Source: Bolinopsis microptera (taxonomy: Eukaryota > Ctenophora > Tentaculata > Lobata > Bolinopsidae). Taken from it: a DNA stretch of 64,000 nucleotides. The position numbers were made by a program, and so were the translations under genes. Under the pieces are notes generated by a model. The model had not been told where the DNA came from and ran no database searches. It worked only from the letters and a program-made list of their open reading frames with translations. Each line of letters starts with the position of its first letter. The first letter of the stretch is position 1. Of this stretch, positions 1-64,000 are shown piece after piece. Location of the stretch: contig NC_087072.1 in assembly GCF_026151205.1 (NCBI RefSeq), positions 26,067,799 through 26,131,798 on the forward strand. Reading direction: 5' to 3'.

Positions 1-1096
1 TCGTCCCTTGAACAGTTCAGTATGATGGAGCCCTGCTCAGTTGCTAGATCGACTATGGGCCTACCGCTGTTGCACAGGGTGATGATTCGTTCCGCTTGAC
101 ATTGTAGATTTGTGTCCACAAGCTCACAACTTGATAGTAGGTGCAGTGCTGTTTGCTCATCCGAGCCACAGATGCACAGCGGAGAGGCCGCTGCTCTGTC
201 AACTCTGAAGAGAAACGAGTTCAGTAGATTGTTCTTGTACATGAGACTCATAACCAATACTTCCACTTCGCGGCTCACTCCAAAGGGGATGGGAAGGGGG
301 TTGCAGGAGACTCTTGGAATATCAGACCATCCTTCCATAAGTAGTAGGTTTTGTAGACTTTCTTGCCAAAGTAGCTCTGTGAATTGCTGTATCATTCCCT
401 TGGTGTACTTGTAAGTCTTTGGGGATAGTAGCAGAATGTGGTCCAGGTTTCTGTGGCTGATTTCATCGAGGTCACAGGCCTGAACTTCTGTGTTAAAATG
501 TTCTGCTTTCCATTGTAGGAACTTCTGCACCTCTCGGAGATGACAGAGCACTGTTGGGTTCTTTTCATTTAGCTGAGTTTTCACAAAGTCATAGTGAATG
601 TCATGGAGAACCTTGAGGTAGTGTTTGATCGAGTTTATTCTTCCCAAAGTTTGGAGTGGTGGCACACCGTACCCAGAATGACTTCAAGAATGGCCCCATG
701 GACGTTGAAAACAGCTCCAACTGCAGCTTTAGACACTCTGTACCATAGTTTGTTTATGTCTGACATATTTGAATTGTTCGTCCATATGGTAGAACCATAA
801 AACAAGGTCGAGAACAGAATTGTTTTGGTCACTCTCACTATAACTGCTTGGTTCATGCCCCAGTTTCTGTTTGCATAACGGCTCTTACGAACCCAGCGGT
901 ATACTAGATTGTTGTATACATACTTACTATGCTGTTTGAAGGTTAACTTACTGTCCAAAATGACACCAAGAACCCTTGTCTGATCCGTTAACTGAATTGT
1001 TTTCCCTCCAAGGTTGAATGAAGTCGGGACTCCAGCATGATCATAGCAGTTAAAGCATATAATTTCAGTCTTATTTTTGTTGCAGTTAATAACCAT
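1..1096 (-). mobile_element. 3' part of a non-LTR (LINE) retrotransposon
   Basis: Read on the minus strand, 1096-635 encodes the region after the catalytic core of a LINE reverse transcriptase: a KTEII stretch, an LGVILDSKLTF block typical of the thumb, then an LFYGSTIW block. After a frameshift near 665 the reading continues in another frame to the left edge. It ends in a CxC...H...C knuckle (CICG, then H and C, at about 200-120) that is usual at the C-terminus of jockey/CR1-type elements. The catalytic YADD part is missing, so this is a 5'-truncated, frameshifted copy. It also continues off the left edge. No 3' tail or target duplication can be seen. The LINE class is certain from these blocks; the clade is not. 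Confidence 0.8.
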
Positions 1097-1403
1097 GCGC
1101 CAACAGGAGGTCCAATATATTTACAGGAAGCAGTGAATTTACATTACCCCTTATTTTGGTGCACTGTTTTCTGCCTCCAAGGTAGCTTTCAAACCAGATT
1201 AGGATTTCAACCAAAGCAAAAACTAGAAAAGCTCCATTTCTTTCAGTCTGTAAAATTTCCTGTATCTTTACTGATAATTTTGAATGTTATAGTACCTTGA
1301 AATTCTTAAATGAGTGCAAGGGGAGAATTTTGACCCCACATTCTATTACACTTTGATGTTAGCATATGTAAATTCCACTACTAGACAATGTTTCATGTAG
1401 GGT

Positions 1404-2294
1404 ATGCTAGACGAAAAGTATAGATGGATTGCAGAAAGTTTTCGAGACTTTATGGCTGGGGTGATTGGAGGCATTACAGCTGTTTATTCTACTCAACCCC
1501 TTGATACGACTAAAGTTAAAATGCAGACATTTCCTAATGAATATCGTTCTGTAATAGTAACATTATCGAAAACTTTCAAGCAAGAGGGCATCAGAGGTCT
1601 GTATGCTGGATCCATTCCTGCTGTTCTTGCCAATGTTGGTGAAAGTGCGACAGCATTCTTGGCTTATGGAAGGATCAGTTCTATAGCTCAATATATGACT
1701 GGCAGTAAAAGCCATCAAGAGTTATCCTTGTTGAGTCAAGCTTTCTGTGGTGCTGGCTCTGGAGCATGCGCTTCATTTGTCCTTACACCCACTGAACTGG
1801 TTAAATGCAGACTACAGACTCAGTATATCACTGGAAAAGCTGCAAAAGGTGTACCCACCAAACCATTTGCCATGTTCATGCACATTGCTACTAAAGAGGG
1901 ACCTCTTAAACTTATGAGAGGGTGGACGCCAACATTATTGAGAGAAACGTGGGGCTATTTTTATTTCTTTGGTGGCTATGAAGCAGCAAAAAAAGTTCTA
2001 ATGAAAGATCCTGATGAAATTTCTTTATGGAAAACTGCTGTGTCAGGCGGTGTTGGTGGAACAATGTGTTGGGGATTTGCTTACCCAATAGATGTTGTCA
2101 AGTCTCAGGTTCAGGTGGGGTCTCTTTCTTCTTTAAATGCAATGAAGAACATTTACAGCGAATTTGGTTATAAGGGATTTTTCAGAGGAATAACTCCTTG
2201 TTTAATGAGGGCTTTTCCTGGTTGTGGAGCCTTGTTCGTAGCTGTGGATTATACAAAACTAGCCTTTGACAAGGTAGCCTTTAAGCCTTACTAA
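1404..2294 (+). CDS. SLC25A15: mitochondrial ornithine carrier-like protein (SLC25 family)
   Basis: A 296-residue inner-membrane carrier of the SLC25 family, most like ORC1/ORNT1, which exchanges cytosolic ornithine for matrix citrulline in the urea cycle and arginine metabolism. All three carrier repeats are present, each with its P-x-[DE]-x-x-[KR] signature: PLDTTK at 32-37, PTELVK at 129-134 and PIDVVK at 228-233. Residues matching the substrate-contact positions of ORC1 are kept: E80 in the ANVGES block, R180 in LLRE, and R269 in MRAFP. The length matches the family (about 300). The first ATG follows an in-frame TAG two codons upstream. The whole protein lies in one exon, so the gene is intronless here, either natively or as an old retrocopy; the reading frame is intact. 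An SLC25A2-like paralogue cannot be excluded. Confidence 0.93.
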   Translation: MLDEKYRWIAESFRDFMAGVIGGITAVYSTQPLDTTKVKMQTFPNEYRSVIVTLSKTFKQEGIRGLYAGSIPAVLANVGESATAFLAYGRISSIAQYMTGSKSHQELSLLSQAFCGAGSGACASFVLTPTELVKCRLQTQYITGKAAKGVPTKPFAMFMHIATKEGPLKLMRGWTPTLLRETWGYFYFFGGYEAAKKVLMKDPDEISLWKTAVSGGVGGTMCWGFAYPIDVVKSQVQVGSLSSLNAMKNIYSEFGYKGFFRGITPCLMRAFPGCGALFVAVDYTKLAFDKVAFKPY

Positions 2295-2535
2295 ACTTAA
2301 TATTCATGAATTTAATTTGAAATCGAGAATATCAATTTTTACTCTTGTAATGAGCTTATTGGCGTGCTGTAAAAAAATGAAATCAAAATGTATATTTAGT
2401 TGAATTTCTAAGTTCCTTCTGCTCCTCATTTCAGACAAACAGATGCTGCAGAATATTAGTAAGTTGTATGATGTAGCCTGGACGTGGAGGTAATTTATAA
2501 TTCTGCTTTTATTTTATAAATGAATTGGTTTTTGA
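2295..2535. other. 3' flank of the carrier gene, no feature seen
   Basis: AT-rich sequence after the SLC25A15 stop codon, presumably its 3' UTR. No second gene or clear repeat is visible. Confidence 0.4.
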
Positions 2536-2671
2536 TAGGTTTAAGTTATTAATAGGTTTAAGTTATTAATAGGCTTAAGTTATTAATAGGTTTAAGTTAT
2601 TAATAGGTTTAAGTTATTAATAGGTTTAAGTTATTAATAGGTTTAAGTTTTTAATAGGTTTAAGTTATTAT
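2536..2671. repeat. 17-bp minisatellite, about 8 units
   Basis: Tandem copies of TAGGTTTAAGTTATTAA with single-base variants, ending where the sequence becomes TTATTTGCAGC. It lies between the carrier gene and the foldback element. Confidence 0.9.
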
Positions 2672-2862
2672 TTGCAGCAATTTATTAATACAGCTTGATC
2701 TACAAGGAATACAAGGAATACAAGGAATACAAATTTAAAATCTTAAGCTACAATAGTAACTGTTAAGATAATAACAATATCATAAGATTTGAATTTATTA
2801 TATTAATATAACTTAAACTAAAGTGAAAAATAAAGATTTTGATAAGAAAATATTTTGTTTAC

Positions 2863-4835
2863 GGGCACTTTCAAAAACATCTGTCACGGAAAAAATGTTA
2901 AAATTTGCCAAAAATCAGTTTTTGTGGCATAATTTGGTGGATAATTTTTGGAACGGGATGAAACTCCAGGATATGGTGTGCTATACCCTAACCTTTACTA
3001 TCTGCCACTTTTTGTTTCGATTTAGGGCTAAATCTGGTGGATAAAAGTGAAACAGACCAATCCACTTCAGGTGGCCTTTAAAAATATTTAATTCCATCTA
3101 AACTCCTAAAATATGATTGAGACTTAACAATAATCGTTATAACTTCATAATTTCATAAGTAGGGCCGGGATTTTTCTTAAGGGCCAAATTTGGTGGATAT
3201 ATTTTTTTACCTCTTTTTTAAGACTGTTATTTGTTAGCTAACATCAATTTACTGGTCTTAAAATGATGCAAAGGCAATGTTAAATCTATGGCATCAACTA
3301 TGAAGTACAAGATTCAAGTTAAAAGGCTATTTTTGGTGGATATAAGTCAATATTAATTATTTAAACACGTAAATGTTACCAAAATATCAATAAATAAGAC
3401 ATCATCATGATTAGAAACAGTTGAAAAAGATGAAATATAAGATGTTGAACATTTATGCATAAGGTACTATGGCATTTTAAGCATTCAGGGCCAATTTGGT
3501 GGATAATTAACTCAAAAATACTTAAAATTTCGACCTGGATATTTTGATATCCATCAATTTTGGCCTTAAAAGTCGGCTTGAGCTTATCACATTTTGTGCT
3601 GAACAAGAAAAAGGTCTAAACAAACCAATATCAGTGTATGATTTCATAATAGAGCAAATCTAAGGCCAGAAATAGTGGATAAAAAAGCAAATTTAACCGT
3701 TTTTAAGCTAATTTCTTAGGCATTTATCCACCAAAAACGGCCCTAAATGGAGAATGTTTGGAACGTTTACTTGAAACTATAGCCCTTCTTTTCGACCTCA
3801 GAGCAATGATTTTCAGCTCTTTCGACCTTAAGATATAATTATTGGGCGTTGAAAGTGGATCACATACGTTATCAGTCAAGAAATCGTTATTTCAATCACT
3901 GAGGTAGGTTATTCACATTTAATATCCACCAATTTTAACCTTAAAAGTCGTCTTGGACTGAAAATTCTTTTGAACTGACTCAGCAAAGGGAATTTTCTAT
4001 CTAGAAACAGTTGTAGTTTCATGATAGAACACATCTAGGGCCAAAAATAGTGGATACAAAAGCAAATTTTCCCGTTTTAGTACTTTTATCCACCAAAAAC
4101 AGCTCTAAAGGCTGAAAGGAAACAGTTTGTTAAGTTCGTATGAAACTATATCCATTCATTATGGCCCTAGAGCAATAATTGTATACATTTTCAGCTTCAA
4201 GACGAGATAATTGGGGTCTAACAATGGATAACCTGCATTATTGACTCAGAAATTGACTTAAAATTAAATCAATCTTGAAGCTCCAATATATCCACCAAAA
4301 ATGGCCTAAAAATTAAATCTTCTATGCTATCATAATTATAAACTTGAAACGATTTCCGACCTGATCCGTTCACTGAGTAAAGCTGGTGAACTTGTTGACC
4401 AATATAATTTTTTCAGTTGAAAATTTTCGGTATTGAATTTTATTTCATCGTTTTATTATCCACCATATCTAGCCTTAAAATTGAAATCTTTCTTTATTTT
4501 CGCCTTTTATCATAGAGGCATATCGATTTGCTACAATTCTATCTTTAAATAATCACCATAAATTAACCACACGTAAAGTTACAGGCCAACAAATGATATA
4601 TCCACCAAACCCCTCTGAAAAGTATATCCACCATTATTAGCCCTGATTTAAATGCGTGTATCTCTGTTCATAGACATAGTAGACATTTTATTCTTTTTGT
4701 AAAGGTTGAACTATCGCAAATCCTATGCTGAAAAAAAGTTTAATCAAAATATTGAGTTTATCCACCAAATGAGAGCTTCTAGAAGTTGAAATTTTTCCCG
4801 TGACAGATTCGTTAACATAGTTTTTGAAAGTGCCC
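2863..4835. mobile_element. foldback DNA transposon, non-autonomous, with internal motif array
   Basis: The two ends are inverted copies. Both start GGGCACTTTCAAAAAC (16 bp exact); after an indel they share ATCTGTCACGG and then ATTTGGTGGATAA, giving arms of roughly 80 bp. TTAC occurs directly on both outer sides (2859-2862 and 4836-4839), a likely 4-bp target duplication. The interior has no open frame of note. It carries about 16 copies of a degenerate motif, roughly TTAGGGCC-AAAAATTTGGTGGATA, mostly in plus orientation in the left half (2933, 3025, 3181, 3331, 3488, 3661) and in reverse in the right half (3724, 3921, 4086, 4288, 4456, 4598, 4623, 4758). Two divergent direct repeats of about 375 bp occupy 3540-4290. 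The superfamily is not assigned. Confidence 0.75.
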
Positions 4836-5040
4836 TTACAGTCGCCTTGATAATGCTGTAATGCTTGAGCCAGGCCACTTTGCACTCGTTGTTGCGCGAA
4901 AAGAAACAAAAGCGCTGGTACAGTGATTTTCAGTGTTCATGTACTGGTCAGAGAGTCGACGAACTTCTTGCGGTTGTTAAAACACGTAGTGGCAAATCTA
5001 GCAACAACTCTCGTGAGGTGGACTTGACTTTCGTTCGTGA

Positions 5041-5337
5041 TTAATTCAATGATTTCACTGTTGCTCCAGGGATGACAGTGTAAACAGAATAAGATGTTGC
5101 AGATGGTTTGATTGAATTTGATATGATTGACTGGATCTTGTCTAGGACTTTTCGCCTCGATGTAGCGTTAAGATCACAATGGTTAAGGAAGTGATCTTCA
5201 TTCTCAATAATACCAGAACGTAATACTATATTGCACCAGGAGCATATTCGCTCATCTCGAGGAGTTTGATTATATCGGCCAAGTTCAATTTCGAGTAGAT
5301 GTGCACTGACCCGCAGTCTAAATTTTACCATGGTCAT
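5041..5337 (-). mobile_element. LINE C-terminal fragment
   Basis: A 98-codon open stretch with the C-terminal domain found after LINE reverse transcriptases: R(L)xxSAHLLEIELGRY, then CSWCN, then ENEDHFLNHC, a zinc-knuckle-like C-x2-C...H-x3-C arrangement. Nothing upstream on the minus strand reads as reverse transcriptase, so only the 3' tip of an element is left. It may be of a different family from the fragment at 1-1096, since the spacing around the cysteines differs. Confidence 0.7.
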
Positions 5338-5697
5338 GAGATTGAATTTTAATGGAATGATGTCATAGTTTGGACGATTTAAAGTTTATTTCATCCGTAA
5401 ATTAATATTGCAGTTGTTGATACTTATGGAAATGTAAATGTTCCTTTAGTCTACAATGACAATTTTGTAATATGTCGACACACTATAATTTTGACACTTA
5501 CCGGTTACTGAAGTGAACTGAAGGCATATTTAATATTTCCACATAAACCTAAAGTCTCGTCCTCTTGCCTTCACGTGCCCCACTGACCCAAGGTGAGCAG
5601 GGGGAGAAGAGCAGGAGAAGTTAGCACCAGGTAGTTACTAATTGTGTTTTATTTTCTATAATGGTCCAGTTAACCACAGTTAACTGTTCAGTAGGCC

Positions 5698-8600
5698 ATG
5701 GTAGAGGCAGAGGTTGTCGACACAGCAACCGAGACGAATGGCTATGCTCACTCCGAGCCGTCCCCTGATAAACTAACTACAGTTGGTGAAGAGAAGAAAG
5801 TGAGTTAAACTAAGTTTTATATTTAGATTCACCTGAGAGAAGAAAGTGAGTTAAACTAAGTGGTAGTTTTATAAACCACTTTTAATTTATTGACCTATTA
5901 TACCTAGTGGTAGTTTTATAGACCACATTTAATTTATTAACTTATCATACTTATACAAAGCAGAATTCTACCTGACTACACTGAAGATATTGAAGTGCTC
6001 GCCTCTGACTTCAACAATTTCTTCTCAGAAAAGGTTGAAAAGATTCGAGATAACATACCAGCCTCCCCAATACCCGATTGTTCTGACACTAATGCAACAC
6101 CTCTCTTTGAATTTGAGCCAACCTGTATCTCTGAACTTGAAGATATAATCAAAGAAAGTGGAATTAACTGTTCACCTAATGATGTCTTACCACAAGATCT
6201 TGTCAAAGATAATATCACTTCTCTGTTGCATGTATGGGTTGATCTAGTTAACCAATCGCTGTCATCAGGAAGTATGGATGGTGTGAAACTAGCTGATGTA
6301 ATTCCGCTAATAAAAGATGATTCTCAGGATCCGAATATATTGAAAAACTACAGGCCAGTCTCAAACCTTACATTCCTGGGAAAACTAATTGAAAGAGTAG
6401 TTTTAAGAAGACTCAACGAGCACCTTAGTCGGAATAACCTTAATTGTCAGGAACAGTTTGCTTACAAAAAACACCATAGCACTGAAACACTCTTGATTAA
6501 AATAGTGAACGATGTCTTAATAGCAGCAGATGAAAAAACTGCTACTGTGGTGATGCTCTTGGACCTGAGTGCTGCCTTTGATACTGTGGACCATACTTTG
6601 TTACTCCGTATCTTGAAGCAAGAAATAGGAATCAGAGGAACTGCTCTTAGCTGGTTCACCAGCTTCCTTAAAGGACGTTGTCAGCGGACTAGACTCGGCA
6701 AATCTGTCTCTGAAACAATAACTATCCGATTTGGAGTACCTCAGGGCTCTGTTTTAGGCCCGGTACTCTTTAACATCTATATCAGATCGTTGTACAGATG
6801 TGTTAAAGAATCTGGTTTCTCCATTATTGGTTATGCAGATGATCATCAAATCATGAAATCTTTCAAACCCTCTGATCAGGTCAAAACCTTAACCAATCAG
6901 CTGAGAAACTGCTTCTTGACGATAAAGAATTGGATGTCACAGTACTACCTGCAACTGAATGATTCTAAAACACAACTCATAGTCTTTGGACCTAGTAAAG
7001 TGCTCAGTGAGATAGAACTTCATGGCGTTGATATAGCTCCTAACACTTTGGTAATGTTTGTGCCTACTGTTAAGAACCTTGGATTAGTAATGGACAATCA
7101 GCTGGTATTTGATAAACAGATCGTAAGTCTCAAGAAGAAATGTTTTCATACGTTACGTAATATCAGAAAAATCAGATTTCTACTGAGTCCCAAACAGATT
7201 AAGATCATCGTTAACAGTCTAGTAGTGTCATGTCTAGATTACTGTAACGGTCTGTACTTTGGTATCGGCGAGAAGCTGCTACATCAGCTCCAGTTACTTC
7301 AGAATGCTGCTGCAAAAGCTGTCACTGGTAAATATAAACATGACCATCTTGATGATGACCTGATAAAGCTTCACTGGTTAGATGTAAAGAAAAGGATTGT
7401 CTTCAAAATCTTATTACTATCTCACAAGTCACTGTTAGGATTGGCACCAATTTATCTGCAGGACATGTTCAAGTATGCTCATCATGGTCACTCATTGAAG
7501 CTTATTGTTCCTTCTTGTAATTCAAAGTTTGGTGAGCGTAGCTTCTCTGTAGTGGCTCCAAAGATCTACAATCGTCTGCCTGTTACCATCACCTCTGCTC
7601 AATCTCTGGAATGTTTTAAAGCTTTTCTAAAAACTTACCTTTTCAAAATGTCTCCAGATGAACTTGAAAAACTTTATCGATAACTATTGTGGTCATATTT
7701 GGATTTCGATATTTGCATAATATATTTAAGTACCATTTTCGGGCTTTAGTATTGACGATATATTTTCAAGCATATGTTATTTTTTAGCTCAGTATTCATG
7801 ATATTTTCTGGGATGACTAGTTCAAACACTGCTGAGTATAAGATTTATCTTAAAAGCGGTGTTATTAAATTTCAATTTATTATTATTATTACTTAGTATT
7901 TATTTTTGGTGACTGTATCACCCAGTTTTAACATTTGATAATTGTACAGTTTATTGACGACACATTGACTGAATGTTATTTTATATTCTAATTTATATTC
8001 TAGATATTTTATTTATTTTTCAACAGACGACAACTTCCTGTTTTTTCTTCTATATTAGTTACTCATATCTCTTGTACAGACTGTTTTACAAGGACATTGA
8101 CAGATGATACTCACATTAGGCATTCATTATTGCATCTAAATTATTTCACTTGCATTAGGTTTAGAAATTTATTCTCTGGTTAACAGATTTCAAATGTTTA
8201 ATCAATTTGTAGTATGACAGTAAGGCATATAAGAAGTTATTTAATTTTGCTTGAGTTATTATATTGACTATTGAGGTTTAATGATGATATGGAATTTGAC
8301 TTCTATATAAATTTACACTATGTGGTTGGGGCATTTTGCATAGTAAATATGGTTACTACTCCTATATATCATATTATTTGATTGGTATTCGATTTCTTAT
8401 TATTTCTTAGGAATATGATTATTATATCTCAATTTGGCTTTAGGTAGGGTGCCCCGCTAAAAGAACTGGATTCTTCCAGGAAGCATCCCGTGCACAGACC
8501 TTGGTCTACATATATATTAAATTATTAACCATTCATTCTGTATGTGCACGAAAATTTATTTCAATCAAGTTGTATATTTCGATTCACCTGAGACGTTTTT

Positions 8601-11600
8601 TAACTCAATTATGACATCCTTATTAATAATGACATTAAACGGTACACTACTAATATTCCCTGTCCCAGGTATTACTGAGACAGAACCACTACAGCAACAA
8701 CACAGGACTGACAAACGGCTCTATCAACAATAACAACTCTAGTAACAATGCAGTCTCCAACGATAACAACTCCAGACAGTCCCAACAGAGGAACACAGCA
8801 ATATTCTCTAATCCCATCAAACAGGCACAACAGGTGGGGTTTACAGTGTTGTGGGATTGTTGGTACTACTACAGTAGTCACATTGCAACTGCTTAGTGCT
8901 TTTCGGCTGCACTGCAGTTATACCGAGATTTAAATTATATTCGCTTGAGCCATTGAGGCTTACCACTGTCAACACTGAACAATACTACTACATAATATTC
9001 ACTATTATAGATATACCACAGGGCAGTTAAGCTGGCGTCATACTTTATTTCAAAAGTTGAGCAATCTTACTATATATAAAGCGAGACGATATATATATAT
9101 ATATATCTGTGCCATTTTACTGACACCACGGCATCGACTTTAACGCAACTTTCTGCAAAAATCGTAAAAGATATACAACTGAAACTTTTTTGGCTGGGTC
9201 AAATGCTTTAATATCCTCCAAATCAGCATGAAAAAATAAAAAATTGGCCGAGGAATAATGATTTTAGAGCCGAAAATTTGGACCCCCAAGTGGTGTCAAA
9301 AACGCCAATTAAATAGGTAATAATTATTTCAGTATCTTGAGTCTTGACACCGTTTAGGGTTATATTTCACGGGTTCCTGCTAGTATATATAATATATCTA
9401 ACTATATATAAAGCGAGACGATATATATGGTTCCGTGCCATTTTACTGACACCACGGCATCAACTTTAACGGGACTTTCCTCAAAAACCGTAGAAGATAT
9501 ACAACTGAAACTTTTTTGACTGGGTCAAATGCTTTAATGGCCTTCAAGTCAGTATAAAAGAATAAAAAATTTACCAAGGAATAAGAATTTTAGTGCCCAA
9601 AATTTGGACCCCCAAGTGGTGTCAAAAACGCGAATTAAATAGGTAATAATTATTTTAGTCTTTTGAGTCTTCCTGCTAGTGTATATAATATACAGAAAAA
9701 TGTTACCTTTCGTATTATATATAAAGGTAACACTTTCCTGTACCTTGCTTTCGTTTTATTTGTATTGCTTACACACTTCACGCTATAATGTATCTCTTGT
9801 TCCACGCACTGTGCACAGTATATATGTATAAATAGTAATATTATGTTTTAATATCCAGCCTGTTCTCCTCAGATGCCCTACAAAAGATCGCCCAGTCCAG
9901 CCCAGCAGCAGTGGCAGAGTAACCGAGGTAACTACTGGTCCGGTCAGCAGAAAATGTCTTACCACTCCCCCTACATGCAGAACAATAATTATAATGTGAG
10001 TATAAACTCCTCCTACATGCAGAACAATAATTATAATGTGAGTATAAACTCCTCCTACATGCAGAACAATAATTATAATGTGAGTATAAACTCCTCCTAC
10101 ATGCAGAACAATAATTATAATGTGAGTATAAACTCCTCCTACATGCAGAACAATAATTATAATGTGAGTATAAACTCCTCCTACATGCAGAACAATAATT
10201 ATAATGTGAGTATAAACTCCTCCTACATGCAGAACAATAATTATAATGTGAGTATAAACTCCTCCTACATGCAGAACAATAATTATAATGTGAGTATAAA
10301 CTCCTCCTACATGCAGAACAATAATTATAATGTGAGTATAAACTCCTCCTACATGCAGAACAATAATTATAATGTGAGTATAAACTCCTCCTACATGCAG
10401 AACAATAATTATAATGTGAGTATAAACTCCTCCTACATGCAGAACAATAATTATAATGTGAGTATAAACTCCTCCTACATGCAGAACAATAATTATAATG
10501 TGAGTATAAACTCCTCCTACATGCAGAACAATAATTATAATGTGAGTATAAACTCCTCCTACATGCAGAACAATAATTATAATGTGAGTATAAACTCCTC
10601 CTACATGCAGAACAATAATTATAATGTGAGTATAAACTCCTCCTACATGCAGAACAATAATTATAATGTGAGTATAAACTCCTCCTACATGCAGAACAAT
10701 AATTATAATGTGAGTATAAACTCCTCCTACATGCAGAACAATAATTATAATGTGAGTATAAACTCCTCCTACATGCAGAACAATAATTATAATGTGAGTA
10801 TAAACTCCTCCTACATGCAGAACAATAATTATAATGTGAGTATAAACTCCTCCTACATGCAGAACAATAATTATAATGTGAGTATAAACTCCTCCTACAT
10901 GCAGAACAATAATTATAATGTGAGTATAAACTCCTCCTACATGCAGAACAATAATTATAATGTGAGTATAAACTCCTCCTACATGCAGAACAATAATTAT
11001 AATGTGAGTATAAACTCCTCCTACATGCAGAACAATAATTATAATGTGAGTATAAACTCCTCCTACATGCAGAACAATAATTATAATGTGAGTATAAACT
11101 CCTCCTACATGCAGAACAATAATTATAATGTGAGTATAAACTCCCCCTACATGCAGAACAATAATTATAATGTGAGTATAAACTCCTCCTACATGCAGAA
11201 CAAGTTGGAAAGTGCAGCACGCTTGCATAGTTAGGAAATCTTTTAACTGCAGAATTTTGTACAAACCTTGTTAACAGATACACCGTATTGTACTTTGTAG
11301 GCTCACTTAGCGTGAAGTTACACAGATGTACACTGTACAGAGATGCATGGTTTTTCTCTTGTTCATAAATTTACCTACAAACAACATCTTGTAAGTGGTG
11401 ATATATTTGTTGATAAAAACTGGATCTGAGCCAACTACTAACAATAACTTACAACTACTACTACTACTACTAACAAACTGTAATTAACCCCCTCGATCTC
11501 TAAATTTTATCTGTCAAAATACGGAAAGTAAATGCCTAATCTTCTTACTATATATAAAGCGAGATGATATATATGGATTATGGATCCGTACCATTTTACT

Positions 11601-14600
11601 GATACCACGGCATCAACTTTAACGCGACTTTAGATATACAACTGAAACTTTTTTGACTGGGCCAAATGCTTTAATAGCCTCCAAATCAGCACGAAAAAAT
11701 AAAAAATAGGCCAAGAAATAGGAGTTTTAGAGCCCAAAATTTGGACCCCCAAGTGGTGTAAAAAACGCGAATTAAATAGGTAATAATTATTTTAGTCTCT
11801 TGAGTCTTGACACCATTTTAGGGTTATACGGGTTCCTGCCAGTTACCTTAATTAGTATGTACCTAATTACCCTTAAGGTCACTCACCAGTGTGTACTTAC
11901 CAGTGTGTACTTACCAGTGTGTACTTACCAGTGTGTACTTACCAGTGTGTACTTACCAGTGTGTACTCACCAGTGTGTACTTACCAGTGTGTACTTAGCA
12001 GTGTGTACTTACCAGTGTGTACTTACCAGTGTGTACTTACCAGTGTGTACTTACCAGTGTGTACTTACCAGTGTGTACTCACCAGTGTGTACTTACCAGT
12101 GTGTACTTACCAGTGTGTACTTACCAGTGTGTACTTACCAGTGTGTACTTACCAGTGTGTACTTACCAGTGTGTACTTACCAGTGTGTACTCACCAGTGT
12201 GTACTTACCAGTGTGTACTTAGCAGTGTGTCCTTACCAGTGTGTACTTACCAGTGTGTACTTACCAGTGTGTACTTACCAGTGTGTACTTACCAGTGTGT
12301 ACTTACCCGTGTGTACTTACCTGTGTGTACTTACCAGTGTGTCCTTACCAGTGTGTCCTTACCAGTGTGTACTTACCAGTGTGTACTTACCAGTGTGTAC
12401 TTACCCGTGTGTACTTACCAGTGTGTACTTACCAGTGTGTACTTACCAGTGTGTACTTACCAGTGTGTACTTACCAGTGTGTACTTACCAGTGTGTACTT
12501 ACCAGTATGTCCTTACCAGTGTGTACTTACCCGTGTGTACTTACCCGTGTGTACTTACCCGTGTGTACTTACCAGTGTGTACTTACCAGTGTGTACTTAC
12601 CAGTGTGTACCTACCAGTGTGTAGTACTTAAGTTAAGTGAATCAATCTTTCAATGTGAGAAAAAAGCGCATAAATTGTATCCTTCTGTTTCAACATTTAA
12701 CCGAAAAATTCTAATATGGCGATGATCCCCCAACCCCTTATAAATAATCAGCCCCCCATCCATGTGATTGTAGTTAGTATTAAATCGCTGATTGACGCAC
12801 TTTCATACTGAGATCTTGTCTTAATTCGATCATAACTCTAACTGTGTCGCATCTTACGTGTAACGTATGAGTACTATACCCTGCTACTAGAGTACTATGA
12901 GATGCTATAATACTCCTAGACATAACGTTAGATCACACCCTCCAAATGTAGCTAATACTATATAATATTACGCATTAAGTCATAGCAATTAGCGACCTAA
13001 GTCATCCACAACATTAGAACATATTTCTAAATGAGAAGCAACAACACACCCTGCACTCTATTGTATAGGCTGGTTTTGGCTGGTTGCCAGAGTGTAATGA
13101 TGTCCCTCTAAACGGTACCCTACTTAGATAAGCAGTTGTTATAGTAGTATATATTGTAGTATACAATATAGTAGTATACATAGCGCAGCTAGCAGAATGT
13201 TCATGTGGCGGCGTGTTAAGGAGCTTCTAAAGGTTTTGAGTGTACTCGTATGTTCTATTGTTTAGCCTAGTGACCATTCTAAAGTAAATATTAAACCAAC
13301 CTGTTCCACAAGGAGTTTTGGATGCAGAATTATAACACACTTATTGCAACTAGTTTAATTAGTTATAACACACTTATTGCAACTAGTTTAATTAATTAAC
13401 TAATGAGTTTAATTAATTACAGAACGGAGGAGGTTACAGGAATGATAACAACCAGTCCGAGCAGCTGAGCCGTACTAACCTTTATATACGCGGACTGCCC
13501 CACCATACCACTGATGATGAGCTGGCTAACATGTGTAAAAGGTTAGTATTCTAATATTTCCTGCTTCTGTTTTCGTTTTCAGAGCTAAAAATAAGTTTGT
13601 AAAACTGTTATGAAATTCTTTCTGACATCTTGATTTCAGGTTTGGAAAGATCACCTCGACAAAGGCCATCACTGACAAGCAGAGCAACAAATGCAAGGGT
13701 GTGTTTTACTTTGACACGTTCAACATTTACTTCTAATATTTGTCAAGCTAAAGTGCGAGAAGATAAGGCCTGTTTAAAACTGCGTGTAGACAAAGAAACG
13801 CGTTAAACCTTCTGAACATTCCCCTTATTACATCTAACACGTGTAATCATTATGTTTCTATCTTATATACTGCTATATATATCTCTTATACTGCCTTATC
13901 TTCATAAAATACCAGTGTTTTTACCAGACACTTCCTCAGGATATGGGTTTGTTGACTTTGAAAGCCCTGAGGCGGCACAGAAAGCTTGCCAACATCTTAC
14001 ATTGCAAGGAACGCAAGCATCGTTTGCTAAGGTTAGTAGCAAGGTATGTCATCTTTATCTTCTTCACTTGGCTGTGCTGAAATTTCGTGCTTTCTCTTGC
14101 ATGTTCCTTTGACATCCTCCACTCGGTGGAGTAACTTGATTACTCTTTTGTGATTGGTATTTCTTTAAAAAGCCCTTTTTTCGCCTAAGTGTCATGATTT
14201 GACTTGGTTTAAGTCATTAAAACGAAAGTGACCGTTGTCAATGTTACCGCTATGTAATTTGAATGAAAACGCAAAAAACCGCCGAAAAATTTCTCAATAA
14301 GATGTGTGCAGACAGTGTCATTGTGAGCATTTTGTGCAGTTTATTTGAGCGCGCGCGAACGCGGGAAAGGCAGTTGTACGACTGTTCTCTCAACTGCTGG
14401 CCGGGACCGCCTGCTTACTGCTTACCAGGGGTACCTATTGCACACACAATCTATTTTATAGATCTAGCGATTGATTCCCAATCGACATTTTTAAAAGTAG
14501 TTTTCCGCAGAATTCCCATATATTTTACTATTAACAAACTTCACTGCGCTATATTGAAGGATGTGACTAACTACCTTATTTCAGATGTCAATCAACGATC

Positions 14601-16274
14601 AGATAAGAAAACAACAGCACGACCCTTCAAAGATAAAGCAACACAACGACAACATAGACGTGACAAACCTGTATATCAGCAATCTACCTCGATCCTTCAC
14701 GGAGGAAGTATGCCTGAAGTTTTCATTTCTTTGTCTGTTGTCACCTAATTTTAATATATTAAGATATATCTCATCTTCTGATGTAGGTCAATATTTTCAT
14801 CCATGTATATTCAATACTTATTTTTCAGCAACTCAACAGTTTGGTGATGCCGTTCGGTGAAATAGTTTCATCTAGGATATTGAAAGACCCAGAGGGGAAC
14901 AGTAAAGGTGTTGGATTTGCCAGGTCACTGAACACCAATTAGTTAGAAAAGAAAGTTTACCAGGAAAACACCATGTACTTCAAAAACTAGTTCCTTTAAT
15001 CTTAGATATAGTTGTAGGAAAAACTTAAAATCTGTGTGCGCTATTAAGTTGCAATTTCAATAATGAGTTATTCTAAAGTTGTTAGCGAGAATTTTATTTT
15101 GAATGATATATGCCTCCTCTGTTAGGATTCACATCTGTTCAAATTGTGCGCGCTTTTCGTTCCCAGTAATACCTATTCAAATAAATCTTATATCCGTCCA
15201 TCATAGTCAGCCAATAGCAACTCTGTGTTCAGGTTGGAAAGTAAAGAATTATGCGAAAAGGCAATCAAAGCCCTGAACGGCAAACCAGTAACCCAAGGAG
15301 GAGAGCCTTTGATAGTCAAATTTGCTGAAGCTCCGAATCCAAACAAGAAACGGCCTCTAGTTTACTTCGCTCCTGCATGGGCAGCAGCTGGAGCGGGAAT
15401 GGAAGATAACGGACAACTTCCAGCAATGAGCTTCGTGCAGCCAATGTATTCAGATGTGTCGTTACAACAGAACGGAGCTTCCGCTATTCCTACACCAGGC
15501 CCTAGACCCCTACTTATACACCCTTGTGAGCTTTGCAATATTCATCTTCACTTGATATAAAAATAATATCAATTCTACCAATCTATTTTATTTGTTAAGT
15601 GCTACCTACCGGCAAATTGAAAATGGTTTAAAAGTTGTCCATAGTTACAAATTTGATCTTTGTGTGCACCACCATAGAGGAAATAAAACAAATGTTAAAT
15701 CTTGAACCTCTTTACTCCTTTTCAGCAATGCAGATGGTACCTCTACCAATTCAGTACAACAACATTCCAAACGGACAGTGGATGTCCCCGCAATTTGTTC
15801 CCCTGACTACATTCCCCCCTCAACTGTCCCCGGTTGATCATCACGCCCTGGCATCTCAGATGGGACAGTTGCACCTCGGCGGAGGCTATATAGGCACTCC
15901 AAACTCCTACACTCCATACAGCACACCTCAGGCTGTAAGCACTAACTCTATTGCCAGTGAGGTTAGGGACCTTTTACTGCGGCCGTTATAATTATACCCT
16001 CTCACTACATGATCAACTATTTTATTGTTTTCATTTTTATCGAACACCATATTGAAATCATCTCGAAGTTAATTAACTTAACAGTATATTTTTACAGAAC
16101 CACACTACTAACGATGCCCATCATCCCAACTACACTATTTATGACACCAGGTGGGTCTCCTCTCATTTTCTCGCTTGCTGACTGTAGCTCATATATAACT
16201 TGCTTATTGAAAATATGATACCATCTCTCCGCATACTTTTTTATTTGACTATCGTTTATTTCAGCCTACAATAG
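5698..16274 (+). CDS. RBMS: RBMS-family single-stranded nucleic acid-binding protein (two RRMs), 12 exons
   Basis: Exons read by splice sites and phase: 5698-5799, 8669-8833, 9873-9995, 13423-13541, 13640-13698, 13940-14031, 14585-14707, 14829-14923, 15233-15525, 15726-15934, 16098-16150, 16265-16274. All junctions keep frame and give 480 residues. Residues 1-140 are Q/N/Y-rich. RRM1 has RNP2 LYIRGL at 150-155 and RNP1 KGYGFVDF at 189-196; RRM2 has LYISNL at 249-254 and KGVGFARL at 287-294. The order and the linking TNLYIRGL / [11 protein letters not shown] blocks match RBMS1-3 (MSSP), which bind AU-rich RNA or ssDNA; the C-terminus is Pro/Gln/Tyr-rich. The start follows an in-frame TAG two codons upstream; an overlapping upstream ATG at 5661 opens another frame. 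Oddities: the donor of exon 3 is repeated 29 times in tandem, and the last acceptor plus stop is duplicated at 16329-16339. Confidence 0.88.
5800..5945. repeat. duplicated donor region and 55-bp tandem pair in RBMS intron 1
   Basis: AGAAGAAAGTGAGTTAAAC at the end of exon 1 recurs about 46 bases later at 5841-5858, copying the donor. It is followed by two diverged copies of a segment starting GTGGTAGTTTTATA (5862 and 5908). Use of the second donor would put a TAA in frame. Confidence 0.7.
5946..7893 (+). mobile_element. 5'-truncated LINE (L2/CR1-like) in RBMS intron 1
   Basis: The open frame runs in from about 5950 without an endonuclease domain. The 3' end is marked by a short ATT-type tail (about 7876-7893), as in L2/CR1-group elements. 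The insertion is in the same orientation as the host gene. Confidence 0.75.
5995..7683 (+). CDS. LINE reverse transcriptase, open frame, N-terminus missing
   Basis: About 562 codons without a stop. Reverse transcriptase blocks are intact: the IPLIKDD...NYRPVSN finger region (104-124), AFDTVDH (194-200), [10 protein letters not shown] (247-256) and the catalytic YADD (280-283). The C-terminal tail with [14 protein letters not shown] and [10 protein letters not shown] is typical of the L2/CR1 group. The first in-frame codon of the listed span is GTG, not ATG; the frame continues upstream, and the APE endonuclease half has been lost by 5' truncation. The lack of any stop or frameshift suggests a fairly recent insertion. 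Its catalytic parts are complete but it cannot be an autonomous element without the endonuclease. Confidence 0.88.
   Translation: MLASDFNNFFSEKVEKIRDNIPASPIPDCSDTNATPLFEFEPTCISELEDIIKESGINCSPNDVLPQDLVKDNITSLLHVWVDLVNQSLSSGSMDGVKLADVIPLIKDDSQDPNILKNYRPVSNLTFLGKLIERVVLRRLNEHLSRNNLNCQEQFAYKKHHSTETLLIKIVNDVLIAADEKTATVVMLLDLSAAFDTVDHTLLLRILKQEIGIRGTALSWFTSFLKGRCQRTRLGKSVSETITIRFGVPQGSVLGPVLFNIYIRSLYRCVKESGFSIIGYADDHQIMKSFKPSDQVKTLTNQLRNCFLTIKNWMSQYYLQLNDSKTQLIVFGPSKVLSEIELHGVDIAPNTLVMFVPTVKNLGLVMDNQLVFDKQIVSLKKKCFHTLRNIRKIRFLLSPKQIKIIVNSLVVSCLDYCNGLYFGIGEKLLHQLQLLQNAAAKAVTGKYKHDHLDDDLIKLHWLDVKKRIVFKILLLSHKSLLGLAPIYLQDMFKYAHHGHSLKLIVPSCNSKFGERSFSVVAPKIYNRLPVTITSAQSLECFKAFLKTYLFKMSPDELEKLYR
7894..8668. 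other. remaining RBMS intron 1
   Basis: AT-rich, with no gene or repeat that I recognise. Confidence 0.4.
9069..9398. repeat. dispersed ~300-bp repeat, copy 1
   Basis: Begins ACTATATATAAAGCGAGACG. The core starts near GTGCCATTTTACTGACACC and ends at CTAGT followed by AT-rich sequence. In tandem with copy 2 within RBMS intron 2. No reading frame. The TC...CTAG core ends recall Helitrons, but I see no convincing 3' hairpin. Confidence 0.75.
9401..9692. repeat. dispersed ~300-bp repeat, copy 2
   Basis: Same family as copy 1 with the same AT-rich head and CTAGT end. The part before the end (TTAGGGTTATATTTCACGG) is deleted. Confidence 0.75.
9967..11206 (+). repeat. 42-bp minisatellite spanning the RBMS exon 3 donor, 29 donor copies
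   Basis: The unit reads, in codons, [14 protein letters not shown]; it is 42 bp and nearly invariant. Exon 3 ends AAT|GTGAGT at 9995/9996, and that donor recurs every 42 bp up to 11172. Each unit also has a TCCTCCTACATGCAG stretch resembling an acceptor. The frame stays open through the array (9873-11234), then meets TAG. The long open frames on the opposite strand are by-products of the repeat. Confidence 0.95.
11547..11843. repeat. dispersed ~300-bp repeat, copy 3
   Basis: In RBMS intron 3, between two minisatellites. Same head and body as copies 1 and 2; the terminal CTAG has become CCAG. Confidence 0.7.
11882..12626. repeat. 14-bp minisatellite, about 53 units
   Basis: Unit CCAGTGTGTACTTA with scattered substitutions. 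Because 14 is not a multiple of 3 and the unit lacks stops, all plus frames read open; none is a gene. On the minus strand each unit reads CTG|GTAAGTA, a near-consensus splice donor. Confidence 0.92.
12627..13422. other. remaining RBMS intron 3
   Basis: No gene seen. Near 13340-13420 a short segment (ACACTTATTGCAACTAGTTTAATT) is tandemly repeated just before the exon 4 acceptor. Confidence 0.4.
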
Positions 16275-16345
16275 AACAATATGATGCCATCTCTCCACAT
16301 ACTTTTTATTTGACTATCGTTTATTTCAGCCTACAATAGAACAAA
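16210..16345 (+). repeat. tandem duplication of the last RBMS acceptor and stop
   Basis: Two copies of about 65 bp, each ending TTTATTTCAG followed by CCTACAATAG. The first acceptor is at 16264, the second at 16329. Both give the same three final codons and stop. Confidence 0.8.
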
Positions 16346-18330
16346 AGCGCAGTAGAAGGCTGAAAAAGGCACTAAAGAAATGCATGCACCTGCACAACAG
16401 GGAGTCGTCGCGAATTATTTGCAGAAACTTTAATTCATCAACCGAACTCTTGAAATTCTCGAACGATCTGTAAAATTTGTCAATGATTTCGACGAAAAAT
16501 ACCAAAAAAAATGTGATAATGGTTTGAAAAGAACCGACGAAGCTTTTGATTTTCTCGATGTATTCGAATCGTTCCAAAACATCAAAATTTGGAAGTGATA
16601 TGCCAAACAGTTTGTTTTGTCAAAAATCTGGCGACGAAACAAACGAGTAGCGGCCCCAGTGGTAGGCTCTGAGAGGGACTGTCTTCAGAAGATCAGATTG
16701 TATCTGATAGGTTGTGTACTGTGAATCTTTCTATTGTGACTAAAGGATGCGCAAACCCATTTACACCATTTAGTTCCCCGTAAGTTGTTTTCCGATTTAA
16801 TTTTTGCAATGATATTTGTCAATTTCTAGGTCTTTTTAAGATGTTTTAATAATGTTTGGGTGTATTTAAATATTGGGTTTCGACTTGGGCATATAAATCT
16901 CCTTTTCTATTCTTGATTAGTCAGCATAGCTCATATATCTTCTGTCACAAGACATTTTGTTGCTTAATTTTTGTACTGGAACTAAAGATTTGAAAAAACT
17001 GCCTGATCAGATGATACGGTTGATTGCCGACACACCATTTAACGTGTAAAAATGGTTATTTGCCGACACACCATTTAACAAATGGTTATTTGAAAATGAT
17101 TTGTGAAAATCTTTTTCTTGTTTTTAAAATATTGGTGCTCATGTTAGGTTTATTTTTTCACAGAATTTTGAGTCCGGAGCACATAGGTACCCCTGAATTT
17201 AAAAATCACTGTGGGATTCCAAACTTTGGACATGTTGATGTAGTCCTACGTATCATGAAGCTCCTTTTGTACTGTACAGTTGGGCTTAAAATCTAGCGTA
17301 TTATTTGGGATCGTTGAGAGATTCAGGGGTGCCTTTATTTTGATTGAGAATGAAAATTGATTCAAACATTCGAAGAATTCAGTTCCTTCTAAACGGCTAA
17401 CAGGAACAGGTTTTGTTGTTTTTATTTTGTATTTCTGCGAGCGAAATGTTTTTACGTGTCCAGTAGCCATTTTTATTTGATTGTTTTCTTTAATAGAAAT
17501 TTATTTGAAAAAATTCCTGTCCTCGAAGGGAAATTTTCTTACGGCTCCCAAAACCTTCCCAGTATGAGGTGTCTCCCTTCTTCCCTGAAGCTCATTTTTA
17601 ATTTAATTTTTTAAGTGAGTATACTTTTAGCAGGTGACTGATGTTTTTATAAGTCAAGTTTTTATGCTAGTGCTAGACAGAACTCCAGGACTGCAGATTG
17701 TGTTGTGTGGCATTATATCGAGAGCTTGAGTCGCACTGATTTTGTCTAGATGATCATATCTAGATATGATCCTTATCCGACTCGAATGATTTTAATCACA
17801 TTCCAACTTGCTGCTCTGCCATTTAACTATTACATCTTGTTTATTCAGTTGAGTCACAGAGAATGGCAGTGCTTTAAGTTTAAATGTTATTTAGTTTTGG
17901 AACACCCTGTAATTTGTATGTAAGGTGTGCCAGTGTGTTATATCACCAGATGGAGAGGTGTCTCTAGCAGCAGCTGTGTAATTTGGATCCAGAAACTTTG
18001 TTTACAATAAATTGGTAGGATTTACCTTATCTTCAGATTATGAGATGGTTTTTTGAATTTTTAGATGTGCAGAAATGCAGTGGTTAGGTGTATTATTTGG
18101 AATAATTTGACGAAAAGTGCCGGCAAATATGAAATATGTCACGAAATTGAGTATTCCCTGACTTGATAGCTCTGTACATAAATTTAAAATTGAATTCTTT
18201 GAAATCAGTGTTTCTATTTGTATTCGTGTGGTGTAGTGCAGCCGGTGTAGTGGTCTGGTGAGCCACATTCCAGATCTTCATCAGCCGATACGATTTCGTG
18301 CAGGCTGGATCTTAAAATGTTCAAGACTAT
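16346..18330. other. RBMS 3' flank, no gene seen
   Basis: AT-rich; likely contains the RBMS 3' UTR, with several AATAAA-like sites (for example ACAATAAATTGG near 18003). A 30-bp direct repeat (GCCGACACACCATTTAAC) sits at about 17026-17090. Confidence 0.4.
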
Positions 18331-18332
18331 AA

Positions 18333-18900
18333 TTGTTCGACGGCGCAGTTTTAATCTCCACAGAAAGCACAGTGCACACCCCAAATATTCACTTGGAATA
18401 CTCTAGAAAGAGAATATGTATAATAAAACTAAATACAGCAAACACGAGAAATACATCAAGTGGCAGAGTTGAGAGTATTCACTACTTTTTTCGAACATCT
18501 TTATTTCTTTTTCTGAGAAGTTTAATTTCGACGTTTAGTTGTCTGTATAAGCAAGAAGGACGTTTCAACGATTCCCGTTCAGACGAGCAGGGGAACCACT
18601 CCTATCTGTCCAGTTCCGCTAATTTCTTCTTGATGTTTCGAACAGTTGTCTCGCCGATTCCAAAGTGTAGGGCAACTGAAGAGGAGGATTTGCTGCTCTT
18701 CGACATTTGGATCTCTTCTGTCCGATGGTTAGAACTTACAGATGTCGATAGCTATACTACATACTAGTGATAATACAGATTTCGATACGATTTGCAATGT
18801 ACTGCAAAGAAAGCAAGAATTTGAGTCAATTTCTATTACATATATTACTTACTAATATATAATATACTATTAATGAATAAGTTACTGAGTAAGACTATCA
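18333..18900 (-). mobile_element. relic of a pogo/Tigger-type transposon
   Basis: On the minus strand 18720-18600 reads a helix-turn-helix resembling CENP-B/Tigger transposases: VALHFGIGETTVRNIKKKL, soon followed by stops. Flanking sequence (about 18740-18900) also occurs in inverted orientation near 62260-62575, where it adjoins a Tigger-like terminus. That supports the assignment. Confidence 0.6.
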
Positions 18901-18910
18901 GGAATACCCT

Positions 18911-19310
18911 TGTAGGTTTACAACCTACCAGGACGCGCGCCGAGTTGGACTCGTCGACGGTCCAATATATGGAACAGATATTTTACGAGTATCACCCGTT
19001 AAGTGATCAGTGATTGAAACAGTTTTTTAGAGTGATTTAGCTTAACGGGTGATACTCTTAAAATATTTGTTCCAATTATCCAGGACCATCTTGTATCACG
19101 TGGTGACCCCCACTGTTGCTTCACTATAGTAGAGTTTCGACGATACAAGGGGAGCCGCGCACTCGTGCGCGGCGGGTCATACAACGTATGACATGACAAG
19201 GACCATCGACAAGACCAACTCGGCGCGCGTCCTGGTACCATCGACAAGTCCAACTCGGCGCGCGTCCTGGTAGGTTGTAAACCTACAACCGAAATACCGC
19301 TTTTAAAGCA
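18911..19310. mobile_element. palindromic family B element with a nested family A MITE
   Basis: The plus arm starts TTGTAGGTTTACAACCTACC (18912) and reads to about 19003. The reverse arm runs from 19042 to about 19309 and ends in AAACCTACAA, with a 38-bp spacer between them. The reverse arm is interrupted at 19091-19199 by a family A MITE and has a duplicated 46-bp piece (ACCATCGACAAG...GTCCTGGT). Each arm contains small hairpins such as GTAGGTT-TAC-AACCTAC and CGAGT-TGG-ACTCG. Confidence 0.7.
19091..19199. mobile_element. family A hairpin MITE, copy 1
   Basis: Begins TTGTATCACG and ends with CAA. Perfect 8-bp duplication GGACCATC on both sides (19083-19090 and 19200-19207). Contains hairpins with stems GCCGCGCAC and GTCATAC. 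The 8-bp duplication is what hAT-type transposases leave. Confidence 0.8.
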
Positions 19311-19558
19311 CCACCCTTAGCCTGATATCAGCTGAGCACAAACGCATAAATTGTTTCAGGATTTTCACAACAGATCAGCTTGTACATACTATTACCATTG
19401 AATATTGCTTATTAGTATGTAAAAGTTTTGATACATAATATATAATATAATACATGTTAAAAAGTTTAGTGTCTAGTATTTGTATTTGTGTCTAGTATTT
19501 GTATCTGTTATTATTAAGTTCGATTGAAATATCTTGTCATACATCATACGTTGCATAT

Positions 19559-19658
19559 TTGTAGGTTTACAACCTACCAGGACGCGCGCCGAGTTGGACT
19601 CGTCGACGGTCCTGTTCCAATATATGGAACAAATGTTTTACGAGTATCACCCGTTAAG
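19559..19658. mobile_element. family B single arm
   Basis: Begins TTGTAGGTTTAC and ends CCCGTTAAG. The 8-mer TTGCATAT lies directly on both sides (19551-19558, 19659-19666), consistent with an 8-bp target duplication. It also contains a TGTTCCA...TGGAACA hairpin. Confidence 0.7.
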
Positions 19659-19666
19659 TTGCATAT

Positions 19667-19770
19667 GCAATATGACCCGCCGCGCACGAGTGCATTACTG
19701 GGCCGCGCTCAGCCTGTCATTCCGTTGTAGCGCGATGCACTACTGGGTCGCGCCGCGCATCAAATAATTC
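19667..19770. repeat. short GC-rich palindromic repeat
   Basis: Contains GCTCAGCCTGTCATTCCG, which recurs in reverse complement at about 36697-36725 inside a LINE, plus a partial reversed family A end (ATGACCCGCCGCGCAC). Confidence 0.55.
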
Positions 19771-20147
19771 TTCTCGCAACGCTAAATTATAATGACATCA
19801 ATGTGTTTAAAGAAATCGTGGGCATCACTCAGTAAACTGCGCGTCTTTAGCGCGTGTCTTGTTGTTATGCATCAATCCTTCGGTAGATCGGCGAGATGCA
19901 CCACTGTGCCTCACCGAGCTGCGAAGGATTGACATCGTGAATCAAGTCATTCCGCCGAATCTCTATTCAATTATCATGTTTATGAACATGATAGCCTGAG
20001 GTCTTTATGTAAACGAGTGCATCGCAGTAATATATACTTACTTTTAAACTTCATGACTTGAGATCTTTTGCAGCATATAATCAAAATTAATTTGTGCACT
20101 TATGTCTTATACATACATCAACATACATACATCAACATACAAATGAC

Positions 20148-20250
20148 TTGTATCACGTGGTGACCCCCACGGTCGCTTCACTATAGCGTCTTCGACGCTA
20201 CAGGGGGAGCCGCGCACTTCGTGCGCGGCGGGTCATACAACGTATGACAA
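20148..20250. mobile_element. family A hairpin MITE, copy 2
   Basis: 103 bp, TTGTATCACG...GTATGACAA, with perfect 8-bp duplications CAAATGAC at 20140-20147 and 20251-20258. Four hairpins follow one another, each with a three-base loop. Confidence 0.85.
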
Positions 20251-20258
20251 CAAATGAC

Positions 20259-21258
20259 AACGTACTTGGAACAGTGAAATATTTTTGAAAGAGAATAACA
20301 AACTCAAAAACGCATAGTTCTTTGTAAAAAGTCAAATTACCTTCAAGTCAATTTAGTGCAGAATCAAGCGAAATGTTCAATGTTGAACTATTTTATAAAT
20401 ATCAAATTTGATGTGCTGTCTATTATATTGAGATATAGTTTTTTTTCATTGTTAATAGATTGACCCGGCCCGAAGCTATTTGGAAGCTTCGTGCCTATTT
20501 TTCGAGAAGAAAGCAGCGCGCGCTATATTTCGAAGAAATTTTGACGAGTATTATATATTATCCGTCACGATATAGTGCGCGCCATAATCAATAATATAAT
20601 ATGAAATACTATAAAACCTTGTGTTGTATGGTAAGATCGAGCGCTCAGTTTCAGTACATATAAAGTTCTCTGACACAAATATAAGAAATAAGCAGTTCTG
20701 CCGCAATGTTATCGTCATCCTTGACATGTTATCATTGTTTTACCCTAACCCAACCCATAACTTGAAGATCTTGTGTTTTACGTGTTTTCGCTAATCAATC
20801 AAAACACGTTTCGGCAGAGCTGCTGTGGGGCTGTCAGTATTTCCTCGAAGTAATTTTCTTGGAGCACTGTTTGCCGCAGATCATAACCGATGTCTCCTGT
20901 TCTTTGCAAGTGTTTCTTGTTATCACTTGTAATGGGTCGACATCGAACACCTTACGAAGTTATTCTTTCATTTTTTGATGCATGGCATTCGATATAATTG
21001 GGTATATCTTAGGATGCAGCTTAGATGTGTTCTTCATATTTCTGCTGCGAAATAAATGTACTACATAAAGTTTGTGTTGTAATAATTTATCATTTGGTAG
21101 TCTAGATGCACGGAAACGATCAGGGAACAGGCTTCAGAATTTTGGTTATATTGTAAAATGATGTGCATAATTTATCTTAGAAATCAACAAGTGAGATTGA
21201 AAATAATAAAAATGTTAGGCTCTCACTGAACATGATCTAACAGGGATGGTAGTGAGTA
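20259..21258. other. intergenic, upstream of CLPX
   Basis: AT-rich. A GC-rich patch at 20461-20585 (GCGCGCGCTATATTTCG) resembles one at about 50455-50520. No promoter element is clear enough to name. Confidence 0.35.
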
Positions 21259-24200
21259 ATGTTGAGTCAAGTATCCATACAATCAGTAAGAGTGTTAAGA
21301 TGTCTGGGCACGTTTAAAGTGCAATGTTGTAAGCAACATTACTCCTGCCTGCAACCTCCTCACCTTTCTACTACTACTCCTAAACACCTTTCTCGCCAGG
21401 TTAGTGTAAATCACTTATTATCTATTGTCGGCTATAAGTCTAAATGCCGGGACAAGAAATTAAATGGACATATTCATAGCATTACATAGTTTTACTGTCT
21501 AAAAGCTAGAGGGTGGCACATTAAATAACTCTACATATTTTGTGATGATATTAACCTCCTGCACCCTCAGTTGTCCAGTACTTCTGATCCAGATGACCCT
21601 ATCTCCCGCTGCCCCAAGTGCGGAGGCCCACTAAACAATCTGAAGGGAGTTTCCACCACCCCACGATTTGTGAAATGTCAGCAATGTGAATATTTCTACG
21701 TTTGTGACATTTTCAACAATGACATGAGAGTCGAATCAAGGTCAGATATCCTTGAAATTACTGATTCATACCAGTTGTACCAGTAATAAATTATATTAAT
21801 TAAATATACTAATAAAAATGGAAGTGCATCATTTGCTTTCTCTGCAATGAAGAAGAAGTATTATAACTTGATACATTTCAGCCACCTTGACCCAGCGTAC
21901 GACACCAAAGAAGACAGACTTCCTACCCCTAAAGAGATATTCTCGTATCTGAACGAGTATGTTATAGGACAGAGCCACCCGAAGAAAGTGCTATCAGTTG
22001 GTATCTACAATCATTACAAGAGGATACAGATAAACTTATCTGAGAAGAAATCATCTAGAGTGTCGGGTATCTCCAAGATGGATAAAACTAACGTCCTGCT
22101 TCTCGGTCCTACAGGTTTTAAAGAATACTTGTGTTGAAACAGGAAACATTATAAATAATCTTTATTTCATTTCAAAACAGAGAGAATCCCGTTATATTAT
22201 ATACGCAATTACCGTTAATTACCGGTGATAACTCACAGTTAACATTGCGACAGGGACGGGTAAGACCTTGTTAGCTCAGTCACTGGCCCATTGTCTAAAA
22301 GTTCCTATGACTATTTGTGACTGCACTTCTCTAACTCAAGCTGGGTATGTGGGGGAGGATGTGGAGTCTATTATCGCTAAACTTCTTATTGCTGCCGACT
22401 TTAATGTGGACAAGTGTCAGCGGGGCATCGTCTTTCTCGATGAGGTAAAATAAACACTTGCTTTGGGGGTCGTCAGCTATTTATATCATCTGTATGTTTA
22501 AACATTACTTTTATTATGTTTAATTCTTATACTATCTGTAATGTTAATAATTTCTGCAATGTTTATATTATCTGTAATGTTCATATATTTTCTGCAATGT
22601 TTATATTATCTGTTATGTTCATATATTTTTTGTAATGTTTATATTATCTGCAATGTTTATATTATCTGTAATGTTCATATGTTTCTGTGATGTTTATATT
22701 ATCTGTAATGTTTATATTATCTGTAATTTTCATATATTTTCTGTAATGTTTATATTATCTGTAATGTTTATATTATCTGTAATGTTTATATTATCTGCAA
22801 TGTTTATATTATCTGTTATGTTCATATATTATCTGTTATGTTCATATATTTTCTGCAATGTTAATATTATCTGTTATGTTCATATATTATCTGTTATGTT
22901 CATATATTTTCTGTAATGTTTATATTATCTGCAATGTTTATATTATCTGTAATGTTCATATGTTTTCTGTAATTTTTATATATTTTCTGTAATGTTTATA
23001 TTATCTCCAATGACCCCCCCTCTCTGAACAAGCTCTTTATTATTGTATTATATCAGGTTGATAAGATCTCGATGCGGTCTAAAGATGTACATGTGCGGGA
23101 CGTATCAGGTGAGGGAGTACAGCAGGCTCTCCTCAAACTTCTAGAAGGAACTTTAGTTACTATTCCTGAACGACTTATTCCCTCTCGAAAACTCAGATCG
23201 GAGCCCATTCAGATTGATACGACCAATATTCTTTTCATTGCTTCCGGAGCTTTTGCGGGGATCGAGAAGATTGTCAGGTATGTTTGGGAAATTGTCCGGT
23301 ATGCTTGGGAAGATTTTCCGGTATGTTCGGGAAGATTGTCCGGTATGTTTGGGAAAATTGTCCGGTATGTTTGGGAAGATTGTCCGGTATGTTTGGGAAG
23401 ATTGTCCTGTATGTTTGGGAAGATTGTCCGGTATGTTTGGGGAGATTGTCCGGTATGTTTGGGAAGATTGTCCGGTATGTTTGGGGAGATTGTCCGGTAT
23501 GTTTGGGAAGATTGTCCGGTATGTTTGGGAAGATTGTCCGGTATGTTTGGGGAGATTGTCCGGTATGTTTGGGAAGATTGTCCGGTATGTTTGGGGAGAT
23601 TGTCCGGTATGTTTGCGAAGATTGTCCGGTATGTTTGGGGAGATTGTCCGGTATGTTTGGGAAGATTTTCCGGTATGTTTGGGGAGATTGTCCGGTATGT
23701 TTGGGAAGATTGTCCGGTATGTTTGGGGAGATTGTCCGGTATGTTTGGGGAGATTGTCAGGTATGTCATGTTTGGGAAGATTGTCCTGTATGTTTAGGAA
23801 GATTGTCCGGTATGTTTGAAATAATCTCATTAGACCGTATGTCTCAATCCAAGCCGAGGGATTAAACGTTCTCACTTCAGAGGGCTAAGCCACCTAAATA
23901 TATCTAAAAATGACTCATGAGCGGATAAATAAAAAGATATTATGAGCATGAATACTGGTTTTTGTAAAAAATATCTCTCTTTTGCAGAAACAGAAAAGTT
24001 AAGAAAACGGTCGGGTTTGGTAGCCCTATTTCTAAAGATGCAGCTATTCTTGATCAGACCAAAAACAAAGAAAACTTCGAGCAACAACTTAAAATTAACG
24101 ATGACTTTTTAAAGGTGACACCATAGTTCTGACCATTCAAATTATAAGATTAAATTACACTTTTTGTATGGTGAGCTCAATAAAATAATAATGATATTAA

Positions 24201-27200
24201 TATTAATCATTGAAGTGAATTTTATATTATGTACCATTAAAAAGCCCTTCCTGTTGACTATAATGGAATTGGTGTACAGGAGATTGACGCAGAAGATCTG
24301 GTGAACTACGGGATTATACCTGAGTTTGTGGGCAGAATGCCCCTCTGTGTATCTCTCATGTCATTAGGTAATCTAACTATTTGAATCAAATGATGGAGTA
24401 CAGTTCGCTGTTTATTTAGGGCCCCTCCCTAGTTGAGGACCCCTCCTCCCTTGTTGAGTGCCCCCCTCTCTTGTTGAGGGGCCCTCCACCCTAGTTGAGG
24501 GGCCCTCCCCCCGGCCCCTAGTCGAGGCCCCCTTCCCCCTAGTTGTGCCCAGAAGCAAAGGTTTCTAGTTGAGGGCCCCTCCTCCCTTCACTGGTTGTAC
24601 CCCCTCCCCCCTAGCCGAGAGCTCCTCCTCCCTTGTTGAGGGCCCCCTTCCCCCTAGTTAAGGGCCCTCTCCCCCGAGTTTAAAGTGTAATTCCCTCAGA
24701 TCGCGAGGCTCTGGTAACGATCCTAACCCAGCCCAAGAACTCAATAATATCTCAATACAAGTACATGTTCACTTTGGATGACAGCGCACTCGTTTTCACT
24801 GATGATGCTCTGGACGCCATTGCTGAACTGGCCATCAAGAAACGAACTGGTAAATCTTTAAAATAGTTTTCTTTTTATTTGATTTGTCAATATCATGTTT
24901 GTTTTTTTGGAAGTTATCTGTGAAGGAAACGCGAGTTAAATAAAATCTAAAGTTACATTATAATATGTGAATTAAAAGTAAGCTCCTATCAGCAGAATTA
25001 CACGACAATCTGCAGAATAACGCTCTGTAAACTGCAGTATCCAGCGTTAGCCCAGTCTGCAGAGTCCAATAACGCTCTGTAAACTGCAGTATCCAGCGTT
25101 AGCCCAGTCTGCAGAGTCCAATAACGCTCTGTAAACTGCAGTATCCAGCGTTAGCCCAGTCTGCAGAGTCCAATAACGCTCTGTAAACTGCAGTATCCAG
25201 CGTTAGCCCAGTCTGCAGAGTCCAATAACGCTCTGTAAACTGCAGTATCCAGCGTTAGCCCAGTCTGCAGAGTCCAATAACGCTCTGTAAACTGCAGTAT
25301 CCAGCGTTAGCCCAGTCTGCAGAGTCCAATAACGCTCTGTAAACTGCAGTATCCAGCGTTAGCCCAGTCTGCAGAGTCCAATAACGCTCTGTAAACTGCA
25401 GTATCCAGCGTTATCCCAGTCTGCAGAGTCCAATAACGCTCTGTAAACTGCACAGTATCCAGCGTTAGCCCAGTCTGTATTGGTCCTCATCTGAACAAGA
25501 CCTACAATTCTCTTCCATATATTTGTTGTTGTGATTGTTACAGTGGCCTTGTCTGGTCCAGTAGGAACAGTTAGTGTTGAGGTCTTGACATGGAGTAGGG
25601 GACTCAGTTGTTGGTTCCTCATCTTTATCACAGTCCATCTTCATCTCCTGAGTAAACTCAGCGGCTCTACATACCTTACAGCGGCTCTAGATACCTTACA
25701 GTGGCTCTAGATACCTTACAGTGGCTCTAGATACCTTACAGCGGCTCTACATACCTTACAGTGGCTCTAGATACCTTACAGCGGCTCTAGATACCTTACA
25801 GCGGCTCTACATACCTTACAGTGGCTCTAGATACCTTACAGTGGCTCTAGATACCTTACAGCGGCTCTAGATACCTTACAGCGGCTCTACATACCTTACA
25901 GTGGCTCTAGATACCTTACAGTGGCTCTAGATACCTTACAGCGGCTCTAGATACCTTACAGCGGCTCTACATACCTTACAGTGGCTCTAGATACCTTACA
26001 GTGGCTCTAGATACCTTACAGTGGCTCTAGATACCTTACAGCGGCTCTAGATACCTTACAGTGGCTCTAGATACCTTACAGTGGCTCTAGATACCTTACA
26101 GTGGCTCTAGATACCTTACAGTGGCTCTAGATACCTTACAGCGGCTCTAGATACCTTACAGCGGCTCTAGATACCTTACAGTGGTCGAGGATGATGTTTT
26201 GACATGGGAAGACTTCTTTGATAAGAGCAAATACTTGAGGAGCTTATCCCTAGTGTTAATGTGGTTGTGAATACTATTTGGAGGGTTTGATCTGTACCCC
26301 TTCTGCAAAGTACAGCAGTTGACATTGCATAAGTACAGTGTGCCCTGTCTCCTCCTCACAGTGTGCCCTGTCTCCTCCTCACAGTGTGCCCTGTCTCCTC
26401 CTCACATTGTGCCCTGTCTCCTCCTCACAGTGTGCCCTGTCTCCTCCTCACAGTGTGCCCTGTCTCCTCCTCACAGTGTGCCCTGTCTCCTCCTCACAGT
26501 GTGCCCTGTCTCCTCCTCACAGTGTGCCCTGTCTCCTCCTCACAGTGTGCCTTGTCTCCTCCTCACAGTGTGCCCTGTCTCCTCCTCACAGTGTGCCCTG
26601 TCTCCTCCTCACAGTGTGCCCTGTCTCCTCCTCACAGTGTGCCCTGTCTCCTCCTCACAGTGTGCCCTGTCTCCTCCTCACAGTGTGCCCTGTCTCCTCC
26701 TCACAGTGTGCCCTGTCTCCTCCTCACAGTGTGCCCTGTCTCCTCCTCACAGTGTGCCCTGTCTCCTCCTCACAGTGTGCCCTGTCTCCTCCTCACAGTG
26801 TGCCCTGTCTCCTCCTCACAGTGTGCCCTGTCTCCTCCTCACAGTGTGCCCTGTCTCCTCCTCACAGTGTGCCCTGTCTCCTCCTCACAGTGTGCCCTGT
26901 CTCCTCCTCACAGTGTGCCCTGTCTCCTCCTCACATTGTGCCCTGTCTCCTCCTCACAGTGTGCCCTGTCTCCTCCTCGTACCAGTATCTGAGGCACCCT
27001 GATATCGCGTACTTGGCTCCCAGCAGGTGAACACCGTGCGCAAACTCGTGGAGGAAGATATTCTCTGTCGCGTACTGGTCCTGCGCGTAGCACAGGATAT
27101 TCTCCTCGGCACCGAGATAGGCCACGCTTCTGTAGCTCCTGTAGTACTATCTCTGCCTGTTATAGAAGTAACCCAATTTGACGAGAAATACTAAAATACA

Positions 27201-28911
27201 GTATGTTACTGTATAGTACTATAGTGTAACGAGTAATCGTACATTTATGGAGGGGCGGTCAGCTCCTTATTTATAACCTGTTGAGATAGGCCAATCTTCT
27301 GTAGCTCCGAGTCCTCTAGCCCTGGCATTCCAGAATACAGGTCCAACCAGCTATGTTCAGGAATGTTTGTGGTGTACTCAGTGGTTGCCATGATGCCCAC
27401 TCTCCCGTATCTTTGGTAGTAATTGTTCCTGACTCCTGAATGATCTGCCAACAGGAACCTCAATACGTAGCAAGCTCTCTTCAAGGCATCGTCCGGAACT
27501 CTGCTGGAAGACACAACTGGTATACCGTACGCTTCAGTGTATTTCTGATAGAACTGAGTCAGACCGTGCGGGTACATTTCACTTGCATACCTAAGTTTTT
27601 GTGGGAGCCCTCTTATTCGATCTGTTGGTTTTGGTCTTCCTGTTTTAGTAAGTCTCAAATACCAAGCGAGGAGTTTAGTGATCTTCTGAATGGTGCTATA
27701 AAGCTAAGCCGCTGCATTGCAACAAAAGAAGAATGGCGTATAGCTTCATTTTGTGATGTTGAACTAACTTTGTCGCGTTTATATATAGTCCTGATATTAT
27801 TAGGTTCTGAGCTGAGAAAACGAGATCTTCTTAATGTTTTAATGTTGTTACTGATCATTTCATTATTGTTGAGGGTTTTAATAAACTTATACCTGTATTA
27901 TATAACTTATGCTTATATTACACATTCAATAAAGGCCGTGAGAATAATCAAATTGTCGACCCAGATGTTAACTATGTTAATGCTGTGTTAACTATGTTAA
28001 CTATGTAAATGCTGTGTTAACTATGTAAATGCTGTGTTAACTATGTAAATGCTGTGTTAACCATGTTAACTATGTAAATGCTGTGTTAACTATGTTAACT
28101 ATGTAAATACTGTGTTAACTATTTTAACTATGTAAATGCTGTGTTAACTATGTTAACTATGTAAATGCTGTGTTAACTATGTTAACTATGTAAATGCTGT
28201 GTTAACTATGTTAACTATGTAAATGCTGTGTTAACTATGTTAACTATGTAAATGCTGTGTTAACTATGTAAATGCTGTGTTAACTATTTAAATGCTGTGT
28301 TAACCATGTTAACTATGTAAATGCTGTGTTAACTATGTTAACTATGTAAATACTGTGTTAACTATTTTAACTATGTAAATGCTGTGTTAACTATGTTAAC
28401 TATGTAAATGCTGTGTTAACTATGTTAACTATGTAAATGCTGTGTTAACTATGTTAACTATGTAAATGCTGTGTTAACTATGTTAACTATGTAAATGCTG
28501 TGTTAACTATGTAAATGCTGTGTTAACTATTTAAATGCTGTGTTAACCATGTTAACTATGTAAATGCTGTGTTAACTATGTAAATACTGTGTTAACTATT
28601 TTAACTATGTAAATGCTGTGTTAACTATGTTAACTATGTAAATGCTGTGTTAACTATGTTAACTATGTAAATGCTGTGTTAACTATGTTAACTATGTAAA
28701 TGCTATGTTAACTTGTTCGTTATCAGGTGCACGTGGTCTGAGGAGTATATTAGAGAATGTACTAATGGAGATAATGTACGAAGTTCCAGGATCAGACATA
28801 ACTCAAGTCACGATAACGAGGGAAGTGGTGGAGAAGCAGTCACAACCTCTCTACAAACGAGTTGATAAAGGGGACAAGGAAGAGAGTGCAGCAGCTGCTA
28901 TTAAAATATAA
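21259..28911 (+). CDS. CLPX: mitochondrial ATP-dependent unfoldase ClpX, 9 exons
   Basis: Exons: 21259-21399, 21571-21740, 21882-22114, 22254-22444, 23057-23277, 23988-24114, 24280-24367, 24700-24849, 28727-28911. All phases agree and give 501 residues. ClpX is the AAA+ ring that unfolds substrates for ClpP in the mitochondrial matrix and also acts on haem synthesis. Visible parts: a basic, acidic-poor presequence (1-47); a C4 zinc finger (C61, C64, C83, C86); Walker A GPTGTGKT (179-186); the substrate-gripping pore loop GYVG (212-215); Walker B ending FLDE (242-245); an IGF-type ClpP-docking loop reading VGFG (327-330); and sensor 2 in GARGLRS (R443). It is shorter than the human protein (633), mainly in the linker before Walker A. 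An in-frame TGA lies two codons before the start ATG. Introns 4, 5, 7 and 8 are full of minisatellites. Confidence 0.93.
22500..23012. repeat. degenerate 18/20-bp minisatellite, CLPX intron 4
   Basis: Mixed units such as TTATATTATCTGTAATGT and TCATATATTTTCTGTAATGT. The open frame read here is only a repeat effect. Confidence 0.85.
23266..23815 (+). repeat. 22-bp minisatellite spanning the CLPX exon 5 donor, about 24 units
   Basis: Exon 5 ends GAAGATTGTCAG|GTATGTTTGG (donor at 23278). The unit GAAGATTGTCCGGTATGTTTGG repeats this end-of-exon plus donor. Main variation is GGGAAG versus GGGGAG. Open frames on both strands through the array are not genes. Confidence 0.93.
24412..24685. repeat. 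C-rich imperfect repeat, CLPX intron 7
   Basis: Loose repeats of roughly CCTAGTTGAGGGCCCCTCC, with units of differing length, ending just before the exon 8 acceptor. Confidence 0.75.
25018..25467. repeat. 52-bp minisatellite with hairpin-forming units, 8.6 copies
   Basis: The unit begins TAACGCTCTGTAAACTGCAG. TAACGCT near the start pairs with AGCGTTA 25 bases later, so every unit can fold. On the minus strand the array starts at the stop codon of the nested gene's last exon (GGC TAA) and repeats it. Confidence 0.92.
25661..26184 (-). repeat. 20-bp minisatellite anchored on a minus-strand donor, 26 units
   Basis: Unit GCGGCTCTAGATACCTTACA with G/T and G/C variants. On the minus strand the exon at 26302-26180 ends CCACT|GTAAGGTATC, and each unit repeats CCRCT|GTAAGG. 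The array fills nearly the whole intron to the acceptor at 25648. Confidence 0.93.
26336..26980 (-). repeat. 23-bp minisatellite anchored on a minus-strand donor, 28 units
   Basis: Unit CAGTGTGCCCTGTCTCCTCCTCA, almost invariant. On the minus strand the HEFAH exon ends GAGGAGGAGACAGGGCACACT-type sequence followed by GTGAGG, and every unit repeats that end and donor. Plus-strand frames of about 230 codons are repeat effects. Confidence 0.93.
27965..28712. repeat. 29/20-bp minisatellite with ~243-bp higher-order period, CLPX intron 8
   Basis: Built from TATGTAAATGCTGTGTTAAC with or without TATGTTAAC. Rare variants (TTAACCATG, AAATACTG, TTAACTATTTTAAC) recur together about every 243 bp (28061, 28304, 28546), so a multi-unit block was itself copied. 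It ends about 14 bases before the exon 9 acceptor. Confidence 0.9.
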
Positions 28912-29036
28912 TGAGGGATTATGAGATGTTTTAGAGTCCATTGAGGCGGAACGAAATTCAGAAATTGATAAAAACCTGATCTTGTTTGACAAATATTTGA
29001 AAATTGAAGATATAGATTCTCAACAGTGACCTTATT

Positions 29037-29302
29037 ATGTCCAGCCCCCCCCCCTCACCAGCCCAGTCACCATGGTTACAGCCCCCCCTCACCAGCCCAG
29101 TTACCATGGTTACAGCCCCCCCCCCCCCCTCACCAGCCCAGTTACCATGGTTACAGCCCCCCCTCACCAGCCCAGTCACCATGGTTACAGCCCCCCCTCA
29201 CCAGCCCACTTACCATGGTTACAGCCCCCTCACCAGCCCAGTTACCATGGTTACAGCCCCCCCCCCCCCCCTTCACCAGCCCAGTTACCATGGTTACAGC
29301 GA
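29037..29302. repeat. ~33-bp C-rich minisatellite downstream of CLPX, about 8 units
   Basis: CAGCCCAGTTACCATGGTTA followed by C-runs of 5 to 13 and TCACC. It lies about 130 bp past the CLPX stop and is probably in the 3' UTR. The variable C-runs could be sequencing error or true slippage. Confidence 0.88.
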
Positions 29303-29900
29303 CCATTGACCCAGTCATCTTATTCCTTGTAATGTATTGTATTAAATCGCATCTCAAGTGGTGCCAACTTATTTTTTTGAAATAACCAAAGAGTCTTTAA
29401 ATCACAAAAGCATGAGAATGAGAACAAATTGGATTATTAAGTTATTACATCCTAGTGATTGTTATACTTGATTAGTTTTTATCATTGAACTAATGCAAAA
29501 CTTTCCGAAATATTGTTTTGTTTATGATTTTATACGGGTAGTCAAAATGTTTTGGGGTTGAATTGAAGTATGAAGACACACTTCACATGTTATTGTATAC
29601 AGTGAAACCGATTTTAAAATGTGAAATAAAGCGTGTTTGTACTATATTAATAGAATGCCAGACAGGAGCACGCCTTCAGCCTGATCTGGGAAGTAACACA
29701 ACCGACCCCTCGTTTGTGTACATTCACGTTAGCTATTGCTCGTTTATTGTTAGTTGTCATGTGGGGACGACCCTAGGGGCGCAACTGCAAACGCGCCGTA
29801 TTGCGCGCGCGCAGGTTGTATAGCTGCAAGTCGATCAAATCAAGTGCAATATCTCTTCCTTGTATAATTGACATTATCATCCATTAAAGGATAGACACGC
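29303..29900. other. intergenic, no gene seen
   Basis: No recognisable gene or repeat. The reading frames are short and without family resemblance. Confidence 0.35.
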
Positions 29901-29901
29901 C

Positions 29902-30513
29902 CTATATTGTAGCTGATCTTGTCACACACTCCATTCGGTTGCAGATACCGGGGCTGAGGCACACATCCTGTCCTTGTAAGGTGATCACTTTCTGCTGGGG
30001 GGAGTTATGAGTCAGCCCAGATACATTCTGTGGTGGGTGGTTAGAATTGAGAGGAGCGTTATCAATTATCATCCGTAGTATAATACTCCACACGTCTCAT
30101 TGCACTATGAACACTATTTAATATAATTTAGAAACATTATAATATTTAACGATTCACATATCAGGTTATTATAACATGATATTATTATTATTATTATTAT
30201 AAAACAGGATCTTACCGACAAAAATGATTCATAAAAATACCTTAATGCGGTAAATTGTACCCGTGAAACAGATTTTCCCAACATCTGTTGTATGCAGCTA
30301 TATCTTTGATTTCGTTTAATTCATACAAGTTATCGATGTGCAAATTTCTACTACTTAGATCACTTAAATAAATTATCTGATTCAATAGCAAAAGAGAGAG
30401 AGCCGTTTGGGCTGGGGTGCTTTCCATACTCCTGAGAATGTGTCTTTCATACAATGCTTTGTTGCTTATCGTACCTTTAGGCCATTTGATGTTTGATATG
30501 ATAGCACAACTTA
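29902..30513 (-). CDS. possible minus-strand exons of an unrecognised gene
   Basis: On the minus strand 30513-30242 is open from a plausible acceptor (TAATCTTTAAG) to a stop, with coding-like content (ERHILRSM..., LSLLLLNQIIYLSDL). A second open piece, 30049-29902, follows a CACCACAG acceptor and is rich in cysteine (DVCLSPGICNRMEC) before its stop. They may be exons of one gene, through a GTACAA donor near 30258 and an acceptor near 29965, or unrelated. I do not recognise the product. Confidence 0.3.
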
Positions 30514-30889
30514 AAGATTAGTGATAACGCAAATCCGAGTTAAACTCAATTATTCATAAATCAAACTATATTTTTCAAAGTCCCTACTGCTACACTCAAG
30601 CATTGCAATGTTCCGAATATATTGGAAATTTGGTGGCCATTTGATTTTATTCATCTTCCTAATTACTTCCTGATTGCTCTTATGTAGAACGATCATGACT
30701 AATATAAATATATAATATACAGCTTCAGAATTACAACTTTTGCTTGCCAGGGTCTCACACTTATAGTTATACTTATAGACTGCATCAGTTTTATCTGATT
30801 GTGAAGTTTGAAAGAATGAAGAAGTTACAGCAATGCGCGCAATTAGGGGAGTGTGCCTTCGGTGGAGATATAACCTGCGCCTTTGATAT

Positions 30890-31480
30890 GGGGTCGTTCA
30901 CATATTACGTAATCAATATTTTAGCAATTTTTACCCCCTCCCCCTTCCGTAATCAACCTTGTATCACGTTGCGACCCCCACGGTCGTTTCACTATGTGAC
31001 GATACAGGGAGAGCCGCGCACTTCGTGCGCGGCGGGTCATACAACGTATGACAAAATCAACCGTAATCAAGACCCAACCCCCCCCCCTCCTGACAGCAAT
31101 ATTACGTAATCATGGCCTGACCACCCCCGACCCCCCCTTTACTTTTTTCCTAGAAATCACTTTTCTCTACGTTTCATGCTACCCTGATCATGCTATCATG
31201 ACGAGCCGAAATCATTGTTATGATATCCGGCCAAGCACCTTCTAAACTACTTACTATTATAGCCGGATATTCGATAAATTTCTAAATTTTATCACTATCA
31301 GAGTGAAATTGAGTGGAATTTGAATTAAAATATTGTCAAATTGTTATTATTCTAGAGGGTAAAAAAGAAAATTTTGATTACGTAATCAACGGCCGAAACC
31401 CCCCCCCCCCCGTAATCAACCGTAAGCATTTGGAAACCCCCCTCCCCCCTCGGCTGATTACGTAATATGTGAACGACCCC
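30890..31480. mobile_element. MITE with 26-bp perfect terminal inverted repeats
   Basis: Left end 30890-30915 starts GGGGTCGTTCACATATTACG; right end 31455-31480 is its exact reverse complement. Interior has C-runs and further GTAATCAACCG copies but no open frame. Flanks are TAT and TAA, so a 3-bp duplication is possible but not exact. A family A MITE is inserted inside. Related GGGTCGT-type termini are known from invertebrate MITEs; superfamily not assigned. Confidence 0.85.
30959..31054. mobile_element. family A hairpin MITE, copy 3, nested
   Basis: 96 bp, TTGTATCACG...GTATGACAA, with perfect 8-bp duplications AATCAACC at 30951-30958 and 31055-31062. The GCCGCGCAC stem is intact. Confidence 0.88.
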
Positions 31481-31574
31481 TAAAATAAAAGTGTTTCTGC
31501 AAATGAAGACCTTACTGGGAATGGGGAAACTGAAATTATATTATGCAAACTGGAAAAAAGTTTGTGTTAAACTT

Positions 31575-31655
31575 GTAGGTTAATAACCTTCAACCTATGT
31601 ACCAAGACGCGCGCCAAACTGGACTCGTCGATGGTTAATATTTGTTCAAATATTT
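31575..31655. mobile_element. family B fragment
   Basis: Diverged copy: CTTGTAGGTTAATAACC, then ACGCGCGCCAAACTGGACTCG. No target duplication seen. Confidence 0.5.
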
Positions 31656-34600
31656 TAAAATATCATTATCATTATCAGACGTGAAATAATCAGCGATGCG
31701 TGTTGGCCAAGTGGATGAATTTATTTTAAAATTATTTGCTTTTAAAAGCAATGCCCTTTTTAGTCTCCCATAAAATAGGAGATTCAATTAATACTAATAA
31801 AATTTGATTATAATTTACCAGTCAAACGTAATTTAAATCAACAATAACGAAATTACTGGTCTCATTTTATTTTTGAAGTGGCAGGCATGAACCTGGTAAT
31901 ATTATTTTAAAGCTAGGTATGACTGTCATGGCTTCGGATAACGATTTACACGATTTAACACGATTAGAAAATTTGTTTGTTATACTGGAATAATAACAAT
32001 TTTAAAATATAAAATAAATTACTTCCCTCTGAAGTAGATCAGATGATGGGAGAGCTTCAAACATGGCGATGGAGGGAAGCGGTGTCTCACCGCTGGGAGG
32101 TAAATTAATACCCGTATCGCGATGGTAACAGGTAACGCTATTAACTCCGGTTAATGCGATTACACTAGCAGATCTAAGAGTAAAATTTATTGATGGTCAC
32201 CATTTTGTGTAGCACGATGTTGTTGTTGCAACAACACATGACTGGGTTACAGTTGTGTTCAGAGTCGAGAGGTTTTCCGGATTGTCCGTCAGAATGTGTA
32301 GTTAGTAGTGTAGAGTGATTAATCATCATCCGTATTGGACCCTGGTCGTAATAGAAACACCCCTAAAAGTTCGTTTTGACAAAAAATTTAAAACTTCTGT
32401 AATTTCATTTCTGTTTTAGTTAGGCATTTGATTTTTGGTATGCGTATAGAAAATCGATACGGCTTTAAAATGAGATGTCCGGCGACCTCCTAGCTCACTC
32501 ACAAGACTCAGTAGGAGTGATTGAACTGCGAGGGACAATTGAGGCTAACGAATTAGCCTCATCACTTTCAAAAAAGAACTTTCTCATGTTACGTCCATGA
32601 TATCCGAGTTGCAAGTATAACTATAATCCATAGTGATTTTTATTTGATTGGACACACAGTATTAGTAAACACACAAGGTTCCGGTTGAAATCTTCATAGA
32701 AAAACTACATCATGAGACCTGAATACGTAAGTCAGAAAACTTTTATGAACTAAAACAGACCAATGTCTGAAAACTCGCCAACCAGGGAATCAAAATTCGA
32801 ATGGGGAAAATCATGTACAAATAATCAGAACTCAATATTAAAATGCAGTGACAACACATAGAAACATGAAGATGAAAATATATAAATATGAAATCATCTA
32901 ACAACTACTATCCTATTTAAGCCCCAAATCTAAGTCCTAAATTTATCAATCAGTCTGGCCTCTTCTCTATCTAAATCCAGCGGCTTCACTTTCTTAACAA
33001 GAATTTCGCCGCGGTAATACCACGCACGATCAAATTTCCCTACTGCATACAATTAAATTGTTCTACTTTATTGTATCCCAGAGTGGTGTTTGGCGCATGT
33101 ACAATGTAATAAACGTTTATATTATACTAGGCGTGCAGAACTTGAAAAATCCTGCGCGCATCTGAGGTGTCGCCGTCGATCTGTATGTGGTTTGGTTGTA
33201 GATCATTTCATACTTTGCGCGGTTTTGTTTCGTGTTAATACGATATGCGTATCATGTCACGTCATATTACTGCATCGTATGCCAACTTATTGACTGTAAT
33301 AAAATATGCTGTCTCGTCTTAGTTATTATTTGTATCTAACATAAACTAATACATTTTGATTCTTAAGCTCGACACATCACAGCACCATCGACTTTCGAGC
33401 CTTTTATTTGATATAGGATTCTTTAAAAGCATACCACAATCTTGATATTATAGTTGCTTCTTGAATGTAACTGTGAAGTAACATTTGTTCTCAACTATGT
33501 ATTCCAATGCTTTCTACCATTCAGTGTCGATTAACTGTTAAATAATCAGCCCACAGCCACGAGTTTATCAGCTGACATCATAATTTTATTTGTTTTGACT
33601 TGCTGAATTTTATCACTCGGTAATTTGTTAAGCTTGTTTCACACAAATAACACCTATATTGATGATTGATCCGTTTGTAACAGTCGTCAAGCACCAAAAA
33701 CTGGTTGCTATGCCTGTAATTAATTAACTCATAACCAGCGTCGCGCGCGCAAAATAGACTCCTTTTATACACATAATTATAGGGGAGTGGTCTATATTGC
33801 GAAGGAGCAGACTTTTGTCGACACCGTAGGACCGTCGGGCCAGCTCATATATCCAAACCCGATTACTTATTCCCTACGATCTTTTTGCCTTCGGCAAGAG
33901 TAGGGAAAAAAATTCCTAATTTATAAAATGACATGTTAAAGGAGGATTTATGGGTCAAAAAACAATGTATTGAAAGGGCCGATTTCTCATAAGTCAAAGA
34001 ACTGTCTATCTTAAATTTATTTCTATGGCCATTCATGCGCAGTGCGCACATGCATGGGGTAAAGTTAAACAGTTTGTCCAAAATAGGTGTCCTCCTTCAA
34101 TTTTTGGGGCAAATTGCTAGAAAGGGTACACTGTGCAATGTATATGATGCTGTTGCTTTTGCAATCGAGTCTGCAATCCAAGCGTAGTTCCTCACCATTC
34201 TCATCTTAATTAAACAAGTAAACAAGTGTTACATCCTCTTCCTCCACACTTCTGATCCTTCAATGATCCATATTGATATAGTGATTATACTTGATCGAGA
34301 TCTAAGCTTTAAATATTAAAGGCGAAAATATGAGGCTAACCACCTTTTGAGAGGGTGAAATGAGGCTAACAAGTATAATTTTGTGTATATTTTCGAGTAG
34401 GTTCGGTATTGTGACTGTCTAATATGTAAACAATAAAGATTGATTCATCCTCTTCAAGCTCAACATTTCAGAAATCGCCGAGTCTACTTGTAGGAGGCCA
34501 AAATGAGGTTAATAAATAATTTTACCTAAAAAACTTGTAATTGTAGCCCGAAGGTTATTGAGACTTTATCGAAACTTATTTTACGTCATTAACATCCCTT

Positions 34601-34690
34601 GATGACGTCATCAAGTTAACCGTTTTTTAATTGATTTTGACAAAGTAACAACTTTTCAAATTGATTTTACACCATTTAGGAGTAATTTTA
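31656..34690. other. 3-kb region without a convincing gene
   Basis: A short ATG with good context at 32074 (MAMEGSGVSPLG then GTAAAT) could be a first exon, and minus 33733-33599 after an AATTACAG acceptor reads about 44 coding-like codons to a stop. Neither is recognisable. TGAGGCTAAC-like motifs at 34330-34520 resemble those at the right edge of the window. Confidence 0.3.
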
Positions 34691-34699
34691 TTCAAAATT

Positions 34700-37310
34700 T
34701 GAGGCCATATTGAAGTTAAATAATTGTTCAAGCATTCTGAAAACTTACCAGAAAGTTTTGTTAGCTTGCTCCTTCATAAAGATATTTGCTATTGAAGCCC
34801 TAAATGAGACTTGGCTCAAAAAGTCTATCTCTAGCAACGAAATCTTTCCTTCTTCTCAATATTATGAAGTCTTCCGCAATGAACGTACGAGAAAGACTCA
34901 TCCTCAAGATCCTGTTCGGTCTGATCTCGACGCCACTAAAACCCGACTATCAGTTAGCCTAGCCGCAGCTCTAGCCTTCCTAGAGTGTACTCATGTAGAA
35001 AGAGGGGGCGACCGCCCCCCCCCCCCCCATAAAATCTGGAAAAGGGGCCAACATTAAAGGGGCCAACATTTTTCCTGAATTTTATAAAATTCAGGAAACA
35101 TTGCTAGTTACTCTTTTGTGCCGTGTTTAGTATCTTCAAGTAAATTAGCAGGATACAATCCAGCTGTGAGCTGGCATGAACCAGAAATCTGACAATTTAT
35201 ATTACATATTCCGATATTACATGTCAGGATTCATCAGAAGTTCAGGAACCTAGCGATTATAAAATTCAGATAACTTTGCTGGTTACTCTTCTATGCCGTG
35301 TTCAGTATTTTCAATACCAGAATTTTTCAATGAACCAGAAATCTGTTAATTTATATTGCATATTCTGATATTAAACGAATAGCTGATTTTGATAAAATAA
35401 CATTGTGATCCGGCGTGATTAATTATTTTAATTGAAGTACAACTGCTGCACCCCTGACTTTTTAACTTAATTATAATAAGAGACGTATATATTAGGAAAT
35501 TTGTAATTTGATAAAATTTTTGGTGTGTGAATTAAAGGTCTTTAAAACAAAACATATTACATGTCAGGATTCATCAGAAGTTCAGAAGCCTAGCGATTAT
35601 AAAATTCAGATAACATTACTGATTACTCTTTTATGCCGTGGGAGTAAATTTCTTTTATCACCAGTTTTCGGATCCTTCATTTTATGACACTGACATCTCC
35701 TATGTCAATGATGTTAATTTTGATATTGACTTTGATCATCGGGATGTTCGTAAGCTTCTTTCAAATATCAATTCAAATAAAGCCCATGGCCCAGATGGTT
35801 TACACGGTAAAGTTCTCAAGAATCGTTCCGTAGGTTTAGCTTACCCTCTAACATGCATCTTTCGTGGTTCCTACAACAGCGGCTACATTCCACAAGAATG
35901 GAAACTTGCAAATGTTGTCCCAATATTTAAGAAAGGTAAGAAAAGTGAGGTTGAAAACTATAAACCAATACCTTTACTTGTCTAGTCATGAAAGTTTTTG
36001 AGCGCATTGTTAAACGTAAACTGCTTTCTTTGACAAGTACCCTTCTTGATCCCAGGCAGCATGGTTTTCTAGAGCACAAGTCATGCACAACCAATATTGT
36101 TGACTTTTGTGATAGCCTGGCATTGTCTCTTAACGAAAACATTATCAATTATGTTGTGTATTTGGATTTTGCTAAGGCATTTGATTCTGTAAATCACGAT
36201 ATCCTTCTTCATAAGCTAAAGACCTTATATTAGTGCTTTTCATGCAACAAGTAAAACAAATCCTTTATGTCATGTTTCCAGGGTTTGGACTGGAATTTCC
36301 CGCTTAAAGAACATCGATGGTACACTTCTCAAATTCCTTACCAATTACCTTCAAGGCCGTTATATTACCAAAGAGTAGTTATTGGTACTGAGATGTCTTC
36401 TACCCTTTCAGTTAATTCTGGTGTCCCCCAGGGCTGTATTCTTGCTCCTTTACTCTTTGTATTGTTTATCAATGATATTCCCATTGGCCTTTCGAATGAT
36501 ACTGATATTGTTTTGTATGCCGATGATACAAAGATCTGGCGTAAAATACATTCATCTTCTCATAATGCTACTTTGCAAATGGATATAGACTATCTTTCTG
36601 ATTGGGCACTAAGGAACAAACTGCGATTCCATCCAGCAAATTACCTGGGGACCCCAAGCTATTATATTTATGTTCATAATCATAGAGATTAGGCGGAATG
36701 ACAGGCTGAGCGCCGCCCAGTAATCCAGCAAAGTGTAAAGTTCTTGTTGTTTCAGGGAATCTGAATCTCCTCCATTCGCATATAATCTTGATGGCTCTCC
36801 TACCCGACTACCATGAGCCTTAGAAAAAGATCTTGTAGTCGATATTACTCCTGAGCTAAGTTGGAATAGGCAATGCGGCAGAATTTATACTAAGGCCTAC
36901 CAACAACTTGGTATGGTCAGAAGAAATGGCCATATTGTCATTGATCAGAAACGTCGCCGGGCCCTTTATCATTTAAGTCAAACGTTTGACTTAAATGATC
37001 TTATTTTTTTCCACAAAGTTAAAATAAATTTAATACCTGTATCATTTCCTTTTGTTTGGGAAAGAGAGATACTGGCAGCGGTCCACTCTACCCAATTATG
37101 GGTTTTGGTCAAATTTTATTAATCGAAACTCAATTAGTTGAACTATAGACATGTGAAATATCATATGCCTGTCTTAAAAGTTCTTCCTGTGACAATCTTC
37201 TAAAGTTGAATTGGGAAAAACGTGGTCCATCTCGTATAAGTAGGGGGTTCCAGTGCGAACTTTCTTTATGACCAGGGTCACTATGTCGTTTTATATTATT
37301 TATGTCGTTT
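34700..37310 (+). mobile_element. broken LINE: endonuclease scrap and interrupted reverse transcriptase
   Basis: At 34780-34900 an ETWL block resembles the N-terminal APE endonuclease of a LINE. After about 700 bp of other sequence, including three copies of an ATAAAATTCAGATAAC / TACTCTTTTATGCCGTG segment, the reverse transcriptase runs in pieces: 35638-35985 (NKAHGPDGL, PIFKKGKK), 35988-36233 (LDFAKAFDSVNH) and 36267-36692 (GVPQGCILAPLLF, YADD). A short foreign GC-rich insert lies at about 36690-36740, then the thumb region to about 37300. At least two frameshifts and one insertion make it dead. It belongs to a different lineage from the LINE at 5995. Confidence 0.8.
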
Positions 37311-37333
37311 AAAGTTAAACAAAGTTTCTAGCG

Positions 37334-37889
37334 ATGAGGGATGCACTACTGATATTGGTAGGATTACTTGCTGTGACTCAAAGTAGTGTCATCTTCGAAC
37401 GAGCAATAGATGCTGACACTGCAGTTGTGTTTGAGGCTGAGGATGGTCCTCTCAGAAACGGTAGTCCACCACTTGGTCCAGCTGGTGTTTTAGAGTACGG
37501 AGTTCAGGCGAGGAGGGGGTCTGCAACTCAAACCCACAGCTGTAACTACGTTAGAGGTGTTCCCTCTAATCTTAGGTATGCAAGTGAAATGTACCCGCAC
37601 GGTCTGACTCAGTTCTATCAGAAATACACTGAAGCGTACGGGATACCAGTTGTGTCTTCCAGCAGAGTTCCGGACGATGCCTTGAAGAGAGCTTGCTACG
37701 TATTGAGGTTCCTGTTGGCAGATCATTCAGGAGTCAGGAACAATTACTACCAAAGATACGGAAGAGTGGGCATCATGGCAACCACTGAGTACACCACAAA
37801 CATTCCTGAACATAGCTGGTTGGACCCTGTATTCTGGAATGCCAGGGCTAGAGGACTCGGAGCTACAGAAGATTGGCCTATCTCAACAG
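37334..37889 (+). CDS. secreted HExxH-protein paralogue, N-terminal exon, cut short
   Basis: One open exon of 185 codons ending in a GTTGTA donor at 37890. It starts with a clear signal peptide (MRDALLILVGLLAVTQSS). From [10 protein letters not shown] onward it is nearly identical in DNA to the minus-strand copy at 27596-27278, and the match goes on into the intron (to about 37960). The zinc-site exon and the ShK-like exon expected next are not found before the 19-bp satellite begins at 38097. They may be beyond it, lost, or hidden in the bad sequence at 42.7-44.1 kb. The product is probably extracellular; peptidase activity is unproven. The start ATG sits about 25 bp after the LINE relic. 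Confidence 0.6.
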
Positions 37890-38096
37890 GTTGTAAATAA
37901 GGAGCTGACCGCCCCTCCATAAATGTACGATTACTCGTTACACTATAGTACTATCTCAGTAACTTACTGTATTTTGGTGTTTATCGTCAAATTGGGTTAC
38001 TTCTGTAACTTGCAGAGATAGTACTATAGTGTAACGATTTAGAATTTGTGATTGAGATTTATAATTGTAATAATAGTTGGCCTTAAGTTATTTCTA

Positions 38097-41000
38097 TACT
38101 TGAAACGTTAGGAACTACTTGAAACGTTAGGAACTACTTGAAACGTTAGGAACTACTTGAAACGTTAGGAACTACTTGAAACGTTAGGAACTACATGAAA
38201 CAACTTGAAACGTTAGGAACTACTTGAAACTTTAGGAACTACTTGAAACGTTAGGAACTACTTGAAACGTTAGGAACTACTTGAAACGTTAGGAACTACT
38301 TGAAACGTTAGGAACTACTTGAAACGTTAGGAACTACTTGAAACGTTAGGAACTACTTGAAACGTTAGGAACTACTTGAAACGTTAGGAACTACTTGAAA
38401 CGTTAGGAACTACTTGAAACGTTAGGAGCTACTTGAAACGTTAGGAGCTACTTGAAACGTTAGGAACTACTTGAAACGTTAGGAACTACTTGAAACGTTA
38501 GGAACTACTTGAAACGTTAGGAACTACTTGAAACGTTAGGAACTACTTGAAACGTTAGGAACTACTTGAAACGTTAGGAACTACTTGAAACGTTAGGAAC
38601 TACTTGAAACGTTAGGAACTACTTGAAACGTTAGTAACTACTTGAAACGTTAGGAACTACTTGAAACGTTAGGAACTACTTGAAACGTTAGGAACTACTT
38701 GAAACGTTAGGAGCTACTTGAAACGTTAGGAACTACTTGAAACGTTAGGAACTACTTGAAACGTTAGGAACTACTTGAAACGTTAGGAGCTACTTGAAAC
38801 GTTAGGAGCTACTTGAAACGTTAGGAACTACTTGAAACGTTAGGAACTACTTGAAACGTTAGGAACTACTTGAAACGTTAGGAACTGCTTGAAACGTTAG
38901 GAACTACTTGAAACGTTAGGAACTACTTGAAACGTTAGGAACTACTTGAAACGTTAGGAACTACTTGAAACGTTAGGAACTACTTGAAACGTTAGGAACT
39001 ACTTGAAACGTTAGGAACTACTTGAAACGTTAGGAACTACTTGAAACGTTAGGAACTACTTGAAACGTAAGGAACTACTTGAAATGTTAGGAACTACTTG
39101 AAACGTTAGGAACTACTTGAAACGTTAGGAACTACTTGAAACGTTAGGAACTACTTGAAACGTTAGGAACTACTTGAAACGTTAGGAACTACTTGAAACG
39201 TTAGTAACTACTTGAAACGTTAGGAACTACTTGAAACGTTAGGAACTACTTGAAACGTTAGGAACTACTTGAAACGTTAGGAACTACTTGAAACGTTAGG
39301 AACTACTTGAAACGTTAGGAACTACTTGAAACGTTAGGAACTACTTGAAACGTTAGGAACTACTTGAAACGTTAGGAACTACTTGAAACGTTAGGAACTA
39401 CTTGAAATGTTAGGAACTACTGGAAACGTTAGGAACTACTTGAAACGTTAGGAACTACTTGAAACGTTAGGAACTACTTGAAACGTTAGGAACTACTTGA
39501 AACGTTAGGAACTACTTGAAACGTTAGGAACTACTTGAAACGTTAGGAACTACTTGAAACGTTAGGAACTACTTGAAACGTTAGGAACTACTTGAAACGT
39601 TAGGAACTACTTGAAACGTTAGGAACTACTTGAAACGTTAGGAACTACTTGAAACGTTAGGAACTACTTGAAACGTTAGGAACTACTTGAAACGTTAGTA
39701 ACTACTTGAAACGTTAGGAACTACTTGAAACGTTAGGAACTACTTGAAACGTTAGGAACTACTTGAAACGTTAGGAACTACTTGAAACGTTAGGAACTTC
39801 TTGAAACGTTAGGAACTACTTGAAACGTTAGGAACTACTTGAAACGTTAGGAACTACTTGAAACGTTAGGAACTACTTGAAACGTTAGGAACTACTTGAA
39901 ACGTTAGGAACTACTTGAAACGTTAGGAACTACTTGAAACGTTAGGAACTACTTGAAACGTTAGTAACTACTTGAAACGTTAGGAACTACTTGAAACGTT
40001 AGGAACTACTTGAAACGTTAGGAACTACTTGAAACGTTAGGAACTACTTGAAACGTTAGGAACTACTTGAAATGTTAGGAACTACTTGAAACGTTAGGAA
40101 CTACTTGAAACGTTAGGAACTACTTGAAACGTTAGGAACTACTTGAAACGTTAGGAACTACTTGAAACGTTAGGAACTACTTGAAACGTTAGGAACTACT
40201 TGAAACGTTAGGAACTACTTGAAACGTTAGGAACTACTTGAAATGATAGGAACTACTTGAAACGTTAGGAACTACTTGAAACGTTAGGAACTACTTGAAA
40301 CGTTAGGAACTACTTGAAATGTTAGGAACTACTTGAAACGTTAGGAACTACTTGAAACGTTAGGAATTACTTGAAACGTTAAGAACTACTTGAAACGTTA
40401 GGAACTACTTGAAACGTTAGGAACTACTTGAAACGTTAGGAACTACTTGAAACGTTAGGAACTACTTGAAACGTTAGGAACTACTTGAAACGTTAGGAAC
40501 TACTTGAAACGTTAGGAACTACTTGAAACGTTAGGAACTACTTGAAACGTTAGGAACTACTTGAAACGTTAGAAACTACTTGAAACGTTAGGAACTACTT
40601 GAAACATTAGGAACTACTTGAAACGTTAGGAACTACTTGAAACGTTAGGAACTACTTGAAACGTTAGGAACTACTTGAAACGTTAGAAACTACTTGAAAT
40701 GTTAGGAACTACTTGAAACGTTAGGAACTACTTGAAATGTTAGGAACTACTTGAAACGTTAGGAACTACTTGAAACGTTAGGAACTACTTGAAACGTTAG
40801 GAACTACTTGAAACGTTAGGAACTACTTGGAACGTTAGAAACTACTTGAAACGTTAGGAACTACTTGAAATGTTAGGAACTACTTGGAACGTTAGGAACT
40901 ACTTGAAACGTTAGGAACTACTTGAAACGTTAGGAACTACTTGAAACGTTAGGAACTACTTGAAACGTTAGGAACTACTTGAAACGTTAGGAACTACTTG

Positions 41001-42741
41001 AAACGTTAGGAACTATTTGAAACGTTAGGAACTACTTGGAACGTTAGAAACTACTTGAAACGTTAGGAACTACTTGAAACGTTAGGAACTACTTGAAACG
41101 TTAGGAACTACTTGAAACGTTAGGAACTACTTGAAACGTTAGGAACTACTTGGAACGTTAGGAACTACTTGAAACGTTAGGAACTACTTGAAACGTTAGG
41201 AACTACTTGAACGTTAGGAACTACTTGAAACGTTAGGAACTACTTGAAACGTTAGGAACTACTTGAAACGTTAGGAACTACTTGAAACGTTAGGAACTAC
41301 TTGAAACGTTAGGAACTACTTGAAACGTTAGGAACTACTTGAAACGTTAGGAACTACTTGAAACGTTAGGAACTACTTGAAACGTTAGGAACTACTTGAA
41401 ACGTTAGGAACTACTTGAAACGTTAGGAACTACTTGAAACGTTAGGAACTACTTGAAACGTTAGGAACTACTTGAAACGTTAGGAACTACTTGAAACGTT
41501 AGGAACTACTTGAAACGTTAGGAACTACTTGAAACGTTAGGAACTACTTGAAACGTTAGGAACTACTTGAAACGTTAGGAACTACTTGAAACGTTAGGAA
41601 CTACTTGAAACGTTAGGAACTACTTGAAACGTTAGGAACTACTTGAAACGTTAGGAACTACTTGAAACGTTAGGAACTACTTGAAACGTTAGGAACTACT
41701 TGAAACGTTAGGAACTACTTGAAACGTTAGGAACTACTTGAAACGTTAGGAACTACTTGAAACGTTAGGAACTACTTGAAACGTTAGGAACTACTTGAAA
41801 CGTTAGGAACTACTTGAAACGTTAGGAACTACTTGAAACGTTAGGAACTACTTGAAACGTTAGGAACTACTTGAAACGTTAGGAACTACTTGAAACGTTA
41901 GGAACTACTTGAAACGTTAGGAACTACTTGAAACGTTAGGAACTACTTGAAACGTTAGGAACTACTTGAAACGTTAGGAACTACTTGAAACGTTAGGAAC
42001 TACTTGAAACGTTAGGAACTACTTGAAACGTTAGGAACTACTTGAAACGTTAGGAACTACTTGAAACGTTAGGAACTACTTGAAACGTTAGGAACTACTT
42101 GAAACGTTAGGAACTACTTGAAACGTTAGGAACTACTTGAAACGTTAGGAACTACTTGAAACGTTAGGAACTACTTGAAACGTTAGGAACTACTTGAAAC
42201 GTTAGGAACTACTTGAAACGTTAGGAACTACTTGAAACGTTAGGAACTACTTGAAACGTTAGGAACTACTTGAAACGTTAGGAACTACTTGAAACGTTAG
42301 GAACTACTTGAAACGTTAGGAACTACTTGAAACGTTAGGAACTACTTGAAACGTTAGGAACTACTTGAAACGTTAGGAACTACTTGAAACGTTAGGAACT
42401 ACTTGAAACGTTAGGAACTACTTGAAACGTTAGGAACTACTTGAAACGTTAGGAACTACTTGAAACGTTAGGAACTACTTGAAACGTTAGGAACTACTTG
42501 AAACGTTAGGAACTACTTGAAACGTTAGGAACTACTTGAACGTTAGGAACTACTTGAAACGTTAGGAACTACTTGAAACGTTAGGAACTACTTGAAACGT
42601 TAGGAACTACTTGAAACGTTAGGAACTACTTGAAACGTTAGGAACTACTTGAAACGTTAGGAACTACTTGAAACGTTAGGAACTACTTGAAACGTTAGGA
42701 ACTACTTGAAACGTTAGGAACTACTTGAAACGTTAGGAATC
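38097..42741. repeat. 19-bp satellite, about 244 units
   Basis: Unit TACTTGAAACGTTAGGAAC. Variants (GTAAC, GAGCT, AAATG, GGAACG) cluster in the first 3 kb; the last 1.5 kb is almost perfect. No spacers, so not a CRISPR array. True length is uncertain because the consensus collapses at its right end. Confidence 0.95.
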
Positions 42742-42799
42742 TTGAAAATGGGGGAAAAACAAAAAAAAAAAAACTTTGAAAAAAAATTTTTTTTTTGGG

Positions 42800-42832
<33 letters not shown>

Positions 42833-43050
42833 TGAAAAGGGGGTTTAAAATTAGGGGGAAAAAAAAACAAAAAACTTTTTTGGGGGAAAAAAAAAAAACA
42901 AAAAAAAGTTGGGGCACAAAATTTTTTGGGGGGAAAAAAAAATTTAAAAAAAACCCTTTAAGGGAAAAAAACAAAAAAATTAAAAACTTTGAAACAAAAA
43001 AAAAAAAAAAAAAAAAAACTTAAAATTTAAAAAAAAATTAAAAAGGGGGG

Positions 43051-43084
<34 letters not shown>

Positions 43085-43640
43085 AAAAATTAAAGGAAAA
43101 AAAAAATTTTAAATTGGGGTAAAAAAAAAAAAATAATAAAAAAAAAACGTTAGGGGGGAAAAAAAAAAAAAACCCCCGAAAAAATTTAAAAAAAAAATTT
43201 TAAAAAAAATAAAACTTGGGAAAAAAACTTTAAAAAAAACGTTTAAAAAAAAACCTTTTAAAAAAAGGGTTTTTAAATTAAAAAAAAAGGGGAAAAAAAA
43301 AAACTTTAAAAAAAAAACGTTAAAGGGGGAAAAAAAACTTTGAAAAAAAAAAAAATTTGGGAAAAAAAAAAAAAAAAAAAAAAATTTTTAAAAAAAAAAA
43401 CTTTTTTAAAAAAAAACCCTTAAAACTTTTTGGGAAAAAAAATTGGAAAAATTTTTTGGGGGAAAAAAAGGGTTAAAAAAAACAAACTTTTGAAAAAATT
43501 TTAAAAAAAGGGGGGGGAAAAAAAAAAAAACGTTAGGGGGAAAAAAAAAAAAAAAAAAAAAAAATTTTATTGGGGAAATACAAAAAAAAAAAAACTAGGG
43601 GAAAAAAAAATTTTTTTAAAAACTTTTAAAAAAGGGAAAA

Positions 43641-43696
<56 letters not shown>

Positions 43697-44140
43697 GGGA
43701 AAAATTTTAAAAAATTAAAAAAAACAGGGGTTAAAAAAATTTTTAAAAAAAAAAAAAAATTTTGGGGGGGGAAAAAAAAAAAAAACTTTAAAAAATTAAA
43801 AAAAAAAAAAAAAAAAATTAGGGGGGAAAAAAAAACGTTTTTGGGAAATTTAAAAAATTTTTGGAAAAAAAAAAAAAAAGTTAGGGGGAAAAAAAAACCC
43901 GAAGGGGGAAATTTTTTTGGAAAAACTTGGGGAAAGGGGAAAAAAAAAAAATTTTTTCTTGGGGAAAAAAATTGGGAAAATTTAAAGGGGGGGGGGAAAA
44001 AAAAAAGGAAAAAATCTTTTGGGGAAAAAACGGAAAAGTTTTTAAACAAAAAAACCCCCCCCCCAAAAAAAACCCCCCCAATTTAAAAAAAAAAAAAAAC
44101 TTTTTAAAAAAAAAAAAAAAAACTTTTTTTTCCCCCACCT
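42742..44140. other. low-complexity stretch, probable consensus artefact
   Basis: Long A-runs with G, C and T runs in an order recalling the 19-bp unit with inflated homopolymers (AAAACGTTAGGGGG appears at about 43146 and 43530). Normal sequence resumes at about 44140. This looks like failed polishing across the satellite, not biology. Confidence 0.75.
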
Positions 44141-44171
44141 CCTGCCCCACACGTTAAACCTGTAGCCCCAA

Positions 44172-44340
44172 TAGTCAGATCAGCATCAGTGTAACATGAC
44201 TTGTCCACAGCTCCGTGTTTTTAGAGAGTCCAGGATGTATCGTCCTCCGTGTCCCATGGGCCCGGAATACGTTCAGGATTGGTTCGCTCTTTATTTCACC
44301 GGGCTTGTGCAGCGCTCCTACTTCCTGCACGTGCAAACAG
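44172..44340 (-). CDS. possible terminal exon, product unrecognised
   Basis: On the minus strand, after a CACGTGCAG acceptor at about 44330, about 50 codons stay open to a stop near 44175 (EVGALHKPGEIKSEPILNVF and onward), in a GC-rich patch unlike its surroundings. No family recognised. It could belong with whatever lies in the preceding low-quality stretch. Confidence 0.3.
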
Positions 44341-45012
44341 TTATTAATATAAACAGCATAAAGCACGATGATAAAGGCACATGATGCACATTGTTCTTCT
44401 CGAAAGGGCAAAGGGCATTCATAAGAAAATACAACTCATAGATAGCGTTGGTAACGACAATATCCCATCACTAAAAGTCGAGCAAATAGTGGGTAACAGC
44501 CCAATTTCCTCGTCACTCTACCTTAGGAACCTTACTCCTCCTCAAAACTTAGGATGCGGCGCGTCCCTGCGTAGTTACTCTGATCACCTCGCGTAACTCG
44601 ATAGTAACATCAGCCGGAATAATTGAGGACAGTTTCCCTAACATCTCCGAACATCTCGCTAGATTAATCCCAGATGCAGAGAATCGCACAGTACTTTCTT
44701 ACGATGTCCAGGAACAGGATAGTGGAAAGGTTATACAACAGCGATGGCAAATTAGTGCAATCTTTAGTGCAATATAGTGCAAATATCATGCAAACTTTAT
44801 GCAATATTAGTGCAACTTAATTTTTTAATGTTATGATTATTTTTGTAATTTTTTCATTCAGACTTTCAGATAATCACAGCTGAACAGTACATGAATATTT
44901 GCCACAAAACAAAACAAACAGGGCGGAATTTGAATAAGAAGAGAAAGGAATACTAAACGGAAAAAGCACAAGATAATGGAAGAGTACTTTTTCTTAACCT
45001 GTTTGAGTGTAA

Positions 45013-46699
45013 TCACACTTCTCGTAAGTCTATGAGCTGCATGGTGGCAGCTTGGTTCTTCCTGTGTCCAAAGTAAAAAGGATCACAGTTAAGAGGACAT
45101 AGCCACGTTACTTTAGCTCCTGTTTTAGTTAGGAATGTTACTGGGTGAACTCGACACAGTCCTGTGGTGATGAATTGTGTTAATATATACAGTGTATGAA
45201 CTAAGAACCGAAGAAAGAACTATAACCAAAGAACAGATTGATATTTCAAACAAATATTGATCAATTTAGAGCCCACAAAAATGTGGCCTATCCAGCATGT
45301 ATCAACAACACCAGTTTCAGACTAAAGTACCTGATGTTTGAAGTATCTGCCGTTAAAGAGTAAGCCGCGTTGGCCAACATTAAACGCCTCCACTGTGTGA
45401 ACAGATCGACGAGTTTGGTTGGTGGCTGGAGATGGCGGTGGTCGTCGTATCAGCCGTTTCCTTAGAATACCGCTGTTTCCTGACTGGCTTCGTTGACCTT
45501 GGATTACTGTCGTCTTCCAGGTAGTAGAGTATCGTGGTCAACTATTTGAGGTGTTTGATTTTAAGTGGCTGTACATAATACTAGATAAACCAAATTTACT
45601 TTTTTTGAATAATAAATTGTGCCGAATAATTAAGTAAAGAGTTTCGTCATTATTCTATCACCTACTACCCAAGAGAAACACGAAAACACAAAATTTAACG
45701 ATTACACAAAAACATCACATTTTCTGAACTGTCTTCTCCTCCCTCATTCTCGTGACCCTGCCATCCTGGAAGAAAAGCCACGGAAACGAAGAACCTGCCG
45801 GTCGATGTACCACCAGGAGGGGGCTGGCTGTCCCGGCTTTTCCGTTGGGGACTATCTTAGGACTTGGGAGGATCTTCTGTCCCGGAAGAGCTTTACCTGG
45901 AGATGTATTCAGTTTAGAGGAGTGATTCCACAAACGGGACTAAGATGTAATTTACCTACATACTATACAGGGTCCATCACTTCAAAACATGTACGAAAGA
46001 AACGAAGCCAAGAAGTCTCCGGAAGGACCATTCTCTTAGGGAGACCGTGTCTGTTGAATCTGTGACAATAATATAACAACCAATGAGAGCTCAATGTTAC
46101 AGCCTGTGATTAGCTGTTTAAGATGGCTCAGCTATCAGGGCCTGCATTTCGAGTAACTATGCATACAACATTAACGTTTTGACAACTCCCCATTGGCCGT
46201 CAGGCTTCAACTGTGAAATTGCGATGCAATGACCATGACAAGCCGTGAGACAAGCAAAGAAAAGTGTCAAGCAGAAGCAAGTGGTCAGAAGACAGAACTA
46301 TATAAAAACTAACGTATTAACGTGGTGCACATGCACAAGGCAAGATATATAAATTAGTCAGCCACTGCGCAGAGAAAGTTGGGCAACACAGCAGTCTCCG
46401 CTATTATTCCAATCAGGAAAATCACTCTAAATTCAGGCACTTTAAACATCATCATATTTACCCCTACAAATTAGCGGGGCCCAGTGGCGTGAGCCTGTAG
46501 ATCCGCTTACATGGGATGCGATAACGCTGAATTTGTCTGAGATAGAGGGAGTTCTGCTGCGCCTGGCTAAGTTGCGGCTGGTGTCCACGGCTAAGACCGG
46601 TGCCAGTATGGGCTCCTCTCGGTGAGCTGAGGGGTCCAGGTTGATAGTTACAGCGTACTGGCCCCAGGGACGAAAGTCAGCAGGCAAAAGCTGCATATC
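45013..46699 (-). CDS. multi-exon gene of unknown function
   Basis: The last exon is the best supported: 45161-45013, after a CATCACCACAG acceptor, encodes 49 codons ending LIDLREV-stop, with GAKVTWLCPLNCDPFYFGH. Upstream coding-like pieces are about 45520-45330 (VEAFNVGQRGLLFNGRYFKH, donor GTACTT), about 45933-45720 (Pro/Ser/Lys-rich linker) and 46699-46532 (PADFRPWGQYAVTINLDPS, donor GTAAGC). The phase between the last two exons does not match by one base, which a consensus error would explain. Composition and splice signals support a real gene, but I do not recognise the protein and the exon set is incomplete. Confidence 0.45.
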
Positions 46700-48179
46700 T
46701 GTTCAGTATCGGATAGCACGCGTGTGACATAGTCACGATTCAGCCCCTATCAAAATAGTGCAACAGTCGGTTACTTTTGCATAATAATAACAAGATGAAG
46801 TAGTATGAATTTTGTGCAGTGTTTTGAGTAAATATAACCAGATGCACAAATATCTGCTCCAATAACGATTATAACCATGGATTAACGAATAAACATGATA
46901 CATGTTGCTCACCGCCAAAACCGTGCCTTTACTCCCCGCCAACTACGGGACTTTCTCGTTTCGCATAACGAATGCAATGAAGGCTTCTAGGAAGTTATCC
47001 CACATCCAAGCAGAAAAGAAATTATGGTTTAAGAAAGAACGATAGAGCACACTTTTGATGGATCTATGATTTTTGAATGATTTAAAAACTCTTTCAAATT
47101 CCCAGTAATCATGTACTTAACGTTTGGAGTTGGTGGATACGTCCCGGGAAGAAACGGGAGCGCCATCCTTAGATAGAAATAGTCCCAGTAAAAAACTTAG
47201 ATTGCACAGAGGCTATATGAACAAAAGATACAAGTGATTTTTGAGTGAATTGTGCGACATGTTGAAATGTTACAACCGTAGACATGGTATGTAGCTGTAA
47301 TTACTTGTGAATGCTAATGATTGACAATTGAGACCGATTTGGGTGTATATATGTGATATGAAATTAGAAAATTGATATAAATAATTGAACATATACTACC
47401 TGATTTTGAGAAATGCAATTATGTTTAAATATCTATTGTATCGTTTATATTTTAATAGTTAGGGTGAAATACAATCTGTTTTATTTCCCAATAATGAACT
47501 ATATGGAATCACGTAAAGTCGATAATAAACTTCCTCAGCATCTCAAGAAGCATTTCAGCACAGTAAACCGCCCAGCATCGTTTCATCGGGTGCATGTAAA
47601 GGGTCAAGTTCTTGAGATTGATCTAGAAGTTATAGTTCAAAGTGTACTGTTATATGTTAGGCCACGTGATCGGCCATGGCAGTATAATACAAGCATGGGC
47701 CGCGACCACTGCCGTCATGCAGCAACTCTTTAGTTTTGATGTGAGCTGTAGGACCATCTATGAGGTAAAGCAGGATCCGAATTCGTTTACATAAATCTTG
47801 GTTTGTCTTTCACTACAGTATGCACACATTTCTGATATTGCTTCGATAATAGCGAGTTTAACTTCAGTACAGCACGTCTGGATTTCGGATTTTTAGCAGA
47901 CAAGTCGGGATATGATAAATTTCCGGATGTAGCCGGATGTTCGTTTCCTCGTTTCTCCCGTTACTGAGATATGCCACCAAGGCTCGGATAGCAGTATTAG
48001 TTTGCTCAGGTTGAAAGGGGGTGCCGGAGCAGTTGAAACAGCAACAGAGATATGGTATTTGAGAGGATTACTGAGAAATCCCACACACGGGAATCGGGTT
48101 TCCGGACTGCGACGTGGTAAAGCTTTGTTGATTAAAACCAATAAAACAACAGAATAATCGCTGGCACTTTCGACTCATG
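46700..48179. other. no convincing gene
   Basis: An open plus stretch at 47494-47733 (HLKKHFSTVNRP, VKGQVLEIDLEVIVQSVLL) has coding-like content but no recognised family and no clear splice context. Confidence 0.3.
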
Positions 48180-48189
48180 ATTCTACTGT

Positions 48190-49300
48190 ATTTTGATTTT
48201 ATAGTAAGTCCTTTGACACTGTCCCGCCACTTAGACTATTTACTAAATGGAGGGGTTATGGGGTCAAAGGAAAAGTTTAGGAGGTAATTCAAAGATTTTC
48301 ATTACAGACAGAACCATGAGGGTTTGTGTAGAAGACCATGGTTCTGAGGTGAAACACGTGATTTATCAGGTGTTTCCCAGGGTCAGTATTGGTCCTTTGA
48401 ATTTATCATTAATATTAAATGGGATGATTTACCTAGATATCGTCCAAGAATAAGAATTAAATTATTTGCAGATGACCTCAATTTGATTGGTTAATCAGCA
48501 TACCACGAGCATGGTAGCTGAAGAAATTGTAAATCTGGAAGTCCCTGGGTGAAGTAAATATGGCTTTGAAGTATCTCCAGCTAAATGTAAAGTTGTTCAT
48601 ATTAAAAACATAATATCAACCCTAACTTAGAATTATATAGATAAATGGCGTCGAACTTGAAGTATCTGCTCATGAAAAAGAAATTGGGGGTTATTGACAC
48701 CCAAAAGTTTCCCTGCTTTGGAATGAACAGATAAAAGCATGTATTTCCGGCAAATCGAATGATTTGCTGAGAATTGTAAGGAATTTGATAATTTAGAGAA
48801 AAATGTTGTAATGATAGCCCCCCCCATCTATAAAGCTATGATAAGACCTCATCTAGAGAATTGTGTCCAAATGTGGAATCCATAGGCGCTCATGGAAGTT
48901 GGGGGACTGTTTTTGGAGCTGGAGAGCGTCCAGAGGGCGGATTACCCTCTGATGATTGAGGGGGGTAACTCTTCCTTCACAGCCGTAGACCTGGAAATCC
49001 TTAATTAGACAACGCGGCAGAGCGGTCGAATACGTGGGGACCTTATTGAAGCTTTTAAGGATATTAAGGGCATGACTGATATGGTTCAGACATGTTCAGA
49101 CCAAGCAGATCAGCGTCTTAATCAGGTTTCATCCAATAGATGTAGTAAGAGTGGTGACAAAGTCAAAATCACAGTGTTCTTTTCTTACCAGAGCGGTTGT
49201 TCCTTATTGGAACAAACTCCCTCGGAGGTGAAGAACTGCTTGACAGTTTTGAGGTTTTTAAAATTGATTGAAAGTATTAAAAGAATATGATTCCTAAATT
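48190..49300 (+). mobile_element. degenerate LINE reverse transcriptase
   Basis: Pieces in different frames, in order: FDTVPxLRLF (48210), VIYQVFPRVSIGPL at the place of [11 protein letters not shown] (48360), LFADDLN (48470), RPHLENCVQMWNP (48845), LESVQRADYPLM (48920) and RGDLIEAFKDIKG (49036). This order is that of a CR1/Rex1-like reverse transcriptase and its tail. Many frameshifts. Confidence 0.75.
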
Positions 49301-51900
49301 TGTAAATGACTTTCCCATTTTTGGAATGTTTCGAACGAAGTTATTTTAACAAGAAGATGAAGGGTACCAGTTAAATCATTAAATAAGGAAAAAACACAAT
49401 TGATTATCTGTGTTCCATCCTTATGTACAAAGAAACGTTTGATAAATATCGTTACTCCACTGGGAAGAATGAATAAATTAAATTTATTGTCAATGTTTTT
49501 TAATTCATGATTAATATTTTATAAATATTACCTTTAAATTTTGATGGAGAAATAGTGTATTTTTCCATGTAGATGTGATGATACATGTAGCCTTAGTGAA
49601 GATGTTATGTCAAAAATTTTTACTTTGACTTTACTTTTACTTTAGTCTTTGACCCATTCCGCCATGGCCATGGGTGGATGGCCTTCCGTCTGTTTCGCTC
49701 GCACGGCTATCCTCTTGAAAGACCATAGCAACTCACAAGAAGTACTAATTTGAAAAGATTGTACCAAGACCGAAAATCACTAGATGTAACATTCACCCCA
49801 GTTACAGAGTTTCGATAGTAAAGTATCACTTAAACAGTAATCGAAGTGTTTGCATTAAGAACATCAGGTCAATCGCGTGCTGGTTGTTAAGCTCCTCCTC
49901 ATAAACGACAACGAATGCCATGGTAAAACCTGTACGTGAAGCATGCTCGGCGCGTGTATGTAACTACAACTTTCATTAAAAATCAAGATATAATAAACAT
50001 ATGAATTAATCACATATATATTAATAATCTGAAAACAATTTAGGTATATGCCTTTTACGAATGAAAAAAAGATATTAGTTATTGTTTTTATCATAATATT
50101 AAGTGTTTTTATTGGATATTTAACGATTAGTTGAAAATAGCATTAAATAAAATATAAGGTCGCGCATACATTACAAATTATTAAATTACAAAATAAAAAT
50201 TTTTGAGCACATCTAAATAAATTTAATTAAAAATTACATTTAATTAATATATAGATTAAATTGCATATTATATTGCGTTCTAAATCGCTATAATACACCA
50301 CCTAAAAGCTTATTTAACCAGGCCTGCAGGAACTTTTAATTTTGAATTTTGCGGTACGCCGTACTAAAAGTACCTAATGTGTTTTATATTATATAATTAC
50401 TTTGACTAATGACTGATGTCAATTTTTTTGACGGATGATACTCGTCTAAATAATTCATCGAAGTAGCGGCGCGCACGCTTTCTTCTCGATGCAAGTGCTA
50501 CGAAGTAGCGCGCGCCCGTGCCAGATCATTAAAATATATATAATATATACTAACAACCCGCTGGATCGAAAGCTTTGTTCGAGAAATTTAAAAAATCAGT
50601 TATGCTAATGTGTTAATTTCTCTTCATCATACAGCCTCTGGTTATACAGGTAGACATAAGGATTTATTTAAACAATGGCGACAGCGTTAATATTATGCGA
50701 TTCCCAAAACAACCTTTATACCGCACAAAAATCCAATCACAACAAAGTTATGGATAAAAGTCATATCATGAGCGTAAAAGTGAGCTAGTTTTGGAAGTCA
50801 ATGACGAAGCAATACAGCAGAACAACGCGCGTAGTTTAAGATGTTCTAGCTTCGCGCGGACGGGTGCAGTTTAAATCGTCGTGCTACGCAACAGCGCAGT
50901 AAACATTTGCTAAAATTAACGACATTATTCTAACGGTTTTTTACCTCACTTACATTCCGACGTATTATAAAAAATCTAAAGCCTAAATCAAAATTCTAAG
51001 AATGCAATAGCCTATTCCTAGCCTTTGTTTCTACAACCCTGCAAAAATGGCGAGTGTTCAACCTCATTTGCGAGCTGGGTTTGATATCACCAGAGGGACA
51101 TTTTGAGGTCGATTTTCGGTGTTTTTTCTTCTATGTTCCCGTTGCACGGGAAAATTTAGTCAAGTTTAAAATTATGTAAAGATTTATAAACAATGGTCAA
51201 AGTTTGTATCAAAACATTTAAATTGTTAATACATAACTGAACGCGTTTTTATTATTTGCCACGCCGCGCATTTTCAAAACGCTAGCAGAACTCTTTCTGT
51301 ATAAAAAAGAATCGAGCGCGCTACACCATTTCGTCATAATATTTAACGTTATGACTGTGTTTAGACTTTGCCGTATGAATCGAATCGCTGGTATACAAAT
51401 AGTACGACAGCAGCAATGTCGACCGAGTGAATTGAAATACGGTGTTATCTGCTGATTATGTTGCTGTTATTTTGACGTATTGAAATCATAGTGCAAAATC
51501 GGTGGCAACTCACTCTACGGTCTTTCAAAAGATAATAATAATATAATCTTACTATAAAATAATAATAAAAAATCTAAACTTATATATTATAGTGTCCCAC
51601 AACAACTTAAAATGCACAGGTTGCCACGAAAACAGTTCAAGATACAATTAAAACCTAAAAGAGCAACCCACATTAAAATTCTACAACCAGATAAGGGTGA
51701 TTAACTTGATTCACAAAAATAAACAAATTGAGTATGTGGTATGCTTTTACAAGTATAACCACATAGGGAAAACATAGGAATGAAAAATATTCAAGATACA
51801 TATTATGTGCACGTGTTGAAAGAAAGTTATCAGATACACCGTTAAAAGAGTCCAATGTGTACAATTCTTTAACTCAAATGTAGTTCATTCCATAATTAGG
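49301..51900. other. AT-rich region, no gene seen
   Basis: Possible short start exons (minus ATG at 49921 reading MAFVVVYEEELNNQHAIDL; plus ATG at 50674) are too short to call. A GC-rich palindromic patch at 50455-50525 resembles one near 20500. Confidence 0.3.
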
Positions 51901-52099
51901 GCCTACAATCTGAAAAGATCATCTCCATATGGTGTGTGCACTCAAGGTTCATCCATTAGATAAGATGATATATAGTTTGCAAATTTATACATTGTACATA
52001 AATAATCTGGTCCCATGCCATTTAGACATTTATAAACAAGAAGTAATAATTATGTACTGAAATCTGTAACTGATAGTCCAGCCAATGAAGGTCTTTCAG

Positions 52100-53115
52100 A
52101 GTAATCTCCTAAATGATCATGTTATTAATATAGTCCGAACTATAGCTTTAGCAGCAGCATTTTGAAGACTTTAAGCTGATGGATGAGGTAGTCCCTGATT
52201 TCCAAAATATGCTGATTCACCATAGGTGAGCAAACACAAGAAATTTGGGTTATTCCTGGGTTGATTTTTGTAGGCATTATTCAACCATCCACGCTGGTAT
52301 TGACCTGGCGTCAATTTACTAGTGAATACCCAAAACATTAACCCTGATCACAAGGTTTGAAGGTTTTGTGTAATACCAAGGGTGGTCATCGAGCATAGCC
52401 ATGGCACGTTGACACCAGATTCCTCTAAAAACCAAGAACAGAGATGGAAGTATATGTGAAGCAAAACTGTCTAACACGAACTAGTGTTACACCCCAAATT
52501 CAAGAATTGATAGTATCACATTGTCGTGGAGCCTACCCTAGTTTCTTTGAGTACGTCCTACTAGAAGCATTTAATACCATTAAGACCAGATCCCTCTGAT
52601 ATGAACCTCTTCAGAAATAATCTTTGAGCAACTCTTCTGTGTTCTACTGTGTCAAATGCTTGCAGATAGATCAAGCATCATAAGAACAGTGGAGGATTTG
52701 CTATCACATGCCAGGAATAGTCAATTGTTCTTACAACAAGATGGTCTCAGTAGAGTGAGAAACTTTTTATAGCAGATTGTTGAGGAACCTGTGAGATCGT
52801 TTTTCCAAGTTCTCATTTAACCTTTTTAGCACACTCTTTTCGATCATTTACCAAGAAAAGAGAGGTGGCAATAGTTCGATAGCTCTTGAAGTCATTAGAT
52901 CAAGTTTGTGGTCTTTAATGGTTGGGTATTATCTCACCGTATTCAGGCCTCAAATGGTACCCTTGGTTAGGGACTGGTTGACCAGTTCGCATAAGACAGA
53001 CTAAAGTTGTGTTGATGTTATCTTTGAGAGAATCTGATGTTGGAAGAATCAGATGGTGCAGCACTTGACCCACTTTTCCTTAATGAAGTCAGACAGCTCT
53101 TCCTCTGTGCATGGA
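52100..53115 (-). mobile_element. degenerate LINE reverse transcriptase
   Basis: On the minus strand: HSTETILL (about 52765), VLMMLDLSA...DTVEH (52690-52640) and, further upstream, SDFIKEKW (53095-53070). These match blocks of the LINE at 5995-7683, so it is a decayed relative of that family, with many stops. Confidence 0.65.
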
Positions 53116-53119
53116 TTTA

Positions 53120-53420
53120 ATCCATGCCATTTTACTGACACTACGGCTCAACTTTAACGCAATTTCCGCAAAAACCAAAGAAGAATGTACACTGAAACTT
53201 TTTTTTGAAACTGGGTCAAAATGATTTAATGGCCTCCATATCAGTATGAAAAAATAAAAAAATTGGCCAAGAAATAGGAGTTATAGGCCCAAGAATTTGG
53301 TACCCCAAAGGTGGTCCAAAAACGCTAATTTAAATAGGTATGTAATAATTATTTTAGTCCTCTTGAGCTTGTCACCAACTTATATTATGGTATAGTTGTG
53401 GTCTAACTATCCTGCTAGTA
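53120..53420. repeat. dispersed ~300-bp repeat, copy 4
   Basis: Same body as copies 1-3, with several single-base insertions. It lacks the ACTATATATAAAG head and ends at CTAGT (53414). It adjoins the LINE relic. Confidence 0.7.
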
Positions 53421-54059
53421 AATATAAAGTTTAATATTAGTTTTAGTTTGGTGAGGAGGGAAAGGGTAATATTGATAGTACGAATTTGTAGAAAATTGAA
53501 AGGTGCTTTGTATTAAAAGATGGATTCAGCAAGTAAGATTCCTACCAAAGATACTCCTCCATACAGAGATCGGAAAAACTATTACGAACAAGAGTAGGAC
53601 TGCCCAACGCCTTCTTGTGTAGTAAAAAGTTTAAATTAAACAAGCTTTATCTTACAAAATTTGTATCAGTAATGATGTATTTGGTGATTTGACTCAACTC
53701 TCGAACTTTAAACGAAAACAACTGTAAACAACTCTCAGTGGCCCATGTTTCTATGGTTGAAATATCATCTAGCGTGATTAAAAATCCGTGTACTCTGACC
53801 GCGGTAATGCTCTTCTAAGATTTCAAGAAGGCCTTCGACAGCGGCACCGTGACTCCTCATATAGACCTCCTCCAATGAATGTCCCAGGAGATTGTCGGCT
53901 TGAACAAAGAATGTCTGCAGATACATTTGCCGTGTGAAGTTACCGAGGATGGTCGAGTGAAGCATTCTTCATCCAAGCGGAGAGATGCAGGGTAACACTT
54001 TGGCCGCCGCTACCTATTACATAATCGAAATTGACACATAAGGAGGGGTGTCCCATGAT

Positions 54060-54580
54060 GGTGGGACTTGTTGTGGTTTACACTACACAACCCTAGAAAA
54101 AGCCAGTTAGCTATCTGTCTGGCAGTCAAGGATCACGGATGCGGACTTTTGCTGACGACCTTGCTCTTAATAACAGATAGTGTTGCCCGAAGGCACAAAA
54201 TTCCACATGGAGTCCTGGAAACTGGCGGCCAACTCAGTTTGGACTCCAACTCAACGAGGGGAAAACTAAGTACATGGGAATCAACATATAGGAATGATAT
54301 AACCCAACTCTGGTTGCTGGGAGTGGAAGAACATTGATAATATCATGACTTCGTATATTTTGGGTTAGTGAGAATGAAGAGTTCGGAGAGGACTTCGAAG
54401 TGGAGGTGAAAGCAAACGGCATGGGAGGCGTGTCCCCAGATGAGCATGTAAGGAAGTCTGAAGATCCGTAAAGATCTCAAGATCCGACTGTTTTCCTGCT
54501 ACAGTCGAGTCCAACCTATCACACAATTGATTTAAAAAACCAGCGGCACAGGATCTGTTGTTTTACCTACTCAGCCTCTC
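54060..54580 (+). mobile_element. reverse transcriptase relic
   Basis: Shifting frames read LLTTLLLITDSVA at the place of FADD-type residues, LNEGKTKYMGIN (54248), VYFGLVRMKSSEEDF (54356) and VESNL-type sequence (54504). This order is typical of the palm-thumb part of a non-LTR reverse transcriptase of a third type. Confidence 0.55.
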
Positions 54581-54599
54581 CCAAACCCCTCTCCTTCTC

Positions 54600-55300
54600 C
54601 TTTCTCAGTTTAATCTTCAATTTTTTCAATAAGATAGCAGATATACTTTCTTTCGAATTCGTAATGCAGTATACATAATTTGTATCGTATGTAAGTATTG
54701 TTTAGTGATAGCTAACTAAGGGTATGTTCCTGTAATTTTGATGAAATTTGAGCTCACGCGTCTCGCCCATGGGTTTAGTTGTAAGCTGAGTATGATGTCA
54801 AAACGCCTTACTACTTCGTATGGTGAAACATCGACAGTTTTGCCTTAACCTTTCGGGACGAGTGTTTGTGCCCCCACCGGGATCGAAAAATATGATCACC
54901 ATGAACAATACTTTGACACGTGAACTTATCAACGACTGTAATGATTCCCATTAAAATTTCTTAGTATATTTAGGCTTATTTTATAGTAGATTGACAACAC
55001 TATCACAGAATAGATGAGCACAATTGGGCTTCTTTGTTCTGCGACCGTGTTTCCACGGTGGGCCGACATGTTTTTGATGTGTATAGCGGCTGGGGGAAAA
55101 AACACGCTATAAATATCAAAGAATGTAAATATGTTAATTGACATAAGTGCCACAGTTTATGTGTGTAAAAACAAATTTATGGTCAAACATTATATTTCGT
55201 AGAAGGGCAGATAGACCCACCACTAAGCATCTGGATGGATAATTAGCACACAAGGAATAAACTGACCTTTAAACATGACCACCAGCTACACCACGTAACC
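54600..55300. other. no feature seen
   Basis: No recognisable gene or repeat. Confidence 0.35.
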
Positions 55301-55302
55301 AT

Positions 55303-55355
<53 letters not shown>

Positions 55356-55356
55356 C
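55303..55356. repeat. poly-G run of about 53
   Basis: Uninterrupted G. It could be true or a base-calling product; length should not be trusted. Confidence 0.8.
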
Positions 55357-56209
55357 TCCAAAAATAAATTATTGGTGCTCTACCATAGAAACATCTGGCC
55401 TGATCTATCACATAGATGGTCCCTGGGTTCGTAAAGCCTTACAGTGCAACTGGGGGTCCTTTTACACCACAATAAAACTAGTCCATGCATACTGTCATAA
55501 ATCTGACCACTATTTAAAAATAAATATCTTTTGCTAGATTTTAAATTTTTAAGTCCATAGAAGCAATCTTCTTCAATTTTCAAATTCAAAATAACATTTT
55601 ACCCAACTATGATGTGGTGGCATTTTCATACTTAAACTTAAAATTCAACTTTGAAAGTCAATAGATTATTAGTCCACAATGAAATTATAGTTTTAAGACA
55701 TCCATTTGCATTGTGTTTCCAATATAAGAATTTATGATATGTATTGAATAATAATTGGTAATAAATTTAACTTTGTTTTATTAACTTTTGTTTTATTTCT
55801 ATATGGCTTCTGAACATGACTGTCAGCCAGACCCTCCGCAAAACGTATTGATGGATGTTATACGAGAAATGATGAGGATGGCAACTGAACATTGACTGGG
55901 AAAGAGCGGCAGACCTAACGCCACGGTGAAATGGACACCTCAATCAGAGCATCTGATAGATAGCTGCACGGAGGAAGGAGACTCGCAGGTCATTTCATCC
56001 AGACATGGAAGAACTATTGATTCAATAGCATCAACTTCTCTTCTGGAACCCCTTCAAGGACATCGAGTCCGAAGGGGAAGCCCACATCTCACATACATTG
56101 ACATCCTCGGAAGGAACACGGGGCGTTGGCGACAGCAAAGAGATTAACAAACTCATGGCTTGATAGACAGTATTTGGAAGAAGACAATTTCTTTTCGACG
56201 CTGGAAGGG

Positions 56210-58300
56210 GCCACCCTGTAATTCGAAGTAAGTCGTACACTCACGGATCAAAAATACAGAGATTGCCCGTGTTCAATAAAATAATAATATTACCATTTCG
56301 GCTTCTTGGTTATTCCAGCGAAAGGTTCTATCGTTGGAGAAACCTCTCCTTCTGGGATCAAACTTATTTTGAAAAAGAAAAAACAAAAACAACCAGAAGA
56401 GAAAACTTATTCTTGCACATGTGTATTACAAAGCAGTCGACGAGCGATGTTGCTCGGTCCACAAACTGACACACACTGGAAAGAATCCCTATCTTGCAGT
56501 TTATGTCATTATAAAATCATATTCATTCAGAGCCATCTTGCTACGTTCACATACAACTGACACAAACTGAGAAATAAGGTTTGGGGGGGGGGGGGGCAAC
56601 AATATTAAAGTACATTAATAAATTAATTATATCACCGGTCTAATTCGGAAATATGACTTCAATTTAAGTTTATGGAAGTTTTCCTTCTATTAGATGATTT
56701 TATTTTATTCGTTAAGATTTAAATATGATCTTTAGGTTTCAAGCAGAGTAGCAAGATAAGCATGTTTAGGAATATATATTGTAGTTTCCATCAATTTTGT
56801 CCAAAATTGGCTGAGATATGAGCTTGTAAATAGATGACCAGAGTGGGGCATACAGTGTGAAATAAGTAATGGGGAAATTATAGGTTTTAAATGTGAATTG
56901 ATGGGGTTTTGTTAATAAAGATTATGTGTTAATTTAATAAGTGGGGGGTTGTTTGGGGGATAATATAAAAAGTCCTACTTGAACAATAATTGGGTAAATT
57001 TGACTTAAAATATCGGTTAGGAATAGAAGCCATCATTTTTCATTAAAAATGAATGATCTCAATATGTTTAAATATTTTGTCAATGAAGATAATTTTGGAA
57101 TCGATGTAAGGAATGAAGTTATAATTTTTTTGGGATTATTGTTTGATGTAGCCTAAAAGGATATATTCTAGTTTTTTGTAGGATATTAAAGTATATTAAA
57201 GTATATCCCAGGTCAAAATCGGAAAAATCCATACATTTAATATCGTTAATTGGTTTGCCCCCCCCCTATTCTTGCAGTTTGTGGTGGAATTAAAATCAAA
57301 CAATCGGCAATCCTTGCTTCTCACAAACGGTCACACTCAGGGGAGAAACCTTATTCTTGCAGTTGTGTGATTATAAATCAAATCACTCTGCAATCTTGCT
57401 TCTCTCAAACAGACTCAACACTGGTTAGGAAACCACTTCTTGCAGTTTTTGTGATTTTAAATCGAATCGATGGGTATCCTCGCTTCTCACAAACGGAACC
57501 ACCCACCGGGTGAGAGAAATTCCGGAAGGAAAAATTTGGGCTACGTAATACATTAAATCTTATAGAGCTATGTTAGATAAATTTACTTCGACAGAATATT
57601 AATGACCATGTTAATTTTGATATCTACATTTTGTGGATTGATTATAATATTTTATTTAATAATTTGATGATTGAACATTAGTTTTACCAATTATAATCCA
57701 CTATAGAAACACCAAGTTGAAAGCTTGTGTTCAAGGACATCTTAAAATCAGTTTATGTTTAATTTCTCTTTATCAATCAAGCTCTGTATACTAACTCCTA
57801 ATGGGAAAAGTAGGTGATTTTTATTTGACAATGACATACAACGTTGAATTTTGAGATAATGATAACTTTTATTGACTTAGTATTAACTAGTCAACCTAAT
57901 TTAGACAATGTTGTAAAATCTTGCAACTAATGATTTGTTTGAACAAAGGAAGAAAAAAAAAATCCTTATTTAAAATCAGCACAATCAGTTTCACTTCATT
58001 ATAAATCGCAGATAATTTTCAATAATTTGTCGGAATACCTTCCAAAATCTTGTCTGGTTATCACAAACAAAATTTGACCAATATTGCAAACATAGAGTGT
58101 ACTCTGGTTTTTGGTTTATATTGTGCTCCAATCAAATTTTGAATATATATTTTATTGGATATTTTTCATGAGAATGAGTCGTTTACAAATATTAAAGAAT
58201 ATAATCTTGATATTTTAATTCATGTTTCGCTTAAGACGTAAGAGACATTGATATGCAAACATTTTTAACAGGAATGAGTCACTTCTAAAAACAGAAAGGT
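56210..58300 (+). pseudogene. decayed C2H2 zinc-finger gene, copy 1
   Basis: Fragments in several frames: EEKTYSC...VHKLTHTGK (56395-56485), then HKRSHSGEKPYSC (57325-57362) and further C2H2 pieces with TGEK-type linkers to about 57540. Linker and Cys/His spacing identify poly-finger transcription-factor repeats. Frequent one-base indels break the frame. Some may be consensus errors, because the paralogous copy at 58575 carries different ones. A segment with G-run and C-run ends interrupts the fingers at 56582-57266. Confidence 0.6.
56582..57266. mobile_element. G-run/C-run-bounded insert in zinc-finger copy 1
   Basis: Starts with G15 then CAACAATATTAAAG and ends with the inverted counterpart (AATTGGTTTG then C9). 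Interior AT-rich with partly inverted ends (GGTCAAAATCGG near the right). Confidence 0.55.
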
Positions 58301-58574
58301 TTAGGGGGATAGCGATATCAAGCAAAGATGAGATGACAGACGACCACCAAGTTAACACTACTCAACCTGGTCATCATCAGGTAGCAATTGTGTAAATGTG
58401 ATGAAAGACGACGAAGTAACAATCTGAAAGCTGAAGCCGTGCTGTGTATATCATGTCTTGAAGCTAGATCAGAACACCTCCAGCAAGTAGGCGTAAGTTT
58501 TAAAAGATGATGGAAGACAGGAATGTTTCCGATGATGTCCCGCCGAAAGATGAACCTTTGGACTATGAAAGCAC

Positions 58575-58952
58575 GCTGAATTCCACCCTAATTCGAGTAA
58601 GGTCGTACACCCGGAATCAAAAATACAGAATATTGCCCGTGATTCAATAATAATAATAAATTCCATTTCTGCTTCTTGTTATTCAAGCTGAAGTCTAACT
58701 TTGTGAGAACCTCTCTGTCATGGGACAACATAAGTTGAAAAAAAAAACAAAAACACCCAGGAAGAAAACTTATTCTTGCACTTTGTGTGATTACAAAGCA
58801 AGTCGATTCGGATCGAATGTGCTCGTCCACAAACTGACACACACAGGAAAGAAACCTAATCGTGCAGTTTGATGTCAAAATAAATCAATCAATCAGGCCA
58901 TCTTGCTCGTCATCAAACAACTGACAAACACACTGGAGAAAAACCTTATTGT

Positions 58953-59009
<57 letters not shown>

Positions 59010-60900
59010 ACCATATTAAAAGTAACATTAAAGAACATTAATGTATATCCCCGGGTCAAATCGGAAAAAAATCCTACATTTTAATATACATTTAATATAC
59101 CTACAAGTAGAATATTTAAATTCTTTCGTTAGATTTACATGATGAACTATAATTTTCACTCAATTCGCAAGAAAAGGCCGTTTAATAGACTATACAAGGA
59201 AGTTCCATCCAGATTGGTCAAAAATTGGCTGAGCTATGAGCTTTAAAAAAAATATGCCCATAATTGGGCATACGCTTTTCCCCCCCAAATTCGCTATTTG
59301 CCCAAATTCGATAAAAATTTCAATAGTTTCTATTAATGAGACAAACTCTATGTTGAAAGATATAACTCAGTGGATTTGTTGAATATAGTGGATACTATTC
59401 TAGAAGTACCACCAAGAACAAAATTGGGAAAATTCACAAAATATCTCGGTGTCCGAATACAAGCCAAAAGGAATTTCATTACCATTGGAAATAACTCCAT
59501 CAGTTTTTCAATAATTTTTATCAAAGAACTATTAGGAATCGATATAAGATTGCAATACAAGCTAATTTGGGCAACAAATTTGATATAGTCCTCCAAGGGC
59601 TATAGCAAAGTAGTAATGTAGGTATATTAAAGTATATTAAAAGTAAATCCCTGGTCAAAATCGTGAAATAAATCCAACATTTATCATATACTTTTAATAA
59701 GGTTGCCTGCCCCCCCCCCCCCTTTTCTTGCAGTTTGTGTGATTATAAATCAAATCATCGGCAATCATCTTCTCACAAACGGACACACACCGGGAGAAAC
59801 CTATCAATGCAGTTTGTGTGATTTATAAATCAAATCACTCTTGCAATCACGCTTCTCTCAAACAGACTCAACACTGGATAGAAAACCTCATACTTTCTTC
59901 AGTTTTTGTGATGTTTAAATCGAATCGATCAGGGTAAACACGCTTCTCACAAAACGGACACCCACCAGGGGAAGAATTCCGGAAGAAAAATTTTTCGCTA
60001 GTTAATATACATAAATTATTATAGACTTAGTTTATATTTACTTCGACAGAATTTTTATGACCAAGAATCTTGTCGGTCGATCCCAGAAAATATATTTAAA
60101 TGATAATTGCAAAACGTTAGATTGTTCTCCTCGCGTTTTTTTGGTTAAAGTTGATAGCTACATTTGTGGGCATGATTAATAAAATATTTTATTTCATAAT
60201 TTGATGATTGATATTAGTTACCAATTATAATACACTAGTAAAACACGCTAGTTGAAAGCTTTGAGTACAAGGACATCTTAAAAAACAGTTATTTTAAATT
60301 TCTCTTTATCAACAAGCTCTGTATAACTACTTGCCTATGGAAAGTAGGTGATATTTAATTTGACAATGACAACAACGTTTGTGTATGAATTTTGAGATAA
60401 AGAAAACGTTTATTGACTTCGATATTAACTTAGACAACCCATTTAGACAATTTTGTAAAATCTAGCAACAATGAATTTGTTTGAAAAAGGAAAAAACTCC
60501 TTATTTAGAATCAGCTCCAGCAGTTTCACTTTCATTTTATACGCTGATAATTTCAATTATTGACGATAACTTCAAAATCTAGTGGTTAGTCACAAACAAA
60601 TATTTGACCAATAATTGCAAACTTATAGTGACTCTGATTTTTTGGTTTATTGCTCATCAAAGTTTGAATATATAATTTATTTGGTATTTTCAGATTGATC
60701 TTACAAATTATAGTAAATAATCTTTGTTATTTGAAATCTGTTCGCTTAAGACGTAAATGAACAATGATATGCAAACGATTTTTATCATGGGAAGTCACTT
60801 CTAACAACAGAAAGGTTGAGGAGATTGATATCAAAGAAGAGATGACAGACGACCAACAAGTTAACATCTACTTCAACCTGGTTCATCACAGTATTTTAAT
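58575..60900 (+). pseudogene. decayed C2H2 zinc-finger gene, copy 2 (tandem)
   Basis: Begins with the same CCACCCTAATTCGAGTAAGG-type segment as copy 1 (about 2.37 kb apart) and follows the same order to about 60790. A finger is readable at about 58755-58850 (KTYSC, ALCVI/DYKAS, VHKLTHTGKK), others at 59730-59990. A segment with EEMTDDQQVN, like the acidic N-terminus of such genes, occurs at 58320-58365 and again at 60835-60875, so the locus was probably repeated more than once. Frames are broken throughout. Confidence 0.6.
58955..59722. mobile_element. G-run/C-run-bounded insert in zinc-finger copy 2
   Basis: G53, then CAACCATATTAAAAG; right end reads TTTTAATAAGGTTGCCTG then C-run. It sits at the same place as the insert in copy 1, so it predates the duplication. 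It splits a CCTTATT / CTTGCAG coding joint, with GTGGGG at the left and CTTGCAG at the right, so it could be spliced as an intron. Confidence 0.6.
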
Positions 60901-61765
60901 CTAGTTTAAACCGCCCAAAATTTTACAAAGTGCTTTTCACCGACCCGAGATAAACGAGAATTCAGTTTGAATTTTCCTTCATATAAAATTGTAGGCTTTT
61001 GGAAAAAAAAGGGTTTGGGAGAATGAACACCAAAGAAGCGAATTTTTAAAAAACAATACCCACGGACCCCGGTTGGAAAGTGCTTGAGATTTTTTAGCTA
61101 GTGTTGTTGTGCGGAGTATTATTCCCCACTACTATATTAACATTCCTTTTAGTCCTGAAATGTTGTCACCTTCCGGGGACCTAAACTTGTTATTTCCATC
61201 GATCGATTGACTCAATCCTGAAAACTATTTTCATTATTTTGTTTATGCTCGCTACAAATTAGGTTATTAATCCCCTCTTTCATCTTTGGGCGTGATTTCT
61301 GTATAGATGCTTCTGATAAATTCGGATGAAACACCAGGTCACACAATCTGGCTCATAGACAAAGAAATATTTTGATCACTAGCAGTATACTTCTATTCAT
61401 GACGTCATAATATCCTCCTAAGACTATTGAGTATTAGTAAATAATTAGTGAATTTAAAATCAACCAATAGAGACAAACTAAGAAGAAACAAACTAGATTC
61501 TGACTACATCACATCATATAATAACAAATTTTGTTCTTGACAGCAGTGATAGCCTTGCATTTAATTTTACATGAAATATCAATGATGAAATAAATAAATT
61601 GTATATGATAATTTATATGATATAAAAACGTTGCTGTAGCATATTGCGACAAAACTCTAACACAGCATATACTTTTAAAATGATAAAAAATTAAAAAAAT
61701 TGTACTCAATAGTCAATAATATAATAATAGTAACAACATCATAATTTAAATTTCTGTTGAAGAAG
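60901..61765. other. intergenic, no gene seen
   Basis: AT-rich; the right part is presumably the RNASEH2A 3' flank. Confidence 0.35.
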
Positions 61766-62108
61766 TCAACCCTTGTTCATGATAAAACCGATGTCGAGGA
61801 ATTTCGGTTTGTTTCTTGACTCTCTTGAAGAACGAATTAATTTAGGGGATATTTTCTTCTCTTCCTCTTCGTTATTCCTGTACAACAACAAAACTTTTAC
61901 TTCAAAGCAGGAATAATAGTCTGTAGAACGGATATACCACAGGTATATATTATATAACATCTTATTAGTATTGATGTAGTACTTACCAAGAAACAGGTAC
62001 ACTGCGCTTTTCAATTATCTTTTCTGCAGTAGACCAACTGAATCGGACAAATTGAGGAAATCCAAAACTTCATCGACATTATCCATTAACCACTTCTTTG
62101 TTTTTGGT
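61766..62108 (-). CDS. RNASEH2A: ribonuclease H2 catalytic subunit A, last two exons
   Basis: Minus-strand exons 62108-61987 and 61877-61766, joined TTG|GTAAGT...TACAG|G, giving the C-terminus of RNase H2A, the nuclear enzyme that cuts RNA in RNA:DNA hybrids and removes single ribonucleotides from DNA. Diagnostic blocks are PKTKKWLMDNVDEV and FPQFVRFSWSTAEKI, followed by a Lys/Glu-rich tail of the usual length and a stop. The catalytic acidic residues lie in exons upstream, to the right and outside what I can identify. The first exon is one T short in a T-run near 62063, which breaks the frame between NVDEV and GFPQF; exon phase requires 123 bases where 122 are present. I read this as a homopolymer error, though a real frameshift is possible. 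Confidence 0.85.
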
Positions 62109-62143
62109 CTGTAAAGAGTATATAGTCAATACCAATCAATCTA

Positions 62144-62580
62144 CAGTAAAACCCCGGATTTACCGCAGGCTAAACCCGCGGTAAATCAGGTTTGCAGTAA
62201 ATCGGGGTTTTGGTTTTTGGGGTACAAAATTGGTCAAAAAAGAGGGATATTTCTGATTGTCTTACGATTGTACTCAGTAACTTAATAGTATCACATGTTA
62301 GATAAATTTCAATAACATGCGATTCGATCTCCTTGTCGACTCAGCCGAATGATTGGAAACTTAATTGAGGGTTAAATGAGTAGGGGTACCTGTTAAAAGT
62401 TCAAGGATTCACCCTTCAAGAAACTTCCTAGGATACCCCGTCACTCTTCAGTGCATACTGTAATCTGGTACTATTTACTATTATAACTATTATTCTTGAT
62501 TTCTTTGTAGTACATTGCAAATCGTATCGAAATCTGTAATTATCACTAGCTATCAACATCTGTCATGTTCAGATCGGATC
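62144..62580. mobile_element. pogo/Tigger-like terminus and body fragment
   Basis: Starts CAGTAAAACCCCGG straight after TA, the form of Tigger/pogo ends (CAGT...CCCC, TA target). The following GGTTTACCG-type sequence is palindromic (ACCGCAGG...CGCGGTAAAT). The segment 62260-62575 matches 18740-18900 in inverse orientation, next to the transposase relic. The other terminus was not located. Confidence 0.55.
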
Positions 62581-62661
62581 AAGATCACATATTTCCCCCT
62601 ATCAAGATTCTAAAAAAAAGTGCGATGAGATTGGATTTTGAGACTAAAAAGTGCGATACCC

Positions 62662-62687
62662 CCCCCCCCCCCCCCCCCCCCCCAGCC
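62662..62687. repeat. poly-C run
   Basis: About 26 C in a row between GCGATA and AGCCTGC. Length is doubtful for the same reason as the other homopolymers. Confidence 0.8.
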
Positions 62688-62878
62688 TGCAAAATTTCTT
62701 GCCCCACATATTACTTTGTATTTAAAAACATTTCCCTTTGTACGCGAAATTGTATGTCGCTCGATGTTTATTTCTCAGAATTATAAGTATGCCGCCGTAA
62801 TTTGGATCCATACATAACGAAAAATTTACGTGTGTATTTTTATGAAGTATATAATGCTTACATATTGTAAATCTGATA

Positions 62879-62953
62879 AGCCTCACGTAGCGCCCAGTTT
62901 AGGGCGCGGCCGTTAAGCAGCTGATTCCAGGTTCGAGTCTCGTCGACGGTCAT
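62879..62953 (+). repeat. degenerate tRNA-like sequence, possible SINE head
   Basis: TAGCGCCCAGTTTAGGGCGC resembles an A-box region, and GGTTCGAGTC is a good B box about 35 bases on. The acceptor and T stems do not pair properly, so it is not a working tRNA. The end CTCGTCGACGGTC also occurs in family B elements at 18945 and 19597. Confidence 0.35.
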
Positions 62954-63251
62954 TCTTTTGGCAATTATTAATTATTTTACTAAAATTATCATCAGAGCGC
63001 CTTGTAATATACTTTATCTGATAAATTATACAGTTCGTACTTCAGCTAGAGAAGACTGGCATTTAGGCCAGAGGGGGGGGGGGGTAAATGGCACTTTTGT
63101 AGTTTTTGCATATTTGATAATAGCTAATGGAGACGAACAAAAAGAAAAAAACCGGATCAAAATCTGACCTTGCGCTTCTGAGATATTGCGCGCTCAATTT
63201 TGAGGTTTACCTGTAATTACATGTTAAACTGGAACTTTAAACGACTGTAAC

Positions 63252-63560
63252 TTTTTTGACCTTCGATTCCTTAGTTGAGAAAACCGGCCAATCCCTGATC
63301 TTGAGATTTGTGGTTCCTTGGACAATTACCTCACATCTGGTGCAGCGATTTTTTTTATTTGACTCTGTCTCAAATTATGAGGTTAACCATGTCAAAAATT
63401 CGGAAAATTTAATTGGTTAACCTCATAATTCGAGAAACGAGTCAAATAAAAAAAATCGCTGCACCAGATATCTAGATAGTTGTCCAAGGAACCACTGTAC
63501 CAAATCTCAATATCAGGGAGTGGCCGGTTTTCTCACTAAGGAATCGAAAGGTCAAAAAAT
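63252..63560. repeat. long imperfect inverted repeat
   Basis: Arms 63252-63389 and 63414-63560 pair from TTTTTTGACCTTCGATTCC to GGAATCGAAAGGTCAAAAAA, with a spacer of about 24 bp bordered by GGTTAACCA / TGGTTAACC. Further GAGGTTAAC motifs in both orientations continue to the right edge (63734, 63791, 63893, 63932). Confidence 0.85.
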
Positions 63561-64000
63561 GTGTTTTGAGATAGATGCAATTTAGTGTTGTTCAAAATTT
63601 TGATATCACTGGAATGTATCACAGTTCGTTAGTTAGGACTTTTATACACTTAATAACGTTTGGCTTGATCAGACCCCTGGCCGCTCCTAATGTTTAAGCC
63701 ACTTTCAGTAGTTTAATGGTACTTGTATGTAAAAAATGAGGTTAACCAGACTTCTCACTTCCTGTAAACACTAACTGCATAGAATTTGGGTTGTTAACCT
63801 CGCTTTGACCATATAACACTGGGAGTTGGTTTTATCAATATGTTACTATATATGTAGTAAAACATTGTACAGTATAACGATTAAGTTTTTGAGGTTAACA
63901 TGTAAGTGACTGGTCAGATATTCAAAAAATGAGAGGTTAACCTCATTTTTTGCCCATTTACGGGAAAAATCTTCTACTAAAATTTGGTCAGTTCAGATCA

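Follow-up and report, generated by a model that had tools for sequence, protein, structure and literature searches.

Several tandem arrays in a 64,000-nucleotide stretch of the Bolinopsis microptera genome (the window, C1:26067799-26131798) carry splice-donor words in their repeat units. They raise the question of whether the junction between an exon and its donor is a preferred place for DNA to duplicate, or whether such arrays are ordinary minisatellites that a gene can survive. The first-pass annotation had listed four of them, here called A to D, as arrays with unrelated units which start at exon ends and repeat the exon tail together with the donor. All four arrays are present, and their units are indeed unrelated to one another (Table 1). 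The proposed anatomy held for A and B and was lost for C and D, which lie inside coding sequence. A single mobile repeat that spread was rejected for A, B and a third array on another contig (L156, below), since their units differ.

Arrays across exon-donor junctions

Table 1. Exons and tandem arrays of the window, with positions counted from its first base.
Feature	Positions	Strand	Unit and copies	Context
RRM gene exon	9873-9995	+		Ends TATAAT/GTGAGT; ORF from 9873; first intron base 9996
Array A	9964-11203	+	42 bp, 29.5 copies	Unit = 32 exon bases + GTGAGTATAA
14-bp array	11881-12623	-	14 bp, 53 copies	Word CTG/GTAAGT; in the RRM gene's first intron
ClpX exon	23057-23277	+		Ends GAAGATTGTCAG/GTATGT; from sequence, and Pfam on joined exons
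Array B	23266-23818	+	22 bp, 25 copies	Unit = 12 exon bases + GTATGTTTGG; next exon 23988
52-bp array	25016-25477	-	52 bp, 8.8 copies	3' part of peptidase-like gene
Array C	25659-26184	-	20 bp, 26.3 copies	Inside coding sequence of decayed peptidase-like gene; not an exon end
Array D	26335-26978	-	23 bp, 28 copies	Inside coding sequence of the same peptidase-like gene as C; not an exon end
34-bp array	29048-29263	-	34 bp	Donor-like CTG/GTGAGG; beyond the ClpX stop

Array A sits in a gene whose joined exons downstream of the array encode an RRM (RRM_1, 4.9e-34 by Pfam). The exon reads ..NNNYN to 9995 in phase 0, the next exon begins at 13423 (NGGGYRND..), before the RRM, and by the reading frame 9995 is the likely exon end. 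The unit is stop-free in frame and amounts to 14 codons, the open reading frame 9873-11234 spans the whole array, and the donor copies (GTGAGT) all fall in the same phase.

Array B belongs to a gene whose joined exons match AAA_2 (1.2e-29) and ClpB_D2-small (6.5e-8) in Pfam, and which we take to be ClpX, comparable with human ClpX. The reading crosses the donor GATTGTCAG/GTATGT, with the intron from 23278, to the exon from 23988 (..IEKIV(R)..). Most units carry GTATGT, and the acceptor is separate, 170 bases beyond the array, with no copy of the exon there. Judged by their anatomy, A and B are junction-spanning arrays beyond chance.

A third junction-spanning array, at a myosin-like P-loop exon on contig C2 (L156), came from the donor survey described below, in which exons were picked regardless of repeats, and has at least five copies of a 40-bp unit with CAG/GTAGGA, made of 31 exon bases and GTAGGAGAG. 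A, B and L156 overlap their exon ends; C and D do not. L072 holds two copies of the junction GGGGATTAG/GTGAGTGTAAT, separated by a poly-G run; in L145 a 20-bp unit includes GTTAGT and one exon base. The intron part of the duplication measures 9-11 bases in A, B, L156 and L072, an observation on four cases.

One reading of array A is that its later donors are used and that each choice adds n x 14 residues, which would make the array a generator of protein length. The shared phase and the open frame would permit this, and downstream repeat units of the human IFI6 minisatellite are reported as splice donors in part of one published account (PMC4526556). However, the units of B and L156 are not multiples of three, so the reading cannot be general, and the copy number of A differs in a sister segment; we hold it to be very improbable.

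That sister, an inverted copy of window positions 1120-18878, lies near C1:25.86-25.88 Mb (identity 94-98% in the main blocks, 85-92% in others), and a sister copy of the decayed peptidase-like gene lies near 25.845 Mb; both stretches are probably one duplicated segment. Copies in the window and in the sister number 29.5 and 22.4 for A, 53 and 13 for the 14-bp array, 28 and 2 for D, 25 and 2.4 for a 29-bp array, and 8.8 and at least 69 for the 52-bp array, with the 34-bp array alike in both (6.2 and 6.0). For A and others copy number thus varies between copies of the locus, as in a VNTR, and these gaps show that units are gained and lost. The exact copy numbers may be wrong in the assembly, or the sister segment may be a misplaced second haplotype, but such an artefact would not produce the junction anatomy.

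The assembly totals 264.65 Mb, of which 258.07 Mb (97.5%) is in 13 contigs; the published description gives 13 chromosome-scale scaffolds with 97.23% of bases and also mentions Iso-Seq for Bolinopsis (PMC10232365). C1 is 26.206 Mb long and ends about 75 kb beyond the window's last base. An SRP RNA of metazoan type was detected. Arrays occupy 14.7% of 170 kb in spaced loci, and a gene is nested inside a ClpX intron. For another ctenophore, Hormiphora, it is reported that TRF annotates 13% of the genome and that genes nested in introns are frequent (PMC8527503); by this likeness the array density of the spaced loci and the nested gene are ordinary for ctenophores.

Donor-like words in a decayed gene and elsewhere

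A search with one exon piece of the gene that holds C and D found six places, including L033 and L032. L033 is an unbroken frame of 420 amino acids, and the flanks of C match neighbouring L033 residues (tblastn 3.6e-6 and 4.3e-6); L032 also continues coding across the site of C. At the D site both read through (L033 with ..YYRREEENDRWTNTYSMSTYLELFSEGAQ.., L032 with ..WYNDRKSGGTIWANTYAMSNAQEYFAEGVQ..), L032 carries ..NTYAMSNAQEYFAEGVQSWFNVNAFSD.. in a single frame, and the tblastn match for the 3' side of D is weak (E 4.7). In the sister copy (L029) two units of D are followed directly by coding YFAEGVQNFFNVNAYADPPN, while array C is represented by some 51 copies of a 15-bp derivative together with 20-bp units. 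The run proposed as the acceptor codes for YFAEGVQ. An ShK domain (Pfam, 5e-6) lies directly upstream of the 52-bp array, which perhaps falls within another ShK-like part with the residues WANAGYC, where matches are weak (E of 0.46 or more).

The reading frame is broken in the window copy of the gene, while the sister carries a stop as well as a deletion. On these grounds the gene is probably dead, which would leave the arrays in it free to grow, and C, D and the 52-bp array may represent the same type of growth as A and B, within coding sequence that was already dead. If C and D were instead donor arrays at real exon ends, perhaps of new introns, the words GTAAGG and GTGAGG in their units would be accounted for, and if the coding exon were live its arrays would need to be spliced out. 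L032 and L033 both lack an intron there, though, the sister has only two units of D, the putative acceptor is coding and the gene is probably dead, and we give this possibility next to no credence.

Beside the 14-bp and 34-bp arrays, inspection of the window sequence found no exon. A genome search for AGGTAAGT three times in a row gave 958 matches (398 + 560) against none for the reversed word; the matches are units of far fewer arrays, and the apparent genome-wide excess was set aside for that reason. The 5' sides of ten places among the matches listed (up to C2:21.87 Mb) were read by eye, and at none of the ten did an exon end at AGGTAAGT, with L040 and L043 giving no clear context. L036 and L037 have unit and flank in common, and L044 and L045 a 34-bp unit. 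The array of L038 is antisense within an intron, that of L039 adjoins an acceptor on the opposite strand, and in the paralogues L041 and L042 it begins at an opposite-strand donor, with a unit GTACTTACC.. that holds no exon bases. Because neither these ten places nor the two window arrays show an exon end at the donor word, the notion that every array with such a word marks one was rejected: a donor-like unit does not prove that an exon ends there.

Array starts around surveyed splice sites

Exon ends for a wider survey were taken from Pfam kinase and myosin matches and picked regardless of repeats. From 90 stretches (30 kinase, 60 myosin) 66 donors were used (19 kinase, 47 myosin); they represent a small number of gene families and are not independent of one another. 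Rows were dropped, L066, L137 and L158 among them, if they lacked a clear exon end, started too near it or were a nearly identical second copy of another row. The acceptors, all kinase, were 21 of 30 stretches. The background was drawn as 1500 windows from 17 loci (L011-L027), evenly spaced and hand-picked rather than random. A codon-score exon finder run on spaced loci was too weak alone; it led to L021, where by eye an array lies 13 bases past a donor, and to L022, which is the same gene as L056.

At a TRF score of at least 50, ten arrays start around the 66 donors, at -22, -1, +1, +6, +7, +8, +12, +15, +15 and +43. Nine of the ten starts fall within -22..+15, a zone set after the data had been seen, and none lies beyond +43 up to +105. 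Lowering the score to 40 gives 13 starts with 10 in this zone, and lowering it to 30 gives 20 with 12. At a score of at least 50 the background has 99 starts in the matching near zone, where window edges inflate the count; its +21..+105 zone holds 92, or one per 1385 bases. Within 0..+15 of the 66 donors, at the same score, seven starts were seen against 0.76 expected (P 1.5e-5), or against 1.62 at the edge-inflated rate (P 1.5e-3). The zone -22..+20 holds nine against 4.4 expected from the edge-inflated background (P 0.034), and near against far zone gives P 0.017. The corresponding near-zone and near-against-far values are 0.041 and 0.013 at a score of at least 40, and 0.068 and 0.062 at 30. 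Intronic starts depart from a uniform spread over 0..105 (KS P 7e-5), with P rising to as much as 0.01 where far shorter introns are allowed.

In a 16-mer test, repeats occurred at no more than 5 of the 66 donors at any one position. This is below the 13% of background positions, so arrays are scarce overall in the introns that flank these conserved exons. What stands out is the position of array starts, not the number of arrays.

In the comparison with 3' splice sites proposed in the first-pass annotation, none of the 21 acceptors surveyed had an array at a score of at least 40. Donors against acceptors gives P 0.053, and kinase genes alone P 0.098. At a score of at least 30 the acceptors show two weak arrays, which end about 100 bases upstream. 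Taken as a whole the starts suggest, short of proof, a bias of arrays to the 5' edge of introns.

In the RRM and ClpX genes, 16 donors, all but a few of them checked by homology, yielded A at -32 and B at -12, besides two interior arrays that lie at +54 and +82. Across 82 donors three junction-spanning arrays were called and about 1.6 were expected, at one array per 1560 bases with exons assumed free, which is no clear excess over random placement. The idea that the donor junction is a preferred start is upheld only in part: a preference for the 5' edge of the intron is suggested, and arrays that span the junction are not clearly in excess.

First donors and the growth of arrays

The reading we favour, with a probability of about 0.55, is that A and B are ordinary minisatellites sheltered by an intact first donor, and that the 5' edge of introns makes it easier for such arrays to arise or persist. 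Each would have begun as a short tandem duplication whose breaks lay in the exon and about 10 bases into the intron, just past the donor consensus, and unit copying would then have multiplied it. With the 5'-most donor intact the message would be correct, all later copies would become intron and the gene would survive; we infer that A and B are spliced at the first donor. Acceptors and branch points cannot shelter arrays as donors do. In an array-rich genome, positions deeper in the intron or near acceptors would be less favourable than the 5' edge to the origin or persistence of arrays, and the pile-up at intron starts is presumably real and general. For arrays to pile up just inside the intron, either mutation would have to be biased or the sequence between donor and array slowly trimmed, and both would fit the data.

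In B and L156 the first donor probably does most of the work, since units of 22 and 40 bp shift the frame; either it would dominate, or frame-shifted messages from later donors would be discarded. The earlier suggestion that such duplications are tolerated because any donor works divides accordingly. Tolerance can explain the junction-spanning arrays, as they show no clear excess over random, and "any donor" is doubtful for B and L156.

Tolerance might also be the whole story: arrays would arise anywhere and be purged from exons and from the branch-point and acceptor region, with no preferred start, and the pile-up would be small-sample noise together with short introns. This agrees with the 14.7% of the spaced loci filled by arrays, with the near-random rate of spanning arrays, and with the tests of the pile-up, where P rises to 0.01 with very short introns and is 0.02-0.06 elsewhere. 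However, it predicts like treatment of +21..+105, where one start of score at least 50 lies against seven in 0..+15, and it sits poorly with the ends of all four junction duplications 9-11 bases into the intron; we regard it as quite possible but short of probable. More tentatively, the 5' edge of the intron could be a mutational hot spot at which tandem duplications are founded, with one break about 1-15 bases into the intron, past the donor consensus. A second break in the exon would then give a donor array, and otherwise an intron-side array would form; splicing would set the lower limit of the break, and its upper limit would suggest a process linked to transcription or to the boundary between exon and intron. 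We consider such a hot spot rather doubtful.

Among known systems, Turri, Cuin and Porter reportedly described in 1995 a minisatellite of human IFI6 (6-16, G1P3) that provides multiple splice donor sites. A, B and L156 are like it in being minisatellites at an exon end with donor sites in their units. They differ in that downstream units of IFI6 are reported as used donors in the part of the account cited above, whereas here the donors are predicted and three unrelated arrays lie in three genes, and in that B and L156 have units whose length disrupts the frame. In intron gain, as one section of PMC4974935 presents it, a duplicated AG/GT exon motif creates a new intron. This shares with A and B a tandem duplication across a splice motif, but their intron pre-exists with its own acceptor and the donor side alone is multiplied. 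Intron gain of that kind, with both intron ends from one AG/GT motif, was tried as an explanation and rejected, as array B keeps its own acceptor and the relatives are intronless at C and D. Intronic minisatellites and VNTRs, for example in C. elegans, have the intron location and the variable copy number in common with the present arrays, but are not described as exon tail plus donor in the portion of that paper drawn on here (PMC4039745). A donor-bearing minisatellite and tandem duplication over splice motifs in intron gain are both known, and a limited search of open papers found no report of arrays concentrated at donors.

Should array starts truly favour the 5' edge of introns, the boundary between exon and intron would itself influence the sites of DNA duplication, and alternative donors and longer introns could readily come from such arrays. 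If tolerance alone is at work, they would still be a clean example of the first-donor rule sheltering repeat growth, and they would caution against taking a donor-like unit as proof of an exon end.

Arrays in the inverted sister segment

Window positions 1120-18878 pair with two fetched stretches, L009 and L010, and 25016-29874 with a third, L035; these belong to a sister segment that lies inverted on the same contig, about 200 kb away. The paired sequences are 85-98% identical, and most of the arrays common to both have copy numbers that are far apart. Either this stretch of the contig was truly duplicated in inverted orientation, or the sister segment is a haplotype placed wrongly in the assembly.

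Repeated donor-like words elsewhere in the genome

Among the matches listed for a donor-like word standing three times in a row, ten places were read, and two of them (L036 and L037, at 37 kb and 762 kb of NC_087072.1) have in common a 32-bp unit containing AGGTAAGT, and their flanks are similar. Judged by eye, a dispersed element carries this array. Another two, L041 and L042, are paralogues with 56 kb between them, and their intron holds a 19-bp array (GTACTTACC.., minus strand) right at its start; L042 has 2-3 copies of the unit, L041 far more.

Other features of the window

The 3' part of the second partial copy of the decayed peptidase-like gene holds a short element with inverted ends (CGTTACACTATAGTACTAT.., by eye), which looks like a small DNA transposon.

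Further features and their window coordinates
Feature	Position	Remarks
Second partial copy of peptidase-like gene, with short element	37334-38040 and 27139-27598	element judged by eye
19-bp array	38097-42747	~245 copies; directly after the partial copy
A-rich stretch	42800-44130	long A runs, unusual composition; perhaps poor sequence
Metazoan SRP RNA	46474-46776	90.6 bits
Poly-G run	55303-55355	53 bases
Poly-G run	58953-59007	55 bases
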